Positions 1-44,525 of a DNA stretch of 44,525 nt are shown piece by piece. The stretch is taken from NCBI RefSeq assembly GCF_009725235.1, contig NZ_WJFC01000101.1:1-44525 (forward strand), written 5' to 3'. A program made the position numbers and the translations under genes. This DNA comes from Scytonema sp. UIC 10036 (GTDB taxonomy: Bacteria > Cyanobacteriota > Cyanobacteriia > Cyanobacteriales > Nostocaceae). Position 1 is the stretch's first letter, and the number at the start of each line of letters is the position of its first letter. The notes under the pieces are model-generated. The model ran no database searches, was not told where the DNA came from, and saw only the letters and a program-made list of their open reading frames with translations.

Positions 1-250
1 AGTGGTTAGTAGATAGTGGTTAGTAGATAGTGGTTAGTAGATAGTGGTTAGTAGATAGTGGTTAGTAGATAGTGGTTAGTAGATAGTGGTTAGTAGATAG
101 TGGTTAGTAGATAGTGGTTAGTAGATAGTGGTTAGTAGATAGTGGTTGATAACAACTAACAACTAGCAACTAGCAACTAACAACTAACCACTAACAACTA
201 GCAACTAACCACTATCTACTAACCACTAACAACTCACAACTAACAATTCC
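1..250. repeat. Heptamer (LTRR-type) tandem repeat with inverted arm
   Basis: Positions 1-147 are about ten and a half copies of the 14-mer AGTGGTTAGTAGAT, that is alternating heptamers, and the tract probably continues beyond the window edge. Positions 150-250 hold the complementary family (AACAACT, AACCACT, ATCTACT), so the block could fold into a long imperfect hairpin. There are no unique spacers, so it is not CRISPR. Such tracts are typical of filamentous cyanobacteria. Confidence 0.9.
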
Positions 251-335
251 AACTTACGACTGATTAAAATTATGCACTCAATTGCCACAATTGCCTTGTG
301 TGGCTTGACAAAATACTTAACAAGGTATAAGGGCA

Positions 336-809
336 ATGATTCAATCTTGGATGGTAATTGGGGCTGTTACTTTTTTAATCGCAGTTGGCAGTTTTTTCAT
401 AACACCTCGTGATGTCAAGTGGTTTGCACGGTTAACTCGCCCCCGTTGGTTAGTCTTTGAACCGCTGATTCCCATCATTTGGACTGTTATTTTTATTTGC
501 GGTGCAGCTTCCGCTAATATTGTTTGGCAGCATAATCCAGGTAGTTTGAGAAGTTGGATTTTTATGGGTCTGTTTCTCCTATTGGAAATTATTACTATTT
601 CTTACATTCCACTTATGCTAAGGTGGCGGAGTTTAAGAATCGGAGAAATCATTGGATCGATAGGCGTTATTCTGGGTGTTTTGCTGACAATCGCAGTTTT
701 ACCAATATCAAAACTGGCTGCGTTACTGCTCGTTCCGTATCTGATCTGGAGTCCAGTAGGAACTTATACGACAGAGGAGTTAATTCAACTTAATCCTCAA
801 GATGCTTGA
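336..809 (+). CDS. TspO/MBR-like tryptophan-rich sensory membrane protein
   Basis: 157 residues with about five hydrophobic segments. The TspO/MBR pattern is visible in 'RPRWLVFEPLIPIIWTVIF' near residues 35-53 and in the C-terminal stretch 'LLVPYLIWSPVGTY', which resembles the LLVPYLxWxxxAxY end of TspO proteins. Family members are integral membrane proteins that bind tetrapyrroles and act in stress-linked porphyrin handling. This one is divergent: only some of the usual tryptophans remain. The ATG at 336 is preceded by TTGACA (305-310) and TATAAG (326-331), but these lie very close to the start codon, so a promoter there is uncertain. The gene stands alone between repeat tracts. Confidence 0.65.
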   Translation: MIQSWMVIGAVTFLIAVGSFFITPRDVKWFARLTRPRWLVFEPLIPIIWTVIFICGAASANIVWQHNPGSLRSWIFMGLFLLLEIITISYIPLMLRWRSLRIGEIIGSIGVILGVLLTIAVLPISKLAALLLVPYLIWSPVGTYTTEELIQLNPQDA

Positions 810-872
810 GGGTTAGTTGTTAGTGGTTGGTGGTTAGTTGTTAGTGGGGACGCAAGGCAATGCGCCCGTACA
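810..872. repeat. Heptamer repeats plus GC-rich hairpin element
   Basis: After the TspO-like stop come GTTAGTG-type heptamers and then an imperfect hairpin around 846-870 built on GACGCAAGGCAATGCGCCC. Related hairpins occur inside the pncB-nadD linker (6635-6654) and before livH (39788-39807). It lies between two convergent genes and may act as a bidirectional terminator. Confidence 0.6.
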
Positions 873-875
873 GTA

Positions 876-1583
876 TTAAAATAATCGTCCGTAGCGTGCG
901 TTGAACGGATTGTCGGGATTCGCTTCATTATTTAGCCAAGCCCACATCTGATCGCCTAAGGAAAAATGCCACCACTCTCTGGGATTGCGCTTGAATCCTG
1001 CTTTTTCCATAACACTGCACAGAAGTTGCCTATTGGCGTGATACTGTTGTCCCTGTAAATCGGTAGTGTTGGCAAAGTGCAATGGGTGCGATCGCTCTGA
1101 CATTTCGTCAATAGGCGAACCCATATCGACAATTCCTCCTACATCATCCACCAATGTAACATCAACAGCAGCACCCGTACTGTGAGGAGGTGGAGTTGTT
1201 TTGTCCAAACTGGGTTCAGCCCAAATTTTATAAACCTCCTCCCAAATCTCGCTGAGACGATCTGGTGACAATTCAGCCTCACTCAGCCCTCTCATCTCTA
1301 AGGCTTGGGAAAAAGCATAATTCACCATAAACTGCTGTACCTGTACGGGACGGTAGGCATCAAAAATTTGGATCAGCCAGTTAGGACGGATTTGCTGGAG
1401 ATAGTTCTGAGCAACTATCAAGCTATCCACAACGCTTTTACGGAGAAAATAAGGTGAGACTTCGCCATAAGGAGCACCCAACCTTTCATAAGGATGGGGA
1501 GATTCCACAGCAAACCGTCCCAAAGGAATCTCTACCAACGGTTCACCACATTCAAGAATTAATACTTTATGATAGGGTCGCAT
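876..1583 (-). CDS. D-alanyl-D-alanine dipeptidase (VanX/DdpX type, peptidase M15D)
   Basis: Zinc dipeptidase that cleaves D-Ala-D-Ala, acting in peptidoglycan turnover rather than vancomycin resistance in organisms like this. The family landmarks are visible: 'FDAYRPVQVQ' in the first half, the zinc motif region 'HSTGAAVDVTL' (SxHxxGxAxD-like), and 'EWWHF' near the C-terminus carrying the catalytic Glu and third zinc His. The frame is open to 1610, but the first nine residues (MTNDKCLNK) are encoded by ATGACAA heptamer repeats, so the ATG at 1583 (MRPYHK) is the more credible start. With the upstream start it would overlap the yidD stop by an ATGA. The gene lies just downstream of yidD on the same strand and the two are probably co-transcribed. 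Confidence 0.85.
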   Translation of the reverse strand: MRPYHKVLILECGEPLVEIPLGRFAVESPHPYERLGAPYGEVSPYFLRKSVVDSLIVAQNYLQQIRPNWLIQIFDAYRPVQVQQFMVNYAFSQALEMRGLSEAELSPDRLSEIWEEVYKIWAEPSLDKTTPPPHSTGAAVDVTLVDDVGGIVDMGSPIDEMSERSHPLHFANTTDLQGQQYHANRQLLCSVMEKAGFKRNPREWWHFSLGDQMWAWLNNEANPDNPFNARYGRLF

Positions 1584-1606
1584 TTTATTTAGGCATTTGT
1601 CATTTG

Positions 1607-1879
1607 TCATTGGTCACTAGTGTCATTTGTCTCCCTTGTCTCCCTTGTCTCCCTTGTCCCCCCTATCTGTTCCGGTACGGGATCGTAGCCGCCGGGATGA
1701 AACGGATGGCAACGTAAAATACGCCTAATTGCCAACCAACTACCCCGCCAGACTCCAAATCGTTCAATGGCTTGGAGAGCGTACATTGAACAAGTTGGTT
1801 GAAAGCGACAGCTTGGAGGAAACATAGGTGAAATAAATATTCGGTAGAACCGAATCGGCAAAATTAGTAATAATTTCAT
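1607..1879 (-). CDS. yidD: Membrane protein insertion efficiency factor YidD
   Basis: 90 residues. The YidD signature is clear: '[22 protein letters not shown]' followed by '[14 protein letters not shown]', '[17 protein letters not shown]'. The conserved cysteines ([12 protein letters not shown]) are present. YidD is a small amphipathic membrane-associated protein that assists YidC-dependent membrane insertion. After the normal end of the family (GGYDPVPEQ) the protein carries an extra tail, '[18 protein letters not shown]', encoded by GGGAGACAA-type short tandem repeats (about 1607-1663), so intergenic repeat DNA seems to have replaced the original stop codon. The dipeptidase gene follows directly downstream. 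Confidence 0.92.
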
Positions 1880-1940
1880 TTATGTTGCTTAGATCTAATA
1901 AAGTGGTATTAGAGGTTAAAGTTTTTATCTTGTTTTATCT

Positions 1941-2645
1941 TTGCTAAATTCATTACCTAGTTTAGAATCCATCCCTCCTGTTTACCTACAGATTGCCATT
2001 GCGTCAATTTGGGTATTCCTCATGCTCGGAGTTGCGTGGTGGGTAAATCGTCTTGATAACAAAGACCCTGAAGTTGTTAGAAAGATCGTACATATTGGGA
2101 CTGGCAACATAATCTTAGTTGCTTGGTGGTTGGGTATTCCAGCCAGTGTTGGCATTACCGCTTCGATTGTAGCGAGTGCAGCCACCCTGTTGTCTTACCG
2201 ATTTCCTATTCTCCCCGGTATTGATAGTGTTGGGCGCAAAAGTCTCGGAACTTTTTTCTATTCTGCCAGTATCGGTATTCTCATAGCTGGCTTCTGGTCT
2301 ATACAGCAACCCCACTATGCAGTCTTGGGAGTCTTAGTGATGACATGGGGTGATGGACTAGCAGCACTCGTTGGTCAGCGATTTGGGAAGCACAAATACA
2401 AAGTGTTTGGGAGACAGAAAAGCTTGGAAGGTTCTCTAACAGTTACTGCTGTGAGCTATTTAATTGGTAGTTCAATCTTACTAACCGTACAAGGTAATGT
2501 CTGGCAAACTTGGTTGGTTTCTTTAGCAGTCGCCTTGGTGGCTACTGGCTTGGAAGTTTTTTCAATGTTCGGAATCGACAATTTAACAGTTCCTTTAGGT
2601 AGCGCTGCAGTCGCTTTCTTTTTGAATACTTGGTTGAGTGGTTAG
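1941..2645 (+). CDS. Phytol kinase / dolichol-kinase-like CTP-dependent membrane kinase
   Basis: 234-residue polytopic membrane protein with about six or seven hydrophobic helices. Hallmarks of the VTE5/dolichol kinase/CTP-transferase family are 'VVRKIVHIGTGN' near residues 45-56, 'TWGDGLAALVGQRFGKHKYKVFG' near 135-157 and 'KSLEGSLT' following. In cyanobacteria the homologue (slr1652 type) phosphorylates phytol released from chlorophyll, feeding tocopherol and chlorophyll salvage. The start used is TTG at 1941; an in-frame TAA lies at 1917-1919 and the next ATG is at about 2022, inside the first hydrophobic helix, so TTG is plausible but not proven. Heptamer repeats begin within the last codons (STOP at 2643-2645). 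Confidence 0.8.
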   Translation: MLNSLPSLESIPPVYLQIAIASIWVFLMLGVAWWVNRLDNKDPEVVRKIVHIGTGNIILVAWWLGIPASVGITASIVASAATLLSYRFPILPGIDSVGRKSLGTFFYSASIGILIAGFWSIQQPHYAVLGVLVMTWGDGLAALVGQRFGKHKYKVFGRQKSLEGSLTVTAVSYLIGSSILLTVQGNVWQTWLVSLAVALVATGLEVFSMFGIDNLTVPLGSAAVAFFLNTWLSG

Positions 2646-2848
2646 TGGTTAGTGGTTAGTGGTTAGTAGTTAGTGGTTAGTGGTTAGTGGTTAGTGGTTA
2701 GTGGTTAGTGGTTAGTAGTTAGTGGTTAGTGGTTAGTAGTTAGTGGTTAGTAGTGAGTGGAACAACCAACAACTAACAACCAACAACTAACAACCAACAA
2801 CTAACAACCAACAACTAACAACTAACAACTAACAACCAACAACTAATT
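2641..2848. repeat. Heptamer repeat block with inverted halves
   Basis: 2641-2760 is GTTAGTG/GTTAGTA heptamers and 2761-2848 is AACAACT/AACAACC heptamers, the near-complement. The block fills the whole space between two convergent genes and even supplies the last codons and stop of both of them, so a long hairpin could form in either transcript and serve as a terminator. Confidence 0.88.
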
Positions 2849-3290
2849 AATGCCGATAAAAATTCTCGTGACGCGGAATCCCGTGACGATATGCCTTACG
2901 TGGATGCACTCTGTAGTGATGATAGTGATAGTGGTAGACCTTTCGAGGATAATGAACGGGGTGGTGATGCTTGACAGGACACGGACAACGATCGCTCCTG
3001 CGATGATGCACTCTGTAATGCCGCACTTTCCGGTGATGAACTTTATGACAGTGGTGATGTTTAGCTTGTATGAGTTCTCCTTCTGATTCCAAATTATCTT
3101 CCGTTAATAAATATTTTTCTGCTTCTGGTGAGAGGAGATTCATCACATTTGTATCAGCCTTTGTTTGAAGAGGCTGTTGCTGGTTTTTAATTCTTCTATT
3201 TGTCTGTGCTGTGGCTGTCTCAAACCCCAAACAACTTAGCAATATTAAGGCACTGACTGCAAACCGCAAATAACTGTTTTTAGACAACAT
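2847..3290 (-). CDS. Secreted histidine-rich protein, function unknown
   Basis: 147 residues from ATG 3290. The start is supported by AGGAG ten bases upstream and by the signal peptide that follows (MLSKNSYLRFAVSALILLSCLGFETATAQ, with cleavage expected after ATAQ; listed in parts: basic n-region, hydrophobic core 'FAVSALILLSCLGF', 'ATA-Q'). The frame remains open for 54 codons upstream but lacks a better start. The C-terminal half is extraordinarily rich in His, Arg, Tyr and Cys ('HHHCHKVHHRKVRHYRVHH', 'RCPCPVKHHHPVHY', 'YHYHYHHYRVH'), which suggests a periplasmic metal-binding (Ni, Cu, Zn or Co) protein. No enzyme motif is visible. I do not recognise a named family. Confidence 0.7.
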   Translation of the reverse strand: MLSKNSYLRFAVSALILLSCLGFETATAQTNRRIKNQQQPLQTKADTNVMNLLSPEAEKYLLTEDNLESEGELIQAKHHHCHKVHHRKVRHYRVHHRRSDRCPCPVKHHHPVHYPRKVYHYHYHHYRVHPRKAYRHGIPRHENFYRH

Positions 3291-3993
3291 TCTTTCGGTG
3301 CTCCTAGTTTTTTTCCCTCTTTGTTCCCTGGGAATTCCTTTTGCAAGGTTTTGGCTGAAGCTATCCTTTTTACTTGAGTTGAAGAGAAAGCAAAGCCTAT
3401 AAAAATGGGTTATCACGCATGACAGATAAAGGAGAGTTATTAGCGATCGCAACTCTCTTTTTGCCAGAATCTTTATTATTTGTTAATGTTTGCATTCTTG
3501 TCTAAACACTGCTAAAGACAAGTTGGAAATGATTTTTTGGCAAAAGTAAAGCAAAAAAATGAATCGCAATGGTGTATTTTTCAATACAAACAAAATCTAG
3601 TTGTATTTATAGATTGACATATAGTAAAGGTTTTTACTGTTGACACCACTTGGGTTACTGCAAGAACCCCGACTTCTTTAAGAAGTCAGGGTGCTCACTT
3701 AGTTAATATTGCAATTCTATAACAATTTTTAATTTATCAATATCAAAAACTATTCCATTAGAAGGAGTTTTTAATTGAAGAAGAATTCAGAAGTCAGAAT
3801 TAATGAAAAAGTGGTTATTATTACTTATATGTAAAATTGAGCACAAAAATCCAACAAACGAGAGAATATAACCAAACAGAAGTCATACCTAGAGAGAGAT
3901 TAAGAGAAAAACACCGCACAATAAGCAATAAATTTAAAGACTAAATATGGCAATATAATACCCAAAAAATCATTGTTTTCTGCAAAAATTAAA
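3291..3993. other. Long intergenic region, no gene recognised
   Basis: About 700 bases, AT-rich, with no convincing reading frame. It contains the divergent promoters of the His-rich protein gene (left) and of the membrane protein gene at 3994 (right), and the hairpin at 3667-3692. The start of the right-hand gene is preceded by AAAATTAAA without a clear ribosome binding site. Confidence 0.6.
3667..3692. repeat. Short interspersed palindrome (hairpin)
   Basis: CCCC-GACTTCTT-T-AAGAAGTC-AGGG: an 8-bp perfect stem extended by C/G pairs across an A bulge. This ACCCCGACTTCTT hairpin resembles a common interspersed palindrome of cyanobacterial genomes. No T-run follows, so it is not an obvious terminator. 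Confidence 0.6.
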
Positions 3994-4605
3994 ATGAGCT
4001 TTTTTAATAATTCCGTGCCACCTTTGCGCCGCAAACAAGCTACCCAAGAAACTTATCTTTTACAAGGGTGTCGGCAAGTTAGTTGGCAAATAGGTAACAT
4101 ACAACTGTATTCAAATTTTTACACCCGTCTTGACCAATCCTTTCTACTTTGGGGTTTAGCGATCGCACCCATGTTTGTCACTGCTCAGTTCTTAGCTGTT
4201 AGTTGGGATGTACAGGCAGTTTTGTGGTCGATACTTTCCATTATTGCGACTGTAGGAATGGTTTCTTGGACTCATTCTTGGGTAAAGCAAAAACAAGTCT
4301 GTTGGATATTATATTGTTGGGTTAGGCTGATGTTATTGGGTGTAGTTTTAACTGATTTGGCCGTTTTTTTTTGCTGGGGAGAAATACTGTTAAATTTATG
4401 CCCTGTGTGGTTGGGTTTGTGCTCCTTCGGCTATGTTTGTACCGGGTTAGCAATCCGAGCGCGAGCTCTACTCTTCGCAAGCGTTATTCACCTGTTAGGA
4501 ATTTTCATTTTACCGTATGTAGGTGGTTGGCAATTTCTAGTAACTGGCGCTGTAATGTTTTTCTGCCTATTCCTATTAGCCGAGTTGGAATGGGATCATT
4601 GTTAA
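3994..4605 (+). CDS. Cyanobacterial membrane protein, function unknown
   Basis: 203 residues from ATG 3994 (MSFFNNS); a TTG at 3973 would add seven residues and is less likely. After a polar N-terminal region of about 55 residues ('PPLRRKQATQETYLLQGCRQVSWQ') come roughly six hydrophobic segments: 'FLLWGLAIAPMFVTAQFLA', 'VLWSILSIIATVGMVSW', 'MLLGVVLTDLAVFFCW', 'VWLGLCSFGYVCTGLAI', 'LLFASVIHLLGIFILPYV' and 'FLVTGAVMFFCLFLLAEL'. No catalytic motif is visible. The overall look is of a conserved hypothetical cyanobacterial integral membrane protein. It is monocistronic as far as can be seen, followed by a heptamer repeat block. Confidence 0.65.
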   Translation: MSFFNNSVPPLRRKQATQETYLLQGCRQVSWQIGNIQLYSNFYTRLDQSFLLWGLAIAPMFVTAQFLAVSWDVQAVLWSILSIIATVGMVSWTHSWVKQKQVCWILYCWVRLMLLGVVLTDLAVFFCWGEILLNLCPVWLGLCSFGYVCTGLAIRARALLFASVIHLLGIFILPYVGGWQFLVTGAVMFFCLFLLAELEWDHC

Positions 4606-4611
4606 ACAGGG

Positions 4612-4695
4612 ATAGTAGTTAGTGGTTAGTAGTTAGTAGAAAAGCCACTAACTACTATCTACTAACCACTAACCACTAACTACTATCCACTAACC
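4612..4695. repeat. Heptamer repeat hairpin between convergent genes
   Basis: GTTAGTG/GTTAGTA heptamers (4615-4637) face their complement (ACTAACT, ACTATCT, AACCACT; 4645-4694), giving a hairpin of about 80 bases between the stops of two convergent genes. A terminator role is likely. Confidence 0.8.
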
Positions 4696-4848
4696 TTACC
4701 ACCGATTATCTGTTTTTTGCTTATAAGGATCGCCTGTAAATGGTTGTACACCAATATTTGGATATGCATCATTAGTAGGAGTAAAAATCCGCATTGCTGC
4801 TTCAGAAACAAACTGAGTGAAATCAGCAAGTATCTTGGAGATAGCCAT
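4696..4848 (-). CDS. Small conserved cyanobacterial protein, function unknown
   Basis: 50 residues from ATG 4848, chosen because GGGAG stands ten bases upstream; the longer frame to 4911 has no ribosome site. Sequence begins MAISKILADFTQFVSE and ends in 'NIGVQPFTGDPYKQK', a proline- and glycine-containing tail that I recall from short conserved cyanobacterial proteins of unknown function. It has an amphipathic N-terminal helix, no signal peptide, and no cysteine pair. The intergenic 4849-5226 region upstream is AT-rich and holds its promoter and that of the NAD cluster. Confidence 0.6.
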   Translation of the reverse strand: MAISKILADFTQFVSEAAMRIFTPTNDAYPNIGVQPFTGDPYKQKTDNRW

Positions 4849-5164
4849 AATACCAATACTCCCTTGTCTGTAATTGCTTAGATTGTTATATCTTTCTAGT
4901 TTAGTTAACAACTTTTTGGTTGTCTCTCATTAGAAATATATTTATACTCTCCGCAACAATAAGAGATACATATTTGCAATAGTTAAGCTGGGAAAAGGGT
5001 AAGACTGGAGGTAAAGGATAAGTTTTTTTTACTTTTATGCTGTCCTCTTTTTCTTTATTACCACGTAAAACTATTAAAAAATTTTAAATAATAGATTAAG
5101 ATAATAATATGCACCACGTATGAATACGGGTTTCAGGCATTTTCAAGAAAAAACTGATGACTAG

Positions 5165-5195
5165 TTGACAATAGTTATGGTAAAAACTACCATAA
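5165..5195 (+). promoter_or_regulatory. Promoter overlapped by a 21-bp palindrome, candidate NrtR operator
   Basis: TTGACA at 5165-5170 is followed after 17 bases by TACCAT at 5188-5193, a plausible sigma-70 promoter for the NAD gene at 5227. Across the spacer and -10 box lies a perfect inverted repeat, TTATGGTA-AAAAC-TACCATAA (5175-5195). A 21-bp palindrome is the usual size of NrtR operators, and an NrtR gene lies in the same cluster. Binding here would block polymerase; in the family, ADP-ribose relieves repression. The site assignment is inference. Confidence 0.6.
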
Positions 5196-5226
5196 ATCAT
5201 AAGCTTTCTTCCAAGAGCGTTATGCC

Positions 5227-7278
5227 ATGACCAGTTTCCCAGTATTGAACTATGCATCTACAGACTGCCAGAAGCAGCAGAGTTTGGAAAATCAAGAGTT
5301 AACGTTTTCATCTGTTAACTACAGTTTGCTGACAGACCTTTACCAGTTGACGATGGCGGCTTGTTACACCGGCGAAGGTGTAGAACAACGGCGAGCAAGT
5401 TTTGAGTTGTTCGTCAGACGCTTGCCACAAAATTTTGGTTATTTAATTGCAATGGGTTTGGCACAAGCGTTGGAATATTTGGAAAATTTTCGCTTTAGTG
5501 CAACTCATGTGGAAGCTTTACAAGCGACAGGAATTTTTGCAAATGCGCCCAGCCGCTTTTGGTCACTCCTAGCTGAAGGACGTTTTACAGGAGATGTTTG
5601 GGCAGTTCCTGAAGGAACAGCCGTGTTTGCTCACGAACCACTGTTGCGAGTAGAAGCACCCCTCTGGCAAGCCCAGATGGTGGAAACCTACCTGTTAAAC
5701 ACTTTGAATTACCAAAGTTTAATTGCGACACGGGCAGCAAGAGTGCGCGATGTCGCATCTGAGAATGCAACACTGTTGGAATTTGGCACAAGAAGAGCAT
5801 TTAGCCCACAAGCTTCTTTGTGGGCAGCACGTGCGGCTTTAGCTGGTGGTTTGGATGCAACATCAAATGTGTTAGCAGCACTGCAACTGGGGCAAAAGCC
5901 CAGTGGTACAATGGCTCATTCTTTGGTTATGGCATTGTCAGCAATGGAAGGTAACGAAGAACAAGCTTTTACCGCATTTCACCGTTATTTTCCAGGTGCG
6001 CCATTGTTGATTGATACTTATGATTCAATAGCTGCAGCTCAGCGTTTGGCGGAAAAGGTCAATTCTGGGGAAATGGAATTATCTGGAGTCAGGCTGGATT
6101 CAGGAGATTTGGTGTCCCTGTCAAAACAAGTGAGGTTGTTGCTTCCAGGAGTGTCGATTTTTGCCAGTGGAGACTTGGACGAGTGGGAAATAGCGAAGTT
6201 AAAAGCAGCTGGTGCTGAGATTGATGGTTATGGCTTAGGAACGCGTTTAGTGACAGGTTCTTCCGTAAACGGAGTCTACAAACTGGTGGAAATAGATGGT
6301 ATCCCAGTGATGAAACAATCAACTGGCAAAGGAACTTATCCAGGACGCAAGCAAATTTTTCGCACTTTCGACGGAGGTAAGGTGAAAGCCGATAAGTTGG
6401 GACTGGCGACAGAAAATTCTTTGGAAGAACAACCTTTATTGGAACTTTTTATGAAAGAGGGTACTAGAGTGCGATCGCCAGAAAACATAGCACAAATTAG
6501 GCAGCGCACAGCAGCTGCAGTCGCCAGTTTACCGTTCGATGTCAGACAACTGAATAACCCCATGTCAGTACAAGTGAATATCTCCACCGCCCTAGAGGAA
6601 CTGACACAACAAACCAGAAAAAAACCCCCTGTACGGGGCAATGCCTTGTGCCCCTACCCCCTAACCCCACCCCCTACCCCCTACCCCCTAACCATGAGAA
6701 TCGCATTATTTGGTACGAGTGCCGATCCACCAACTGCAGGACATCAAGCCATTATTAAATGGTTGTCCAGTAAATACGATTGGGTAGCAGTGTGGGCTGC
6801 AGACAATCCATTTAAGTCCCATCAAACAAGATTGGAACATCGAGTGGCAATGCTGCATTTGTTAATTAAGGATATAGATGCACCACAGGACAATATTGGA
6901 TTGGAACAGCAATTAAGTAGTTTGAGAACGCTAGAAACATTAGAAAAAGCAAAAGCTCGTTGGGGAGACCAATCGGAGTTTACATTAGTAGTCGGTTCGG
7001 ATTTGTTATCTCAACTGCCAAGATGGTATCGAATTGAAGAGTTATTACAACAAGTACAACTTCTAGTCGTACCACGTCCGGGATTCGTTATAGATGAGTC
7101 TAGCGTGCATATCATACAAAAACTGGGAGGAACAATCGAGTTTGCCAACTTTATCGGTCCGGATGTTTCTTCAACTGCTTATCGAGAAAGTGGCGACAGC
7201 GAAGTTCTAACACCTCTTGTGGTTGACTACATTCATAAAGAACATTTGTATAAATGGTCATTAGTCATTGGTCATTAG
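5227..7278 (+). CDS. pncB-nadD: Fused nicotinate phosphoribosyltransferase and nicotinate-nucleotide adenylyltransferase
   Basis: 683 residues, two enzymes in one frame. Residues 1 to about 460 are nicotinate phosphoribosyltransferase (nicotinate + PRPP + ATP to NaMN), with 'SLLTDLYQLTMAACY' near the N-terminus, 'EFGTRRAFSP', 'GTMAHSLVMA', 'LLIDTYDS' and 'VRLDSGDL'. Residues 490-683 are NadD (NaMN + ATP to NaAD), with 'MRIALFGTSADPPTAGHQAI' carrying the GxxxPxxxGH nucleotide-binding motif and 'FIGPDVSSTAYRES' carrying the ISSTxIR-like motif. The 25-residue linker (about 465-489) is encoded by a hairpin plus CCCTACCCCCTA repeats, and no stop intervenes. ATG 6694 is the ancestral NadD start but has no ribosome site, so NadD is probably made as the fusion or by re-initiation. 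Consecutive pathway steps make the fusion plausible. The start at 5227 is not preceded by a strong ribosome site. Confidence 0.9.
   Translation: MTSFPVLNYASTDCQKQQSLENQELTFSSVNYSLLTDLYQLTMAACYTGEGVEQRRASFELFVRRLPQNFGYLIAMGLAQALEYLENFRFSATHVEALQATGIFANAPSRFWSLLAEGRFTGDVWAVPEGTAVFAHEPLLRVEAPLWQAQMVETYLLNTLNYQSLIATRAARVRDVASENATLLEFGTRRAFSPQASLWAARAALAGGLDATSNVLAALQLGQKPSGTMAHSLVMALSAMEGNEEQAFTAFHRYFPGAPLLIDTYDSIAAAQRLAEKVNSGEMELSGVRLDSGDLVSLSKQVRLLLPGVSIFASGDLDEWEIAKLKAAGAEIDGYGLGTRLVTGSSVNGVYKLVEIDGIPVMKQSTGKGTYPGRKQIFRTFDGGKVKADKLGLATENSLEEQPLLELFMKEGTRVRSPENIAQIRQRTAAAVASLPFDVRQLNNPMSVQVNISTALEELTQQTRKKPPVRGNALCPYPLTPPPTPYPLTMRIALFGTSADPPTAGHQAIIKWLSSKYDWVAVWAADNPFKSHQTRLEHRVAMLHLLIKDIDAPQDNIGLEQQLSSLRTLETLEKAKARWGDQSEFTLVVGSDLLSQLPRWYRIEELLQQVQLLVVPRPGFVIDESSVHIIQKLGGTIEFANFIGPDVSSTAYRESGDSEVLTPLVVDYIHKEHLYKWSLVIGH
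6619..6693. repeat. Hairpin plus CCCTACC repeats captured inside the pncB-nadD frame
   Basis: GGGGCA (6635-6640) pairs with TGCCCC (6649-6654), then follow CCCCTAA/CCCCTAC repeats up to the NadD ATG at 6694. The same composite, hairpin followed by CCCTACC repeats, stands in front of livH (39720-39807, minus strand). The stretch encodes the Pro-rich linker 'CPYPLTPPPTPYPLT'. Confidence 0.8.
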
Positions 7279-7420
7279 TCATTGGTTATTGGTCATTGGT
7301 TATTGGTCATTGGTTATTGGTCATTGGTCATTGGTTATGAATCTTTTACAAAGAACAAATGACAACGGACAAATGACAACGGACAAATGACAACGGACAA
7401 AGAACAACCCTTACTGCTTT
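7258..7420. repeat. Heptamer repeats between nadD and nrtR
   Basis: GGTCATT/GGTTATT heptamers at 7258-7340 begin inside the last NadD codons and supply its stop; ACAAATG/GACAACGG units at 7350-7410 follow. The two families are near-complementary and could fold. They sit inside the presumed NAD operon. Confidence 0.85.
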
Positions 7421-7425
7421 GAACA

Positions 7426-8181
7426 ATGGTTCCTATGCCGGGACGCAGCCAAAGAAAGTTTGTTGCTCCACTCAATCAACCCCCTTTAGCAGATTTTAAG
7501 GTTGGTGTGGATAATGTTATTTTTTCTGTAGATACTGCCCAAAACCGCCTGCTTGTTTTACTAGTGATGAGACAGCAGGAGCCATTTTTAAATCATTGGA
7601 GCCTTCCCGGTACTTTGGTGCGTCAAGGCGAGTCTTTGGAAGATGCGGCTTATCGCATTTTGTCAGAGAAAATTAGAGCAAAGAATCTTTATCTAGAGCA
7701 GTTGTATACCTTTGGGGGACCGCAACGCGATCCACGGGAAGCTAGTGATAGTTATGGTGTGCGTTATCTTTCGGTGAGTTATTTTGCTCTCGTGCGATTT
7801 GAAGAAGCAGAATTAATTGCCGATCGCATGACGGGAATAGCTTGGTATCCTGTAAAGCAGGTGCCACAATTGGCTTTTGACCACAACGAAATTCTGGCTT
7901 ACGGACACAGGCGTTTGCGAAATAAGTTGGAGTACAGCCCAGTGGCTTTTGAGGTTTTGCCAGAAATGTTTACTTTGAATGATTTATATCAGTTATATAC
8001 TACAGTTTTGGGGGAAAATTTTTCTGATTATTCTAATTTCCGCGCACGTCTGCTGAAGTTGGGTTTTTTATGCGATACCGGAATCAAGGTGTCGCGAGGG
8101 GCTGGTCGTCCGGCTAGTTTATATCGGTTTGATGCTGAAGCTTTTGCTCCGTTTAAAGATAAACCTTTAGTTTTTATTTAA
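7426..8181 (+). CDS. nrtR: NrtR-family Nudix-related transcriptional regulator of NAD metabolism
   Basis: 251 residues. Residues 20-165 form a Nudix-like domain ('GVDNVIFSVD', 'HWSLPGTLVRQGESLEDAA'), and residues 170-251 form a winged-helix domain ('FTLNDLYQLYTTVLGE', 'NFRARLLKLGFL', 'GRPASLYRF'), the NrtR architecture. The catalytic part of the Nudix box (REUxEE) reads 'RILSEK', so pyrophosphatase activity is probably lost and the domain likely acts as an ADP-ribose sensor, as known for NrtR. It lies directly downstream of pncB-nadD and upstream of nadE, the usual neighbours of this repressor. It starts at ATG 7426; ATG 7435 is an alternative. Confidence 0.88.
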   Translation: MVPMPGRSQRKFVAPLNQPPLADFKVGVDNVIFSVDTAQNRLLVLLVMRQQEPFLNHWSLPGTLVRQGESLEDAAYRILSEKIRAKNLYLEQLYTFGGPQRDPREASDSYGVRYLSVSYFALVRFEEAELIADRMTGIAWYPVKQVPQLAFDHNEILAYGHRRLRNKLEYSPVAFEVLPEMFTLNDLYQLYTTVLGENFSDYSNFRARLLKLGFLCDTGIKVSRGAGRPASLYRFDAEAFAPFKDKPLVFI

Positions 8182-8212
8182 TTAATCGCTAAAGTCCTAA
8201 GGATGCCAAGCC

Positions 8213-8506
8213 ATGAAGTCTCCAGATAAATGTTCTGATATTCAAGAAATTCGTACTTGTATTGATGAAATTGACAAGCAAGTTATCTCCGCTCTGGGAA
8301 AACGATTTGCTTACGTCAAGGCAGCAGCTAAGTTCAAAATAAGTGAAAACAGTGTAAAAGCACCAGAAAGATTTAACGCTATGTTGCAGCAAAGACGAGT
8401 CTGGGCAGAAGAAGCAGGGTTAAACCCAGATGTTATTGAAAAGCTATACCAAGATTTAGTTAATTATTTCATTGACGAAGAATTAAAACATTGGCAGTCA
8501 AACTAG
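8213..8506 (+). CDS. PchB-like isochorismate pyruvate-lyase / chorismate mutase (AroQ fold)
   Basis: 97 residues, the usual size of the single-domain AroQ/PchB family. Clear family pattern: 'IRTCIDEIDKQVISALGKR', 'YVKAAAKFK', 'APERFNAMLQQRRVWAEEAGL' and 'LYQDLVNYFIDEELKHW'. PchB turns isochorismate into salicylate plus pyruvate and has weak chorismate mutase activity. From memory of the Pseudomonas enzyme, the Arg and Lys active-site residues are kept, while the position of Gln90 appears to be Glu here; the substrate therefore cannot be assigned. The gene sits 31 bases after nrtR and 41 bases before nadE, in the NAD cluster, although it has no known role in NAD synthesis. Confidence 0.82.
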   Translation: MKSPDKCSDIQEIRTCIDEIDKQVISALGKRFAYVKAAAKFKISENSVKAPERFNAMLQQRRVWAEEAGLNPDVIEKLYQDLVNYFIDEELKHWQSN

Positions 8507-8517
8507 AATTCTAGTTT
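8500..8517 (+). terminator. 18-bp perfect palindrome at the pchB-like stop codon
   Basis: AAACTAGAATTCTAGTTT is fully self-complementary and includes the TAG stop (8504-8506). It is followed by ACTAAATAAAATC, not a T-run, so it is at most a weak terminator or attenuator before nadE. With no loop it could equally be a dimeric protein-binding site. Confidence 0.35.
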
Positions 8518-8547
8518 ACTAAATAAAATCTAAAATTGAAAATTCCT

Positions 8548-10275
8548 ATGAAAATTGCGATCGCTCAACTTAATCCTATTATTGGTGATTTGCCCGGTAA
8601 TGCAAAAGAGATTCTGGAAGCGGCAAAAAAAGCCGCAAGTGTTGGAGCGCGTTTGCTATTGACTCCAGAACTTTCTTTATGTGGTTATCCTCCTAGAGAT
8701 TTATTGCTCAATCCTAGTTTTGTACAGGCAATGAATTTTTATTTGCAACAATTGGCAAGGGATTTGCCATCGGAACTTGCTGTTTTGGTAGGAACTGTTG
8801 ATGAGAATGTCAAAGCACATAGTAATGGCGGTAAATCGTTATTTAATAGTATTGCTTTGTTGGAGAAAGGGACAGTACAGCAAATTTTTCACAAACGTCT
8901 TTTGCCTACTTATGATGTCTTTGACGAAAACCGCTATTTTGAAGCGGGATTACAAGCGAATTATTTTTCTTTAGATGATATTCATATTGGCGTCACGATT
9001 TGCGAAGATTTGTGGAATGATGAAGAATTTTGGGGGAAACGCAGTTACACCACGAATCCAATTGCCGATCTAGCAATTTTAGGTGTAGATTTTGTTGTAA
9101 ATTTGTCGGCTTCTCCCTACAGTGTTGGGAAACAGCGCTTTCGAGAAGAAATGCTCAAGCATAGTGCCGTGCGCTATGGGCAACCCCTGATTTACGCCAA
9201 TCAGGTTGGAGGAAATGACGATTTAATTTTTGATGGCAGAAGTTTTGCCCTCAACCGTAAAGGTGAAATGGTGTGTCGCGCTTCTGGTTTTGAGAAAGAC
9301 TTAGTTGTGGTGGAATTTGATGAAGTGCAGAAAGATTTACAAGTGGGTTCCATTGCACCAAGATATGAGTCTGAAGATGAAGAAATATGGCACGCTTTGG
9401 TTTTGGGAGTGTATGATTACGTGCGTAAGTGCGGCTTTTCTAAAGTTGTCCTGGGTTTGAGCGGTGGTATAGATTCTTCATTAGTGGCTGCTGTTGCTAC
9501 TGCAGCACTAGGTCCAGAAAATGTCCTTGGTGTTCTTTTGCCTTCACCTTATAGTTCGGAGCATTCGATCGGTGATGCTTTGGGATTGGCGAATAATTTG
9601 GGGATTAAAACTCAGATTTTGCCAATCGGGAAGTTGATGGAAGGTTATGACAATACTTTAGCCGAATTGTTTGCAGGCACGGAATTTGGATTGGCTGAGG
9701 AGAACCTTCAATCCCGGATTAGAGGGAATTTATTGATGGCAATTTCTAACAAATTTGGTCATCTCCTCTTATCGACTGGTAATAAATCAGAAGTTGCAGT
9801 TGGTTACTGTACTCTGTATGGGGATATGAATGGTGGATTGGCTGCGATCGCGGATGTTCCAAAAACTCGCGTTTATTCAATTTGTCGGTGGTTGAACACT
9901 CAGGTGCGCTTCAGTAAGCAGTGGGGATTGGGGAAAATACCTTCCAATGCTCAATATATCATTCCAGAAAACGTCCTGACGAAAGCACCTAGCGCGGAAC
10001 TGAAACCCGGTCAAGTTGACCAAGATTCTCTTCCTCCCTACGATGTTTTGGATGATATCTTGGAACGCTTGATTCACCAACACCAATCCCCTGCACAAAT
10101 TGTCGCCGCCGGTCACGAGCCGGGGATTGTGGACAGGGTTATTGATTTAGTGGCGCGTGCAGAATTTAAAAGGAGGCAAGCACCTCCAGGGTTAAAGATT
10201 ACCGATCGCGCTTTTGGCACGGGTTGGCGAATGCCTATTGCAAGTAAATGGGTGGGTATGAAATATAGTTCGTGA
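8548..10275 (+). CDS. nadE: Glutamine-dependent NAD+ synthetase
   Basis: 575 residues from ATG 8548 (MKIAIAQLNPIIGDL); a TTG at 8536 would add four residues. The N-terminal half is a nitrilase-type glutaminase: Glu in 'LTPELSLCGYPPRDL', Lys in 'FHKRLLPTYDVFDE' and Cys in 'GVTICEDLWND' give the E-K-C triad. The C-terminal half is the ATP-pyrophosphatase synthetase, with 'LGLSGGIDSSLVAAVA' as P-loop and 'LLSTGNKSEVAVGY' as the deamido-NAD site. It makes NAD from NaAD with glutamine nitrogen, the last step after PncB and NadD encoded upstream. It is the last gene of the cluster, facing the convergent gene at 10305. Confidence 0.95.
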   Translation: MKIAIAQLNPIIGDLPGNAKEILEAAKKAASVGARLLLTPELSLCGYPPRDLLLNPSFVQAMNFYLQQLARDLPSELAVLVGTVDENVKAHSNGGKSLFNSIALLEKGTVQQIFHKRLLPTYDVFDENRYFEAGLQANYFSLDDIHIGVTICEDLWNDEEFWGKRSYTTNPIADLAILGVDFVVNLSASPYSVGKQRFREEMLKHSAVRYGQPLIYANQVGGNDDLIFDGRSFALNRKGEMVCRASGFEKDLVVVEFDEVQKDLQVGSIAPRYESEDEEIWHALVLGVYDYVRKCGFSKVVLGLSGGIDSSLVAAVATAALGPENVLGVLLPSPYSSEHSIGDALGLANNLGIKTQILPIGKLMEGYDNTLAELFAGTEFGLAEENLQSRIRGNLLMAISNKFGHLLLSTGNKSEVAVGYCTLYGDMNGGLAAIADVPKTRVYSICRWLNTQVRFSKQWGLGKIPSNAQYIIPENVLTKAPSAELKPGQVDQDSLPPYDVLDDILERLIHQHQSPAQIVAAGHEPGIVDRVIDLVARAEFKRRQAPPGLKITDRAFGTGWRMPIASKWVGMKYSS

Positions 10276-10304
10276 GCTCGAGCGGGATGGTTGGCAAGAT
10301 GGAG

Positions 10305-10628
10305 CTACAATCGCCTTCTATCTTGATAATCATCCCTCTCATCTCGATCGCGATCGGTTATACGGTAGTCATTTCTGTCCTCATCATCTCTGTCGCGAGC
10401 GCTCCTACGCTCGTTGCCCTCCTCAAAATTCCAATCTTTGGACTCTTGGTACAATTCAGACAAACCCCCCAAGCTTTCCACGGCACATTCTAGAGCGTCA
10501 AAGTATCCTAAAACAGCTTCTGCGTTATCCGGAGAAGTTCTCCAATCCAAGATTTCATCAGCTCTATCCTGTAACCTTTCAATCAACTCAATTTGGCGAT
10601 TCAGCAATTTTTCTATCCGATGATCCAT
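10305..10628 (-). CDS. Charged hypothetical protein with Arg/Asp-rich tail
   Basis: 107 residues from ATG 10628, chosen because GAGGT lies about ten bases upstream; the frame is open to 10724 but without such a site. The N-terminal half is predicted helical ('IEKLLNRQIELIERLQDRADEIL', here read in two pieces, then 'YFDALECAVESLGGLSELY'). The last 35 residues are a low-complexity Arg/Asp alternation ('RDRDDEDRNDYRITDRDRDE'), likely disordered. No recognised family. It is convergent with nadE, leaving only 29 bases between the two stops. Confidence 0.5.
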   Translation of the reverse strand: MDHRIEKLLNRQIELIERLQDRADEILDWRTSPDNAEAVLGYFDALECAVESLGGLSELYQESKDWNFEEGNERRSARDRDDEDRNDYRITDRDRDERDDYQDRRRL

Positions 10629-10802
10629 CGTAGTTACCTCAGTATTATTAGTTAAGAACAATTCCGATAAGACAATCGGGATGTAGCGAAGGAAGGAATG
10701 CTCCTGAATTGTCCAAGCACTCATTATAAGCTGTGGGGAGTGCCAATTTCAAATACTGTAAATCTACAAGAGAGAAACCAATACTGCAAGGTCTTTCGAA
10801 TT

Positions 10803-10912
10803 TTTGTAGGTTGGGTTGAGGAACGAAACCCAACAAATGTCTGTAAACGTTGGGTTTTGTTCCTCAACCCAACAAACGTGTTTTCATATTTTTAGGCAAA
10901 ACCCGACAAGTA
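10803..10912. repeat. Inverted-repeat interspersed element (MITE-like)
   Basis: GTAGGTTGGGTTGAGGAACG (from 10806) is answered by GTTCCTCAACCCAACAAACG (to 10878), with a second nested pair AAACCCAACA / GTTGGGTTT between, so the whole forms a long hairpin. A diverged partial copy with the same right-hand flank (GTGTTTTC...GCAAAACC...) lies at 35890-35967. It has no coding capacity. Confidence 0.75.
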
Positions 10913-10942
10913 TTGAGAGAGAAACTTTCTTAATTGCTATTT

Positions 10943-11408
10943 CTAAACGCTTAAAATTTGCTCAACAGTTAATTGTAACTCTGGAAATGTAGGGGAGATG
11001 ATGCGTTCGCGTAGCGGCTGCTTTGCAGCATCGCTACCTCTGTAGGCATTGAGTTGGTAAACTCCTTTATCATCTAATTGGTAAACAAAAACAGTGGGAA
11101 CCTTGGGTTTTCCCAGATAAACTCTGCTACCAATAGCTAGGTAGTCTACAATCCAATACTCAGGAATCCCCAAACGTTGATATTCGTCTAACTTATCGAT
11201 GTAATCATCTTCCCAGTTTGTTGATACGACGGTCAACTTCTTGGTCTAATTGTTTGGCTATAAAATCTGCTACATCATCGTGCTGTCTGGTTGCTTGTAC
11301 TCTGACAATCTCTCCATTTACTAACTCAAAACGACCATCTTCAGGATACTGCTCGATAAATTGCTCAAAGGTGAGTTTTTGCTTTTGGTATATTGGGGTT
11401 GTAGTCAT
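10943..11408 (-). pseudogene. Uma2-family (DUF820) endonuclease, internally deleted
   Basis: The N-terminal part (11408-11205: 'FEQFIEQYPEDGRFELVNGEIV') and the C-terminal part (to 10943: 'VVSTNWEDDYIDKLDEYQRL', 'GIPEYWIVDYLAIGSRVYLG') belong to one Uma2 protein but lie in different frames. The usual middle of roughly 60 residues, including the first catalytic region, is missing, and the junction lies near 11225. The Uma2 fold is PD-(D/E)XK; the EYWIVD block is retained. In the 3' part a palindromic repeat (GCGTTCGCGTAGCGGCTGC, about 11003-11035) is inserted in frame, encoding SDAAKQPLRER. A functional product is unlikely. Confidence 0.8.
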
Positions 11409-11443
11409 GCTTTTGCCTATCTAGTTCATCTGACTGTCCTATT

Positions 11444-11548
11444 TTAGAACTTTATAATTTTCATTATAAATCCCCCTGTAATAGCTCCATTAAGCATACC
11501 AAGTAAGAATCCAAAAGCGAATACTCCTAAACTGTGAATATTGTACAA
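11444..11548 (-). CDS. Possible 34-residue single-span membrane peptide
   Basis: TTG 11548 with AAGGA six bases upstream opens a 34-residue frame, which is one Gly-rich hydrophobic helix ('LGVFAFGFLLGMLNGAITGG') ending in basic 'MKIIKF'. It stands alone between the methyltransferase and the Uma2 remnant. It may be a genuine small membrane protein or a remnant; the size and non-ATG start keep confidence low. Confidence 0.25.
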   Translation of the reverse strand: MYNIHSLGVFAFGFLLGMLNGAITGGFIMKIIKF

Positions 11549-11590
11549 GACGTATCCTTAATTAGTCGTGGTAGTTTTGAAGAGTGATTT

Positions 11591-12571
11591 TTAGGAAAAT
11601 AAATCCAGTTGTTTTGAATCATTGTGCAAAATTTTCGCTTTTTTCTTGCCTCTAGCCGATTCCCATTCTTCTACTTTTCCGAGCGCTAAATCTTTTAGTC
11701 GCTTTACTGCTGGCTCAACATCACCAATTTCTGTACCCAGCCAATACCGATGCAACTTTTCTGCCGCATAGAATGTAGTTCCAGAACCCCCAAAGGGATC
11801 GATAACTATTTGTCCTGGGTTTGATGCCATAGCAATGATACGTTCTAGCATAATCGGAGCTAATTCATTCGCACCTCTTGTTTTATATTGGCGGTGTCGT
11901 ACTGGTGGAATGTCGCTCCACATTTCCTCTAGTTCAGTCCAAAAAGTTGCTTCAGTGCGATCGCCCGATGCATCTTCCCAGACATCTTCAGGAGTATCCC
12001 AAATATCCATCAAATTAATGCCTTGGGGATTTAGCTTTTTACGGTGTCCGCCATAATCGCGAATTTCCCCTCCACAATGTCGGCAAACTTGAATGGGTGT
12101 ATATACTTTATTGAAAACAGTGGGTTCTCCTTTCGTATAGTAAAGCAATCCATAGTGAGCTGGCGACATTCGCTTGCCACGAGGAAAAGCTTTAGGCATC
12201 CTGCATGCAATCCAGTGGCGAAAAAGCATACCTTTTTGGTTCAGGTATGCACCATACTCAATACACCATTTAGGCAAGTTAAAAATAAATAAACTGCCTC
12301 CTGGCTTCAAAACACGAATGCTTTCACTCAGCCACTGTTTTGACCATTCAAGGTATTCTTCGGATTTCATCTGGTCGTTCACACCTTTGCCGTAATCCTT
12401 ACCCAGGTTGAAAGGCGGATCGGCAAATGCTAGATCGACACACGTATCAGGAAGAGCATTTAAAAACTGGAGACAATCGCCTCGGTAGAGAATGCCGTAA
12501 TCGCTCTGATAAGCCTCTATTAAGTTCTGATGAGTAGCAGTCAAAGGCGATATAAGGCGAACAGAAGACAT
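11591..12571 (-). CDS. Solitary beta-class DNA methyltransferase (N6-adenine or N4-cytosine)
   Basis: 326 residues. Motif IV 'LAFADPPFNLGKDY' comes early (about residues 48-61) and the SAM-binding motif I 'VIDPFGGSGTTFYAAEKL' late (about 258-275), the order of the beta class. 'RVLKPGGSLFIF' and 'HWIACRMPKAFPRGKR' lie between, and a CRHCGG pair near residue 166 may bind metal. DPPF suggests an adenine enzyme, but N4-cytosine activity cannot be excluded, and the target sequence cannot be read from the protein. No cognate restriction enzyme is adjacent; the Uma2 remnant next door is a different class. It may be an epigenetic or anti-restriction enzyme at the left edge of the defence-like island. 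Confidence 0.88.
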   Translation of the reverse strand: MSSVRLISPLTATHQNLIEAYQSDYGILYRGDCLQFLNALPDTCVDLAFADPPFNLGKDYGKGVNDQMKSEEYLEWSKQWLSESIRVLKPGGSLFIFNLPKWCIEYGAYLNQKGMLFRHWIACRMPKAFPRGKRMSPAHYGLLYYTKGEPTVFNKVYTPIQVCRHCGGEIRDYGGHRKKLNPQGINLMDIWDTPEDVWEDASGDRTEATFWTELEEMWSDIPPVRHRQYKTRGANELAPIMLERIIAMASNPGQIVIDPFGGSGTTFYAAEKLHRYWLGTEIGDVEPAVKRLKDLALGKVEEWESARGKKKAKILHNDSKQLDLFS

Positions 12572-13015
12572 GGAAAGTTTTTTTACTAGGCTGTCACTAA
12601 ATTCTAATCAATATCAAGCCACTGTAAGAAGTGCTTGCTGGAATTTCTCTGCTATAACGCCAATACAACTTGCCAGTTTATGCCCAAATTTGCTTTGTGT
12701 AGCGATGCTTTAGTAACAAAGCCATCCCTGGCGCTATCGGGAGCCGAAGTTGAAGTAAAAAGTATTACTCAAAACCTGTAGACAACCCGCTTCCTTTCTA
12801 TAGAATCTTAGAGAGAAGCGAATGCATTAAGTATTGCATTTGTATAAAAAATAAAAATTTTGTGTAAGACTGACAAAATATCATAGTTATGATTTATACT
12901 GATTATTGTTACTGTGGCAAAGTATTAATCTATATTGATACATTGAGATTAGGGTGTCATTGACCAGTCATAACCTGTTTACCTGTTATCGCCTACTCTG
13001 GTCAGCATTACTTCA
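12572..13015. other. Intergenic region with a decayed fragment of the 18-24 kb gene family
   Basis: 444 bases with no gene. Positions 12615-12655 (GCCACTGTAAGAAGTGCTTG, then CTGGAATTTCTCTGC) match the 3' coding end of the paralogous family at 18950-23764 on the minus strand, so a copy once stood here or a fragment was transposed. The rest is AT-rich and likely contains the methyltransferase promoter and that of the gene at 13016. Confidence 0.55.
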
Positions 13016-13387
13016 ATGGTGTTGTATCAAGCACAATTATTTACTTGGTTATTAGCCTTGCTTGCCTTCAGCCAACCTGTTGCTGCGGCTCTTTCTGAAA
13101 GTCAAGCATTGTTACAAGGCTTAGTTAATTCAAAACAGTCATCAAATGCCAAATTATTTGTTTCCAATTCAGCTTTAGTGTCAGCGATCGGGAATACCAT
13201 AGGTAGCAACTTCAATGAATTGTTTGTCCGTATTGAATTTTTTTCTGTAGATGTAGATTTAAATAACGGTAGGAACAAGAAAGTAATCGTCTACACTGCC
13301 GCTCCTCAGTGTGGAGTTAAGGAAGCTTCTGGTGAGGCACAAATAGCCTTACTGAAAAGCAGAAGCAACGTTGGCTTAATATTGTAA
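13016..13387 (+). CDS. Hypothetical exported protein
   Basis: 123 residues from ATG 13016. An N-terminal hydrophobic stretch ('LFTWLLALLAFSQPVAAALS') looks like a Sec signal peptide with cleavage after AAA or VAA. The mature part is polar, with a single Cys ('APQCGVKEA'), and has no recognised motif. The 3' end (KSRSNVGLIL) is abrupt and the following 400 bases carry further short open stretches in other frames, so it may be a truncated gene. It could be the first gene of the plus-strand cluster with 13788 and 15135, but the gap of 400 bases argues against a simple operon. Confidence 0.4.
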   Translation: MVLYQAQLFTWLLALLAFSQPVAAALSESQALLQGLVNSKQSSNAKLFVSNSALVSAIGNTIGSNFNELFVRIEFFSVDVDLNNGRNKKVIVYTAAPQCGVKEASGEAQIALLKSRSNVGLIL

Positions 13388-13787
13388 CTTTGGTATATGA
13401 TTCCGAGCAAAGAAAATTTAATTGGAAGTAACATAAATTTAATGGGCTAACATACGAAAATATGTTCCAAAATGTGAGTTCCACGCCTACTCAGATTATT
13501 CTGTGTCCTCAATATGGTTCTAAGATAAATCTTGCTAAATCAAGGGGAAATTCTCAAATACGGTAGTTTTTGAAGGCTGTACAAGGATTTCAAGGTGCTG
13601 GCTGTACTGTTTCTCTGCTGTCAACTTTTCAGATGGCAACTGGGCGAGTACCTTCTACTAAGCAACAGATAACCAGAAAGCTTACCTCTTCTACTACTAC
13701 AGCGTCTAAAAAGTAGCTTGTAAAACAGCAACAATAATTTTAACTACCTCTAGCTTCTAGGTGAATAAATAAGTTATATAGAAAAAT
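13388..13787. other. Intergenic region with possible gene remnants
   Basis: 400 bases without a convincing gene. A 45-codon frame ending at TAG 13714-13716 (rich in Ser, Thr, Lys) has no ribosome site. The short inverted repeat CTAG-CTT-CTAG near 13750 precedes the ATG at 13788. Confidence 0.4.
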
Positions 13788-15131
13788 ATGAATTTATTAG
13801 GTCAACAGTGGAGAAAATTAGAGCAAGCTTTAATTGATGCGTTCCCTGATAAAGCATCATTAGAGCGGATGTTGTTATACGAGTTAGACAAAAATCTAGA
13901 TGAAATTACTGGAGGTAATGGATTAGAAGAAATTGTCTTTAATTTAATAAAAATAGGGCAAGCACAGGGATGGGTTAAAGATTTAATTGTTGGCGCACGA
14001 AATTTCAATAACGGAAATTTAAGCTTAAAAAATATTGCTGAAGAACTACTGTCAAATGAGGGTGTAAAATTAATACAACAACCTTCTGATAATCCTACAA
14101 TAGAAACCAGCACAATATATATTGAACGACCTCCTATTGAAGAAAAATGCTATAAGGGGATTTTACACTCAGGTGCCTTGATTCGCATTAAAGCTCCACC
14201 AAGAATGGGAAAAACTTTATTATTAGAGAAATTGCTCAATTATGCTAGAATTCAGGGTTATAGAACAGCGAAATTAGATTTAAAGCTTGCTGATAATTCT
14301 AACCTCAACAATTTAGAAACATTTCTGCAATGGTTATGCATAGATGTTTCTGATAATTTAGACTTAGAAGCTAATTTAGAGAAATATTGGAAAGACATTA
14401 ATGGATTCAATCAAAATTGTACTCGTTATTTCCAAAAATATTTATTATCGGTTCTAGAAACTCCGCTAGTCTTTGCTATAGATAATTTTGAACGGCTGTT
14501 TGAATATCCCGAAATATTTACCCAATTCTGCTTGCTATTGCGGGGTTGGTACGAAAAGGCTAAACAAGGAGATAGGGTAGGGAATATTTGGAAGAAGTTG
14601 CGATTGGTGGTAGTCCATTCTACAGAAGCTTATCCTGAGTTGGACATCAATCATTCTCCATTTAATGTTGGCATACCGATAGAGTTACCTGAATTTAACC
14701 AACAGCAAGTGAAAACTCTTGCTCTAGAGTATGAAGCAGATGAACAGTTGGGAGAACAGGGACTGAGTCAATTGATGAAATTGGTGGGGGGACATCCTTA
14801 TCTCATACAGCAGGCGATCGCTTGGTTAAGCTCGAATGGGGCAAACCTCAAAAGTCAGCAAGTTACCTTAGAGGATCTGTTGAAGCTTGCCCCAACAGAA
14901 CAAGGAATTTTCAGCGGTCACCTGCGGCAGCAATTGTGGAAACTACAGCATAATCGAAAGTTAAAAGAAGCGTATCAAAAAGTGGTGATGGCAAATGAAC
15001 CCGTGCGACTAGATGCGGAAGTTGGGTTTAAGCTGCATGGCTTGGGCTTGGTAAAACTCAAGGGTAATGATTGTGTTCCCAGTTACGATTTATATCGTCA
15101 GTACTTTTCTGAGCGTTTGCGATTCTTGTAA
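13788..15131 (+). CDS. EAD1 domain plus AAA_35-like ATPase, predicted conflict-system NTPase
   Basis: 447 residues. Residues 1-90 match the effector-associated domain EAD1 pattern ('LEQALIDAFPDKASLERML', 'NGLEEIVFNLIKIGQAQGW', 'LIVGARNFNNGN'), a death-like adaptor domain known from cyanobacterial conflict systems. Residues about 120-350 are a P-loop ATPase with Walker A 'APPRMGKTLLLEKL' and Walker B 'LVFAIDNFERLF', followed by the 'GGHPYLIQQAIAWL' sensor helix typical of the AAA-like/AAA_35 family. The C-terminus is a winged-helix-like region ('LHGLGLVKLKGN', 'SYDLYRQYF'). It is predicted to be cytosolic, recruiting an EAD1-bearing effector. The stop lies 3 bases before the next start, so translation of the two is coupled. 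Confidence 0.82.
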   Translation: MNLLGQQWRKLEQALIDAFPDKASLERMLLYELDKNLDEITGGNGLEEIVFNLIKIGQAQGWVKDLIVGARNFNNGNLSLKNIAEELLSNEGVKLIQQPSDNPTIETSTIYIERPPIEEKCYKGILHSGALIRIKAPPRMGKTLLLEKLLNYARIQGYRTAKLDLKLADNSNLNNLETFLQWLCIDVSDNLDLEANLEKYWKDINGFNQNCTRYFQKYLLSVLETPLVFAIDNFERLFEYPEIFTQFCLLLRGWYEKAKQGDRVGNIWKKLRLVVVHSTEAYPELDINHSPFNVGIPIELPEFNQQQVKTLALEYEADEQLGEQGLSQLMKLVGGHPYLIQQAIAWLSSNGANLKSQQVTLEDLLKLAPTEQGIFSGHLRQQLWKLQHNRKLKEAYQKVVMANEPVRLDAEVGFKLHGLGLVKLKGNDCVPSYDLYRQYFSERLRFL

Positions 15132-15134
15132 GCT

Positions 15135-18100
15135 ATGCTTGACGAATACCAATTTTCTGGAAGTCTACCCGAAGAAGCGACTACCTACGTCACCAGAGAA
15201 GCCGATCGCGAATTGTATCAAGGACTGACAGCAGGAAAGTTTTGTTATGTCCTTAATTCCAGACAAAGTGGCAAGTCCAGTCTGCGAGTGCGAATCATGC
15301 GCCGCTTGAGAGATAATGGTGTGGAGTGTGCAGCTATTGACCTTTCTGCTGGGGGTATTCAGAAAGTCCCACCAGAACAATGGTATGCAGATTTGATTGA
15401 TACGCTCATTGATAGCTTTGGATTGGATTTGGAATTTGGGGATTGGTGGTCAGAGAATCAATTAAATTCACTTGTGACGCGATTTCGCCTGTTTTTGGAA
15501 GAAATACTGCTTGTTGAAATTCAAAAAAATATTGTAATTTTTATTGATGAGATTGATAGCGTTCTCAGTCTTAACTTTCCCACTGATGACTTTTTTGCGT
15601 TTATCCGTTCTTGCTATAATCAGCGTGTTGCTAATCCCATTTATAATCGTCTCACATTTTGTTTATTGGGAGTAGCATCACCTAGCAATTTAATTGAAGA
15701 TAAAAAACGAACTCCATTTAATATTGGTAAAGCTATTACTCTCAAAGGCTTCCAATTGCATGAAGTTGACTCTTTAGAGAAGGGGTTGTACGGGAAATAT
15801 TCCAATCCTCATGCAGTCATGAAAGACATTTTACATTGGACGGGAGGACAACCCTTTCTGACGCAAAAGCTGTGTCAGTTTATGGTGGAGGAGTCTCTTC
15901 AAGACAATCCGCGTACTGTCAAACAGGTGGTGCGATCGCGTATTCTTGAAAATTGGGAGTCACAAGATGAACCCGAACATTTTAGAACAATTCGCGACAG
16001 AATTTTGAGAGATGAGCAACGTGCTGGATATCTACTGGAATTATACCAACAAATTCGAGTTGCAGAAGAAAAAGCTGAAATTACGGCAGATGATACTCTA
16101 GAGCACAGCGAATTACAACTTTCTGGGTTAGTTGTCAGACAACAGAATCAGTTAAGAGTTTACAATCCTATTTATAGAGAAATATTTGACAAAATTTGGA
16201 TTGAAACACAATTAAGGAATTTACGCCCCTATTCTGATAATTTTAGATTTTGGAGGACTTCTGATGGTAAGGATGAATCCCGATTGTTACGGGGAAAGGC
16301 GTTGCAAGATGCTTTGGAATGGGCGTTTGATAAAAGCTTAAATTATCAGGATAGAGAGTTTTTAGCAGCTAGCCAAGCCAAGGAAAAACAAGAAGAAATA
16401 GCTGCATTAGAAAAAGAAGCTGCATTGGAGCGCGAGAGAAAAGATAGAGAAGAAGAAATAGCTGCATTAGAAAAAGAAGCTGCATTGGAGCGCGAGAGAA
16501 AAGATAGAGAAGCGATAGAAAAAAGGAACCAGGTACTGACCAAGGGTTATACGAAAGCTCAACAACTGATTAGTATTGGAAAAGTTGTTTTAATTGTGGC
16601 AGTGTTGGGAGCAGCAATTTCGGTAATAGTGGCACGAAATCAAGTCCAAACAGCAAAGGATGCAGAGCAAAGGCTTAAAGAAGCTAATAGTAAAGCAGGG
16701 ATAGCTAAAGATGAGTTAGAACAAGCAAGGCAAGAAGTTTCAGCTGCAAGACTAGAGGCTCGACGGACAGAAAAAAATGCTCGGGTAATACAGAAATATG
16801 CTAAAGATGCTGAAGGTAAACTATCTTCTATTCGCAAAAGTCAACAGCAAGCAGAAGCATTGCGTAAGGCAGCAGAGTCAGAAAAAGCGAAAGCTAAGCA
16901 TGACGCTCTCTTAGCACTAAAAACTGCTAGCGATGCTAAAGGGGAATTGCTTGTTGTTCGCAAAAATCAGCAGAAAGCAGAAGAGGCATTGAAAATAGCA
17001 CAACAAAGCGAAGCACTAGCTAACAACAAGGCTCAGAAAGCACATAGAGAAGCAGAAACAGCGCAGCAACGACTTACAAGAATTGACAACCAGGCTAAAA
17101 ATGTTTCATTGCTATCTGAACTAAGTGGAGAACTTCATAGTAAGAATATGCAAGAAGAAGCAGATGAAGCTAAGAGACAATTAGGTTTATCTTATGCAAT
17201 TAAAGAAAACTCTAAACTTCAACAAGCTTTACTGTTAAGTGGTATCGCCTTTGCATATCAGAAATTGGCAAGATCGGATGAAGCAATAACAGCAATTCAA
17301 GACAGCCTCAACCTGTTGGAGGACAAGTACGTAAAAAACTCTCCTCAAGAAAAAGAAGTTCGCGTTTATGTCTTAAACCTACAAGGTACTTTGCTAAAAG
17401 AGCAAGGTGACTATCAAAAAGCGGTAAAAGTTTATAAAGAAGCATTTGCTCTACTTCAATTCAAGACCACAAAACTTTATTCTTTTAATCAAGAGATCCA
17501 GGTTATTAACCAAAAAAACGTGGAATTTTTGCATTGGGAATTAATCGATTTACTTCAAAAGATTCCCGATAGCCATTTGCTAAGCCAGGTTAGAAAATCT
17601 CTTATCAAACACTACTATGCTGAGATTGAAGACTCAATGAAAAAAGAGAATTGGAGAGAAGCCGATGTTAAAACACATCGACTCATGCTTGTTATTGCTA
17701 GCAGAGAAAAAGAAGGTTATCTAGACAGCGAACAACTTAATAGCTTTTCCTGCCAACACCTCCAAACAATTGACTCACTATGGGTAAGATACTCAGAAGG
17801 TATCTACGGTTTCAGTGTACAGAAGAATATTTTCACTAAACTTTTGAATAAGGATATTAATAAACTGAAAAATTTAGAATTTCTAGATTACGTAAAATTT
17901 GCTAATTCAGTGAAATGGAGTGAGGAAAAAAAGTTGAATAGTGAATGGAATAAAGATTATTTTAATTTGAAGAGTTACGATCAGTTTAATTTCAGAGGCA
18001 GAACAATTTTAGATAATTCACTAAAACTGGATCGAGAAGAGATAAGAAAAATTCCTGGACACCTCCCAACACCTCCATTGTTCCTTCATAGTCCCCTTTT

Positions 18101-18227
18101 GTTAAAATATCCAAAAGGTTTTCCTTCAGTTATTTCACCTACTTATCTGTCCTTCTTAGATTACGAAAACAGTATCAAGCCGATCGCACGCTTATCTATA
18201 GATTGTAACGAAAAACCTGGTAATTAA
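15135..18227 (+). CDS. AAA_35 ATPase, coiled-coil, TM, TPR and C-terminal GUN4 domain protein
   Basis: 1030 residues. Order: AAA-like ATPase (about 1-350; Walker A 'LNSRQSGKSSLRVR' near 40-53, Walker B 'IVIFIDEIDSVL' near 133-144, 'TGGQPFLTQKLCQF'); winged-helix-like region to about 400; coiled coil with two identical 20-residue units ('EEIAALEKEAALERERKDRE'); one TM helix near 482-502 ('VVLIVAVLGAAISVIVA'); a second long coiled coil; TPR-like helices near 695-780; and a GUN4 domain from about 830 ('WREADVKTHRLMLVIASREK', 'TIDSLWVRYSEGIYGFSVQ', 'GHLPTP'). GUN4 binds protoporphyrin and Mg-protoporphyrin in chlorophyll synthesis; fused to NTPases its role is unknown. Related proteins usually end in WD40 or TPR repeats. 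It is translationally coupled to the EAD1 ATPase upstream. The product is probably membrane-anchored, with the ATPase and GUN4 regions on opposite sides of the TM segment in sequence. Confidence 0.85.
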   Translation: MLDEYQFSGSLPEEATTYVTREADRELYQGLTAGKFCYVLNSRQSGKSSLRVRIMRRLRDNGVECAAIDLSAGGIQKVPPEQWYADLIDTLIDSFGLDLEFGDWWSENQLNSLVTRFRLFLEEILLVEIQKNIVIFIDEIDSVLSLNFPTDDFFAFIRSCYNQRVANPIYNRLTFCLLGVASPSNLIEDKKRTPFNIGKAITLKGFQLHEVDSLEKGLYGKYSNPHAVMKDILHWTGGQPFLTQKLCQFMVEESLQDNPRTVKQVVRSRILENWESQDEPEHFRTIRDRILRDEQRAGYLLELYQQIRVAEEKAEITADDTLEHSELQLSGLVVRQQNQLRVYNPIYREIFDKIWIETQLRNLRPYSDNFRFWRTSDGKDESRLLRGKALQDALEWAFDKSLNYQDREFLAASQAKEKQEEIAALEKEAALERERKDREEEIAALEKEAALERERKDREAIEKRNQVLTKGYTKAQQLISIGKVVLIVAVLGAAISVIVARNQVQTAKDAEQRLKEANSKAGIAKDELEQARQEVSAARLEARRTEKNARVIQKYAKDAEGKLSSIRKSQQQAEALRKAAESEKAKAKHDALLALKTASDAKGELLVVRKNQQKAEEALKIAQQSEALANNKAQKAHREAETAQQRLTRIDNQAKNVSLLSELSGELHSKNMQEEADEAKRQLGLSYAIKENSKLQQALLLSGIAFAYQKLARSDEAITAIQDSLNLLEDKYVKNSPQEKEVRVYVLNLQGTLLKEQGDYQKAVKVYKEAFALLQFKTTKLYSFNQEIQVINQKNVEFLHWELIDLLQKIPDSHLLSQVRKSLIKHYYAEIEDSMKKENWREADVKTHRLMLVIASREKEGYLDSEQLNSFSCQHLQTIDSLWVRYSEGIYGFSVQKNIFTKLLNKDINKLKNLEFLDYVKFANSVKWSEEKKLNSEWNKDYFNLKSYDQFNFRGRTILDNSLKLDREEIRKIPGHLPTPPLFLHSPLLLKYPKGFPSVISPTYLSFLDYENSIKPIARLSIDCNEKPGN
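16391..16510 (+). repeat. Exact 60-bp in-frame tandem duplication
   Basis: Two identical 60-bp units (16391-16450 and 16451-16510) encode the repeated coiled-coil block EEIAALEKEAALERERKDRE. Being a multiple of three, it lengthens the coiled coil without breaking the frame. Confidence 0.95.
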
Positions 18228-18254
18228 GGGGAGCGGACTTCAGCATTGAGTCTG

Positions 18255-18365
18255 AATTTTTTGAACACAGTTGATCTACTGCGAGAAGCGCTTGCTGAAA
18301 TTTCTCTGCGAGCAACAAAACCTCTGCTCTGATGACATAATGTCACGGCTTCCTACTTTGTTTGT
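18255..18365 (-). pseudogene. Decayed 3' fragment of the 223-residue paralogous family
   Basis: On the minus strand this stretch resembles the C-terminal coding end of the paralogs: the plus-strand block CTGCGAGAAGCGCTTGCTG then AAATTTCTCTGCGAGCAAC, continuing through ATGACATAATGTCACGGCTTC. Frame is broken. It is followed (18368-18480) by the same structured tail seen 3' of the intact copies, including CCAAGAACTTAATTCTTGG. Confidence 0.65.
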
Positions 18366-18481
18366 TGACGAGTTTTAGTTCATGCGATCGATTACGCTCT
18401 CATTTCTCAATAACTCAAAGCCCAAGAACTTAATTCTTGGCAATCAAGGGAAGCCGACAAGAGCGTTGACGCTCTCATTTC

Positions 18482-18670
18482 TCAAAAACTAAAATTTACA
18501 ATACCAGTTAACGAACTCAAGACCCGGTAAGCGGCGATCGCTTCGACACCAGCCTTACCCGGCTTACCGCTTTTTACGGTTTCCATCATCAATTTTTCTC
18601 TGGTTACTATTTGTACGTACTCTACTAAATACGTCTTAAACGAATCATAAGATGTCAGCCAGAATTTCAT
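18482..18670 (-). CDS. Possible small hypothetical protein
   Basis: 62 residues (MKFWLTSYDSFKTYLVEY at the start). GAAGAAAA precedes the ATG, a weak ribosome site. No signal peptide, TM segment or motif is evident; the middle is basic (TREKLMMETVKSGKPGKAG). It lies between the GUN4 gene and the paralog array, downstream of a region rich in decayed gene pieces, so it may be spurious. The 280 bases between it and the first paralog stop (18671-18949) contain nothing recognised. Confidence 0.3.
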   Translation of the reverse strand: MKFWLTSYDSFKTYLVEYVQIVTREKLMMETVKSGKPGKAGVEAIAAYRVLSSLTGIVNFSF

Positions 18671-18949
18671 TTTTCTTCACAGCTTTCCATCCGAAAAAAT
18701 CACAAAATCATCGAGGATTTTGTCAGATTTTTCGGAAAAATAGGTGGGCTTTTTCTTGAAGGAAAAATCAGGCATTCAAGCTCAAATTTGTGGAAATAGG
18801 TTAAAAGCCAAGGAGTGCTACTCTTATAAGGGATAGCGAGAGCTTATCAACCGTTGATGTTGCAGTGTTTTATCATAAGTCAACAGGTTAACTGTTAGTC
18901 AAGTCTTAAATATTGCCGCAGATTTTTCAATCCTGATTTGTTGGACAAG

Positions 18950-19621
18950 CTAAGCTACTGTCAGAAGTGCTTGCTGAGATTTCTCTGCGAACAACAAAAC
19001 TGCTTCTTCGATGACAAAACGTCGCGGCTTCCCATTTTGTTCGCGAAGTTGTTCGACAACTAAACCTACTTTTTCCGAAAGTCTGGGTGGCTGGTATTCT
19101 CTACCATTACCGACATATCTCCATGGCGTTGGCTCTTTCTTGGGTTGACTCGCTTTATATTTCTTGGTTTGAGTTTGAATATCTTTCTGGGAAACCTGAC
19201 AATTGCAAGCTTTTTCCAGCACGGACTTGATAACCTCCAGTGGTGTCCGACCTGTAGCTAATTTGTAAAGCGCTGATGGCGAGAGGTGGCTACTGATTTG
19301 CTCGAGTTGTTTTGTAGTGAAGCTTCCAAGTATGGGTGCTAGTTTTAATAACTGGTTGGCAATACCTGATATCCATCCGAGAGAATTGGCCAGGGCTTGT
19401 TCATACTGTTTGGGCTTAAGTGTATCTTTGAGGAAAAGCAACAATTGCCCAATCTTGGCGGCTCCAAGTAGTATTGAAGGATTTGTGGAGCTAATCTCGC
19501 CGATGACTTCTTTTGTCAAATCATTACCGGGCTTGACGAGTCTACGGATAAGATATTGAACTTCTTCGGCAACTGTTTGTGAAAAATTGCCAGCAGGATT
19601 TGTTTCCGGTGCTTTAGTCAT
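18950..19621 (-). CDS. Paralog 1 of a predicted DNA-binding family (DUF3102-like plus RHH-like)
   Basis: 223 residues; ATG 19621 has GGAG ten bases upstream. I know no named family. Two regions can be described. Residues about 50-135 ('AAKIGQLLLFLKDTLKPKQY', 'LSPSALYKLATGRTPLEVIK') resemble the helical core of DUF3102-like plasmid and phage regulators. The C-terminal residues about 178-215 ('PPRLSEKVGLVVEQLREQNG', then 'KPRRFVIEEAVLLFAEK') follow the strand-helix-helix pattern of ribbon-helix-helix proteins. Between them lie a Cys pair (CNCQ) and a basic linker ('QTQTKKYKASQPKKEPTPW'). Together this suggests a DNA-binding regulator; this is inference. Copy 1 differs from copies 2-4 at scattered residues (for example PETNPAG, GNDLTK, NCQVSQKD). 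It is preceded by a leader frame and hairpin at 19645-19713. Confidence 0.65.
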   Translation of the reverse strand: MTKAPETNPAGNFSQTVAEEVQYLIRRLVKPGNDLTKEVIGEISSTNPSILLGAAKIGQLLLFLKDTLKPKQYEQALANSLGWISGIANQLLKLAPILGSFTTKQLEQISSHLSPSALYKLATGRTPLEVIKSVLEKACNCQVSQKDIQTQTKKYKASQPKKEPTPWRYVGNGREYQPPRLSEKVGLVVEQLREQNGKPRRFVIEEAVLLFAEKSQQALLTVA

Positions 19622-19644
19622 GCTAAGATCACTCCAGAATTAAA

Positions 19645-19713
19645 TTAATCAAATTTTATTTTTCTAAGGAAGTGCTCCTGAGCAACATGAGCGCTTCCTT
19701 TTTCACTCATCAT
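19645..19713 (-). promoter_or_regulatory. Leader reading frame and hairpin upstream of paralog 1
   Basis: Minus strand: CCGGAG-TATTGT-ATGATGAGTG opens a 22-codon frame (MMSEKGSAHVAQEHFLRKIK..) ending 23 bases before the paralog ATG. Inside it, GGAAGCGCTC (19698-19689) pairs with GAGCACTTCC (19677-19668) apart from one C/A mismatch. All four copies keep both the frame and the stem, which suggests translational attenuation or an operator for the RHH-like product. Confidence 0.5.
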
Positions 19714-19811
19714 ACAATACTCCGGAAATTTTTCTTGTAAAATTTTCTGTAGAATTTTAGGTTGGCTCGGAGAAAAAACACTAGCTTGACACCCCACGTC
19801 CTCCTTACCAC

Positions 19812-20459
19812 TTACACCTGTACAACCAAGCTAACAATTCGCTTCATTATTCGCAAAACTTCATATAGCTCGTTGTTCCTACGCTTTGAAAGCGTAAACT
19901 TGTCTGACAGATCGTAAGAGTGCGTTTGCCGATTCAGCTTAATAAAAATATAGTCTTCACCAGTCGTTATCATTCCAAAAACTGGCATTTCTAAGTTAGG
20001 GTGTGCCATCATGTAAGCTAAAGTTTGCCCTAGAGCCTGCATAACACTCAAACCATAACGCTTCGATTCAATCAACACTACCCAGAGTCGATTTTGCACA
20101 ACTAAAGCGTCAATAAATCCTTCTAATACTGGTTCTTCTTTGCCTCCGTTTTCAATTTCGACATTCACCAATTTCTCACTCTGAATCTTAAAAGGTGGAT
20201 CGCACAAACCCATTAATTCCAGTAGTGGAGAAAGCATAATAATATTGACAGTACCTTCTGTGATTGAACCGTCTGCTGCATAATAGAGGTAGCGACTCTT
20301 CAGCCGATTCAAAGTTGCTTTTTCGCTGTCAGTAAGTTCGGGTAAATCCTCAAACCATTCTGTGAAAAATTCTGGGTTAGCAGTCTGGCTTAAATTGAAC
20401 TTGGCGTGCGCCTCGTTCAGGTTAGTAATCGCTTTGATAATCCCAACTGTTTCAACCAT
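19812..20459 (-). CDS. PD-(D/E)XK nuclease-like protein (HsdR N-terminal domain type)
   Basis: 215 residues. The core 'EGFIDALVVQNRLWVVLIES' followed by K gives the D-x(n)-E-x-K nuclease signature (D in GFID, then ESK), and the following helix 'MQALGQTLAYMMA' is the Q-containing helix found in the N-terminal domain of type I restriction subunits and related stand-alone proteins. 'FGMITTGEDYIFIKL' continues the fold. There is no helicase domain, so it is a stand-alone protein, either an orphan nuclease or a truncated restriction subunit. Its length matches stand-alone cyanobacterial homologues. It sits between paralogs 1 and 2 on the same strand, separated from them by repeat-rich DNA, and may have entered between copies. 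Confidence 0.72.
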   Translation of the reverse strand: MVETVGIIKAITNLNEAHAKFNLSQTANPEFFTEWFEDLPELTDSEKATLNRLKSRYLYYAADGSITEGTVNIIMLSPLLELMGLCDPPFKIQSEKLVNVEIENGGKEEPVLEGFIDALVVQNRLWVVLIESKRYGLSVMQALGQTLAYMMAHPNLEMPVFGMITTGEDYIFIKLNRQTHSYDLSDKFTLSKRRNNELYEVLRIMKRIVSLVVQV

Positions 20460-20676
20460 AAGTTATCATTTCTATATCTTTAATCATAGATTGTATTATC
20501 TGAGCAAATAGTTTAGTTCCGTGTCGTGGTTTCCCCTACCTGTTCGCTGACGAGTTTTAATTCATGCGAGCGGTTCCGCTCTCATTTCTGAGTCACTCAA
20601 AGCTCAAGAACTTGATTCTTGGCAATTCACAAAAGCCACCAGACAAGAGTATTGACTCTAAATTTTTTCAACAAAG

Positions 20677-21348
20677 CTAAGCCACTGTAACAAAAGCTGG
20701 CTGAGATTTCTCTGCGAGCAACAAAACCGCTTCTTCGATGATAAAACGTCGTGGTTTCCCATTTGGCTCGCGAAGTTGTTCGACAATTAAACCTACTTTT
20801 TCCGAAAGTCTGGGTGGCTGGTAGTCTCTACCATTACCCACATATCTCCATGGCGTTGGCTCTTTTTTGGGTTGACTGGCTTTATATTTCTTGGTTTGAG
20901 TTTGAATCTCTTTCTGAGAAACCTCACAATGGCAAGCTTTTTCCAGCACGGACTTGATAACCTCAACAGGTGTTCGACCTGTAGCTAATTTGTACAGCGC
21001 TGACGGCGAGAGGTGGCTACTGATTTGCTCGAGTTGTTTTGTGGTGAAGCTTCCCAGTATGGGTGCGAGTTTTAATAACTGGTTGGCAATACCTGATATC
21101 CATCCGAGAGAATTGGCCAGGGCTTGTTCATACTGCTTGGGCTTGAGTGTATCTTTGAGGAATAGCAACAATTGCCCAATTTTGGCGGCTCCAAGTAACA
21201 TGGAGGGATTCGTGGATCTAATCTCGCCGATGACTTCTTTGGTCAAATCTTTACCAGGCTTGACGAGTCTACGGATAAGATATTGAACTTCTTCGGCAAC
21301 TGTTTGTGAAAAATTGCCAGCAGGATTTGTTAGGGATGCTTTAGTCAT
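20677..21348 (-). CDS. Paralog 2 of the predicted DNA-binding family
   Basis: 223 residues, identical in protein sequence to paralog 3. Same layout as paralog 1: DUF3102-like helical core, Cys pair (CHCE), basic linker, RHH-like C-terminus ('PPRLSEKVGLIVEQLREPNG'). It differs from paralog 1 at positions such as SLTNPAG, IRSTNPSMLL and REPNGKPRRFII. The ATG at 21348 has the same GGAG spacing, and the leader frame is at 21375-21434. Downstream of the stop (20540-20676) two hairpins are shared with the other copies: CAAGAA-TCAAG-TTCTTG and GAGCGG-AA-CCGCTC. Confidence 0.65.
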   Translation of the reverse strand: MTKASLTNPAGNFSQTVAEEVQYLIRRLVKPGKDLTKEVIGEIRSTNPSMLLGAAKIGQLLLFLKDTLKPKQYEQALANSLGWISGIANQLLKLAPILGSFTTKQLEQISSHLSPSALYKLATGRTPVEVIKSVLEKACHCEVSQKEIQTQTKKYKASQPKKEPTPWRYVGNGRDYQPPRLSEKVGLIVEQLREPNGKPRRFIIEEAVLLLAEKSQPAFVTVA

Positions 21349-21374
21349 GCTAAGATCACTCCAGAATTATAATT

Positions 21375-21434
21375 TTAATTTTTTTCCGAGGAAGTGCTCT
21401 TGCAGTCAACACGAGCCCTTCCTTTTTCACTCAT
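21375..21434 (-). promoter_or_regulatory. Leader reading frame and hairpin upstream of paralog 2
   Basis: ATG 21434 opens a 19-codon frame (MSEKGRARVDCKSTSSEKN) that stops 26 bases before the paralog ATG. The stem GGAAGGGCTC / GAGCACTTCC is kept with one mismatch at the same position as in copy 1. The peptide sequence differs from that of copy 1 after an indel, while the stem is preserved, so the RNA or DNA structure seems to matter more than the peptide. Confidence 0.45.
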
Positions 21435-21544
21435 GATACAACAGTCCGGAAATTTTTCTTGTAAAATTTTCTGTAGAATTTTAGGTTTGCTGGGAGAAAA
21501 AAGCGTCACAACATAAGGCGAAAGCAAGGGAGATTTTCTAGAAA

Positions 21545-21640
21545 CAAATCAGGTAGGGGAAACCACGACGTTTTGTCATGGAAGAGGCGGTGTATGTTGC
21601 TAGCAGAGAAATCTCAGCAAGCACTTTTCATAGCCGCGCT
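21545..21640 (+). pseudogene. Inverted 3' fragment of the paralogous gene
   Basis: On the plus strand this reads GKPRRFVMEEAVYVASREIS, matching the conserved C-terminus GKPRRFVIEEAVLL... of the family, then shifts frame. It lies opposite in orientation to the intact genes, inside the 1208-bp unit. Confidence 0.65.
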
Positions 21641-21884
21641 CCTACTGTCTTCCGTAATCGCTTCTTTATTGCTTTTGACAATATAGCGTTTCCTAGTCTG
21701 TTGAGGTACAAATTTATCAGCGTCCATCAGCTACAGGGTGCGGTTAACTGTTCGCTGACGAGTTTTAATTCATGCGAGCGGTTCCGCTCTCATTTCTGAG
21801 TCACTCAAAGCTCAAGAACTTGATTCTTGGCAATTCACAAAAGCCACCAGACAAGAGTATTGACTCTAAATTTTTTCAACAAAG

Positions 21885-22556
21885 CTAAGCCACTGTAACA
21901 AAAGCTGGCTGAGATTTCTCTGCGAGCAACAAAACCGCTTCTTCGATGATAAAACGTCGTGGTTTCCCATTTGGCTCGCGAAGTTGTTCGACAATTAAAC
22001 CTACTTTTTCCGAAAGTCTGGGTGGCTGGTAGTCTCTACCATTACCCACATATCTCCATGGCGTTGGCTCTTTTTTGGGTTGACTGGCTTTATATTTCTT
22101 GGTTTGAGTTTGAATCTCTTTCTGAGAAACCTCACAATGGCAAGCTTTTTCCAGCACGGACTTGATAACCTCAACAGGTGTTCGACCTGTAGCTAATTTG
22201 TACAGCGCTGACGGCGAGAGGTGGCTACTGATTTGCTCGAGTTGTTTTGTGGTGAAGCTTCCCAGTATGGGTGCGAGTTTTAATAACTGGTTGGCAATAC
22301 CTGATATCCATCCGAGAGAATTGGCCAGGGCTTGTTCATACTGCTTGGGCTTGAGTGTATCTTTGAGGAATAGCAACAATTGCCCAATTTTGGCGGCTCC
22401 AAGTAACATGGAGGGATTCGTGGATCTAATCTCGCCGATGACTTCTTTGGTCAAATCTTTACCAGGCTTGACGAGTCTACGGATAAGATATTGAACTTCT
22501 TCGGCAACTGTTTGTGAAAAATTGCCAGCAGGATTTGTTAGGGATGCTTTAGTCAT
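21885..22556 (-). CDS. Paralog 3 of the predicted DNA-binding family (duplicate of paralog 2)
   Basis: 223 residues with the same protein sequence as paralog 2, at an offset of exactly 1208 bases, with identical flanks. Everything said of paralog 2 applies. The absence of any visible difference implies a very recent duplication, ongoing gene conversion, or an assembly artefact. Confidence 0.65.
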   Translation of the reverse strand: MTKASLTNPAGNFSQTVAEEVQYLIRRLVKPGKDLTKEVIGEIRSTNPSMLLGAAKIGQLLLFLKDTLKPKQYEQALANSLGWISGIANQLLKLAPILGSFTTKQLEQISSHLSPSALYKLATGRTPVEVIKSVLEKACHCEVSQKEIQTQTKKYKASQPKKEPTPWRYVGNGRDYQPPRLSEKVGLIVEQLREPNGKPRRFIIEEAVLLLAEKSQPAFVTVA

Positions 22557-22582
22557 GCTAAGATCACTCCAGAATTATAATT

Positions 22583-22642
22583 TTAATTTTTTTCCGAGGA
22601 AGTGCTCTTGCAGTCAACACGAGCCCTTCCTTTTTCACTCAT
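22583..22642 (-). promoter_or_regulatory. Leader reading frame and hairpin upstream of paralog 3
   Basis: Identical to the leader of paralog 2 (offset 1208): 19-codon frame from ATG 22642 and the GGAAGGGCTC / GAGCACTTCC stem. Confidence 0.45.
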
Positions 22643-22752
22643 GATACAACAGTCCGGAAATTTTTCTTGTAAAATTTTCTGTAGAATTTTAGGTTTGCTG
22701 GGAGAAAAAAGCGTCACAACATAAGGCGAAAGCAAGGGAGATTTTCTAGAAA

Positions 22753-22848
22753 CAAATCAGGTAGGGGAAACCACGACGTTTTGTCATGGAAGAGGCGGTG
22801 TATGTTGCTAGCAGAGAAATCTCAGCAAGCACTTTTCATAGCCGCGCT
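22753..22848 (+). pseudogene. Inverted 3' fragment of the paralogous gene (second unit)
   Basis: Same plus-strand fragment as at 21545-21640, duplicated with the 1208-bp unit; it again reads GKPRRFVMEEAVYVASREIS before losing frame. Confidence 0.65.
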
Positions 22849-23092
22849 CCTACTGTCTTCCGTAATCGCTTCTTTATTGCTTTTGACAATATAGCGTTTC
22901 CTAGTCTGTTGAGGTACAAATTTATCAGCGTCCATCAGCTACAGGGTGCGGTTAACTGTTCGCTGACGAGTTTTAATTCATGCGAGCGGTTCCGCTCTCA
23001 TTTCTGAGTCACTCAAAGCTCAAGAACTTGATTCTTGGCAATTCACAAAAGCCACCAGACAAGAGTATTGACTCTAAATTTTTTCAACAAAG

Positions 23093-23764
23093 CTAAGCCA
23101 CTGTAACAAAAGCTGGCTGAGATTTCTCTGCGAGCAACAAAACCGCTTCTTCGATGATAAAACGTCGTGGTTTCCCATTTGGCTCGCGAAGTTGTTCGAC
23201 AATTAAACCTACTTTTTCCGAAAGTCTGGGTGGCTGGTAGTCTCTACCATTACCCACATATCTCCATGGCGTTGGCTCTTTTTTGGGTTGACTGGCTTTA
23301 TATTTCTTGGTTTGAGTTTGAATCTCTTTCTGAGAAACCTCACAATGGCAAGCTTTTTCCAGCACGGACTTGATAACCTCAACAGGTGTTCGACCTGTAG
23401 CTAATTTGTAAAGCGCTGACGGCGAGAGGTGGCTACTGATTTGCTCGAGTTGTTTTGTGGTGAAGCTTCCAAGTACGGGCGCTAGTTTTAATAACTGGTT
23501 GGCAATACCTGATATCCATCCGAGAGAATTGGCCAGGGCTTGTTCATATTGTTTGGGCTTGAGTGTATCTTTGAGGAATAGCAACAATTGCCCAATCTTG
23601 GCGGCTCCGAGTAGTATGGAGGGATTTGTAGAGCTAATCTCGCTAATGACTTCTTTGGTCAAATCTTGACCAGGCTTGACGAGTCTACGGATAAGATATT
23701 GAACTTCTTCGGCAACTGTTTTTGAAAAATTTGCAGCAGGATTTGTTTCCGGTACTTTAGTCAT
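23093..23764 (-). CDS. Paralog 4 of the predicted DNA-binding family (mosaic copy)
   Basis: 223 residues from ATG 23764, the position equivalent to the other copies; the frame is open to ATG 23851, which would add 29 residues from the leader. The 3' part (up to about 23400) equals paralogs 2 and 3, and the 5' part looks more like paralog 1 (PETNPA, EISSTNPSILL), with its own changes (NPAANFSKT, GQDLTKEVIS). It is therefore a recombinant of two lineages. Domains as in paralog 1. It is the first of the array in transcription order, about 5 kb from the others' end, and has its own leader. Confidence 0.65.
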   Translation of the reverse strand: MTKVPETNPAANFSKTVAEEVQYLIRRLVKPGQDLTKEVISEISSTNPSILLGAAKIGQLLLFLKDTLKPKQYEQALANSLGWISGIANQLLKLAPVLGSFTTKQLEQISSHLSPSALYKLATGRTPVEVIKSVLEKACHCEVSQKEIQTQTKKYKASQPKKEPTPWRYVGNGRDYQPPRLSEKVGLIVEQLREPNGKPRRFIIEEAVLLLAEKSQPAFVTVA

Positions 23765-23851
23765 GCTAAGATCGCTCCAGAAATAAGTAAATTTGATTGA
23801 TTTTTTGGGGAAGTGCTCATAAGCAACATGAGCGCTTCCTCTTTCACTCAT
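23765..23851 (-). promoter_or_regulatory. Leader of paralog 4, in frame with the gene
   Basis: ATG 23851 (MSERGSAHVAYEHFPKKSIK..) has no stop before the paralog ATG, so here the leader frame is continuous with the gene, unlike copies 1-3. The stem GGAAGCGCTC / GAGCACTTCC is kept with the same C/A mismatch. Translation from the leader would give a 252-residue product. Confidence 0.45.
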
Positions 23852-24479
23852 GATACAACACTCCGGAAATTTTTCTTGTAAAATTTTCTATAGAATTTTA
23901 GGTTTGCTTGGAGAAAAAAGCGCTCTCACACCATAAGGGGCTGGTAACTGTAAGTTAATTTCGCCAACATTGCTACCCATTGTTAGACTTGTCCGCCGGA
24001 GCTTTCTCAACATTTACCAGAGTAATCACGAACGTTTTTTCTAACCCTGATTCGTTCGTCGTTCATTCTCAATAAAAATGGATTTTTTGCGAGAAGAATA
24101 ATTGCCATTTTGTCAAGTTTGCTGACAATCTCAGCGTCCAGAATGGTCTGTAAGCAAGGCTTTTAAGATGGTCAAGAAAGATGTGACTAATGCATAGCTC
24201 TAAAGAGGGGGGCTTCATGCCTCTTCCTTTAGATAGCTGACCCGACTAAGTACCGAAGCGTGACGCTAGTCATGGACACACGGTTTCCCAGCTCCCGGAG
24301 GTTTTTAGATGACAAAACCTCTTGGCTTCCCCTACCTGTTCGCCGATCAGTTTTAATTCCAGGACTTACGCAACTTCAATATAATATGCGCGAAAGCAAG
24401 GGAGATTTTTTAGAAATAAATTATCTATTTTAGAAAGCGATCAAGAAGCGATTACGGAAGACAGCCGTATCGCAACGGC
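23852..24479. other. Non-coding region with decayed array pieces
   Basis: About 630 bases without a gene. The left end (to about 23920) is the shared upstream region of the paralogs (CCGGAAATTTTTCTTG, AAAATTTTCTATAGAATTTT). Around 24315-24355 a short fragment (GGCTTCCCCTACCTGTTCGC) matches the array's decayed 3' pieces (20525-20560). Positions 24180-24310 (AAGAGGGGGGCTTCATGCCTC, then CGTGACGCTAG, CCCAGCTCCCGGAGG) look structured and unlike the neighbours, but I cannot assign them. Confidence 0.45.
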
Positions 24480-24725
24480 GAGATGTACTTGCTGAAATGT
24501 CTCTGCTAGCAATATGCACGGCATCTTCGATGATAAAACCTCGCAGTTTCCCATTTTATTTGCTGAGTTGTTCTACGAGCTAGCCTGCTTTTTCAGAGAT
24601 TCTGGGTGGAGTGTATTCTCTGTCATGACCAGCGTATCTCCATGCCATTGGCTCTTTTTTGGGGTGTTTATCCTTATATGTGTTGGTTTGGAGTTGAATA
24701 TCTGTTTGGAGAACCTCTTGCATAC
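24480..24725 (-). pseudogene. Diverged decayed member of the paralogous family
   Basis: The minus strand reads QTDIQLQTNTYKDKHPKKEP, MAWRYAGHDREYTPPRISEK, AG-stop-LVEQLSK-stop-NGKLRGFIIEDAV: clearly the linker and RHH-like C-terminus of the family with two in-frame stops. It is more diverged than the four intact copies and shows which residues are conserved over longer time (PKKEP, WRY, EYxPPR, SEK, LVEQL, RGFIIEDA). Confidence 0.8.
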
Positions 24726-24748
24726 GTTAGAAATTTTAGAAGCGATCG

Positions 24749-27700
24749 CTATTCTGCTTGAAACCACTGGTAACAAACTAGCTGAATATCTTCTTCATCA
24801 ATGATTTCTGATGGATTTACTTCTCTTTCTTCCTCAATTTCATGATATTGATCTTGATCGACAAACAATTCGTCTAACGCAGCAACTAGTGTATGTAAAT
24901 CTCTGTTTTCAAGGTATTTTTCCCAATTGGCTTTTATGTCGCGCTCGTAGACGCGAAGGTTAACTGTGGTAATAACCTTTAATACTCGCTGCTTCATCTC
25001 TTGATATGTCGGTTCTTCATTTAAAGGTTTCAACTCCGTCAAAGCGTGATAGATTTGCTGTAAACGTTTATTCAGCTTAGGTTTTAATTGGCTACCAGCT
25101 TGTTGCTTTTTGAAGTAAGCCATCAAGTTACGTACAGCCCCTTCCAAAATCTCAAATATAGAGTTGTCAAACTTTACTGGAAGCAGTTTCTCTGGAAGCG
25201 GAAAGTCTTCCGCTCTACATTTTAGCCAATTAAAGATTTTACGCTTGTCGGTAATTCGTTTGTCTTGATTAAGTGAAATTACACCATTAATACGAGGGTA
25301 AAATTGCCAGAAGTGTTTATCTTTAGCACGAAATGCCAGAAATATTCCCCCATCTTTTACTTCAGGGATATAAAAATGGCGCGTGCTGTGAATTCCTAGT
25401 GGAATTTCTTCAGCTGCTTGCTCACCTTCTTGTTGGAAAAATTCTAGTAGGGGTAAACGCATTTCCTCTAGAGAAGCCAAATCAGCAGCTTGTTCAAGTT
25501 CCTCTAAAATTGCTTCTTTATCTGCATCGCTAATTGCTTTCTTAAGTCGGTATAATTCTTCCAATGATTTCTCGGAAATGATTTCTCCTAAAACACTAGC
25601 ATCTAATCCAACTTTCTCATTAATCATAGCAATTCGACTTTGTAATCGCCGCACCAATCCGAGCAAAGCTTCCAAACCTTCTTCGGGAAAGCAGTTATAA
25701 ATCAATAGTTCTTCATAGTTAGTGCCTAAACGGTCAATCCGACCAGCACGCTGAATCATTCTTACTGGGTTCCAATGCAAGTCATAGTTAATTAAAACAC
25801 CTGCATCTTGTAAATTTTGACCTTCAGATAAAACGTCGGTGCAAATAAGAATGTCAATTTCCTGTCTGTGAAAATTTTGCTGTTCTTGCTGACTTTGGTT
25901 GTTAGCTTTGGGTGCAAATTGCTTAACTTTTTCTTCTCTTTGCTTACCAGAAGTTTCACCAGTTATTTTGTCAATAATTGGTAAATGAGCATCTATTGAC
26001 ATCTCTTTTAACCACTCATCATCTGCTAGCAACTGTTTATACAAATAATCGGTAGTATCTTTGAAATAGCTAAATACCAAAATTTTTTGGCCTTTAAGTT
26101 CGTTCTTTAGCAATTGTTTAAACTCTACTAGCTTGAGATCGGAGTCTTGTCCTGTTTCTACATTTTTTTGAATTTGCAATAGTTGATAATGAATACTTTT
26201 GAGGATATTAAGGTCTGATTGAATCCGAGCGCTTAACTCATCAATTTGGTAATCGTTCGGGTCAATTTCATCCAAAGATTCAATTAAGTCATCAACAGAA
26301 ATATTATCTTCTTCATCTGTCTCTGCTGCTAGAATATTGCGAAAATTTTTGCTGTCTAGCAGCTTACCCTGTTTTAGCAAAGTAAAAAATCTTTCTTGAA
26401 AATCTTTCTGCTTACAGATACTGCTTTCAAATGCAATTAGAGAACTTTCTAGCCGTTTTAGATATAGCGACTTCATTAAAGCGACAAGGGCATCATTCCG
26501 CAGTATGTCATCATTTTCTTGCTTAGTTTTTTGCTGTTTAAAAGCTTTGATGTTATATGGAGCTAAATGTAATTCATCAATTTGATTGGCAATTCTGGCG
26601 TAAAGCCCCTGGAAAATAGCCTCAAAATTGTAGGTGAATTGTTTTAATTGGCGCTTAGGGAAGCTAATTTTTTGACCACTAATGTAAATGTCTTCCCCTG
26701 CTAACTGTCGCTTGATAACATCTTGGCGAGAGCGTCTTACCATTGTTTGAAACAGCAGTTCAGTAATTTCTGCCTCACCTTTTGCTAACTCTTTAAAATA
26801 AGTTTTGAGATTGGGTATTCCCCATTCTTGATAATATCTTTCTGTGTTCCGTGTCAGCAGTAAAATTTGATGGTAAAGGTCATAGATGCTGGTGTTTAAT
26901 GGTGTTGCAGTTAGCAACAATACTCGCTTATTTCGCTTGCCGCTACCAATTAATTTCTGTAAATTTATGTATCTATTTGTTGCACTATTACGAAAGTTAT
27001 GAGACTCATCCACAACAATGATGTCATGCTTGTTGTAACGACGGATGTCAAAGGTTTTACGACTAATTTCTTCCTGAGAAACTACATCTGCCTTAATTCC
27101 AAATTCATCTAGCTTTTTCAACCACACTAAATGTCGTAATTGGGCAGGGCATACAACCAAGGCACGAGGTACATAACCAGGACGCTTGTCTTTGATCAGA
27201 TAGTGGTCAAGTACCCGCAAACCGATGTAAGTTTTGCCCAAGCCAACTGCATCTGCTACTATGCAACCTCGGTGACGCTCTAATAATCTGACAGCACGTT
27301 CAAAACCTTCTTGTTGAAAACTAGCCAGTTCTAAACTTGTGCGAATGCTTGTATCTGGTAAGGTGTCTTCTTTAAAAAGTTCGTAAAGTGCTTTTAAAAA
27401 CACTTGATAGGGTGTATAAGCTTTACTACCGAATTTAGAGGCATTTAAAGCGTCAATTAGTTTGTCTTTGTAGTCACAATCGACACTTTTGTCTTTCCAG
27501 AATTTTTCAAACCAATTTTGGCGAAGGTCTTGGGCTATTTCTAATGTTTTATTTAATACATTTAATTCTGTATTGCCACTCAAGCCAGCTGGTGTAAAGT
27601 TACTGGAGCCAATAATACTATAATTATCAAAAACATAAGCTTTGGCATGTAGAAACTGGACTCCTTCACCAATCGCTCCGTAAAGTCTCACATGAATATG

Positions 27701-28030
27701 GTCTTGCTGTAGGTATGCAATTAAACGGTCAATTTGCTGTTTATATTTCAACTTATATTTTTCTGCTTCTAACTGTTTTTGTACATCATGGTGAAAATAG
27801 CTGGTTAAGTCAATGCGATCGCTCTCTGCTGGTCGAATTGTGGGGTCACGACCAATCAGTAGACGTAGGTTAGTTAAAGCATTAAAAGCTGCTTCTAGCC
27901 GTATCCACGCCTCTATTCGGAAAAATCCAGTAGCAATGTCTAGGTTTGTTTGGCTCTCATGTAAAATGAGCGATCGCAACACTTCTTCCAGTTTATGTTG
28001 TTGATTGTCTATGTAATCGGGGAGAGGCAT
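24749..28030 (-). CDS. PLD-type nuclease fused to SNF2/SF2 helicase
   Basis: 1093 residues. Residues 1-190 are a phospholipase-D-like domain with a single HKD motif ('FLHAKAYVFDNYSIIGSSNF', near 126-145), the pattern of dimeric PLD nucleases. Residues about 240-800 are an SF2/SNF2-type ATPase: Walker A 'ADAVGLGKTYIG', 'VVDESHNFRNSATN' (DESH box), 'LLLTATPLNTSIYDLYHQIL', 'DILICTDVLSEGQNLQDAG' and motif VI 'RMIQRAGRIDRLGT'. A helical C-terminal region of nearly 300 residues follows. It lies 162 bases downstream of the sigma-ATPase gene on the same strand, so the two are likely one transcript. PLD-helicase fusions occur in bacterial defence loci; a DNA-targeting role is inference. Start ATG 28030 lacks a strong ribosome site. 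Confidence 0.85.
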   Translation of the reverse strand: MPLPDYIDNQQHKLEEVLRSLILHESQTNLDIATGFFRIEAWIRLEAAFNALTNLRLLIGRDPTIRPAESDRIDLTSYFHHDVQKQLEAEKYKLKYKQQIDRLIAYLQQDHIHVRLYGAIGEGVQFLHAKAYVFDNYSIIGSSNFTPAGLSGNTELNVLNKTLEIAQDLRQNWFEKFWKDKSVDCDYKDKLIDALNASKFGSKAYTPYQVFLKALYELFKEDTLPDTSIRTSLELASFQQEGFERAVRLLERHRGCIVADAVGLGKTYIGLRVLDHYLIKDKRPGYVPRALVVCPAQLRHLVWLKKLDEFGIKADVVSQEEISRKTFDIRRYNKHDIIVVDESHNFRNSATNRYINLQKLIGSGKRNKRVLLLTATPLNTSIYDLYHQILLLTRNTERYYQEWGIPNLKTYFKELAKGEAEITELLFQTMVRRSRQDVIKRQLAGEDIYISGQKISFPKRQLKQFTYNFEAIFQGLYARIANQIDELHLAPYNIKAFKQQKTKQENDDILRNDALVALMKSLYLKRLESSLIAFESSICKQKDFQERFFTLLKQGKLLDSKNFRNILAAETDEEDNISVDDLIESLDEIDPNDYQIDELSARIQSDLNILKSIHYQLLQIQKNVETGQDSDLKLVEFKQLLKNELKGQKILVFSYFKDTTDYLYKQLLADDEWLKEMSIDAHLPIIDKITGETSGKQREEKVKQFAPKANNQSQQEQQNFHRQEIDILICTDVLSEGQNLQDAGVLINYDLHWNPVRMIQRAGRIDRLGTNYEELLIYNCFPEEGLEALLGLVRRLQSRIAMINEKVGLDASVLGEIISEKSLEELYRLKKAISDADKEAILEELEQAADLASLEEMRLPLLEFFQQEGEQAAEEIPLGIHSTRHFYIPEVKDGGIFLAFRAKDKHFWQFYPRINGVISLNQDKRITDKRKIFNWLKCRAEDFPLPEKLLPVKFDNSIFEILEGAVRNLMAYFKKQQAGSQLKPKLNKRLQQIYHALTELKPLNEEPTYQEMKQRVLKVITTVNLRVYERDIKANWEKYLENRDLHTLVAALDELFVDQDQYHEIEEEREVNPSEIIDEEDIQLVCYQWFQAE

Positions 28031-28152
28031 AAGTTACAAACCTTTTACCACTAAAATAGTCACAAATATTGTTATAGGTTGGACAGTACGGAAGATAGTT
28101 GAGTGCGGAGTTTCTGCAACGAAAGCAAAGTATCTGCCGCCAAAATCACTTT

Positions 28153-28186
28153 ACCCCCTTCCTTCATAAAAAATAGGACAGGGGGT
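28153..28186 (-). terminator. Stem between the sigma-ATPase and helicase genes
   Basis: ACCCCCT (28153-28159) and AGGGGGT (28180-28186) form a 7-bp stem with a 20-base loop just after the upstream stop. There is no T-run on the minus strand, so it may attenuate rather than end transcription. Confidence 0.3.
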
Positions 28187-28192
28187 TAAGTC

Positions 28193-31100
28193 TTATTCTC
28201 CAATAGCTTCGAGGATATGACCAATGACTGGCTCTACACGCCAATATTCCTGACCGTCTTTCTTACCTACGGGGTTAGCTAGGCTAAGTAGATCTGCCCA
28301 TTTTAAAACTTTATTCACAACTTCTGTCTGGAGGTCATGAATAAAATCTACTAAATCATTAAGAGACACTTTGCCATCAGGAGACATTTGACACAATTGA
28401 GCTAAAACTCGTAATACTTTTTGTTGTTCGTAAAGGTCAATTCCCAAATGTTCTGTAGTAAAATCAAGTGCTTCTTGGCTGTCAGTCAATGAATCTTTGA
28501 TTCCTTCTAAATGAAATTCCCAACGGTGTATGTCAGATTTGGAATTTTGGTAGAAACGGTGCAGTAATGTTGACCAATTTCCTGTCCCTACAGTGATTTT
28601 TTCTCGACTATTTTTATCACTGGGAAAATTACAATCTTGTAGCCATTGCCGTAGAGCTATATCATGCCAAGGTTTTAAACTCAAAGTGGTTATTCTGTTA
28701 ACAGGATTCCATTCTGTGCTATTATCACAGATTAAGTTCCATGCTATTTGAGGGTCAGCAATAAAGACTATTCGCACAAAGGAATTGTTTGATCTCAACC
28801 TTCCAAGCTGTGCAATTACTTCATCAATCCAGTGATGATTCCACTTGGCTAAAGCAGACACAAAAATGATTGTTGTACCTTCTTTTTGGCGATTACGAAT
28901 TAGACGAGTCAAGCTTTGGGTAAATTCATCTAAAGATGAGATGTTATCCAAATATTTATCAAAATATTCCTTTTTCTTACTCACAACTGATTTGACATAA
29001 AGATTCAAGTCATCAAGTCCTGCTGCCTGAGAACCAAATATAATAGAGACTCCGTTTTCAGTCAGCAGCAGTTTTGATTCTTGCTGGGCTGTTAGGGGAC
29101 TGCGCCTAAAGTCTTCCTTTATACCAATAGCTGAACGAAAAGTTGCGGGTTCATATTCTAGAGGTATTTCACGGGGCTGCAAAAGTGTTGCTTCTATTTC
29201 TTCTGGGGTTCCCATAAGGAGTAATACATTGGGACTTCTAAGGGTAAATCCACCCGTGCTGGTAACACGTAAAACTCCTAATCCGACCATTTCTTCTAGT
29301 AAAACTAGAATTTCGTCTGATGATAAACCTTGGAAACCTTCGTACCACCATGTTAGTATTTCATTACGAATCCAAGACACATTAAACCCATTTACCATGC
29401 CATTTTCGCTCTCTATAGAGCCATAGGCAATTGTGTAGGCAATCACTTCGTAGCGCTGATCTAATTGCAGAGTCCAGATAAAGCGATCGCGAATAGCTTT
29501 ACGTAAGTCCTGGTTGTTGTAAGCGTCATCAACTTGCTGCGAAGTAATGATGTAAGGTAAACTATCTTGGGTATCAAAATTAACGACATCAGGATTGGTA
29601 ATATGCCTGAGCAATTGTTGACAATAAAGCTGTATCAGGCTGGGATAATAGTTAGTTTGTGAGAGAATACGTGTAACTAAATCTGGAGATTCAAAGCGAT
29701 AGCCAATGCTAGCAAATGGTCGTTCAATTAAGGCTCTCGCCTCCCGCATTTCACCATTATTTAACAGTGGACCAATACAAATGGGTTCTCCCAAATGCGC
29801 TAAAGGATGGTTTTCCAATTTGGTAGTACGCTGGACATTGTGCAAGCCAGCAAATACTACTTTAAAACGGCGATTTGTTCTGTCCATTAATCCTTTCAAA
29901 CGAGCAGAACGAATAAAATCTCCTTTTTCGTCATTATCTGCTGTGCGTTTTTTGCCATCGGCTTCCAAAAATTTATCTGCTTCATCTAGTAACAACAGAA
30001 TCTGGCGATTTGTATCATGATTCAGCCAAATTTCAATTTCCTTTAGCAGTTCTTCTGCTTTTACTCGGCTAGATTTAGTATCAGAACATACCCCGATTTT
30101 TCTAAATTCTGAAGCAAGCAAATTCCAAATTTCATCAATATCCCTATCGTAACCAATTGCTTCTGATTTAAGGTCAAGCCAAAGTGCAATTTTCCCTTCA
30201 TTTGGTGAGTGAAAAGTACGCTCCACAAAACGCAGCAAAACTGTTTTACCTAACTGTCGTCCCCCATAAATAAAACAAGAACCCGTAGGCTTAATAATCG
30301 AGTCTCGTTCTCGTTCCCGTCCGTAAAACATTTCTGGGGGGACAAACCCTGAAGTAGTTGTGTATGGTTCTAAGAAAGTGAAGGGCAAAGTACACTCAAA
30401 TAATATTGGTAGACGTGCGCCCCTTTCTCCACAAAGATAGAAGATGACAGCATCGTCAATAACGGTAAAGGTACGACGGCGCTCCCGACACAACCGGGCA
30501 AGGTCTCTACGCCTTTTTTCTGACATCCGTCCAAAATGAAACACTAGTACTGCAGAGCCATGAGAAGTATGTCCAACAGCATTAAGAATTTCTTCTTCTG
30601 AAGGTCTGTCCCATACACAGAGAATGCGATAACGACCTTTTGCCTCTGAACCAAAGGCGGGCATTGAACAACTGTTTTTTTCTTGAATCGGCTCAGTGAT
30701 GGCATCAATCCAGGTATTATTCCCAACTTTTTTGATAACAATATTGTCAGTATTAAAACCGAGGCTGCTCAGAATTTGACTAGTATCTTTATCTGTGATT
30801 GCTTGCTTTCTTCCTTTAACTGCAAACCAAGTATCGAGCATTTTAGATGCTTGTTTTGCCTGGGCACCGGGTACCTGCCGCATATAAAGAGGTCCAATAC
30901 TGATGCGTTGGGAAATTTTATTTACTAGTTCGCGTTGCTGCTCGTGTCGCTTGTTTGGAATTCTGTCAACGCGCTCAAGTACGTCTTCTATAGAAGAATA
31001 ATTCTCCTTAAAGAAGTCTTTAAAGGCATCTCTCCTATTTTCTGGTTCGGGTATTTGTCTTCCCTGCTGCACCATATCTATATATTCATTAGCAGTCAGG

Positions 31101-34100
31101 ACATCCCCTGTATCTAACACACTGCTAATTCGAGCATATGCAGAATTTTCTTCACCTATTTCTTGAATTAGTTTACTCCTCGTGTCATTAATGCTTTCCT
31201 GTCGTTTAGAGTTTATCGCCTGACTGATATCTAAAAGGTGCGAATTTTTTTCATAAAAACGTAAAGTTTTTTTGGTAGAATTTTCTATTTTTTCTATCTG
31301 AGATGCATAATCTAATCGCTCGGTTTCTCTGAGCAAACCCAAAGCAACATTATCTTCTAGTAATTTTCTACTACTTTTAACTGCTTTCTCTAATTCATCA
31401 CGATGAATTTTAATACTAGATTTACGTTGCTGCTCCAATTTATCAATATCAATTGATTTCTCTGCATAGGCTCGAAGATACTCAATAATACGTCCGGTTG
31501 CCTCATGGTCTTTACAATTACACCTTGCCTGGAAAGCTTGTTCCCAGTTGAAATTATGTTCCTCACAAAAAGTAATTATTTCCTTCACGAACGAATTAGG
31601 ACTTTTGACTTCAGGTTGCCAATTAGAATCCATAGGTAGTGAAGGTATTTTGAGCAATTCTGCATTGAGGAGATATTTTAGATCGGGTTCTACTGTTGGT
31701 AATGTGGCATTTGGTTCAAAAAGATTGCTAATATTTTCGATCGCTTTTTTGCAACAATAAACTCCAGCTTTTAGCAAGACTGATGAATTGCTATCAAAAG
31801 CATTCAGTTGTTGCAAGACAGAAGTGTGAAGACTTGCCAAATCTTGTTGCAATTGTTGAGCTTGACTGTGGTCGTAATTATTACCATTGCTCATGCGAGG
31901 TTCTTGTAGAGAAATCCACTGACGGGCAAAATCAACGGCTTCCCGAATGTGCTGGCGAATCTGATTGAGAGCTACACCAGTGATGGTATCACTACTACCA
32001 CGAATTAAACCTAGTTCGCGCTGTTTGCGTTTGACTTCATCATTAATTTGGGTTTCAGAAGACAATTGACTCACATAATTTTTAACAACATCTAGCTTGC
32101 TCAAATCGTTTTGTTGAATTGGCAATATGAGGGAGTAAATAAGTTGATTTGGCTTTATCCACTCATTCCAAACTGCCTTGGCAGGAGCATAAATCATCTT
32201 TAAACGTGGTGCTTGAGTCCACCAACCTTCTACTTGCTTACGTAAAGCAGTAACATCGGCTTCCCACACCGTCTGATTTCTGACTGTTTTAATGGCTGTG
32301 GTATCTAAGGCTAAACCTTGGTTTCCAAAGTTAGCAATGGTTTGGCAGTACCGATAAAGCTGACTCAGACCTTCTCCTAATCTTAGTGAGAAAAGTATTG
32401 CTGGAGCGTGAGTATTTGGGGCTAGTAATGCTGGACGGAGAGCAGCCGTGGCTAAAAGCAAACTAACAGCTTGATTCCACTCATTATCTCCATCAACAAA
32501 ATAGTTATTGCTAAGGTTAGTAAAATCGCCTCTGAGAATGTTAGCAATTTCTCCCAGTCCGAAATCATAGCGTACATGGCAACCTAAAATAACTCCCCGA
32601 ATTAGTCCTGATGGTAGACTTGGCTGTAAATTGGGGTAGAGTTCTTCTAAGCTATGTGCTAAATAATAGGCAAAACAAAGTTGATTTTCTTTAAGTAGTT
32701 GCCAAATTTGGTTACGAAGGGCTAGTGGTTCTTCTTCGCTAATATCATCGCTAATAGATGTAGTATTTTGTTGCTCTATATCTTCTAGCGTTAACTGATA
32801 TTGGGGCTGTCCTTCTTCTGTATCCTCTTCTTCAAAGGCATTCTGGTTAATTATAAGTGACTGCTCTGGAATTATAATTTCTTTGTTAGCTAGTTTTTCT
32901 GGAGTCGTGATTAATGTTTCGGTTGCCTGATATTTTCCTATAACTTGATTGTTAGGTGATGCAATTTCTGGGTTTAGCTGTAGCATATTTAATTGCTCTG
33001 TAGTTACTTGTTCTACAGGCAATTTTTCTGTTTGATGAGGTTCCACATAGAAGGTTTGAGCGTCAGGTTTAATCTTTGAAGGCAAGGCTAAACCTTGTAT
33101 AAATTCTTCTCTAACAGTCAGTTTTCCTCTTACTGCTGCCATAGCCAAAGTTCTGCCAAAGGATTCGCCTACAGAATCCTGAAGGTCTGCCAAATTTTCA
33201 TCGTCTAAATCTTGCAAATTTGAAGTTAGTATTAGTAATTTCGAGAAGGGATGATTGCCATCAGCTAAATTTTGGATATCGGGATGTTCACATCCTTGGG
33301 ATTGAAAAATGGCTTGATAGAGTTCGTTAGCTCTTGCTTGACATTCTACTAAAGGTTGAAAATCGTTTTCAACCCGATGAACAATTGATAAAACACGCTG
33401 TAAAATCGTTAAAGCTTGATGGACTAATTGCTCGCCCTCTGACTTTTTCTTTTCCAACTCGGCTATAGTTTGCAGCAAAGATTCGATGTCATGAGAGGAA
33501 AGAATTTCGCTCTTCTTAGGAACAGGGGATACTTCAGAGTTAACTGCTAATTCCAGGCTTCTATCACGCAATGTTACAAAATTTAATCGGCATTTGCCTA
33601 GTTCTAAAATTAATTCTTCGGCTAGTGGGATACCAGGGTTTTGTAACTCTCTAGCTGCCTTGGTTAATTTTTTACTTAATTGATAAAATTCCTGTTGTAA
33701 AGAAGCAAGTTGTTCAAGTAAGTTTTTAGAATTATATTCCATAGTCTGAATCGTTTGACTTAAGTTAATTTCTTTCACAACAATGATGCCAAGCTTGTTC
33801 TCTTGTTCGAGGTTATGGTTTACGTTTGTTTCTTCTAACTTGACTCTGTTTGTTGAAGCATTTGATAAAACAAAAGTTTTTTGTGTAGGAGCAATAATCG
33901 GAGAAATCAATTTTTGCGCTCTGCTTATTCTGAGTTTTTCACCATGTAATTGACTGATTGTTTTATTGATAATTTGACGAATGCGCTCGCGGGTTAAACC
34001 AAATTGCTTACCAATTGCCTCCAAAGTTTTCTCGTATCCATCGTCTACACCATATCGCATCTCTAAAATTTGGCGTTCTCGCGGTTGAAGTATTGCTAAG

Positions 34101-35383
34101 ATACTTTCTAATTCTTCTCGTAAACAAGTTTTACTTAACCAAGCTTCTGGCGTATCTCCATCGAATTCAATAACATCTGTTAATGCATTATCTTCTTCAC
34201 TACCAATCGGTGTATCTAAAGAAATTATTGGTAAAGCAGATTTAACAATAGATTGTAAATATTCATTTGTTATATCCAAACTAGCAGCAATTTCTTTTTG
34301 TTTGGGTATACGACCAATTTCTTGAGAAAGTTGCTTGGTTGTTTTTTTTATTAAGGAAATTTTTTCCCACAGATGAACTGGTAGGCGAATGGCGCGGGAT
34401 TGATTATTAATCGCTCGTTTTATACCCTGTCTAATCCACCAAGTTGCATAGGTTGATAGTTTGTAACCTTTTGTATAATCAAATTTCTCAACTGCTTTAA
34501 TTAATCCCAAATTCCCTTCTTGAATTAAATCTAAAAAATCAACTCCTCGATTTATATAATTCTTAGTAATGGAAACAACTAACCGTAGATTTGCCTGTAT
34601 TAGCTTATTTTTAGCAAATCGCCCATTTGCTATTCGTTCACGCAGCAGTGATACGGATATACCAAATTCTAAGGCTAACTCTTCATCTTGAGGATTACGT
34701 TGATGTTGTTTTTGTAATCGTTGTCTAATGTTTTCTAACTCTTCTAACTGTGCAACTTGACGAGCAAGAAAAATTTCTTCTGACGCCTTTAACAATTTAA
34801 TTCGACCAATTTGTTGCAGATACCAGCGAATTGAATCTTGGGTTTCGCATTGCTTTTGAAGTGCTCTAAATCTAAGTGCTTCGTGTTGAATGCGGTGAAG
34901 CGTTTGGGGGTCAAGTGAAAAAGCAGCAATTTTTTCTAATCGATTTAGGTCATGATAACTAGGGTCAGCAGTGTTTATGAAATATTTGTTAATGTTGAGC
35001 CTAAAATTCATTTGAGCATCAAAGCTCATGCGAGGACTGACGAGCATTAACTGGCTGTAGTCCCTTGTGCATAATAATAAAAAGTAAGACAATCGCTGAC
35101 AGAGGCTTTTGGCAATAGCTTGCATTCTATAAGAAACTGCATCAAGCGAAAGCCATTCTGACGGTTTAAGTTGAAACAGAAGAACCTGTAACTCTGCATT
35201 TCCTTGGTTTGCAATTAAGTAGACCTGATTAACAGCTTGAGTACTTCCCTGTGAAAGCTCTAAATCTGTAACATCCAGCAATTGGCAAATGGTTTTGTAC
35301 CCAAGTTTTTGAAATATTGCTGCTACTTGTTCTGGTTTTTTTATGTTTTTTACATCATCTAGGTGTAGTAATCTGTCAGGCAT
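28193..35383 (-). CDS. Giant fusion of a sigma-70 factor and a STAND-like ATPase
   Basis: 2396 residues in one uninterrupted frame. Residues 1-180: a mixed alpha/beta domain ('VAAIFQKLGYKTICQLLDV', 'LQVLLFQLKPSEWLS', 'FLLLCTRDYSQLMLVSPR') like the N-terminal domain of some type IIG methylase and ATPase proteins. Residues 183-485: a complete sigma-70 core, region 1.2 'DSIRWYLQQIGRIKLL', region 2 'NLRLVVSITKNYINRGVDFL' and 'STYATWWIRQGIKRAI', region 3 'RLPVHLWEKI', region 4 'ILEMRYGVDDGYEKTLEAIG' and 'FGLTRERIRQI'. About 490-1540: coiled coils and helical solenoid. About 1560-1690: an alpha/beta domain ('YRILCVWDRPSEEEI', 'ERGARLPILF'). Residues about 1690-2000: ATPase, Walker A 'FIYGGRQLGKTVLLRF', Walker B 'ILLLLDEADKFLEADG'. 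Residues 2050-2300: a second, degenerate NTPase-like core. It is probably co-transcribed with the PLD-helicase. Start ATG 35383 has no clear ribosome site. Confidence 0.88.
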   Translation of the reverse strand: MPDRLLHLDDVKNIKKPEQVAAIFQKLGYKTICQLLDVTDLELSQGSTQAVNQVYLIANQGNAELQVLLFQLKPSEWLSLDAVSYRMQAIAKSLCQRLSYFLLLCTRDYSQLMLVSPRMSFDAQMNFRLNINKYFINTADPSYHDLNRLEKIAAFSLDPQTLHRIQHEALRFRALQKQCETQDSIRWYLQQIGRIKLLKASEEIFLARQVAQLEELENIRQRLQKQHQRNPQDEELALEFGISVSLLRERIANGRFAKNKLIQANLRLVVSITKNYINRGVDFLDLIQEGNLGLIKAVEKFDYTKGYKLSTYATWWIRQGIKRAINNQSRAIRLPVHLWEKISLIKKTTKQLSQEIGRIPKQKEIAASLDITNEYLQSIVKSALPIISLDTPIGSEEDNALTDVIEFDGDTPEAWLSKTCLREELESILAILQPRERQILEMRYGVDDGYEKTLEAIGKQFGLTRERIRQIINKTISQLHGEKLRISRAQKLISPIIAPTQKTFVLSNASTNRVKLEETNVNHNLEQENKLGIIVVKEINLSQTIQTMEYNSKNLLEQLASLQQEFYQLSKKLTKAARELQNPGIPLAEELILELGKCRLNFVTLRDRSLELAVNSEVSPVPKKSEILSSHDIESLLQTIAELEKKKSEGEQLVHQALTILQRVLSIVHRVENDFQPLVECQARANELYQAIFQSQGCEHPDIQNLADGNHPFSKLLILTSNLQDLDDENLADLQDSVGESFGRTLAMAAVRGKLTVREEFIQGLALPSKIKPDAQTFYVEPHQTEKLPVEQVTTEQLNMLQLNPEIASPNNQVIGKYQATETLITTPEKLANKEIIIPEQSLIINQNAFEEEDTEEGQPQYQLTLEDIEQQNTTSISDDISEEEPLALRNQIWQLLKENQLCFAYYLAHSLEELYPNLQPSLPSGLIRGVILGCHVRYDFGLGEIANILRGDFTNLSNNYFVDGDNEWNQAVSLLLATAALRPALLAPNTHAPAILFSLRLGEGLSQLYRYCQTIANFGNQGLALDTTAIKTVRNQTVWEADVTALRKQVEGWWTQAPRLKMIYAPAKAVWNEWIKPNQLIYSLILPIQQNDLSKLDVVKNYVSQLSSETQINDEVKRKQRELGLIRGSSDTITGVALNQIRQHIREAVDFARQWISLQEPRMSNGNNYDHSQAQQLQQDLASLHTSVLQQLNAFDSNSSVLLKAGVYCCKKAIENISNLFEPNATLPTVEPDLKYLLNAELLKIPSLPMDSNWQPEVKSPNSFVKEIITFCEEHNFNWEQAFQARCNCKDHEATGRIIEYLRAYAEKSIDIDKLEQQRKSSIKIHRDELEKAVKSSRKLLEDNVALGLLRETERLDYASQIEKIENSTKKTLRFYEKNSHLLDISQAINSKRQESINDTRSKLIQEIGEENSAYARISSVLDTGDVLTANEYIDMVQQGRQIPEPENRRDAFKDFFKENYSSIEDVLERVDRIPNKRHEQQRELVNKISQRISIGPLYMRQVPGAQAKQASKMLDTWFAVKGRKQAITDKDTSQILSSLGFNTDNIVIKKVGNNTWIDAITEPIQEKNSCSMPAFGSEAKGRYRILCVWDRPSEEEILNAVGHTSHGSAVLVFHFGRMSEKRRRDLARLCRERRRTFTVIDDAVIFYLCGERGARLPILFECTLPFTFLEPYTTTSGFVPPEMFYGRERERDSIIKPTGSCFIYGGRQLGKTVLLRFVERTFHSPNEGKIALWLDLKSEAIGYDRDIDEIWNLLASEFRKIGVCSDTKSSRVKAEELLKEIEIWLNHDTNRQILLLLDEADKFLEADGKKRTADNDEKGDFIRSARLKGLMDRTNRRFKVVFAGLHNVQRTTKLENHPLAHLGEPICIGPLLNNGEMREARALIERPFASIGYRFESPDLVTRILSQTNYYPSLIQLYCQQLLRHITNPDVVNFDTQDSLPYIITSQQVDDAYNNQDLRKAIRDRFIWTLQLDQRYEVIAYTIAYGSIESENGMVNGFNVSWIRNEILTWWYEGFQGLSSDEILVLLEEMVGLGVLRVTSTGGFTLRSPNVLLLMGTPEEIEATLLQPREIPLEYEPATFRSAIGIKEDFRRSPLTAQQESKLLLTENGVSIIFGSQAAGLDDLNLYVKSVVSKKKEYFDKYLDNISSLDEFTQSLTRLIRNRQKEGTTIIFVSALAKWNHHWIDEVIAQLGRLRSNNSFVRIVFIADPQIAWNLICDNSTEWNPVNRITTLSLKPWHDIALRQWLQDCNFPSDKNSREKITVGTGNWSTLLHRFYQNSKSDIHRWEFHLEGIKDSLTDSQEALDFTTEHLGIDLYEQQKVLRVLAQLCQMSPDGKVSLNDLVDFIHDLQTEVVNKVLKWADLLSLANPVGKKDGQEYWRVEPVIGHILEAIGE

Positions 35384-36172
35384 CTAATTACAAGAGAAAT
35401 CATATCGGTCGTTACCAAAATAAAAATGCCTTGCATTCACCCATAACTTTTGCTCTTTGATTGAATTTAATAAATTTCAATAAGTTTCATCAGCCAGTTA
35501 AAGACAAAAGTTAACGATTAAGCTAACCAACCTTAAGCTGATTCATTAAAGGTCTTTTGATTGACATTAGGCTGATGCAGATTGAAGGTTGGCTATGCGC
35601 GGATATTAGCAGGATACATTTAGTATATATTATATCGTATTTTTTTTACGTGTGTAGATTTAATAAAATGAACTGTAAGGCTCATAAACTTTGTTGGAAG
35701 AGCTCGCAAGTACTTTCAGTAGACCAACAAGTTTTATGAAAGCGATAGTTATACTTAAGTAATATATGGTTTTTTAGATACATAATATAAATGAACAAAA
35801 GCTGGCAACTTGGAATAAATGAAACAACGCTCCCAATACTACTCGTCTAAGAATTTTTGTGCGTTGGAATCACCGTGAAGAAACTCAACAAATGGCTGTA
35901 AATGTTGGGTTTCGTTCCTCAACCCAACCTACGTATTTTCGTATTTATACGCAAAACCTACGCAATATTGACAACGATCCTATTAGTTAAGTGTAAGTAG
36001 TGAAAATATATACAATAAACTCACTAGCAAGCATAAGCTGTTGCGCTTTTAAGAATGCATTTCGAGGATGGGCGAGGACGCCCGTTTCACAAGAGCTAGG
36101 TTTACTGAGGTTGTGCAAGTTAAAGAATTATTAGCTTATCTCCATTAAATATTGAGTGTAAATGCAAGCTCA
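35384..36172. other. Long intergenic region, no gene supported
   Basis: About 790 bases, AT-rich. It contains the promoter region of the sigma-ATPase gene at its left end and a dispersed repeat at 35890-35967. A 60-codon plus-strand frame at 35557-35739 has no ribosome site and unlikely composition. It marks the right edge of the accessory island; the livF stop follows at 36173. Confidence 0.6.
35890..35967. repeat. Partial copy of the interspersed element at 10803-10912
   Basis: TGTAAATGTTGGGTTTCGTT then CCTCAACCCAACCTACGTAT, CGCAAAACCTACGCAATATT matches the right half and flank of the element at 10838-10917 with scattered changes. It is too short to fold as the full copy does. Confidence 0.7.
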
Positions 36173-36895
36173 TTACCCTAAATAAGCCTTCCTAACTCGC
36201 TCATCAGTCATCAATTCCGATGCTAGACCTGATAGAGTAATGCAACCAGCTTCCAAAACATAACCGCGATCGGCAATTTGTAAAGCGAGGTTGGCATTTT
36301 GTTCAACCAACAAAATCGTCACACCTGTAGCACGTAAATTTTCAATAATGCTAAAAATTTCTCTCACTATAGCAGGTGCCAAACCCAAACTAGGCTCATC
36401 TAACAGCAAAAGTTTCGGTCTACTCATCAAAGCACGAGCGATCGCTAGCATTTGTTGTTCTCCCCCACTCAGAGTTCCCGCTAATTGATTGCGTCTTTGT
36501 GACAAACGGGGAAATAACTCAAATTGTCGTTGAATATCAGCTTTAATTTCTGAAAAATCGCCGCGAATATAAGCACCCAATAACAAATTGTCATATACAG
36601 TTTGCCGTGCTAATACCCTCCGCCCTTCAGGAGAGTGAGCAATACCCAATTGCACAACTTCATGAGGCTGACGGCGAGTGATATTGCGTCCATGATAAAG
36701 AATCTCACCACGACGGGGATTCACTATTTTAGATATAGCGCGGAGAGTCGTTGTTTTTCCAGCACCATTAGCACCCACAAGAGTTACAACTTCCCCACTA
36801 TTAATAAATAAATTAATATTTTCTAAAGCTTGAATACCCCCATAATTCACATACAGGTCTTTAATCTCCAAAATCCTCAAATTATCAGCGTTCAT
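36173..36895 (-). CDS. livF: Branched-chain/neutral amino-acid ABC transporter ATPase (LivF type)
   Basis: 240 residues. Walker A 'LVGANGAGKTTTLRAI', ABC signature 'LSGGEQQMLAIARAL', Walker B 'LLLLDEPSLGLAP' and the H-loop replaced by 'LLVEQNA', as is typical of LivF. In cyanobacteria the equivalent five-gene system (NatA-E type) imports neutral and some branched-chain amino acids. It powers the permeases LivH/LivM at the cytoplasmic face. It is the last gene of the leftward-reading operon, 26 bases after livG. Confidence 0.92.
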   Translation of the reverse strand: MNADNLRILEIKDLYVNYGGIQALENINLFINSGEVVTLVGANGAGKTTTLRAISKIVNPRRGEILYHGRNITRRQPHEVVQLGIAHSPEGRRVLARQTVYDNLLLGAYIRGDFSEIKADIQRQFELFPRLSQRRNQLAGTLSGGEQQMLAIARALMSRPKLLLLDEPSLGLAPAIVREIFSIIENLRATGVTILLVEQNANLALQIADRGYVLEAGCITLSGLASELMTDERVRKAYLG

Positions 36896-36921
36896 CTGCG
36901 TTAAGGTTGCGGTTAATATAT

Positions 36922-37698
36922 TTATTCATTCCCCAAATATGCTTCAATCACAGCCCGGTCATTTCTGACAACAGAAGGCTCACCCAAAGCAATGAGTTGA
37001 CCAAAATCCAAAACAGCAATGCGATCGCACAAACCCATAACCAAAGGAACATGATGCTCAATCAAAACGATAGTTAACTCAAAGCTTTCGCGTAAGTTGC
37101 GGATAAAATCGCTCAATTGATGCTTTTCACTGGGATTCATACCTGCTGCAGGTTCATCTAAAAGTAACACCTGTGGTTCTAAAGCAAGAGCGCGTGCAAT
37201 TTCCAAACGCCTTTGGTCACCGTAGGCAAAGTTTTTAGCTTTTTCATCCAGGCGATCGCTTAAACCAACAAGCCCTAATAATTCTACAGCTCTTCGTTTG
37301 CTGTTTTGTTCTTCTTTAGGAGCAGGAGGCAATCCCAAAATTCCCTGTATCATACTACTCTTAGTATGCAAATGCCGTGCTATGACAACATTTTCCAAAG
37401 CTGAGAGTTCGCCAAACAAACGAATATTTTGAAATGTCCGCGCAATCCCCAAACCTGCAATCTGATGGGGACGCAACTGAGAAATATTTCTATCTTGATA
37501 AATTAATTGACCGCTAGAAGGAGTAATTAACCCTGTAATTAGATTGAATAGTGTAGTCTTCCCTGCACCATTAGGCCCTATTAGCCCAAAAATTTCATAT
37601 TTATTTACTTGAAAAGATACATTATTGACTGCCACCAAACCCCCAAAACGGCGAGTTAAGTTTTTAGCTTCCAATAAAGAGAATTTAGGATTTGTCAT
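36922..37698 (-). CDS. livG: Branched-chain/neutral amino-acid ABC transporter ATPase (LivG type)
   Basis: 258 residues. Walker A '[15 protein letters not shown]', signature '[15 protein letters not shown]', Walker B '[13 protein letters not shown]', H-loop 'VLIEHHV'. The signature [13 protein letters not shown] and the AAGMNP end of Walker B are typical of LivG. The first residues ([20 protein letters not shown]) begin inside the heptamer repeat tract that separates it from livM, so the exact start is uncertain; ATG 37698 gives a normal length. Confidence 0.92.
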
Positions 37699-37770
37699 TT
37701 GTCATTTGTCATTGGTCATTGGTCATTGGTCATTGGTCATTGGTCATTGGTCACTGATTACTGGTCACTG
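37696..37770. repeat. Heptamer repeats between livM and livG
   Basis: GGTCATT/TGTCATT heptamers fill the space between the two genes, and provide the livG start ATG (ATGACAAATCC) and the last codons and stop of livM (VTSNQ-stop). Confidence 0.85.
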
Positions 37771-38683
37771 ATTTACGGCGCTTCTTAAATATATCTGGAG
37801 TCACAAGACCTTGGGGAAAAAAGATAGTCCCAATGACAATTAGCAACCCAAAAATAATTAACCTGCCATCTCGCAATAATTGTGTCAACCATGGAGGTAA
37901 ACCCCCCGTGTCTGCCATTGCTCTTAATACCTCTGGTAACGCTGTGAACACCATACCTCCCACTACCGAACCTAAAAAAGTTCTTGAACCACCAATTAAC
38001 ACAAAAGTGAGGTAGTTAATACTAGTATCAAAAGTCCCTTGACGTGAATTCCAAGTGTTGAGAACGTGAGCGTTAATTGCTCCAACGACTCCTGCAAGAA
38101 TACACCCTAGAGTGAATGCCAGTACTTTGTAGTAAGTCGGATTTATACCCATTGCACCCGCAGCTAATTCATCCTCGCGAATTGCTAAGAACGCCCTACC
38201 AACTTTTATACGTTCCAAACGGTAAATCAGCACCATACTTACAATCAGTAATGGCAGTGCAATCCATAAATATTCAATTGGTTCAGTGAAAGGTTGGGGG
38301 ATACCAAAAATACCCACAGCCCCACCTGTAATGTCTAAGTTTAGGGCTAAAACTCGCAGGACTTCCACAAAAGCAATGGTCGCGATCGCTAAATAAATCC
38401 CCCGCAACCGCAGCGCTGGGACTCCTACTACCACTCCCAGTACACCAGAAACGATACCTGCTATCAGCATTTCTAGCAATAGCAGTGGAACAGGAAAAAC
38501 TCCCGTAGTAGAAAAAACAGTTGTCGAGAGAATAGCAGCAATATACCCACCCAAAGCATAAAAGCCAGGGCTTGCTAGAGATAATTGCCCAGCCATAAGA
38601 GGTAAGTATAGAGATAGCCCCAGGAGCGCCCCCAATACCATAGAGACGATAAGAGCTCCATAAGTCGTAAAAAATTCAGCCAT
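37751..38683 (-). CDS. livM: Branched-chain/neutral amino-acid ABC transporter permease (LivM type)
   Basis: 310-residue inner-membrane protein with about eight hydrophobic helices. Characteristic stretches are 'LPLMAGQLSLASPGFYALGG', 'RLRGIYLAIATIAFVEVLRV' and 'IREDELAAGAMGINPTYYKV', the last being the EAA-like coupling loop that contacts the ATPases. The C-terminus 'KRRKSVTSNQ' is encoded by the heptamer tract at 37751-37765, so the native end has probably been replaced. Same operon as livH and livG. Confidence 0.9.
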   Translation of the reverse strand: MAEFFTTYGALIVSMVLGALLGLSLYLPLMAGQLSLASPGFYALGGYIAAILSTTVFSTTGVFPVPLLLLEMLIAGIVSGVLGVVVGVPALRLRGIYLAIATIAFVEVLRVLALNLDITGGAVGIFGIPQPFTEPIEYLWIALPLLIVSMVLIYRLERIKVGRAFLAIREDELAAGAMGINPTYYKVLAFTLGCILAGVVGAINAHVLNTWNSRQGTFDTSINYLTFVLIGGSRTFLGSVVGGMVFTALPEVLRAMADTGGLPPWLTQLLRDGRLIIFGLLIVIGTIFFPQGLVTPDIFKKRRKSVTSNQ

Positions 38684-38689
38684 AAAGAG

Positions 38690-38766
38690 ATTTTAGATTT
38701 TAGGTTTTAGATTTTAGATTTTAGATTTTAGATTCAATCCAAAATCCAAAATCCAAAATCCAAAAT
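38690..38766. repeat. Heptamer hairpin between livH and livM
   Basis: TTTTAGA heptamers (38692-38733) face CCAAAATC heptamers (38737-38765), a different family from GTTAGTG but again arranged as inverted halves. It lies within the operon. Confidence 0.85.
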
Positions 38767-38768
38767 GA

Positions 38769-39719
38769 CTAGACTTTTTGAATAAACCGACGACCAAGTA
38801 AACCTTGAGGTCGCACTAACAGCATAATAAACAAAATGCCAAAAGCAACGGCATCTTTATAACCGGAATACTCGCCAGGGACAAACGCCTCTACTAACCC
38901 GATAAGTAAACCTCCCAATACTGCACCAGGGATGCTACCCAACCCGCCCAATACAATTACCGATAAACCCCTCAAACCAAAACCAAGCCCAAAGTATGGT
39001 CCAGCAATGCTGACACTTGTAGCGACTAACGTTCCCGCCACTCCTGCAATGAAACTGCTGATGAAAAATGTCAGTACGATATAGCGCTCGCTGTTAATTC
39101 CCAGTAAACTTGAGGTGGTAGAGTCTTCTGCGATCGCCTGCATTGCTTTACCGTACTTTGTGTTACTAATAAAATAAGTCAAAATTGTCACAACTATCAC
39201 AGATACGGCAAAAATTACCAACTGAACACTACGAATAGGAATCGGATTTTCTGCTGTACCAAAGTTGATAGCAGCTGGCAAATTACCGTAAGTATTTTCT
39301 GGAAAAGTATAACTTTCTGCACCAACTAAATACTGTATTAAGTTAACAATAACCACCGCTACACCCAAGCTAGAAACCACCGTTAACAATGGGTCAGAAC
39401 CTCGTTTTCGCAGAGGGAGAAAGGCAATGCGTTCAATCGCCACACCAATCAACCCAGCAAAAATACTTCCCAAAATCATGGCCACAGGGAATGGTAATTG
39501 TATTGGGAGAGTTGCATTAGCCAGAACACCATTAAATCCAAAAGTCCCACCCATAAGTGTATACGTAAAATATGCCCCCAAGGTAAAAACTGCACCATGA
39601 GCCAAATTAATAATGCCTAAAATTGAGTAAACCAGGGTGTACCCCAAGGCAAAAATAGCGTAGGCGCTACCAATAGATAACCCATTTAGAAATTGTTGCA
39701 AAAATAGACTTAAATTCAT
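38769..39719 (-). CDS. livH: Branched-chain/neutral amino-acid ABC transporter permease (LivH type)
   Basis: 316 residues from ATG 39719 (MNLSLFLQQFLNGLSIGSAY). The frame is open to 39881, but those 54 codons are entirely heptamer and hairpin repeats ([16 protein letters not shown]...), so the upstream ATG is not credible. Landmarks: 'GSAYAIFALGYTLVYSILGI', 'AHGAVFTLGAYFTYTLMGG', 'AIAEDSTTSSLLGINSERYI' (coupling loop) and 'GLRGLSVIVLGGLGSIPGAV'. About eight TM helices. It follows the binding-protein gene after 176 bases of repeats. Confidence 0.92.
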   Translation of the reverse strand: MNLSLFLQQFLNGLSIGSAYAIFALGYTLVYSILGIINLAHGAVFTLGAYFTYTLMGGTFGFNGVLANATLPIQLPFPVAMILGSIFAGLIGVAIERIAFLPLRKRGSDPLLTVVSSLGVAVVIVNLIQYLVGAESYTFPENTYGNLPAAINFGTAENPIPIRSVQLVIFAVSVIVVTILTYFISNTKYGKAMQAIAEDSTTSSLLGINSERYIVLTFFISSFIAGVAGTLVATSVSIAGPYFGLGFGLRGLSVIVLGGLGSIPGAVLGGLLIGLVEAFVPGEYSGYKDAVAFGILFIMLLVRPQGLLGRRFIQKV

Positions 39720-39893
39720 CTTCTGGGGAGTAGGGGGTAGGGAAAAGGGGGTAGGGGGTAGGGAGTAGGGAAAAGGGTAAGAGAGTAGGGCGCAAGGCTT
39801 TGCGCCCCTACAAGATAGAAAATCAGTGACAAATGACAAATGACAAATGACAAATGACAAATGACAAATGACAAATGACAAATAATTGTGCTG
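39720..39893. repeat. Composite repeat: CCCTACC repeats, GGGCGCAA hairpin and heptamers
   Basis: GGGTAGG repeats at 39722-39780, a perfect 8-bp hairpin GGGCGCAA-GGCT-TTGCGCCC (39788-39807), then ACAAATG heptamers at 39828-39885. The hairpin plus CCCTACC composite has the same order and orientation relative to the downstream gene as in the pncB-nadD linker. Confidence 0.88.
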
Positions 39894-39894
39894 A

Positions 39895-41154
39895 CTACTT
39901 TAAAATTGCAAATTTACCTTTCTTTGCATTTTTATCCATCGTAATTCGAGCCACATAGAATTCTTTTTGAATCACCTCGCCTACAGGAGTAAAAGCAATC
40001 TCACCAAGAGGAGTATTGTACTTTCCTGATAGTAGCTCCTTATTTAATTCTGTACGCAGTTGAGGCAAAGGCATTGTACTCACTTTCGACTTTTTATCCA
40101 AAGATTTCAAAGCTTCGACATACACCTGCACTGCTGCAAAAGCTTGACCGCTAAATTGGGGCGGTTCTTCATTATATTGCTTTAAATAAGCAGCACGGAA
40201 TTCCTTGTTAATTTCTCCAGAATATTCAGGGCTGTAAGCTTGAGCAATAATCACACCATCACAAAATGCTTGACACACTGCAAATACTTTTCCCGTGTTC
40301 AGCCCATTTCCAGCAATGATTAAACCTTTATAACCCAATTCCCTCAATTGTCGGATTAAATTTCCACCATCAGCAGCCAAACCTGAAATAATAACTAGAT
40401 CGGGTTTTAAGTTAATAGCATTAGTAGCCTGGGCTTGAAAATCGGTATCAGTTGTTTGAAATTTTTGAACTGTTATAATTTCCAATCCTTGATCCTTAAC
40501 TGTTTTCTGAAAAATCTCTGTTTCCGATTTACTAAAAACATCATTTTGTGCAAAAAAGACTGCTACTTTCTTAATATTTGGATTTTGTTTAAGAGCAGCT
40601 TTGACTGAATTAGGAGCAACAATAGAAACAGGTGCCGATACACGTGCAACATAATCACCGATTTCTGGAACTCCTTTTGCAGTATTTGATGCTCCAATCA
40701 CCGGAACTTTAGCTTTTTCAGCAAATGGATCGGCTGCAAAAGCTTGCTGCGACAAAGTTGGACCAACAATCCCAACCACTTTATTTTTGTTAATTAAAGT
40801 TTGAAAAGCGTTAATAGCTCCGGCTTCATCCCCACTAGTGTCTTGGAACACCAGTTTAATGGGAGTGCCATTAACGCCGCCCTTATCATTAAAATACTTC
40901 TCAGCAATTTTTGCCCCAGCAACACCTTCTTGACCAAGCAAAGCTACATTACTGGTTTGTGCAAAGGCAATACCGATAGGAATTTCACTAGATGTGTTCG
41001 TTGTTGCAGCTGTATTTGTTGTAGAAGTCGTACTGGTGTTACCGTTAGTTCCCGTATTGGTACTATTGGTTGAACCGCCACCACATGCTGTTAGCAGCAT
41101 AGCGCAAGTTGCGAATAATGCAGTTGTTAAAGTAGTAGTTTTTTTCATGGTCAT
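39895..41154 (-). CDS. Amino-acid-binding lipoprotein of the LivHMGF transporter (NatB/LivK type)
   Basis: 419 residues from ATG 41154 (MTMKKTTTL); ATG 41148 is equally possible. A lipoprotein signal ('ALFATCAMLLTACGGG', lipobox LTAC) is followed by a Thr/Asn/Ser linker and a periplasmic-binding type 1 domain ('IPIGIAFAQTSNVALLGQEG', 'KYFNDKGGVNG', 'VVGIVGPTLSQQAF', 'GASNTAKGVPEIG', 'YNEEPPQFSGQAFAAVQVY'). It captures the substrate outside the membrane and delivers it to LivH/LivM. The open frame continues to 41262, but that part overlaps the iscB gene end. The iscB stop is only four bases before this start, so the native promoter has probably been displaced. Confidence 0.9.
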   Translation of the reverse strand: MTMKKTTTLTTALFATCAMLLTACGGGSTNSTNTGTNGNTSTTSTTNTAATTNTSSEIPIGIAFAQTSNVALLGQEGVAGAKIAEKYFNDKGGVNGTPIKLVFQDTSGDEAGAINAFQTLINKNKVVGIVGPTLSQQAFAADPFAEKAKVPVIGASNTAKGVPEIGDYVARVSAPVSIVAPNSVKAALKQNPNIKKVAVFFAQNDVFSKSETEIFQKTVKDQGLEIITVQKFQTTDTDFQAQATNAINLKPDLVIISGLAADGGNLIRQLRELGYKGLIIAGNGLNTGKVFAVCQAFCDGVIIAQAYSPEYSGEINKEFRAAYLKQYNEEPPQFSGQAFAAVQVYVEALKSLDKKSKVSTMPLPQLRTELNKELLSGKYNTPLGEIAFTPVGEVIQKEFYVARITMDKNAKKGKFAILK

Positions 41155-41158
41155 ATTA

Positions 41159-42532
41159 TCAAATAGCTTGAAAACGTAGTAAATCGTCAGAAATCCTAGG
41201 GAAACTGTATTCATAGCCATCAGAGCAATGAATAAGTTTAACGTGTCGTTGAGCGACAGCAATCCGATGACCGCTAATCAACACTTCTACCCCTTTCTCG
41301 GTAGGTGTTTTCACCCTGGCACGATAAATTCCTGCTTTAACGTGCTTACGATCCTGATTCAGAAAGCAAATCACGTAATCACCTGTAGTAGCATGAGTAT
41401 ATTTCTGATTTTTGGCTACTAACTTAACTTCTTTTTTTCCAGTGATGGGATTCTTTTTCACACTGGCTATGGCAGGAAAGCCCTTGGCATTAACTCTTTG
41501 TACCTGTCTTGTTCCATGACCTTTACAAGTGACTCGCAATGGTTGGCATATTCGTAATTTAACGATTTGGTCAGTTCCCACACAAGAACTGTCGAGCCAG
41601 TGCTGTTTGGGTAATCCACTTTGAATCCGAATCATTTTAGTAGATGCACCATTACCTGAGATCACTGGCAACCCAAATTGATGTGCCATTTCAAATATTG
41701 CTTTACGAGTTGAATTAACTGCTGCAGCATCTGATAATGATTTTTTCTGATGGGATTTAATCTTTTTGAGAATTTCTGGTTTGTTTTTCAGAAATTGCTC
41801 TACTGGTTTGGTGCCTTTTTTTTGGTTACATTTTTCACAAGATAAGGTGAAATTAGAAAAGCGTTCGCTACCACCTCGCGAACGGCAGTGAATATGTTCA
41901 ATTTGTAGGGGTACATCTGTCTTACCGCAATATGCACATTCTCTTCCCCAATGTTCTAGGAGTGCTTCGCGTAGAGTATAGCCGAATAACGTACCCTGTT
42001 GATATTCGATGCTCTCTATGTCAGGATTTTCTAATTTTTGCAGATCGAATTTGACGGATTCAATTGCAATAGATTTAATTGGTGCTACCTTAAGCAATCG
42101 CTTAATCCAAGTTTCAGTAGTTAACAGGCGATGTCTTAAAGATGGTGGTAGCCAACCAGAGGGCTTTTTGCGAGCGAAGCGTTTTTTGCGATAGCGAAGT
42201 TTTCTTGACCTTCTAGAACGTCGAACACCTGCTCTCTTGATTAATTCCATTTTAATGGCTAATCCCCGATGTTCTAATTCCATTGCCCACACGACTTCAT
42301 TTTTCTTTAAATCTACAAGGGAGATGCCCGTGAATTTCGCTCCTGGATCGACACGTAATTCTAAATATAGCTCTACGTTTTCATCTACCTCCTTCTCTAA
42401 AATTAGAGTAAATGGAAACAACTTAAGTTTTTTAGCTTTGCCTTGGGATTGTAAAATCCTCGCTCTAACTGGTGTTGTTGGTTTGAGTATTTTTCCATTT
42501 TTACTAAGAACAAACACAGAATTAGTAATCAT
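41159..42532 (-). CDS. iscB: IscB RNA-guided nuclease (RuvC split by HNH)
   Basis: 457 residues from ATG 42532, supported by GGGAG eight bases upstream; the frame is open to 42589. N-terminal domain 'VFVLSKNGKILKPTTPVRAR' then 'ILQSQGKAKK', a PLMP-type domain; RuvC-I 'ELRVDPGAKFTGISLV'; Arg-rich bridge helix 'RRSRRSRKLRYRKKRF'; RuvC-II 'SIAIESVKFD'; HNH 'CAYCGKTDVPLQIEHIHCRS' with 'LSCEKCNQKKG' completing the zinc ribbon; RuvC-III 'KQHWLDSSCVG'. All catalytic residues seem intact. IscB is the ancestor of Cas9, is encoded by IS200/IS605-like elements and cuts DNA guided by an omega-RNA. No tnpA is present in the window, and the protein-coding end abuts the transporter gene without visible right-end DNA. 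Confidence 0.92.
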   Translation of the reverse strand: MITNSVFVLSKNGKILKPTTPVRARILQSQGKAKKLKLFPFTLILEKEVDENVELYLELRVDPGAKFTGISLVDLKKNEVVWAMELEHRGLAIKMELIKRAGVRRSRRSRKLRYRKKRFARKKPSGWLPPSLRHRLLTTETWIKRLLKVAPIKSIAIESVKFDLQKLENPDIESIEYQQGTLFGYTLREALLEHWGRECAYCGKTDVPLQIEHIHCRSRGGSERFSNFTLSCEKCNQKKGTKPVEQFLKNKPEILKKIKSHQKKSLSDAAAVNSTRKAIFEMAHQFGLPVISGNGASTKMIRIQSGLPKQHWLDSSCVGTDQIVKLRICQPLRVTCKGHGTRQVQRVNAKGFPAIASVKKNPITGKKEVKLVAKNQKYTHATTGDYVICFLNQDRKHVKAGIYRARVKTPTEKGVEVLISGHRIAVAQRHVKLIHCSDGYEYSFPRISDDLLRFQAI

Positions 42533-42544
42533 TTGATTAACTCC

Positions 42545-42840
42545 CATTCGGGGTATAGTTTGCCTCGACACTGCTTTTAAACTTCTCAAAAAGGTTCGGT
42601 GTTACACTATCGCAATGTAGTTATGTTCCTCCCTCGACGCTTGGGACTGGCTCATCCCATTAAGTCATGATTTAAAAGCGGACTTAAACCTTTGCAGGTA
42701 ATGCAGAATCAACAGTTCTGCACTGAGTCTTGGTGAAGTCAGTTCACCGGATTACTCCGATTTACTACGGATTTCTCCGTTTTGCAAACTTCTCGAATAA
42801 CGCAGGGTTTCGTGTATCCTTGATAAACTCAAGGAAAAGA
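42545..42840 (-). ncRNA. Predicted omega-RNA scaffold upstream of iscB
   Basis: Hairpins, listed 5' to 3' on the minus strand: CTCAAG-TCTTTTC-CTTGAG (about 42830-42848), ACGGA-GAAA-TCCGT (42767-42780) and CGGA-GTAA-TCCG (42748-42759), both with GNRA loops, GGTGAA-CTGAC-TTCACC (42732-42748), TGCAGAA-CTGTTGA-TTCTGCA (42702-42722), AAGTC...GACTT (42662-42685) and GGGA...TCCC (42644-42659). Omega-RNAs are encoded just 5' of iscB, with the guide at the 5' end. The guide would lie around 42840-42870; its exact limits cannot be read here. Confidence 0.7.
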
Positions 42841-43001
42841 CTTGAGATATGAGCCAAGGAATTAAATACTAAGCAGTTGTCAGAGTGAATGCAAGATGCT
42901 ATTGTAAAAAATTCGTAGCATTTTTACTAAAAAATGTAACTTAAGATACTGCTTGATATAGTCATTGGCATAGCAAAAGTTTATCGGCAAACCATTAAAT
43001 T

Positions 43002-43946
43002 GTGAATAACTTGAATTCGCCTTTTTTGCCCGATATGGTAGATATCTGGCAGCAAACCATGAATTGGACTCCCACAGTCCAGCAGCAAGAGCTGTTTCAA
43101 AAGCTTTACGAGTTAATTTTATCCGGGAACAGCCAGCAGAATTTGACCCGCATTACCGATCCTCAAGAGTTTTGGGAGAAGCATCTTTGGGATTCTCTAC
43201 GGGGAATTGCTTTTTTGCTTTCAGGACAAACACAAGAAAACACAGGGGACAAAGAAGACTCCACTCCCTCATCTTCCCCAATCCAAAATCCCCATTGCCC
43301 CTTATCCCCAGAGGGGGCCCCGAGTTCCCCAATCCAAAATCCCCATTGCCCCTTATCCCCAGAGGGGGCCCCGAGTTCCCCAATCCAAAATCCCCAATCC
43401 AAAATCCAAAATCCAAAATCCAAAATCCAAAATTCCCAATCCCCCACATTCATCGACATTGGAACTGGTGCGGGTTTTCCAGGTATCCCAGTAGCCATGA
43501 CGGTTGCTCATAGCACTGTAACTCTTCTAGATTCCACTCGGAAAAAAATCGCTTTTCTCGATCGCGTGAAAGACGAGCTTCACCTGAGCAACATTAAAAC
43601 AGTGACTGGTAGAGCAGAAGAGATTAGCCATCAGATCCAACATCGGCAACAGTATGATGTTGCTCTCATCCGTGCTGTCGGAACAGCTTCTGTGTGCGCT
43701 GAGTATACCTTACCGTTGTTGAAACAGGACGGGCTAGCCGTCATTTACCGGGGTAATTGGACGGAAGATGAAGCAAAATCTTTAGAAAATGCCGTTCAAC
43801 AACTAGGTGGGACAATTGAATCAGTGGAAGAATTTAAAACTCCCCTCACTCAAAGCATTCGTCACTGTCTTTACTTACGGAAAATAGCAACTACCCCATC
43901 TCAGTTCCCTCGTGCTATTGGTGTCCCCACGCAAAAACCCCTTTAA
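43002..43946 (+). CDS. rsmG: 16S rRNA (guanine-527-N7) methyltransferase RsmG with repeat insertion
   Basis: 314 residues from GTG 43002; ATG 43035 is an alternative, but the sequence LPDMVDIW usually begins a few residues after the start. RsmG methylates G527 of 16S rRNA using SAM. Landmarks: 'NLTRITDPQEFWEKHLWDSL' (residues 47-66), SAM motif 'FIDIGTGAGFPGIP' (150-163), 'LLDSTRKKIAFLDRV' and 'VALIRAVGTA'. Residues 77-147 are an extra Pro/Ser/Gln/Asn-rich stretch with two 17-residue repeats (PSSPIQNPHCPLSPEGA), which is repeat DNA kept in frame. The rest of the domain is normal, so the enzyme may still fold, the insertion forming a loop between the N-terminal helices and the Rossmann fold. 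Confidence 0.9.
   Translation: MNNLNSPFLPDMVDIWQQTMNWTPTVQQQELFQKLYELILSGNSQQNLTRITDPQEFWEKHLWDSLRGIAFLLSGQTQENTGDKEDSTPSSSPIQNPHCPLSPEGAPSSPIQNPHCPLSPEGAPSSPIQNPQSKIQNPKSKIQNSQSPTFIDIGTGAGFPGIPVAMTVAHSTVTLLDSTRKKIAFLDRVKDELHLSNIKTVTGRAEEISHQIQHRQQYDVALIRAVGTASVCAEYTLPLLKQDGLAVIYRGNWTEDEAKSLENAVQQLGGTIESVEEFKTPLTQSIRHCLYLRKIATTPSQFPRAIGVPTQKPL
43230..43442. repeat. Repeat insertion inside rsmG
   Basis: Two 51-bp units (about 43274-43324 and 43325-43375; CCCAATCCAAAATCCCC..., ...CAGAGGGGGCCCCGAG) followed by AAAATCC heptamers (43381-43432). CAGAGGGGGCCCC is itself hairpin-forming. 213 bp is a multiple of three, so the rsmG frame survives. Confidence 0.88.
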
Positions 43947-43964
43947 ACATGAGACCCCTCATCT

Positions 43965-44098
43965 TGTTCCCTCATCTCGTTCCTGGGCTGCAGCCTGGGA
44001 ATGCTTACCGGGAGGCTCCGCCTCCAGTATGCAACTAGCGCTCGGCAGAGCTTCGCGATCTGCATTTCTAGGTAGAACCATCGGATCGAGAGGCTAGA
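43965..44098. repeat. GC-rich hairpin repeat cluster 3' of rsmG
   Basis: TCCTGGGCTGCAGCCTGGGA (about 43980-43999) is nearly self-complementary, and GGAGGC-TCC-GCCTCC (about 44011-44025) is a perfect hairpin, followed by further short GC-rich pieces (GCGCTCGGCAGAGCTTCGCG). This looks like a dispersed cyanobacterial repeat module and may terminate rsmG transcription. Confidence 0.65.
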
Positions 44099-44525
44099 GA
44101 TTGGCACACAAGGGGTTGTAGAACTCAGATTTGGTACCTGCCTTCCGCACCCTAAGTGTCACATACAAAAAAACAAAGAGAAAATTGTACAGAATAACTA
44201 AAGAAAAAGTAGAGTGCAATCAAATAGTTGAAAATTTATAGCATTAAGAAAAAAGTCAGTAGAGATATATTCCCATTCTCAATAAGGATGCAATCCTGTT
44301 GAAGATTGAGTCACGAAAATAAAAGAAATAGAAAAATTTGAGTTTTCTCAAAAGAAATATAGAAGAATTGACACAGAATCGCGAAGGAGAATTCTGTTGT
44401 TATGTTGTCGATTAGTCATCTAATTAGATTTTTAAAATGCATAGTTTCTCCATCAAGGAGCTATTTTTACTCTAGAAAATAGCTTTAAATAATTATGTCT
44501 AATAATTTCTTTGTCAGCCTTATAT
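44099..44525. other. Terminal intergenic region, no gene supported
   Basis: About 425 bases, AT-rich. TTGACA at 44368-44373 followed by the inverted repeat ACAGAAT...ATTCTGT (about 44374-44397), with GGAG and ATG 44402 close by, could be the promoter region of a gene beyond the window; the frame from 44402 is only 25 codons. Nothing else is recognised. Confidence 0.45.

Follow-up and report, generated by a model that had tools for sequence, protein, structure and literature searches.

A sigma-70 module fused to a STAND-like ATPase beside an HKD-Snf2 nuclease

Within the window, i.e. the whole 44.5-kb stretch of Scytonema sp. UIC 10036 DNA that was analysed, a single, real reading frame encodes a 2396-residue protein, followed 162 bp downstream by the gene for an HKD nuclease joined to an Snf2 helicase (Table 1). 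The original prediction of an uninterrupted frame with a sigma-70 factor lodged inside a STAND-like ATPase was confirmed, as was most of its domain reading: Pfam matched sigma regions 1.2, 2, 3 and 4; the P-loop ATPase has intact Walker motifs (Walker A, GGRQLGKT, at residue 1707; Walker B, LLLLDEAD, at residue 1796), both invariant in alignment A1 (n = 15); and the second NTPase-like core is a degenerate NTPase with a CED-4/NLR-like fold, whose sequence reads without a Walker A lysine. Modelling predicts a SigA-like fold for the sigma segment and an NB-ARC/CED-4-type (STAND/NLR) fold within the 2396-residue protein. The long middle part is less conserved and helical by eye. In the partner, the HKD, GLGKT and DESH motifs are intact.

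Table 1 Features of the locus and of its surroundings in the window
Feature	Coordinates	Strand	Basis
N-domain/sigma-70/STAND-like ATPase gene, 2396 aa	28193..35383	-	Frame and homologues
N-domain N_A, residues 1-177	34853..35383	-	Common to Eco57I-type DNA methyltransferases
Sigma-70 regions 1.2 to 4, residues 183-479	33947..34837	-	
Long middle part, residues 548-1555	30719..33742	-	Alignment A1, dN/dS
Small alpha/beta part before the ATPase, residues 1556-1680	30344..30718	-	AlphaFold model, lower confidence
First NTPase, residues 1681-2059	29207..30343	-	Walker motifs; Pfam AAA_22 below cut-off
Second, degenerate NTPase, residues 2085-2396	28196..29131	-	CED-4/NLR-like fold
Partner gene, HKD nuclease and Snf2 helicase, 1093 aa	24749..28030	-	Pfam PLDc_2, SNF2-rel_dom, Helicase_C; PADLOC C3a139
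Partner, HKD domain	27497..27964	-	
Partner, SNF2 domain	26642..27334	-	
Partner, Helicase_C domain	25724..26122	-	
N6/N4 DNA methyltransferase, 326 aa	11591..12571	-	
Two further STAND-type genes	13788..18227	+	
Four copies of a 223-aa gene	18950..23851	-	
Two of these copies, identical DNA	20677..21348 and 21885..22556		

Elsewhere in the window lie four near-identical copies of a 223-aa gene (92-100% protein identity, family unassigned), two of them identical at the DNA level; the one copy scanned gave no Pfam or PADLOC match. Two more STAND-type genes encode an EAD1-AAA_35 protein (447 aa) and an AAA_35-TPR-GUN4 protein (1030 aa), the latter with a PADLOC PD-T4-6 match on its C-terminal part. 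This region of the window looks like a defence island.

The fusion recurs among homologues

A search with residues 500-2396 retrieved 605 homologues. Among the best 120, sigma and ATPase share one chain in 62, the ATPase stands alone in 55, and three carry the sigma and end before the ATPase cut used. Part of the 55 ATPase-only entries are late-start versions of fused genes (P0057 in P0060, P0067 in P0069), and some class-B genes are annotated without their sigma part. Fusions of a sigma with a STAND-like protein are widespread in cyanobacteria; sigma-less relatives also occur in Proteobacteria, Acidobacteria, Planctomycetes, Paenibacillus and others. The original prediction had named the same architecture in other genomes as support and, as grounds for giving it up, a missing stop or frameshift at the sigma boundary, or homologues in which the parts are always separate genes. 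The architecture was indeed seen elsewhere and its recurrence speaks against a frame error, while separate forms do exist alongside fused ones.

Truncated or broken copies (L013/L150, L105, the L126 methyltransferase, L129, L134), together with the sigma-less class-B annotations and the late-start entry P0057, might suggest a chance fusion, an assembly error or a functionless, decaying gene. We consider this hardly credible, given the share of fused homologues, dN/dS values below 1 in every part tested and conservation across several genera. Because 62 of the best 120 homologues are fused, the fusion is not an artefact.

The ATPase has different partners at different loci

Scanning genomes for the ATPase gave 73 loci, 11 of them with a fused sigma. 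An HKD-Snf2 helicase adjoins in nine of these 11, lying downstream in two (L001, L002) and upstream with a 4-nt overlap in seven; the other two are cut by contig ends on the side or sides in question (L004 on both; L005 433 nt past the gene, its 8.2 kb of upstream sequence showing no helicase). At L013 the helicase adjoins a truncated ATPase, and L018 is a fragment. The sigma-less loci have instead a ~380-aa HEPN-like partner in 45 of 60 cases, as a separate gene in 44, nearly all directly downstream, and in the same frame in L073; at some loci lacking it, contig ends hide its place. Among the 43 partners that form the BLAST cluster, 41 have an RNxLxH-like motif near the C-terminus, as in HEPN proteins. 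The Pfam HEPN_Swt1 match was weak (E 0.07-0.09), and profile comparison found no relation between this partner and the C-terminal NTPases. Snf2-type matches occur near four sigma-less loci (L019, L022, L044, L048), that of L048 being another kind of Snf2. One ATPase core thus stands beside different effectors, HKD-Snf2 or the ~380-aa protein, depending on the locus. Comparing the state of the HKD aspartate with the sigma swap across loci gave no pattern.

Four alphaproteobacterial loci (L065, L066, L068, L071) have a ~2,000-aa helicase upstream of the sigma-less ATPase. That of L068 has DEAD, Helicase_C and MrfA zinc domains and is therefore of YprA/MrfA type.

The N-domain is that of Eco57I-type methyltransferases

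The N-terminus, which the original prediction had called restriction-methylase-like, is indeed the N-terminus of Eco57I-type DNA methyltransferases that adjoin the same helicase. A plasmid locus of Planktothrix agardhii (L104) encodes, in order, a DNA methyltransferase, a 64-aa gene (63 codons plus stop), a 434-aa gene, a separate 519-aa N-domain sigma (N-sigma) and an HKD-Snf2 helicase. The first 177 residues of this methyltransferase (domains Eco57I, MmeI-type, N6_Mtase and TaqI_C) are 42% identical to the N-domain of the window (E 4e-46). The 519-aa protein matches that of the window at 43% in the N-domain and 43% in the sigma (E 7e-67), and the two helicases are 65% identical.

Among 386 cyanobacterial genomes, 13 hold the N-domain. 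The intact copies opened sit on a methyltransferase (G024, G172, G090), a sigma (G234, G192, G325) or a sigma-ATPase (G001, G079), G100 has a short methyltransferase piece, and the other genomes have fragments. The domain occurs in eight of 72,556 plasmid records. A helicase with 60% identity or more is present on seven plasmid records, in the context of an N-domain methyltransferase (five, one IS-interrupted), such a methyltransferase plus N-sigma (one) or N-sigma-ATPase (one). The system is mostly plasmid-borne or patchy. At L104, L126, L129, L157 and L159, an N-domain and sigma lie beside an HKD-Snf2 helicase without a STAND ATPase. L126 has a 71-residue N-domain piece and a C-terminal methyltransferase piece directly upstream of N-sigma and helicase. 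L105 shows a methyltransferase gene of which 302 codons are left, followed by an N-sigma that is likewise truncated, beside a transposase gene. Of the five separate N_A-sigmas, two lack a helicase: L105, where none lies within 39 kb of a broken locus, and L130, on a short contig. The gene sets in living genomes are hence methyltransferase and helicase; methyltransferase, separate N-sigma and helicase; N-sigma and helicase; and N-sigma-ATPase and helicase.

In the window itself, tblastn with two Eco57I-type methyltransferase queries (E 1e-3) found no such gene; the N6/N4 DNA methyltransferase 12 kb away has no N-domain and is unrelated. In structure searches for the fold of the N-domain, the 50 matches listed (VIA) all fell on the sigma part, and the Foldseek list consisted of sigma factors. 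The secondary structure of the model might allow a restriction-endonuclease-like topology for the N-domain, but the catalytic residues to be expected of one are not conserved. Between methyltransferase and HKD-Snf2 helicase, one sister operon on a Microcystis plasmid has a CBASS-type nucleotide cyclase and a SLATT gene (L136:15551-17018) and another a RES gene (L128), which fit a defence setting.

A second lineage and the origin of the sigmas

Microcoleus-type proteins have another N-domain of 232 aa (0.3% probability in profile comparison with N_A) and a helicase 27% identical to that of the window. In the best 120 of 691 relatives of this domain, 19 are sigma proteins; of the remaining 101, 99 have methyltransferase domains. 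The best of the listed relatives is 56% identical over 95%. Helicase matches at E <= 1e-30 occur in 54 of the 386 genomes, part of which were opened (20 regions, plus some earlier). The 17 opened loci of the two lineages, some of them contigs also among the 73 of the ATPase scan, hold a methyltransferase in six cases (G172, G024, G090, G114, G092, G040), a separate sigma in four (G234; G192, broken; G076, two copies; G219), a sigma-ATPase in four (G001, G079, G044, G359) and a truncated or unclear gene in three (G333, G218, G065). Nine other opened helicases adjoin a methyltransferase (L151-L155, L158, L161, L168, L169), and no partner was seen for L166 and L167. Class-C genes are known as proteins only.

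In the 2.0-Mb genome G076, two different N-domain sigmas (758 and 526 aa) lie in tandem with one HKD-Snf2 helicase (L157:1253-5157, minus strand). Small HTH regulator genes lie upstream of sister operons, and the sigma might likewise do nothing except drive or tune its own operon. This is quite improbable: the window shows no recognisable small HTH gene upstream, a sigma that only regulates its own operon would hardly be expected inside a giant ATPase, and L157 has two different N-domain sigmas.

Sigma trees were built from 65 of 114 extracted sequences, then without six long rows and, for a larger tree, without five rows. The ATPase-fused sigmas (classes A-D) group with housekeeping SigA, not with group 2 sigmas, a placement that the larger tree leaves open. 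Clade tests, for groups that were chosen with the trees already in view and that involve long branches, rejected a single clade of all N-domain sigmas (AU p 0.019) and gave p 0.037 for the N_B sigmas (B, C and L157) as one clade; a single clade was not rejected for all ATPase-fused sigmas (p 0.0545), for the N_A sigmas (p 0.136) or for class A with L126, L104 and L105 (p 0.17). The two sigmas of G076 group with L178/L179 of their own lineage (100/99). An unrelated N-domain, a 27%-identical helicase and the rejection of one sigma origin indicate, as far as sequences allow, that a sigma took the place of the methyltransferase more than once.

In an ATPase tree (64 proteins, last 1000 residues each, quick method), the fused forms fall in one large clade (SH-aLRT 100) with four sigma-less members within. 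N-sigma modules are out of step with this tree at P0029, P0031, P0077 and P0110, which suggests that the module has been exchanged between ATPases. Between G001 and G002, dS is 0.72 for the fused sigma versus 2.14 for SigA, which points to horizontal transfer.

Sigmas may have been joined to nucleases or helicases on further occasions. P0134 (2021 aa) combines an SF1 helicase, an MTES_1575 nuclease and sigma regions 1.1-4, and P0128 (1607 aa) a DEAD helicase and a sigma. A 1390-aa protein (L194:9373-13545, minus strand) ends in a sigma-70 40% identical to that of the window, after an N-terminal membrane-like segment and, by eye, Ig-like repeats.

Constraint on the fused sigma

Conservation was counted in 38 chosen N-domain sigmas, 36 of which reach region 4.2, with the residue numbers and roles of E. 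coli sigma. The RNA polymerase (RNAP) contacts of region 2.2 are nearly invariant (D403 and Q406 38/38, E407 35/38), as are the promoter contacts of region 4.2 (E585, R588 and Q589 36/36, R584 35/36, R586 32/36). Melting and -10 residues are looser (Y425 19/38, Y430 36/38, W433 31/38, W434 37/38, T440 25/38), and T440 is changed in 12 of 13 class A sigmas. The dN/dS of the fused sigma is 0.17-0.29 in nine of ten class A pairs (0.52 in one near-identical pair) and 0.33-0.55 in 21 class B pairs, compared with 0.08-0.19 for the class A ATPase part. It is about tenfold that of SigA (0.02-0.03 in the five of ten pairs not saturated, dS being above 2). Within class A, dN is lowest in region 2 (0.05-0.08) and much higher (0.18-0.45) in region 4, a usual phage target. 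These rates match the expectation for a contested surface; relaxed constraint could also explain them.

Two invariant RNAP contacts combined with the loss of some melting residues are more in keeping with a sigma that docks on RNAP than with one that selects promoters in the ordinary way, while the well-kept -35 contacts leave room for a role in transcription. The original prediction had proposed a sensor that redirects transcription when triggered. Its fusion stands; the triggered redirection is possible and not favoured, in view of ATPase-free loci with N-sigma and helicase and of the loss of some melting residues. For such a switch, whose STAND-like ATPase would sense invasion and release the sigma to direct RNAP to promoters of its operon or a defence regulon, speak the complete regions 1.2-4, the predicted SigA-like fold and the kept -35 contacts. 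The looser melting and -10 residues (above all Y425, W433 and T440) weigh against it, and it leaves a methyltransferase N-domain on a sigma, beside a nuclease, unexplained; we hold it to be unlikely, if still worth considering.

The same -35 contacts would also suit a DNA reader, with sigma regions 2 and 4 as a target-recognition domain that brings the nuclease to promoter-like DNA, e.g. strong phage promoters. The sigma does occupy the former place of the methyltransferase and its TaqI_C specificity domain, which it would then replace. Such promoters abound in the host genome, however, and a primary sigma on its own, without RNAP, has little hold on promoter DNA, making this reading rather improbable.

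Relation to known defence systems

The kinds of components are already known, and MzaA of the MZA system (PMC9523054) is an earlier example of a sigma encoded in an anti-phage operon. There too a sigma-70 protein belongs to the operon, with another N-terminal part, whereas the partner in the window is an HKD-Snf2 protein. Membership was rejected: the MzaA match reached 277 bits against a cut-off of 800, on the sigma part only (PADLOC MzaA over residues 254-492). Type-2 BREX-related systems have an HKD endonuclease N-terminal to a Swi2/Snf2 helicase, along with methyltransferases (PMC12839542). The window likewise has HKD and Swi2/Snf2 helicase, and its sister operons an adenine methyltransferase, but the window holds a sigma-70 and STAND-like ATPase where the methyltransferase would be expected. 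In the available portion of that source, sigma is mentioned only for an HTH-like fold in BrxL. Pfam found no DUF499 or DUF3780 among the seven window proteins scanned.

Compared with restriction-modification by a methyltransferase and HKD-Snf2, the window keeps the nuclease gene and the methyltransferase N-domain without an Eco57I-type methyltransferase. Unlike STAND/NLR ATPases such as Avs, CED-4 and plant NLRs, the protein has an intact ORC/Cdc6-like NTPase before the degenerate STAND module, an N-terminal sigma and restriction N-domain, and its partner nuclease as a separate gene. The partner matches the candidate defence family C3a139 ('HKD+Snf2') of PADLOC (210 bits for the window protein; in Microcoleus the match runs end to end, at 439 bits), whose model makes no mention of a sigma or ATPase partner. 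The helicase and PglX-like methyltransferase logic of ARMADA/DISARM, as presented in PMC12458937, is similar, and at four sigma-less loci the ATPase gene closely follows a gene for a large helicase of MrfA/YprA or similar type; the window has no recognised YprA-type helicase gene and no PglX-like methyltransferase. DISARM membership was rejected (DrmD 135 bits, cut-off 610). Our search of the open PMC literature found no description of a sigma-70 replacing a restriction methyltransferase, or of its fusion to a STAND-like ATPase.

A proposed restriction-derived guard of RNA polymerase

We tentatively favour, at a little short of an even chance, a two-gene defence system derived from restriction, in which a sigma module docked on RNAP would control the nuclease. 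The ancestral form would have paired an Eco57I-type DNA methyltransferase bearing the N-domain with an HKD-Snf2 nuclease that translocates. A sigma-70 module on the same N-domain would later have taken the methyltransferase's place and is here fused to the STAND-like ATPase; we infer that the swap ran from methyltransferase to sigma. Once a restriction enzyme has lost its methyltransferase, something else must keep it in check, most simply a sigma module bound to RNAP. The N-domain would hold this module to the nuclease, and the sigma would dock on the beta-prime clamp of RNAP as SigA does. Since the locus lacks an Eco57I-type methyltransferase, the system would read the state of sigma and RNAP in place of DNA marks. 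A phage that inhibits, strips or replaces the host sigma, or seizes RNAP, would change the state of the module, upon which the ATPase would switch with ATP and license the nuclease to translocate and cleave DNA. In this way the fused sigma would stand guard, or serve as bait, for the primary sigma of the host. Sigma-70 is often targeted by phage proteins, according to PMC5053324, and such an attack would become costly if a copy of the sigma were coupled to a switch and a nuclease.

This guard reading is favoured by the N-domain and helicase common to the methyltransferase and sigma forms, by the second lineage, whose N-domain comes from another Eco57I methyltransferase group, and by the intermediates L104 (methyltransferase and sigma) and L126 (methyltransferase remnants). 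It also draws on the helicase beside nine of the 11 fused loci, the invariant D403 and Q406, the raised dN/dS with its variable region 4, the intact nuclease and helicase motifs, the STAND/NLR-type fold, the defence-type genes of sister operons and the plasmid-borne or patchy distribution. Against it count the promoter contacts of region 4.2, which are as well kept as the RNAP contacts, so that DNA binding or transcription may matter; the unrelated N6/N4 methyltransferase of the window, which could be a self marker; the N_A-sigmas of L105 and L130, for which no helicase was seen; and the single clade of all ATPase-fused sigmas, which was not rejected. The fuller version of the guard reading is more doubtful, and we put it forward as a possibility: that a self-marking methyltransferase was exchanged, more than once, for a host primary-type sigma serving as an integrated bait, with the STAND-like switch licensing the Snf2 motor. 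By analogy, such a bait would parallel plant NLRs with integrated decoys.

If true, infection would be told from health without DNA marks, by the state of the host transcription machine. Bacteria would have a parallel of integrated decoys, and sigma factors would gain a role outside transcription initiation, with a natural series leading from methyltransferase through methyltransferase plus sigma and sigma to sigma-ATPase.
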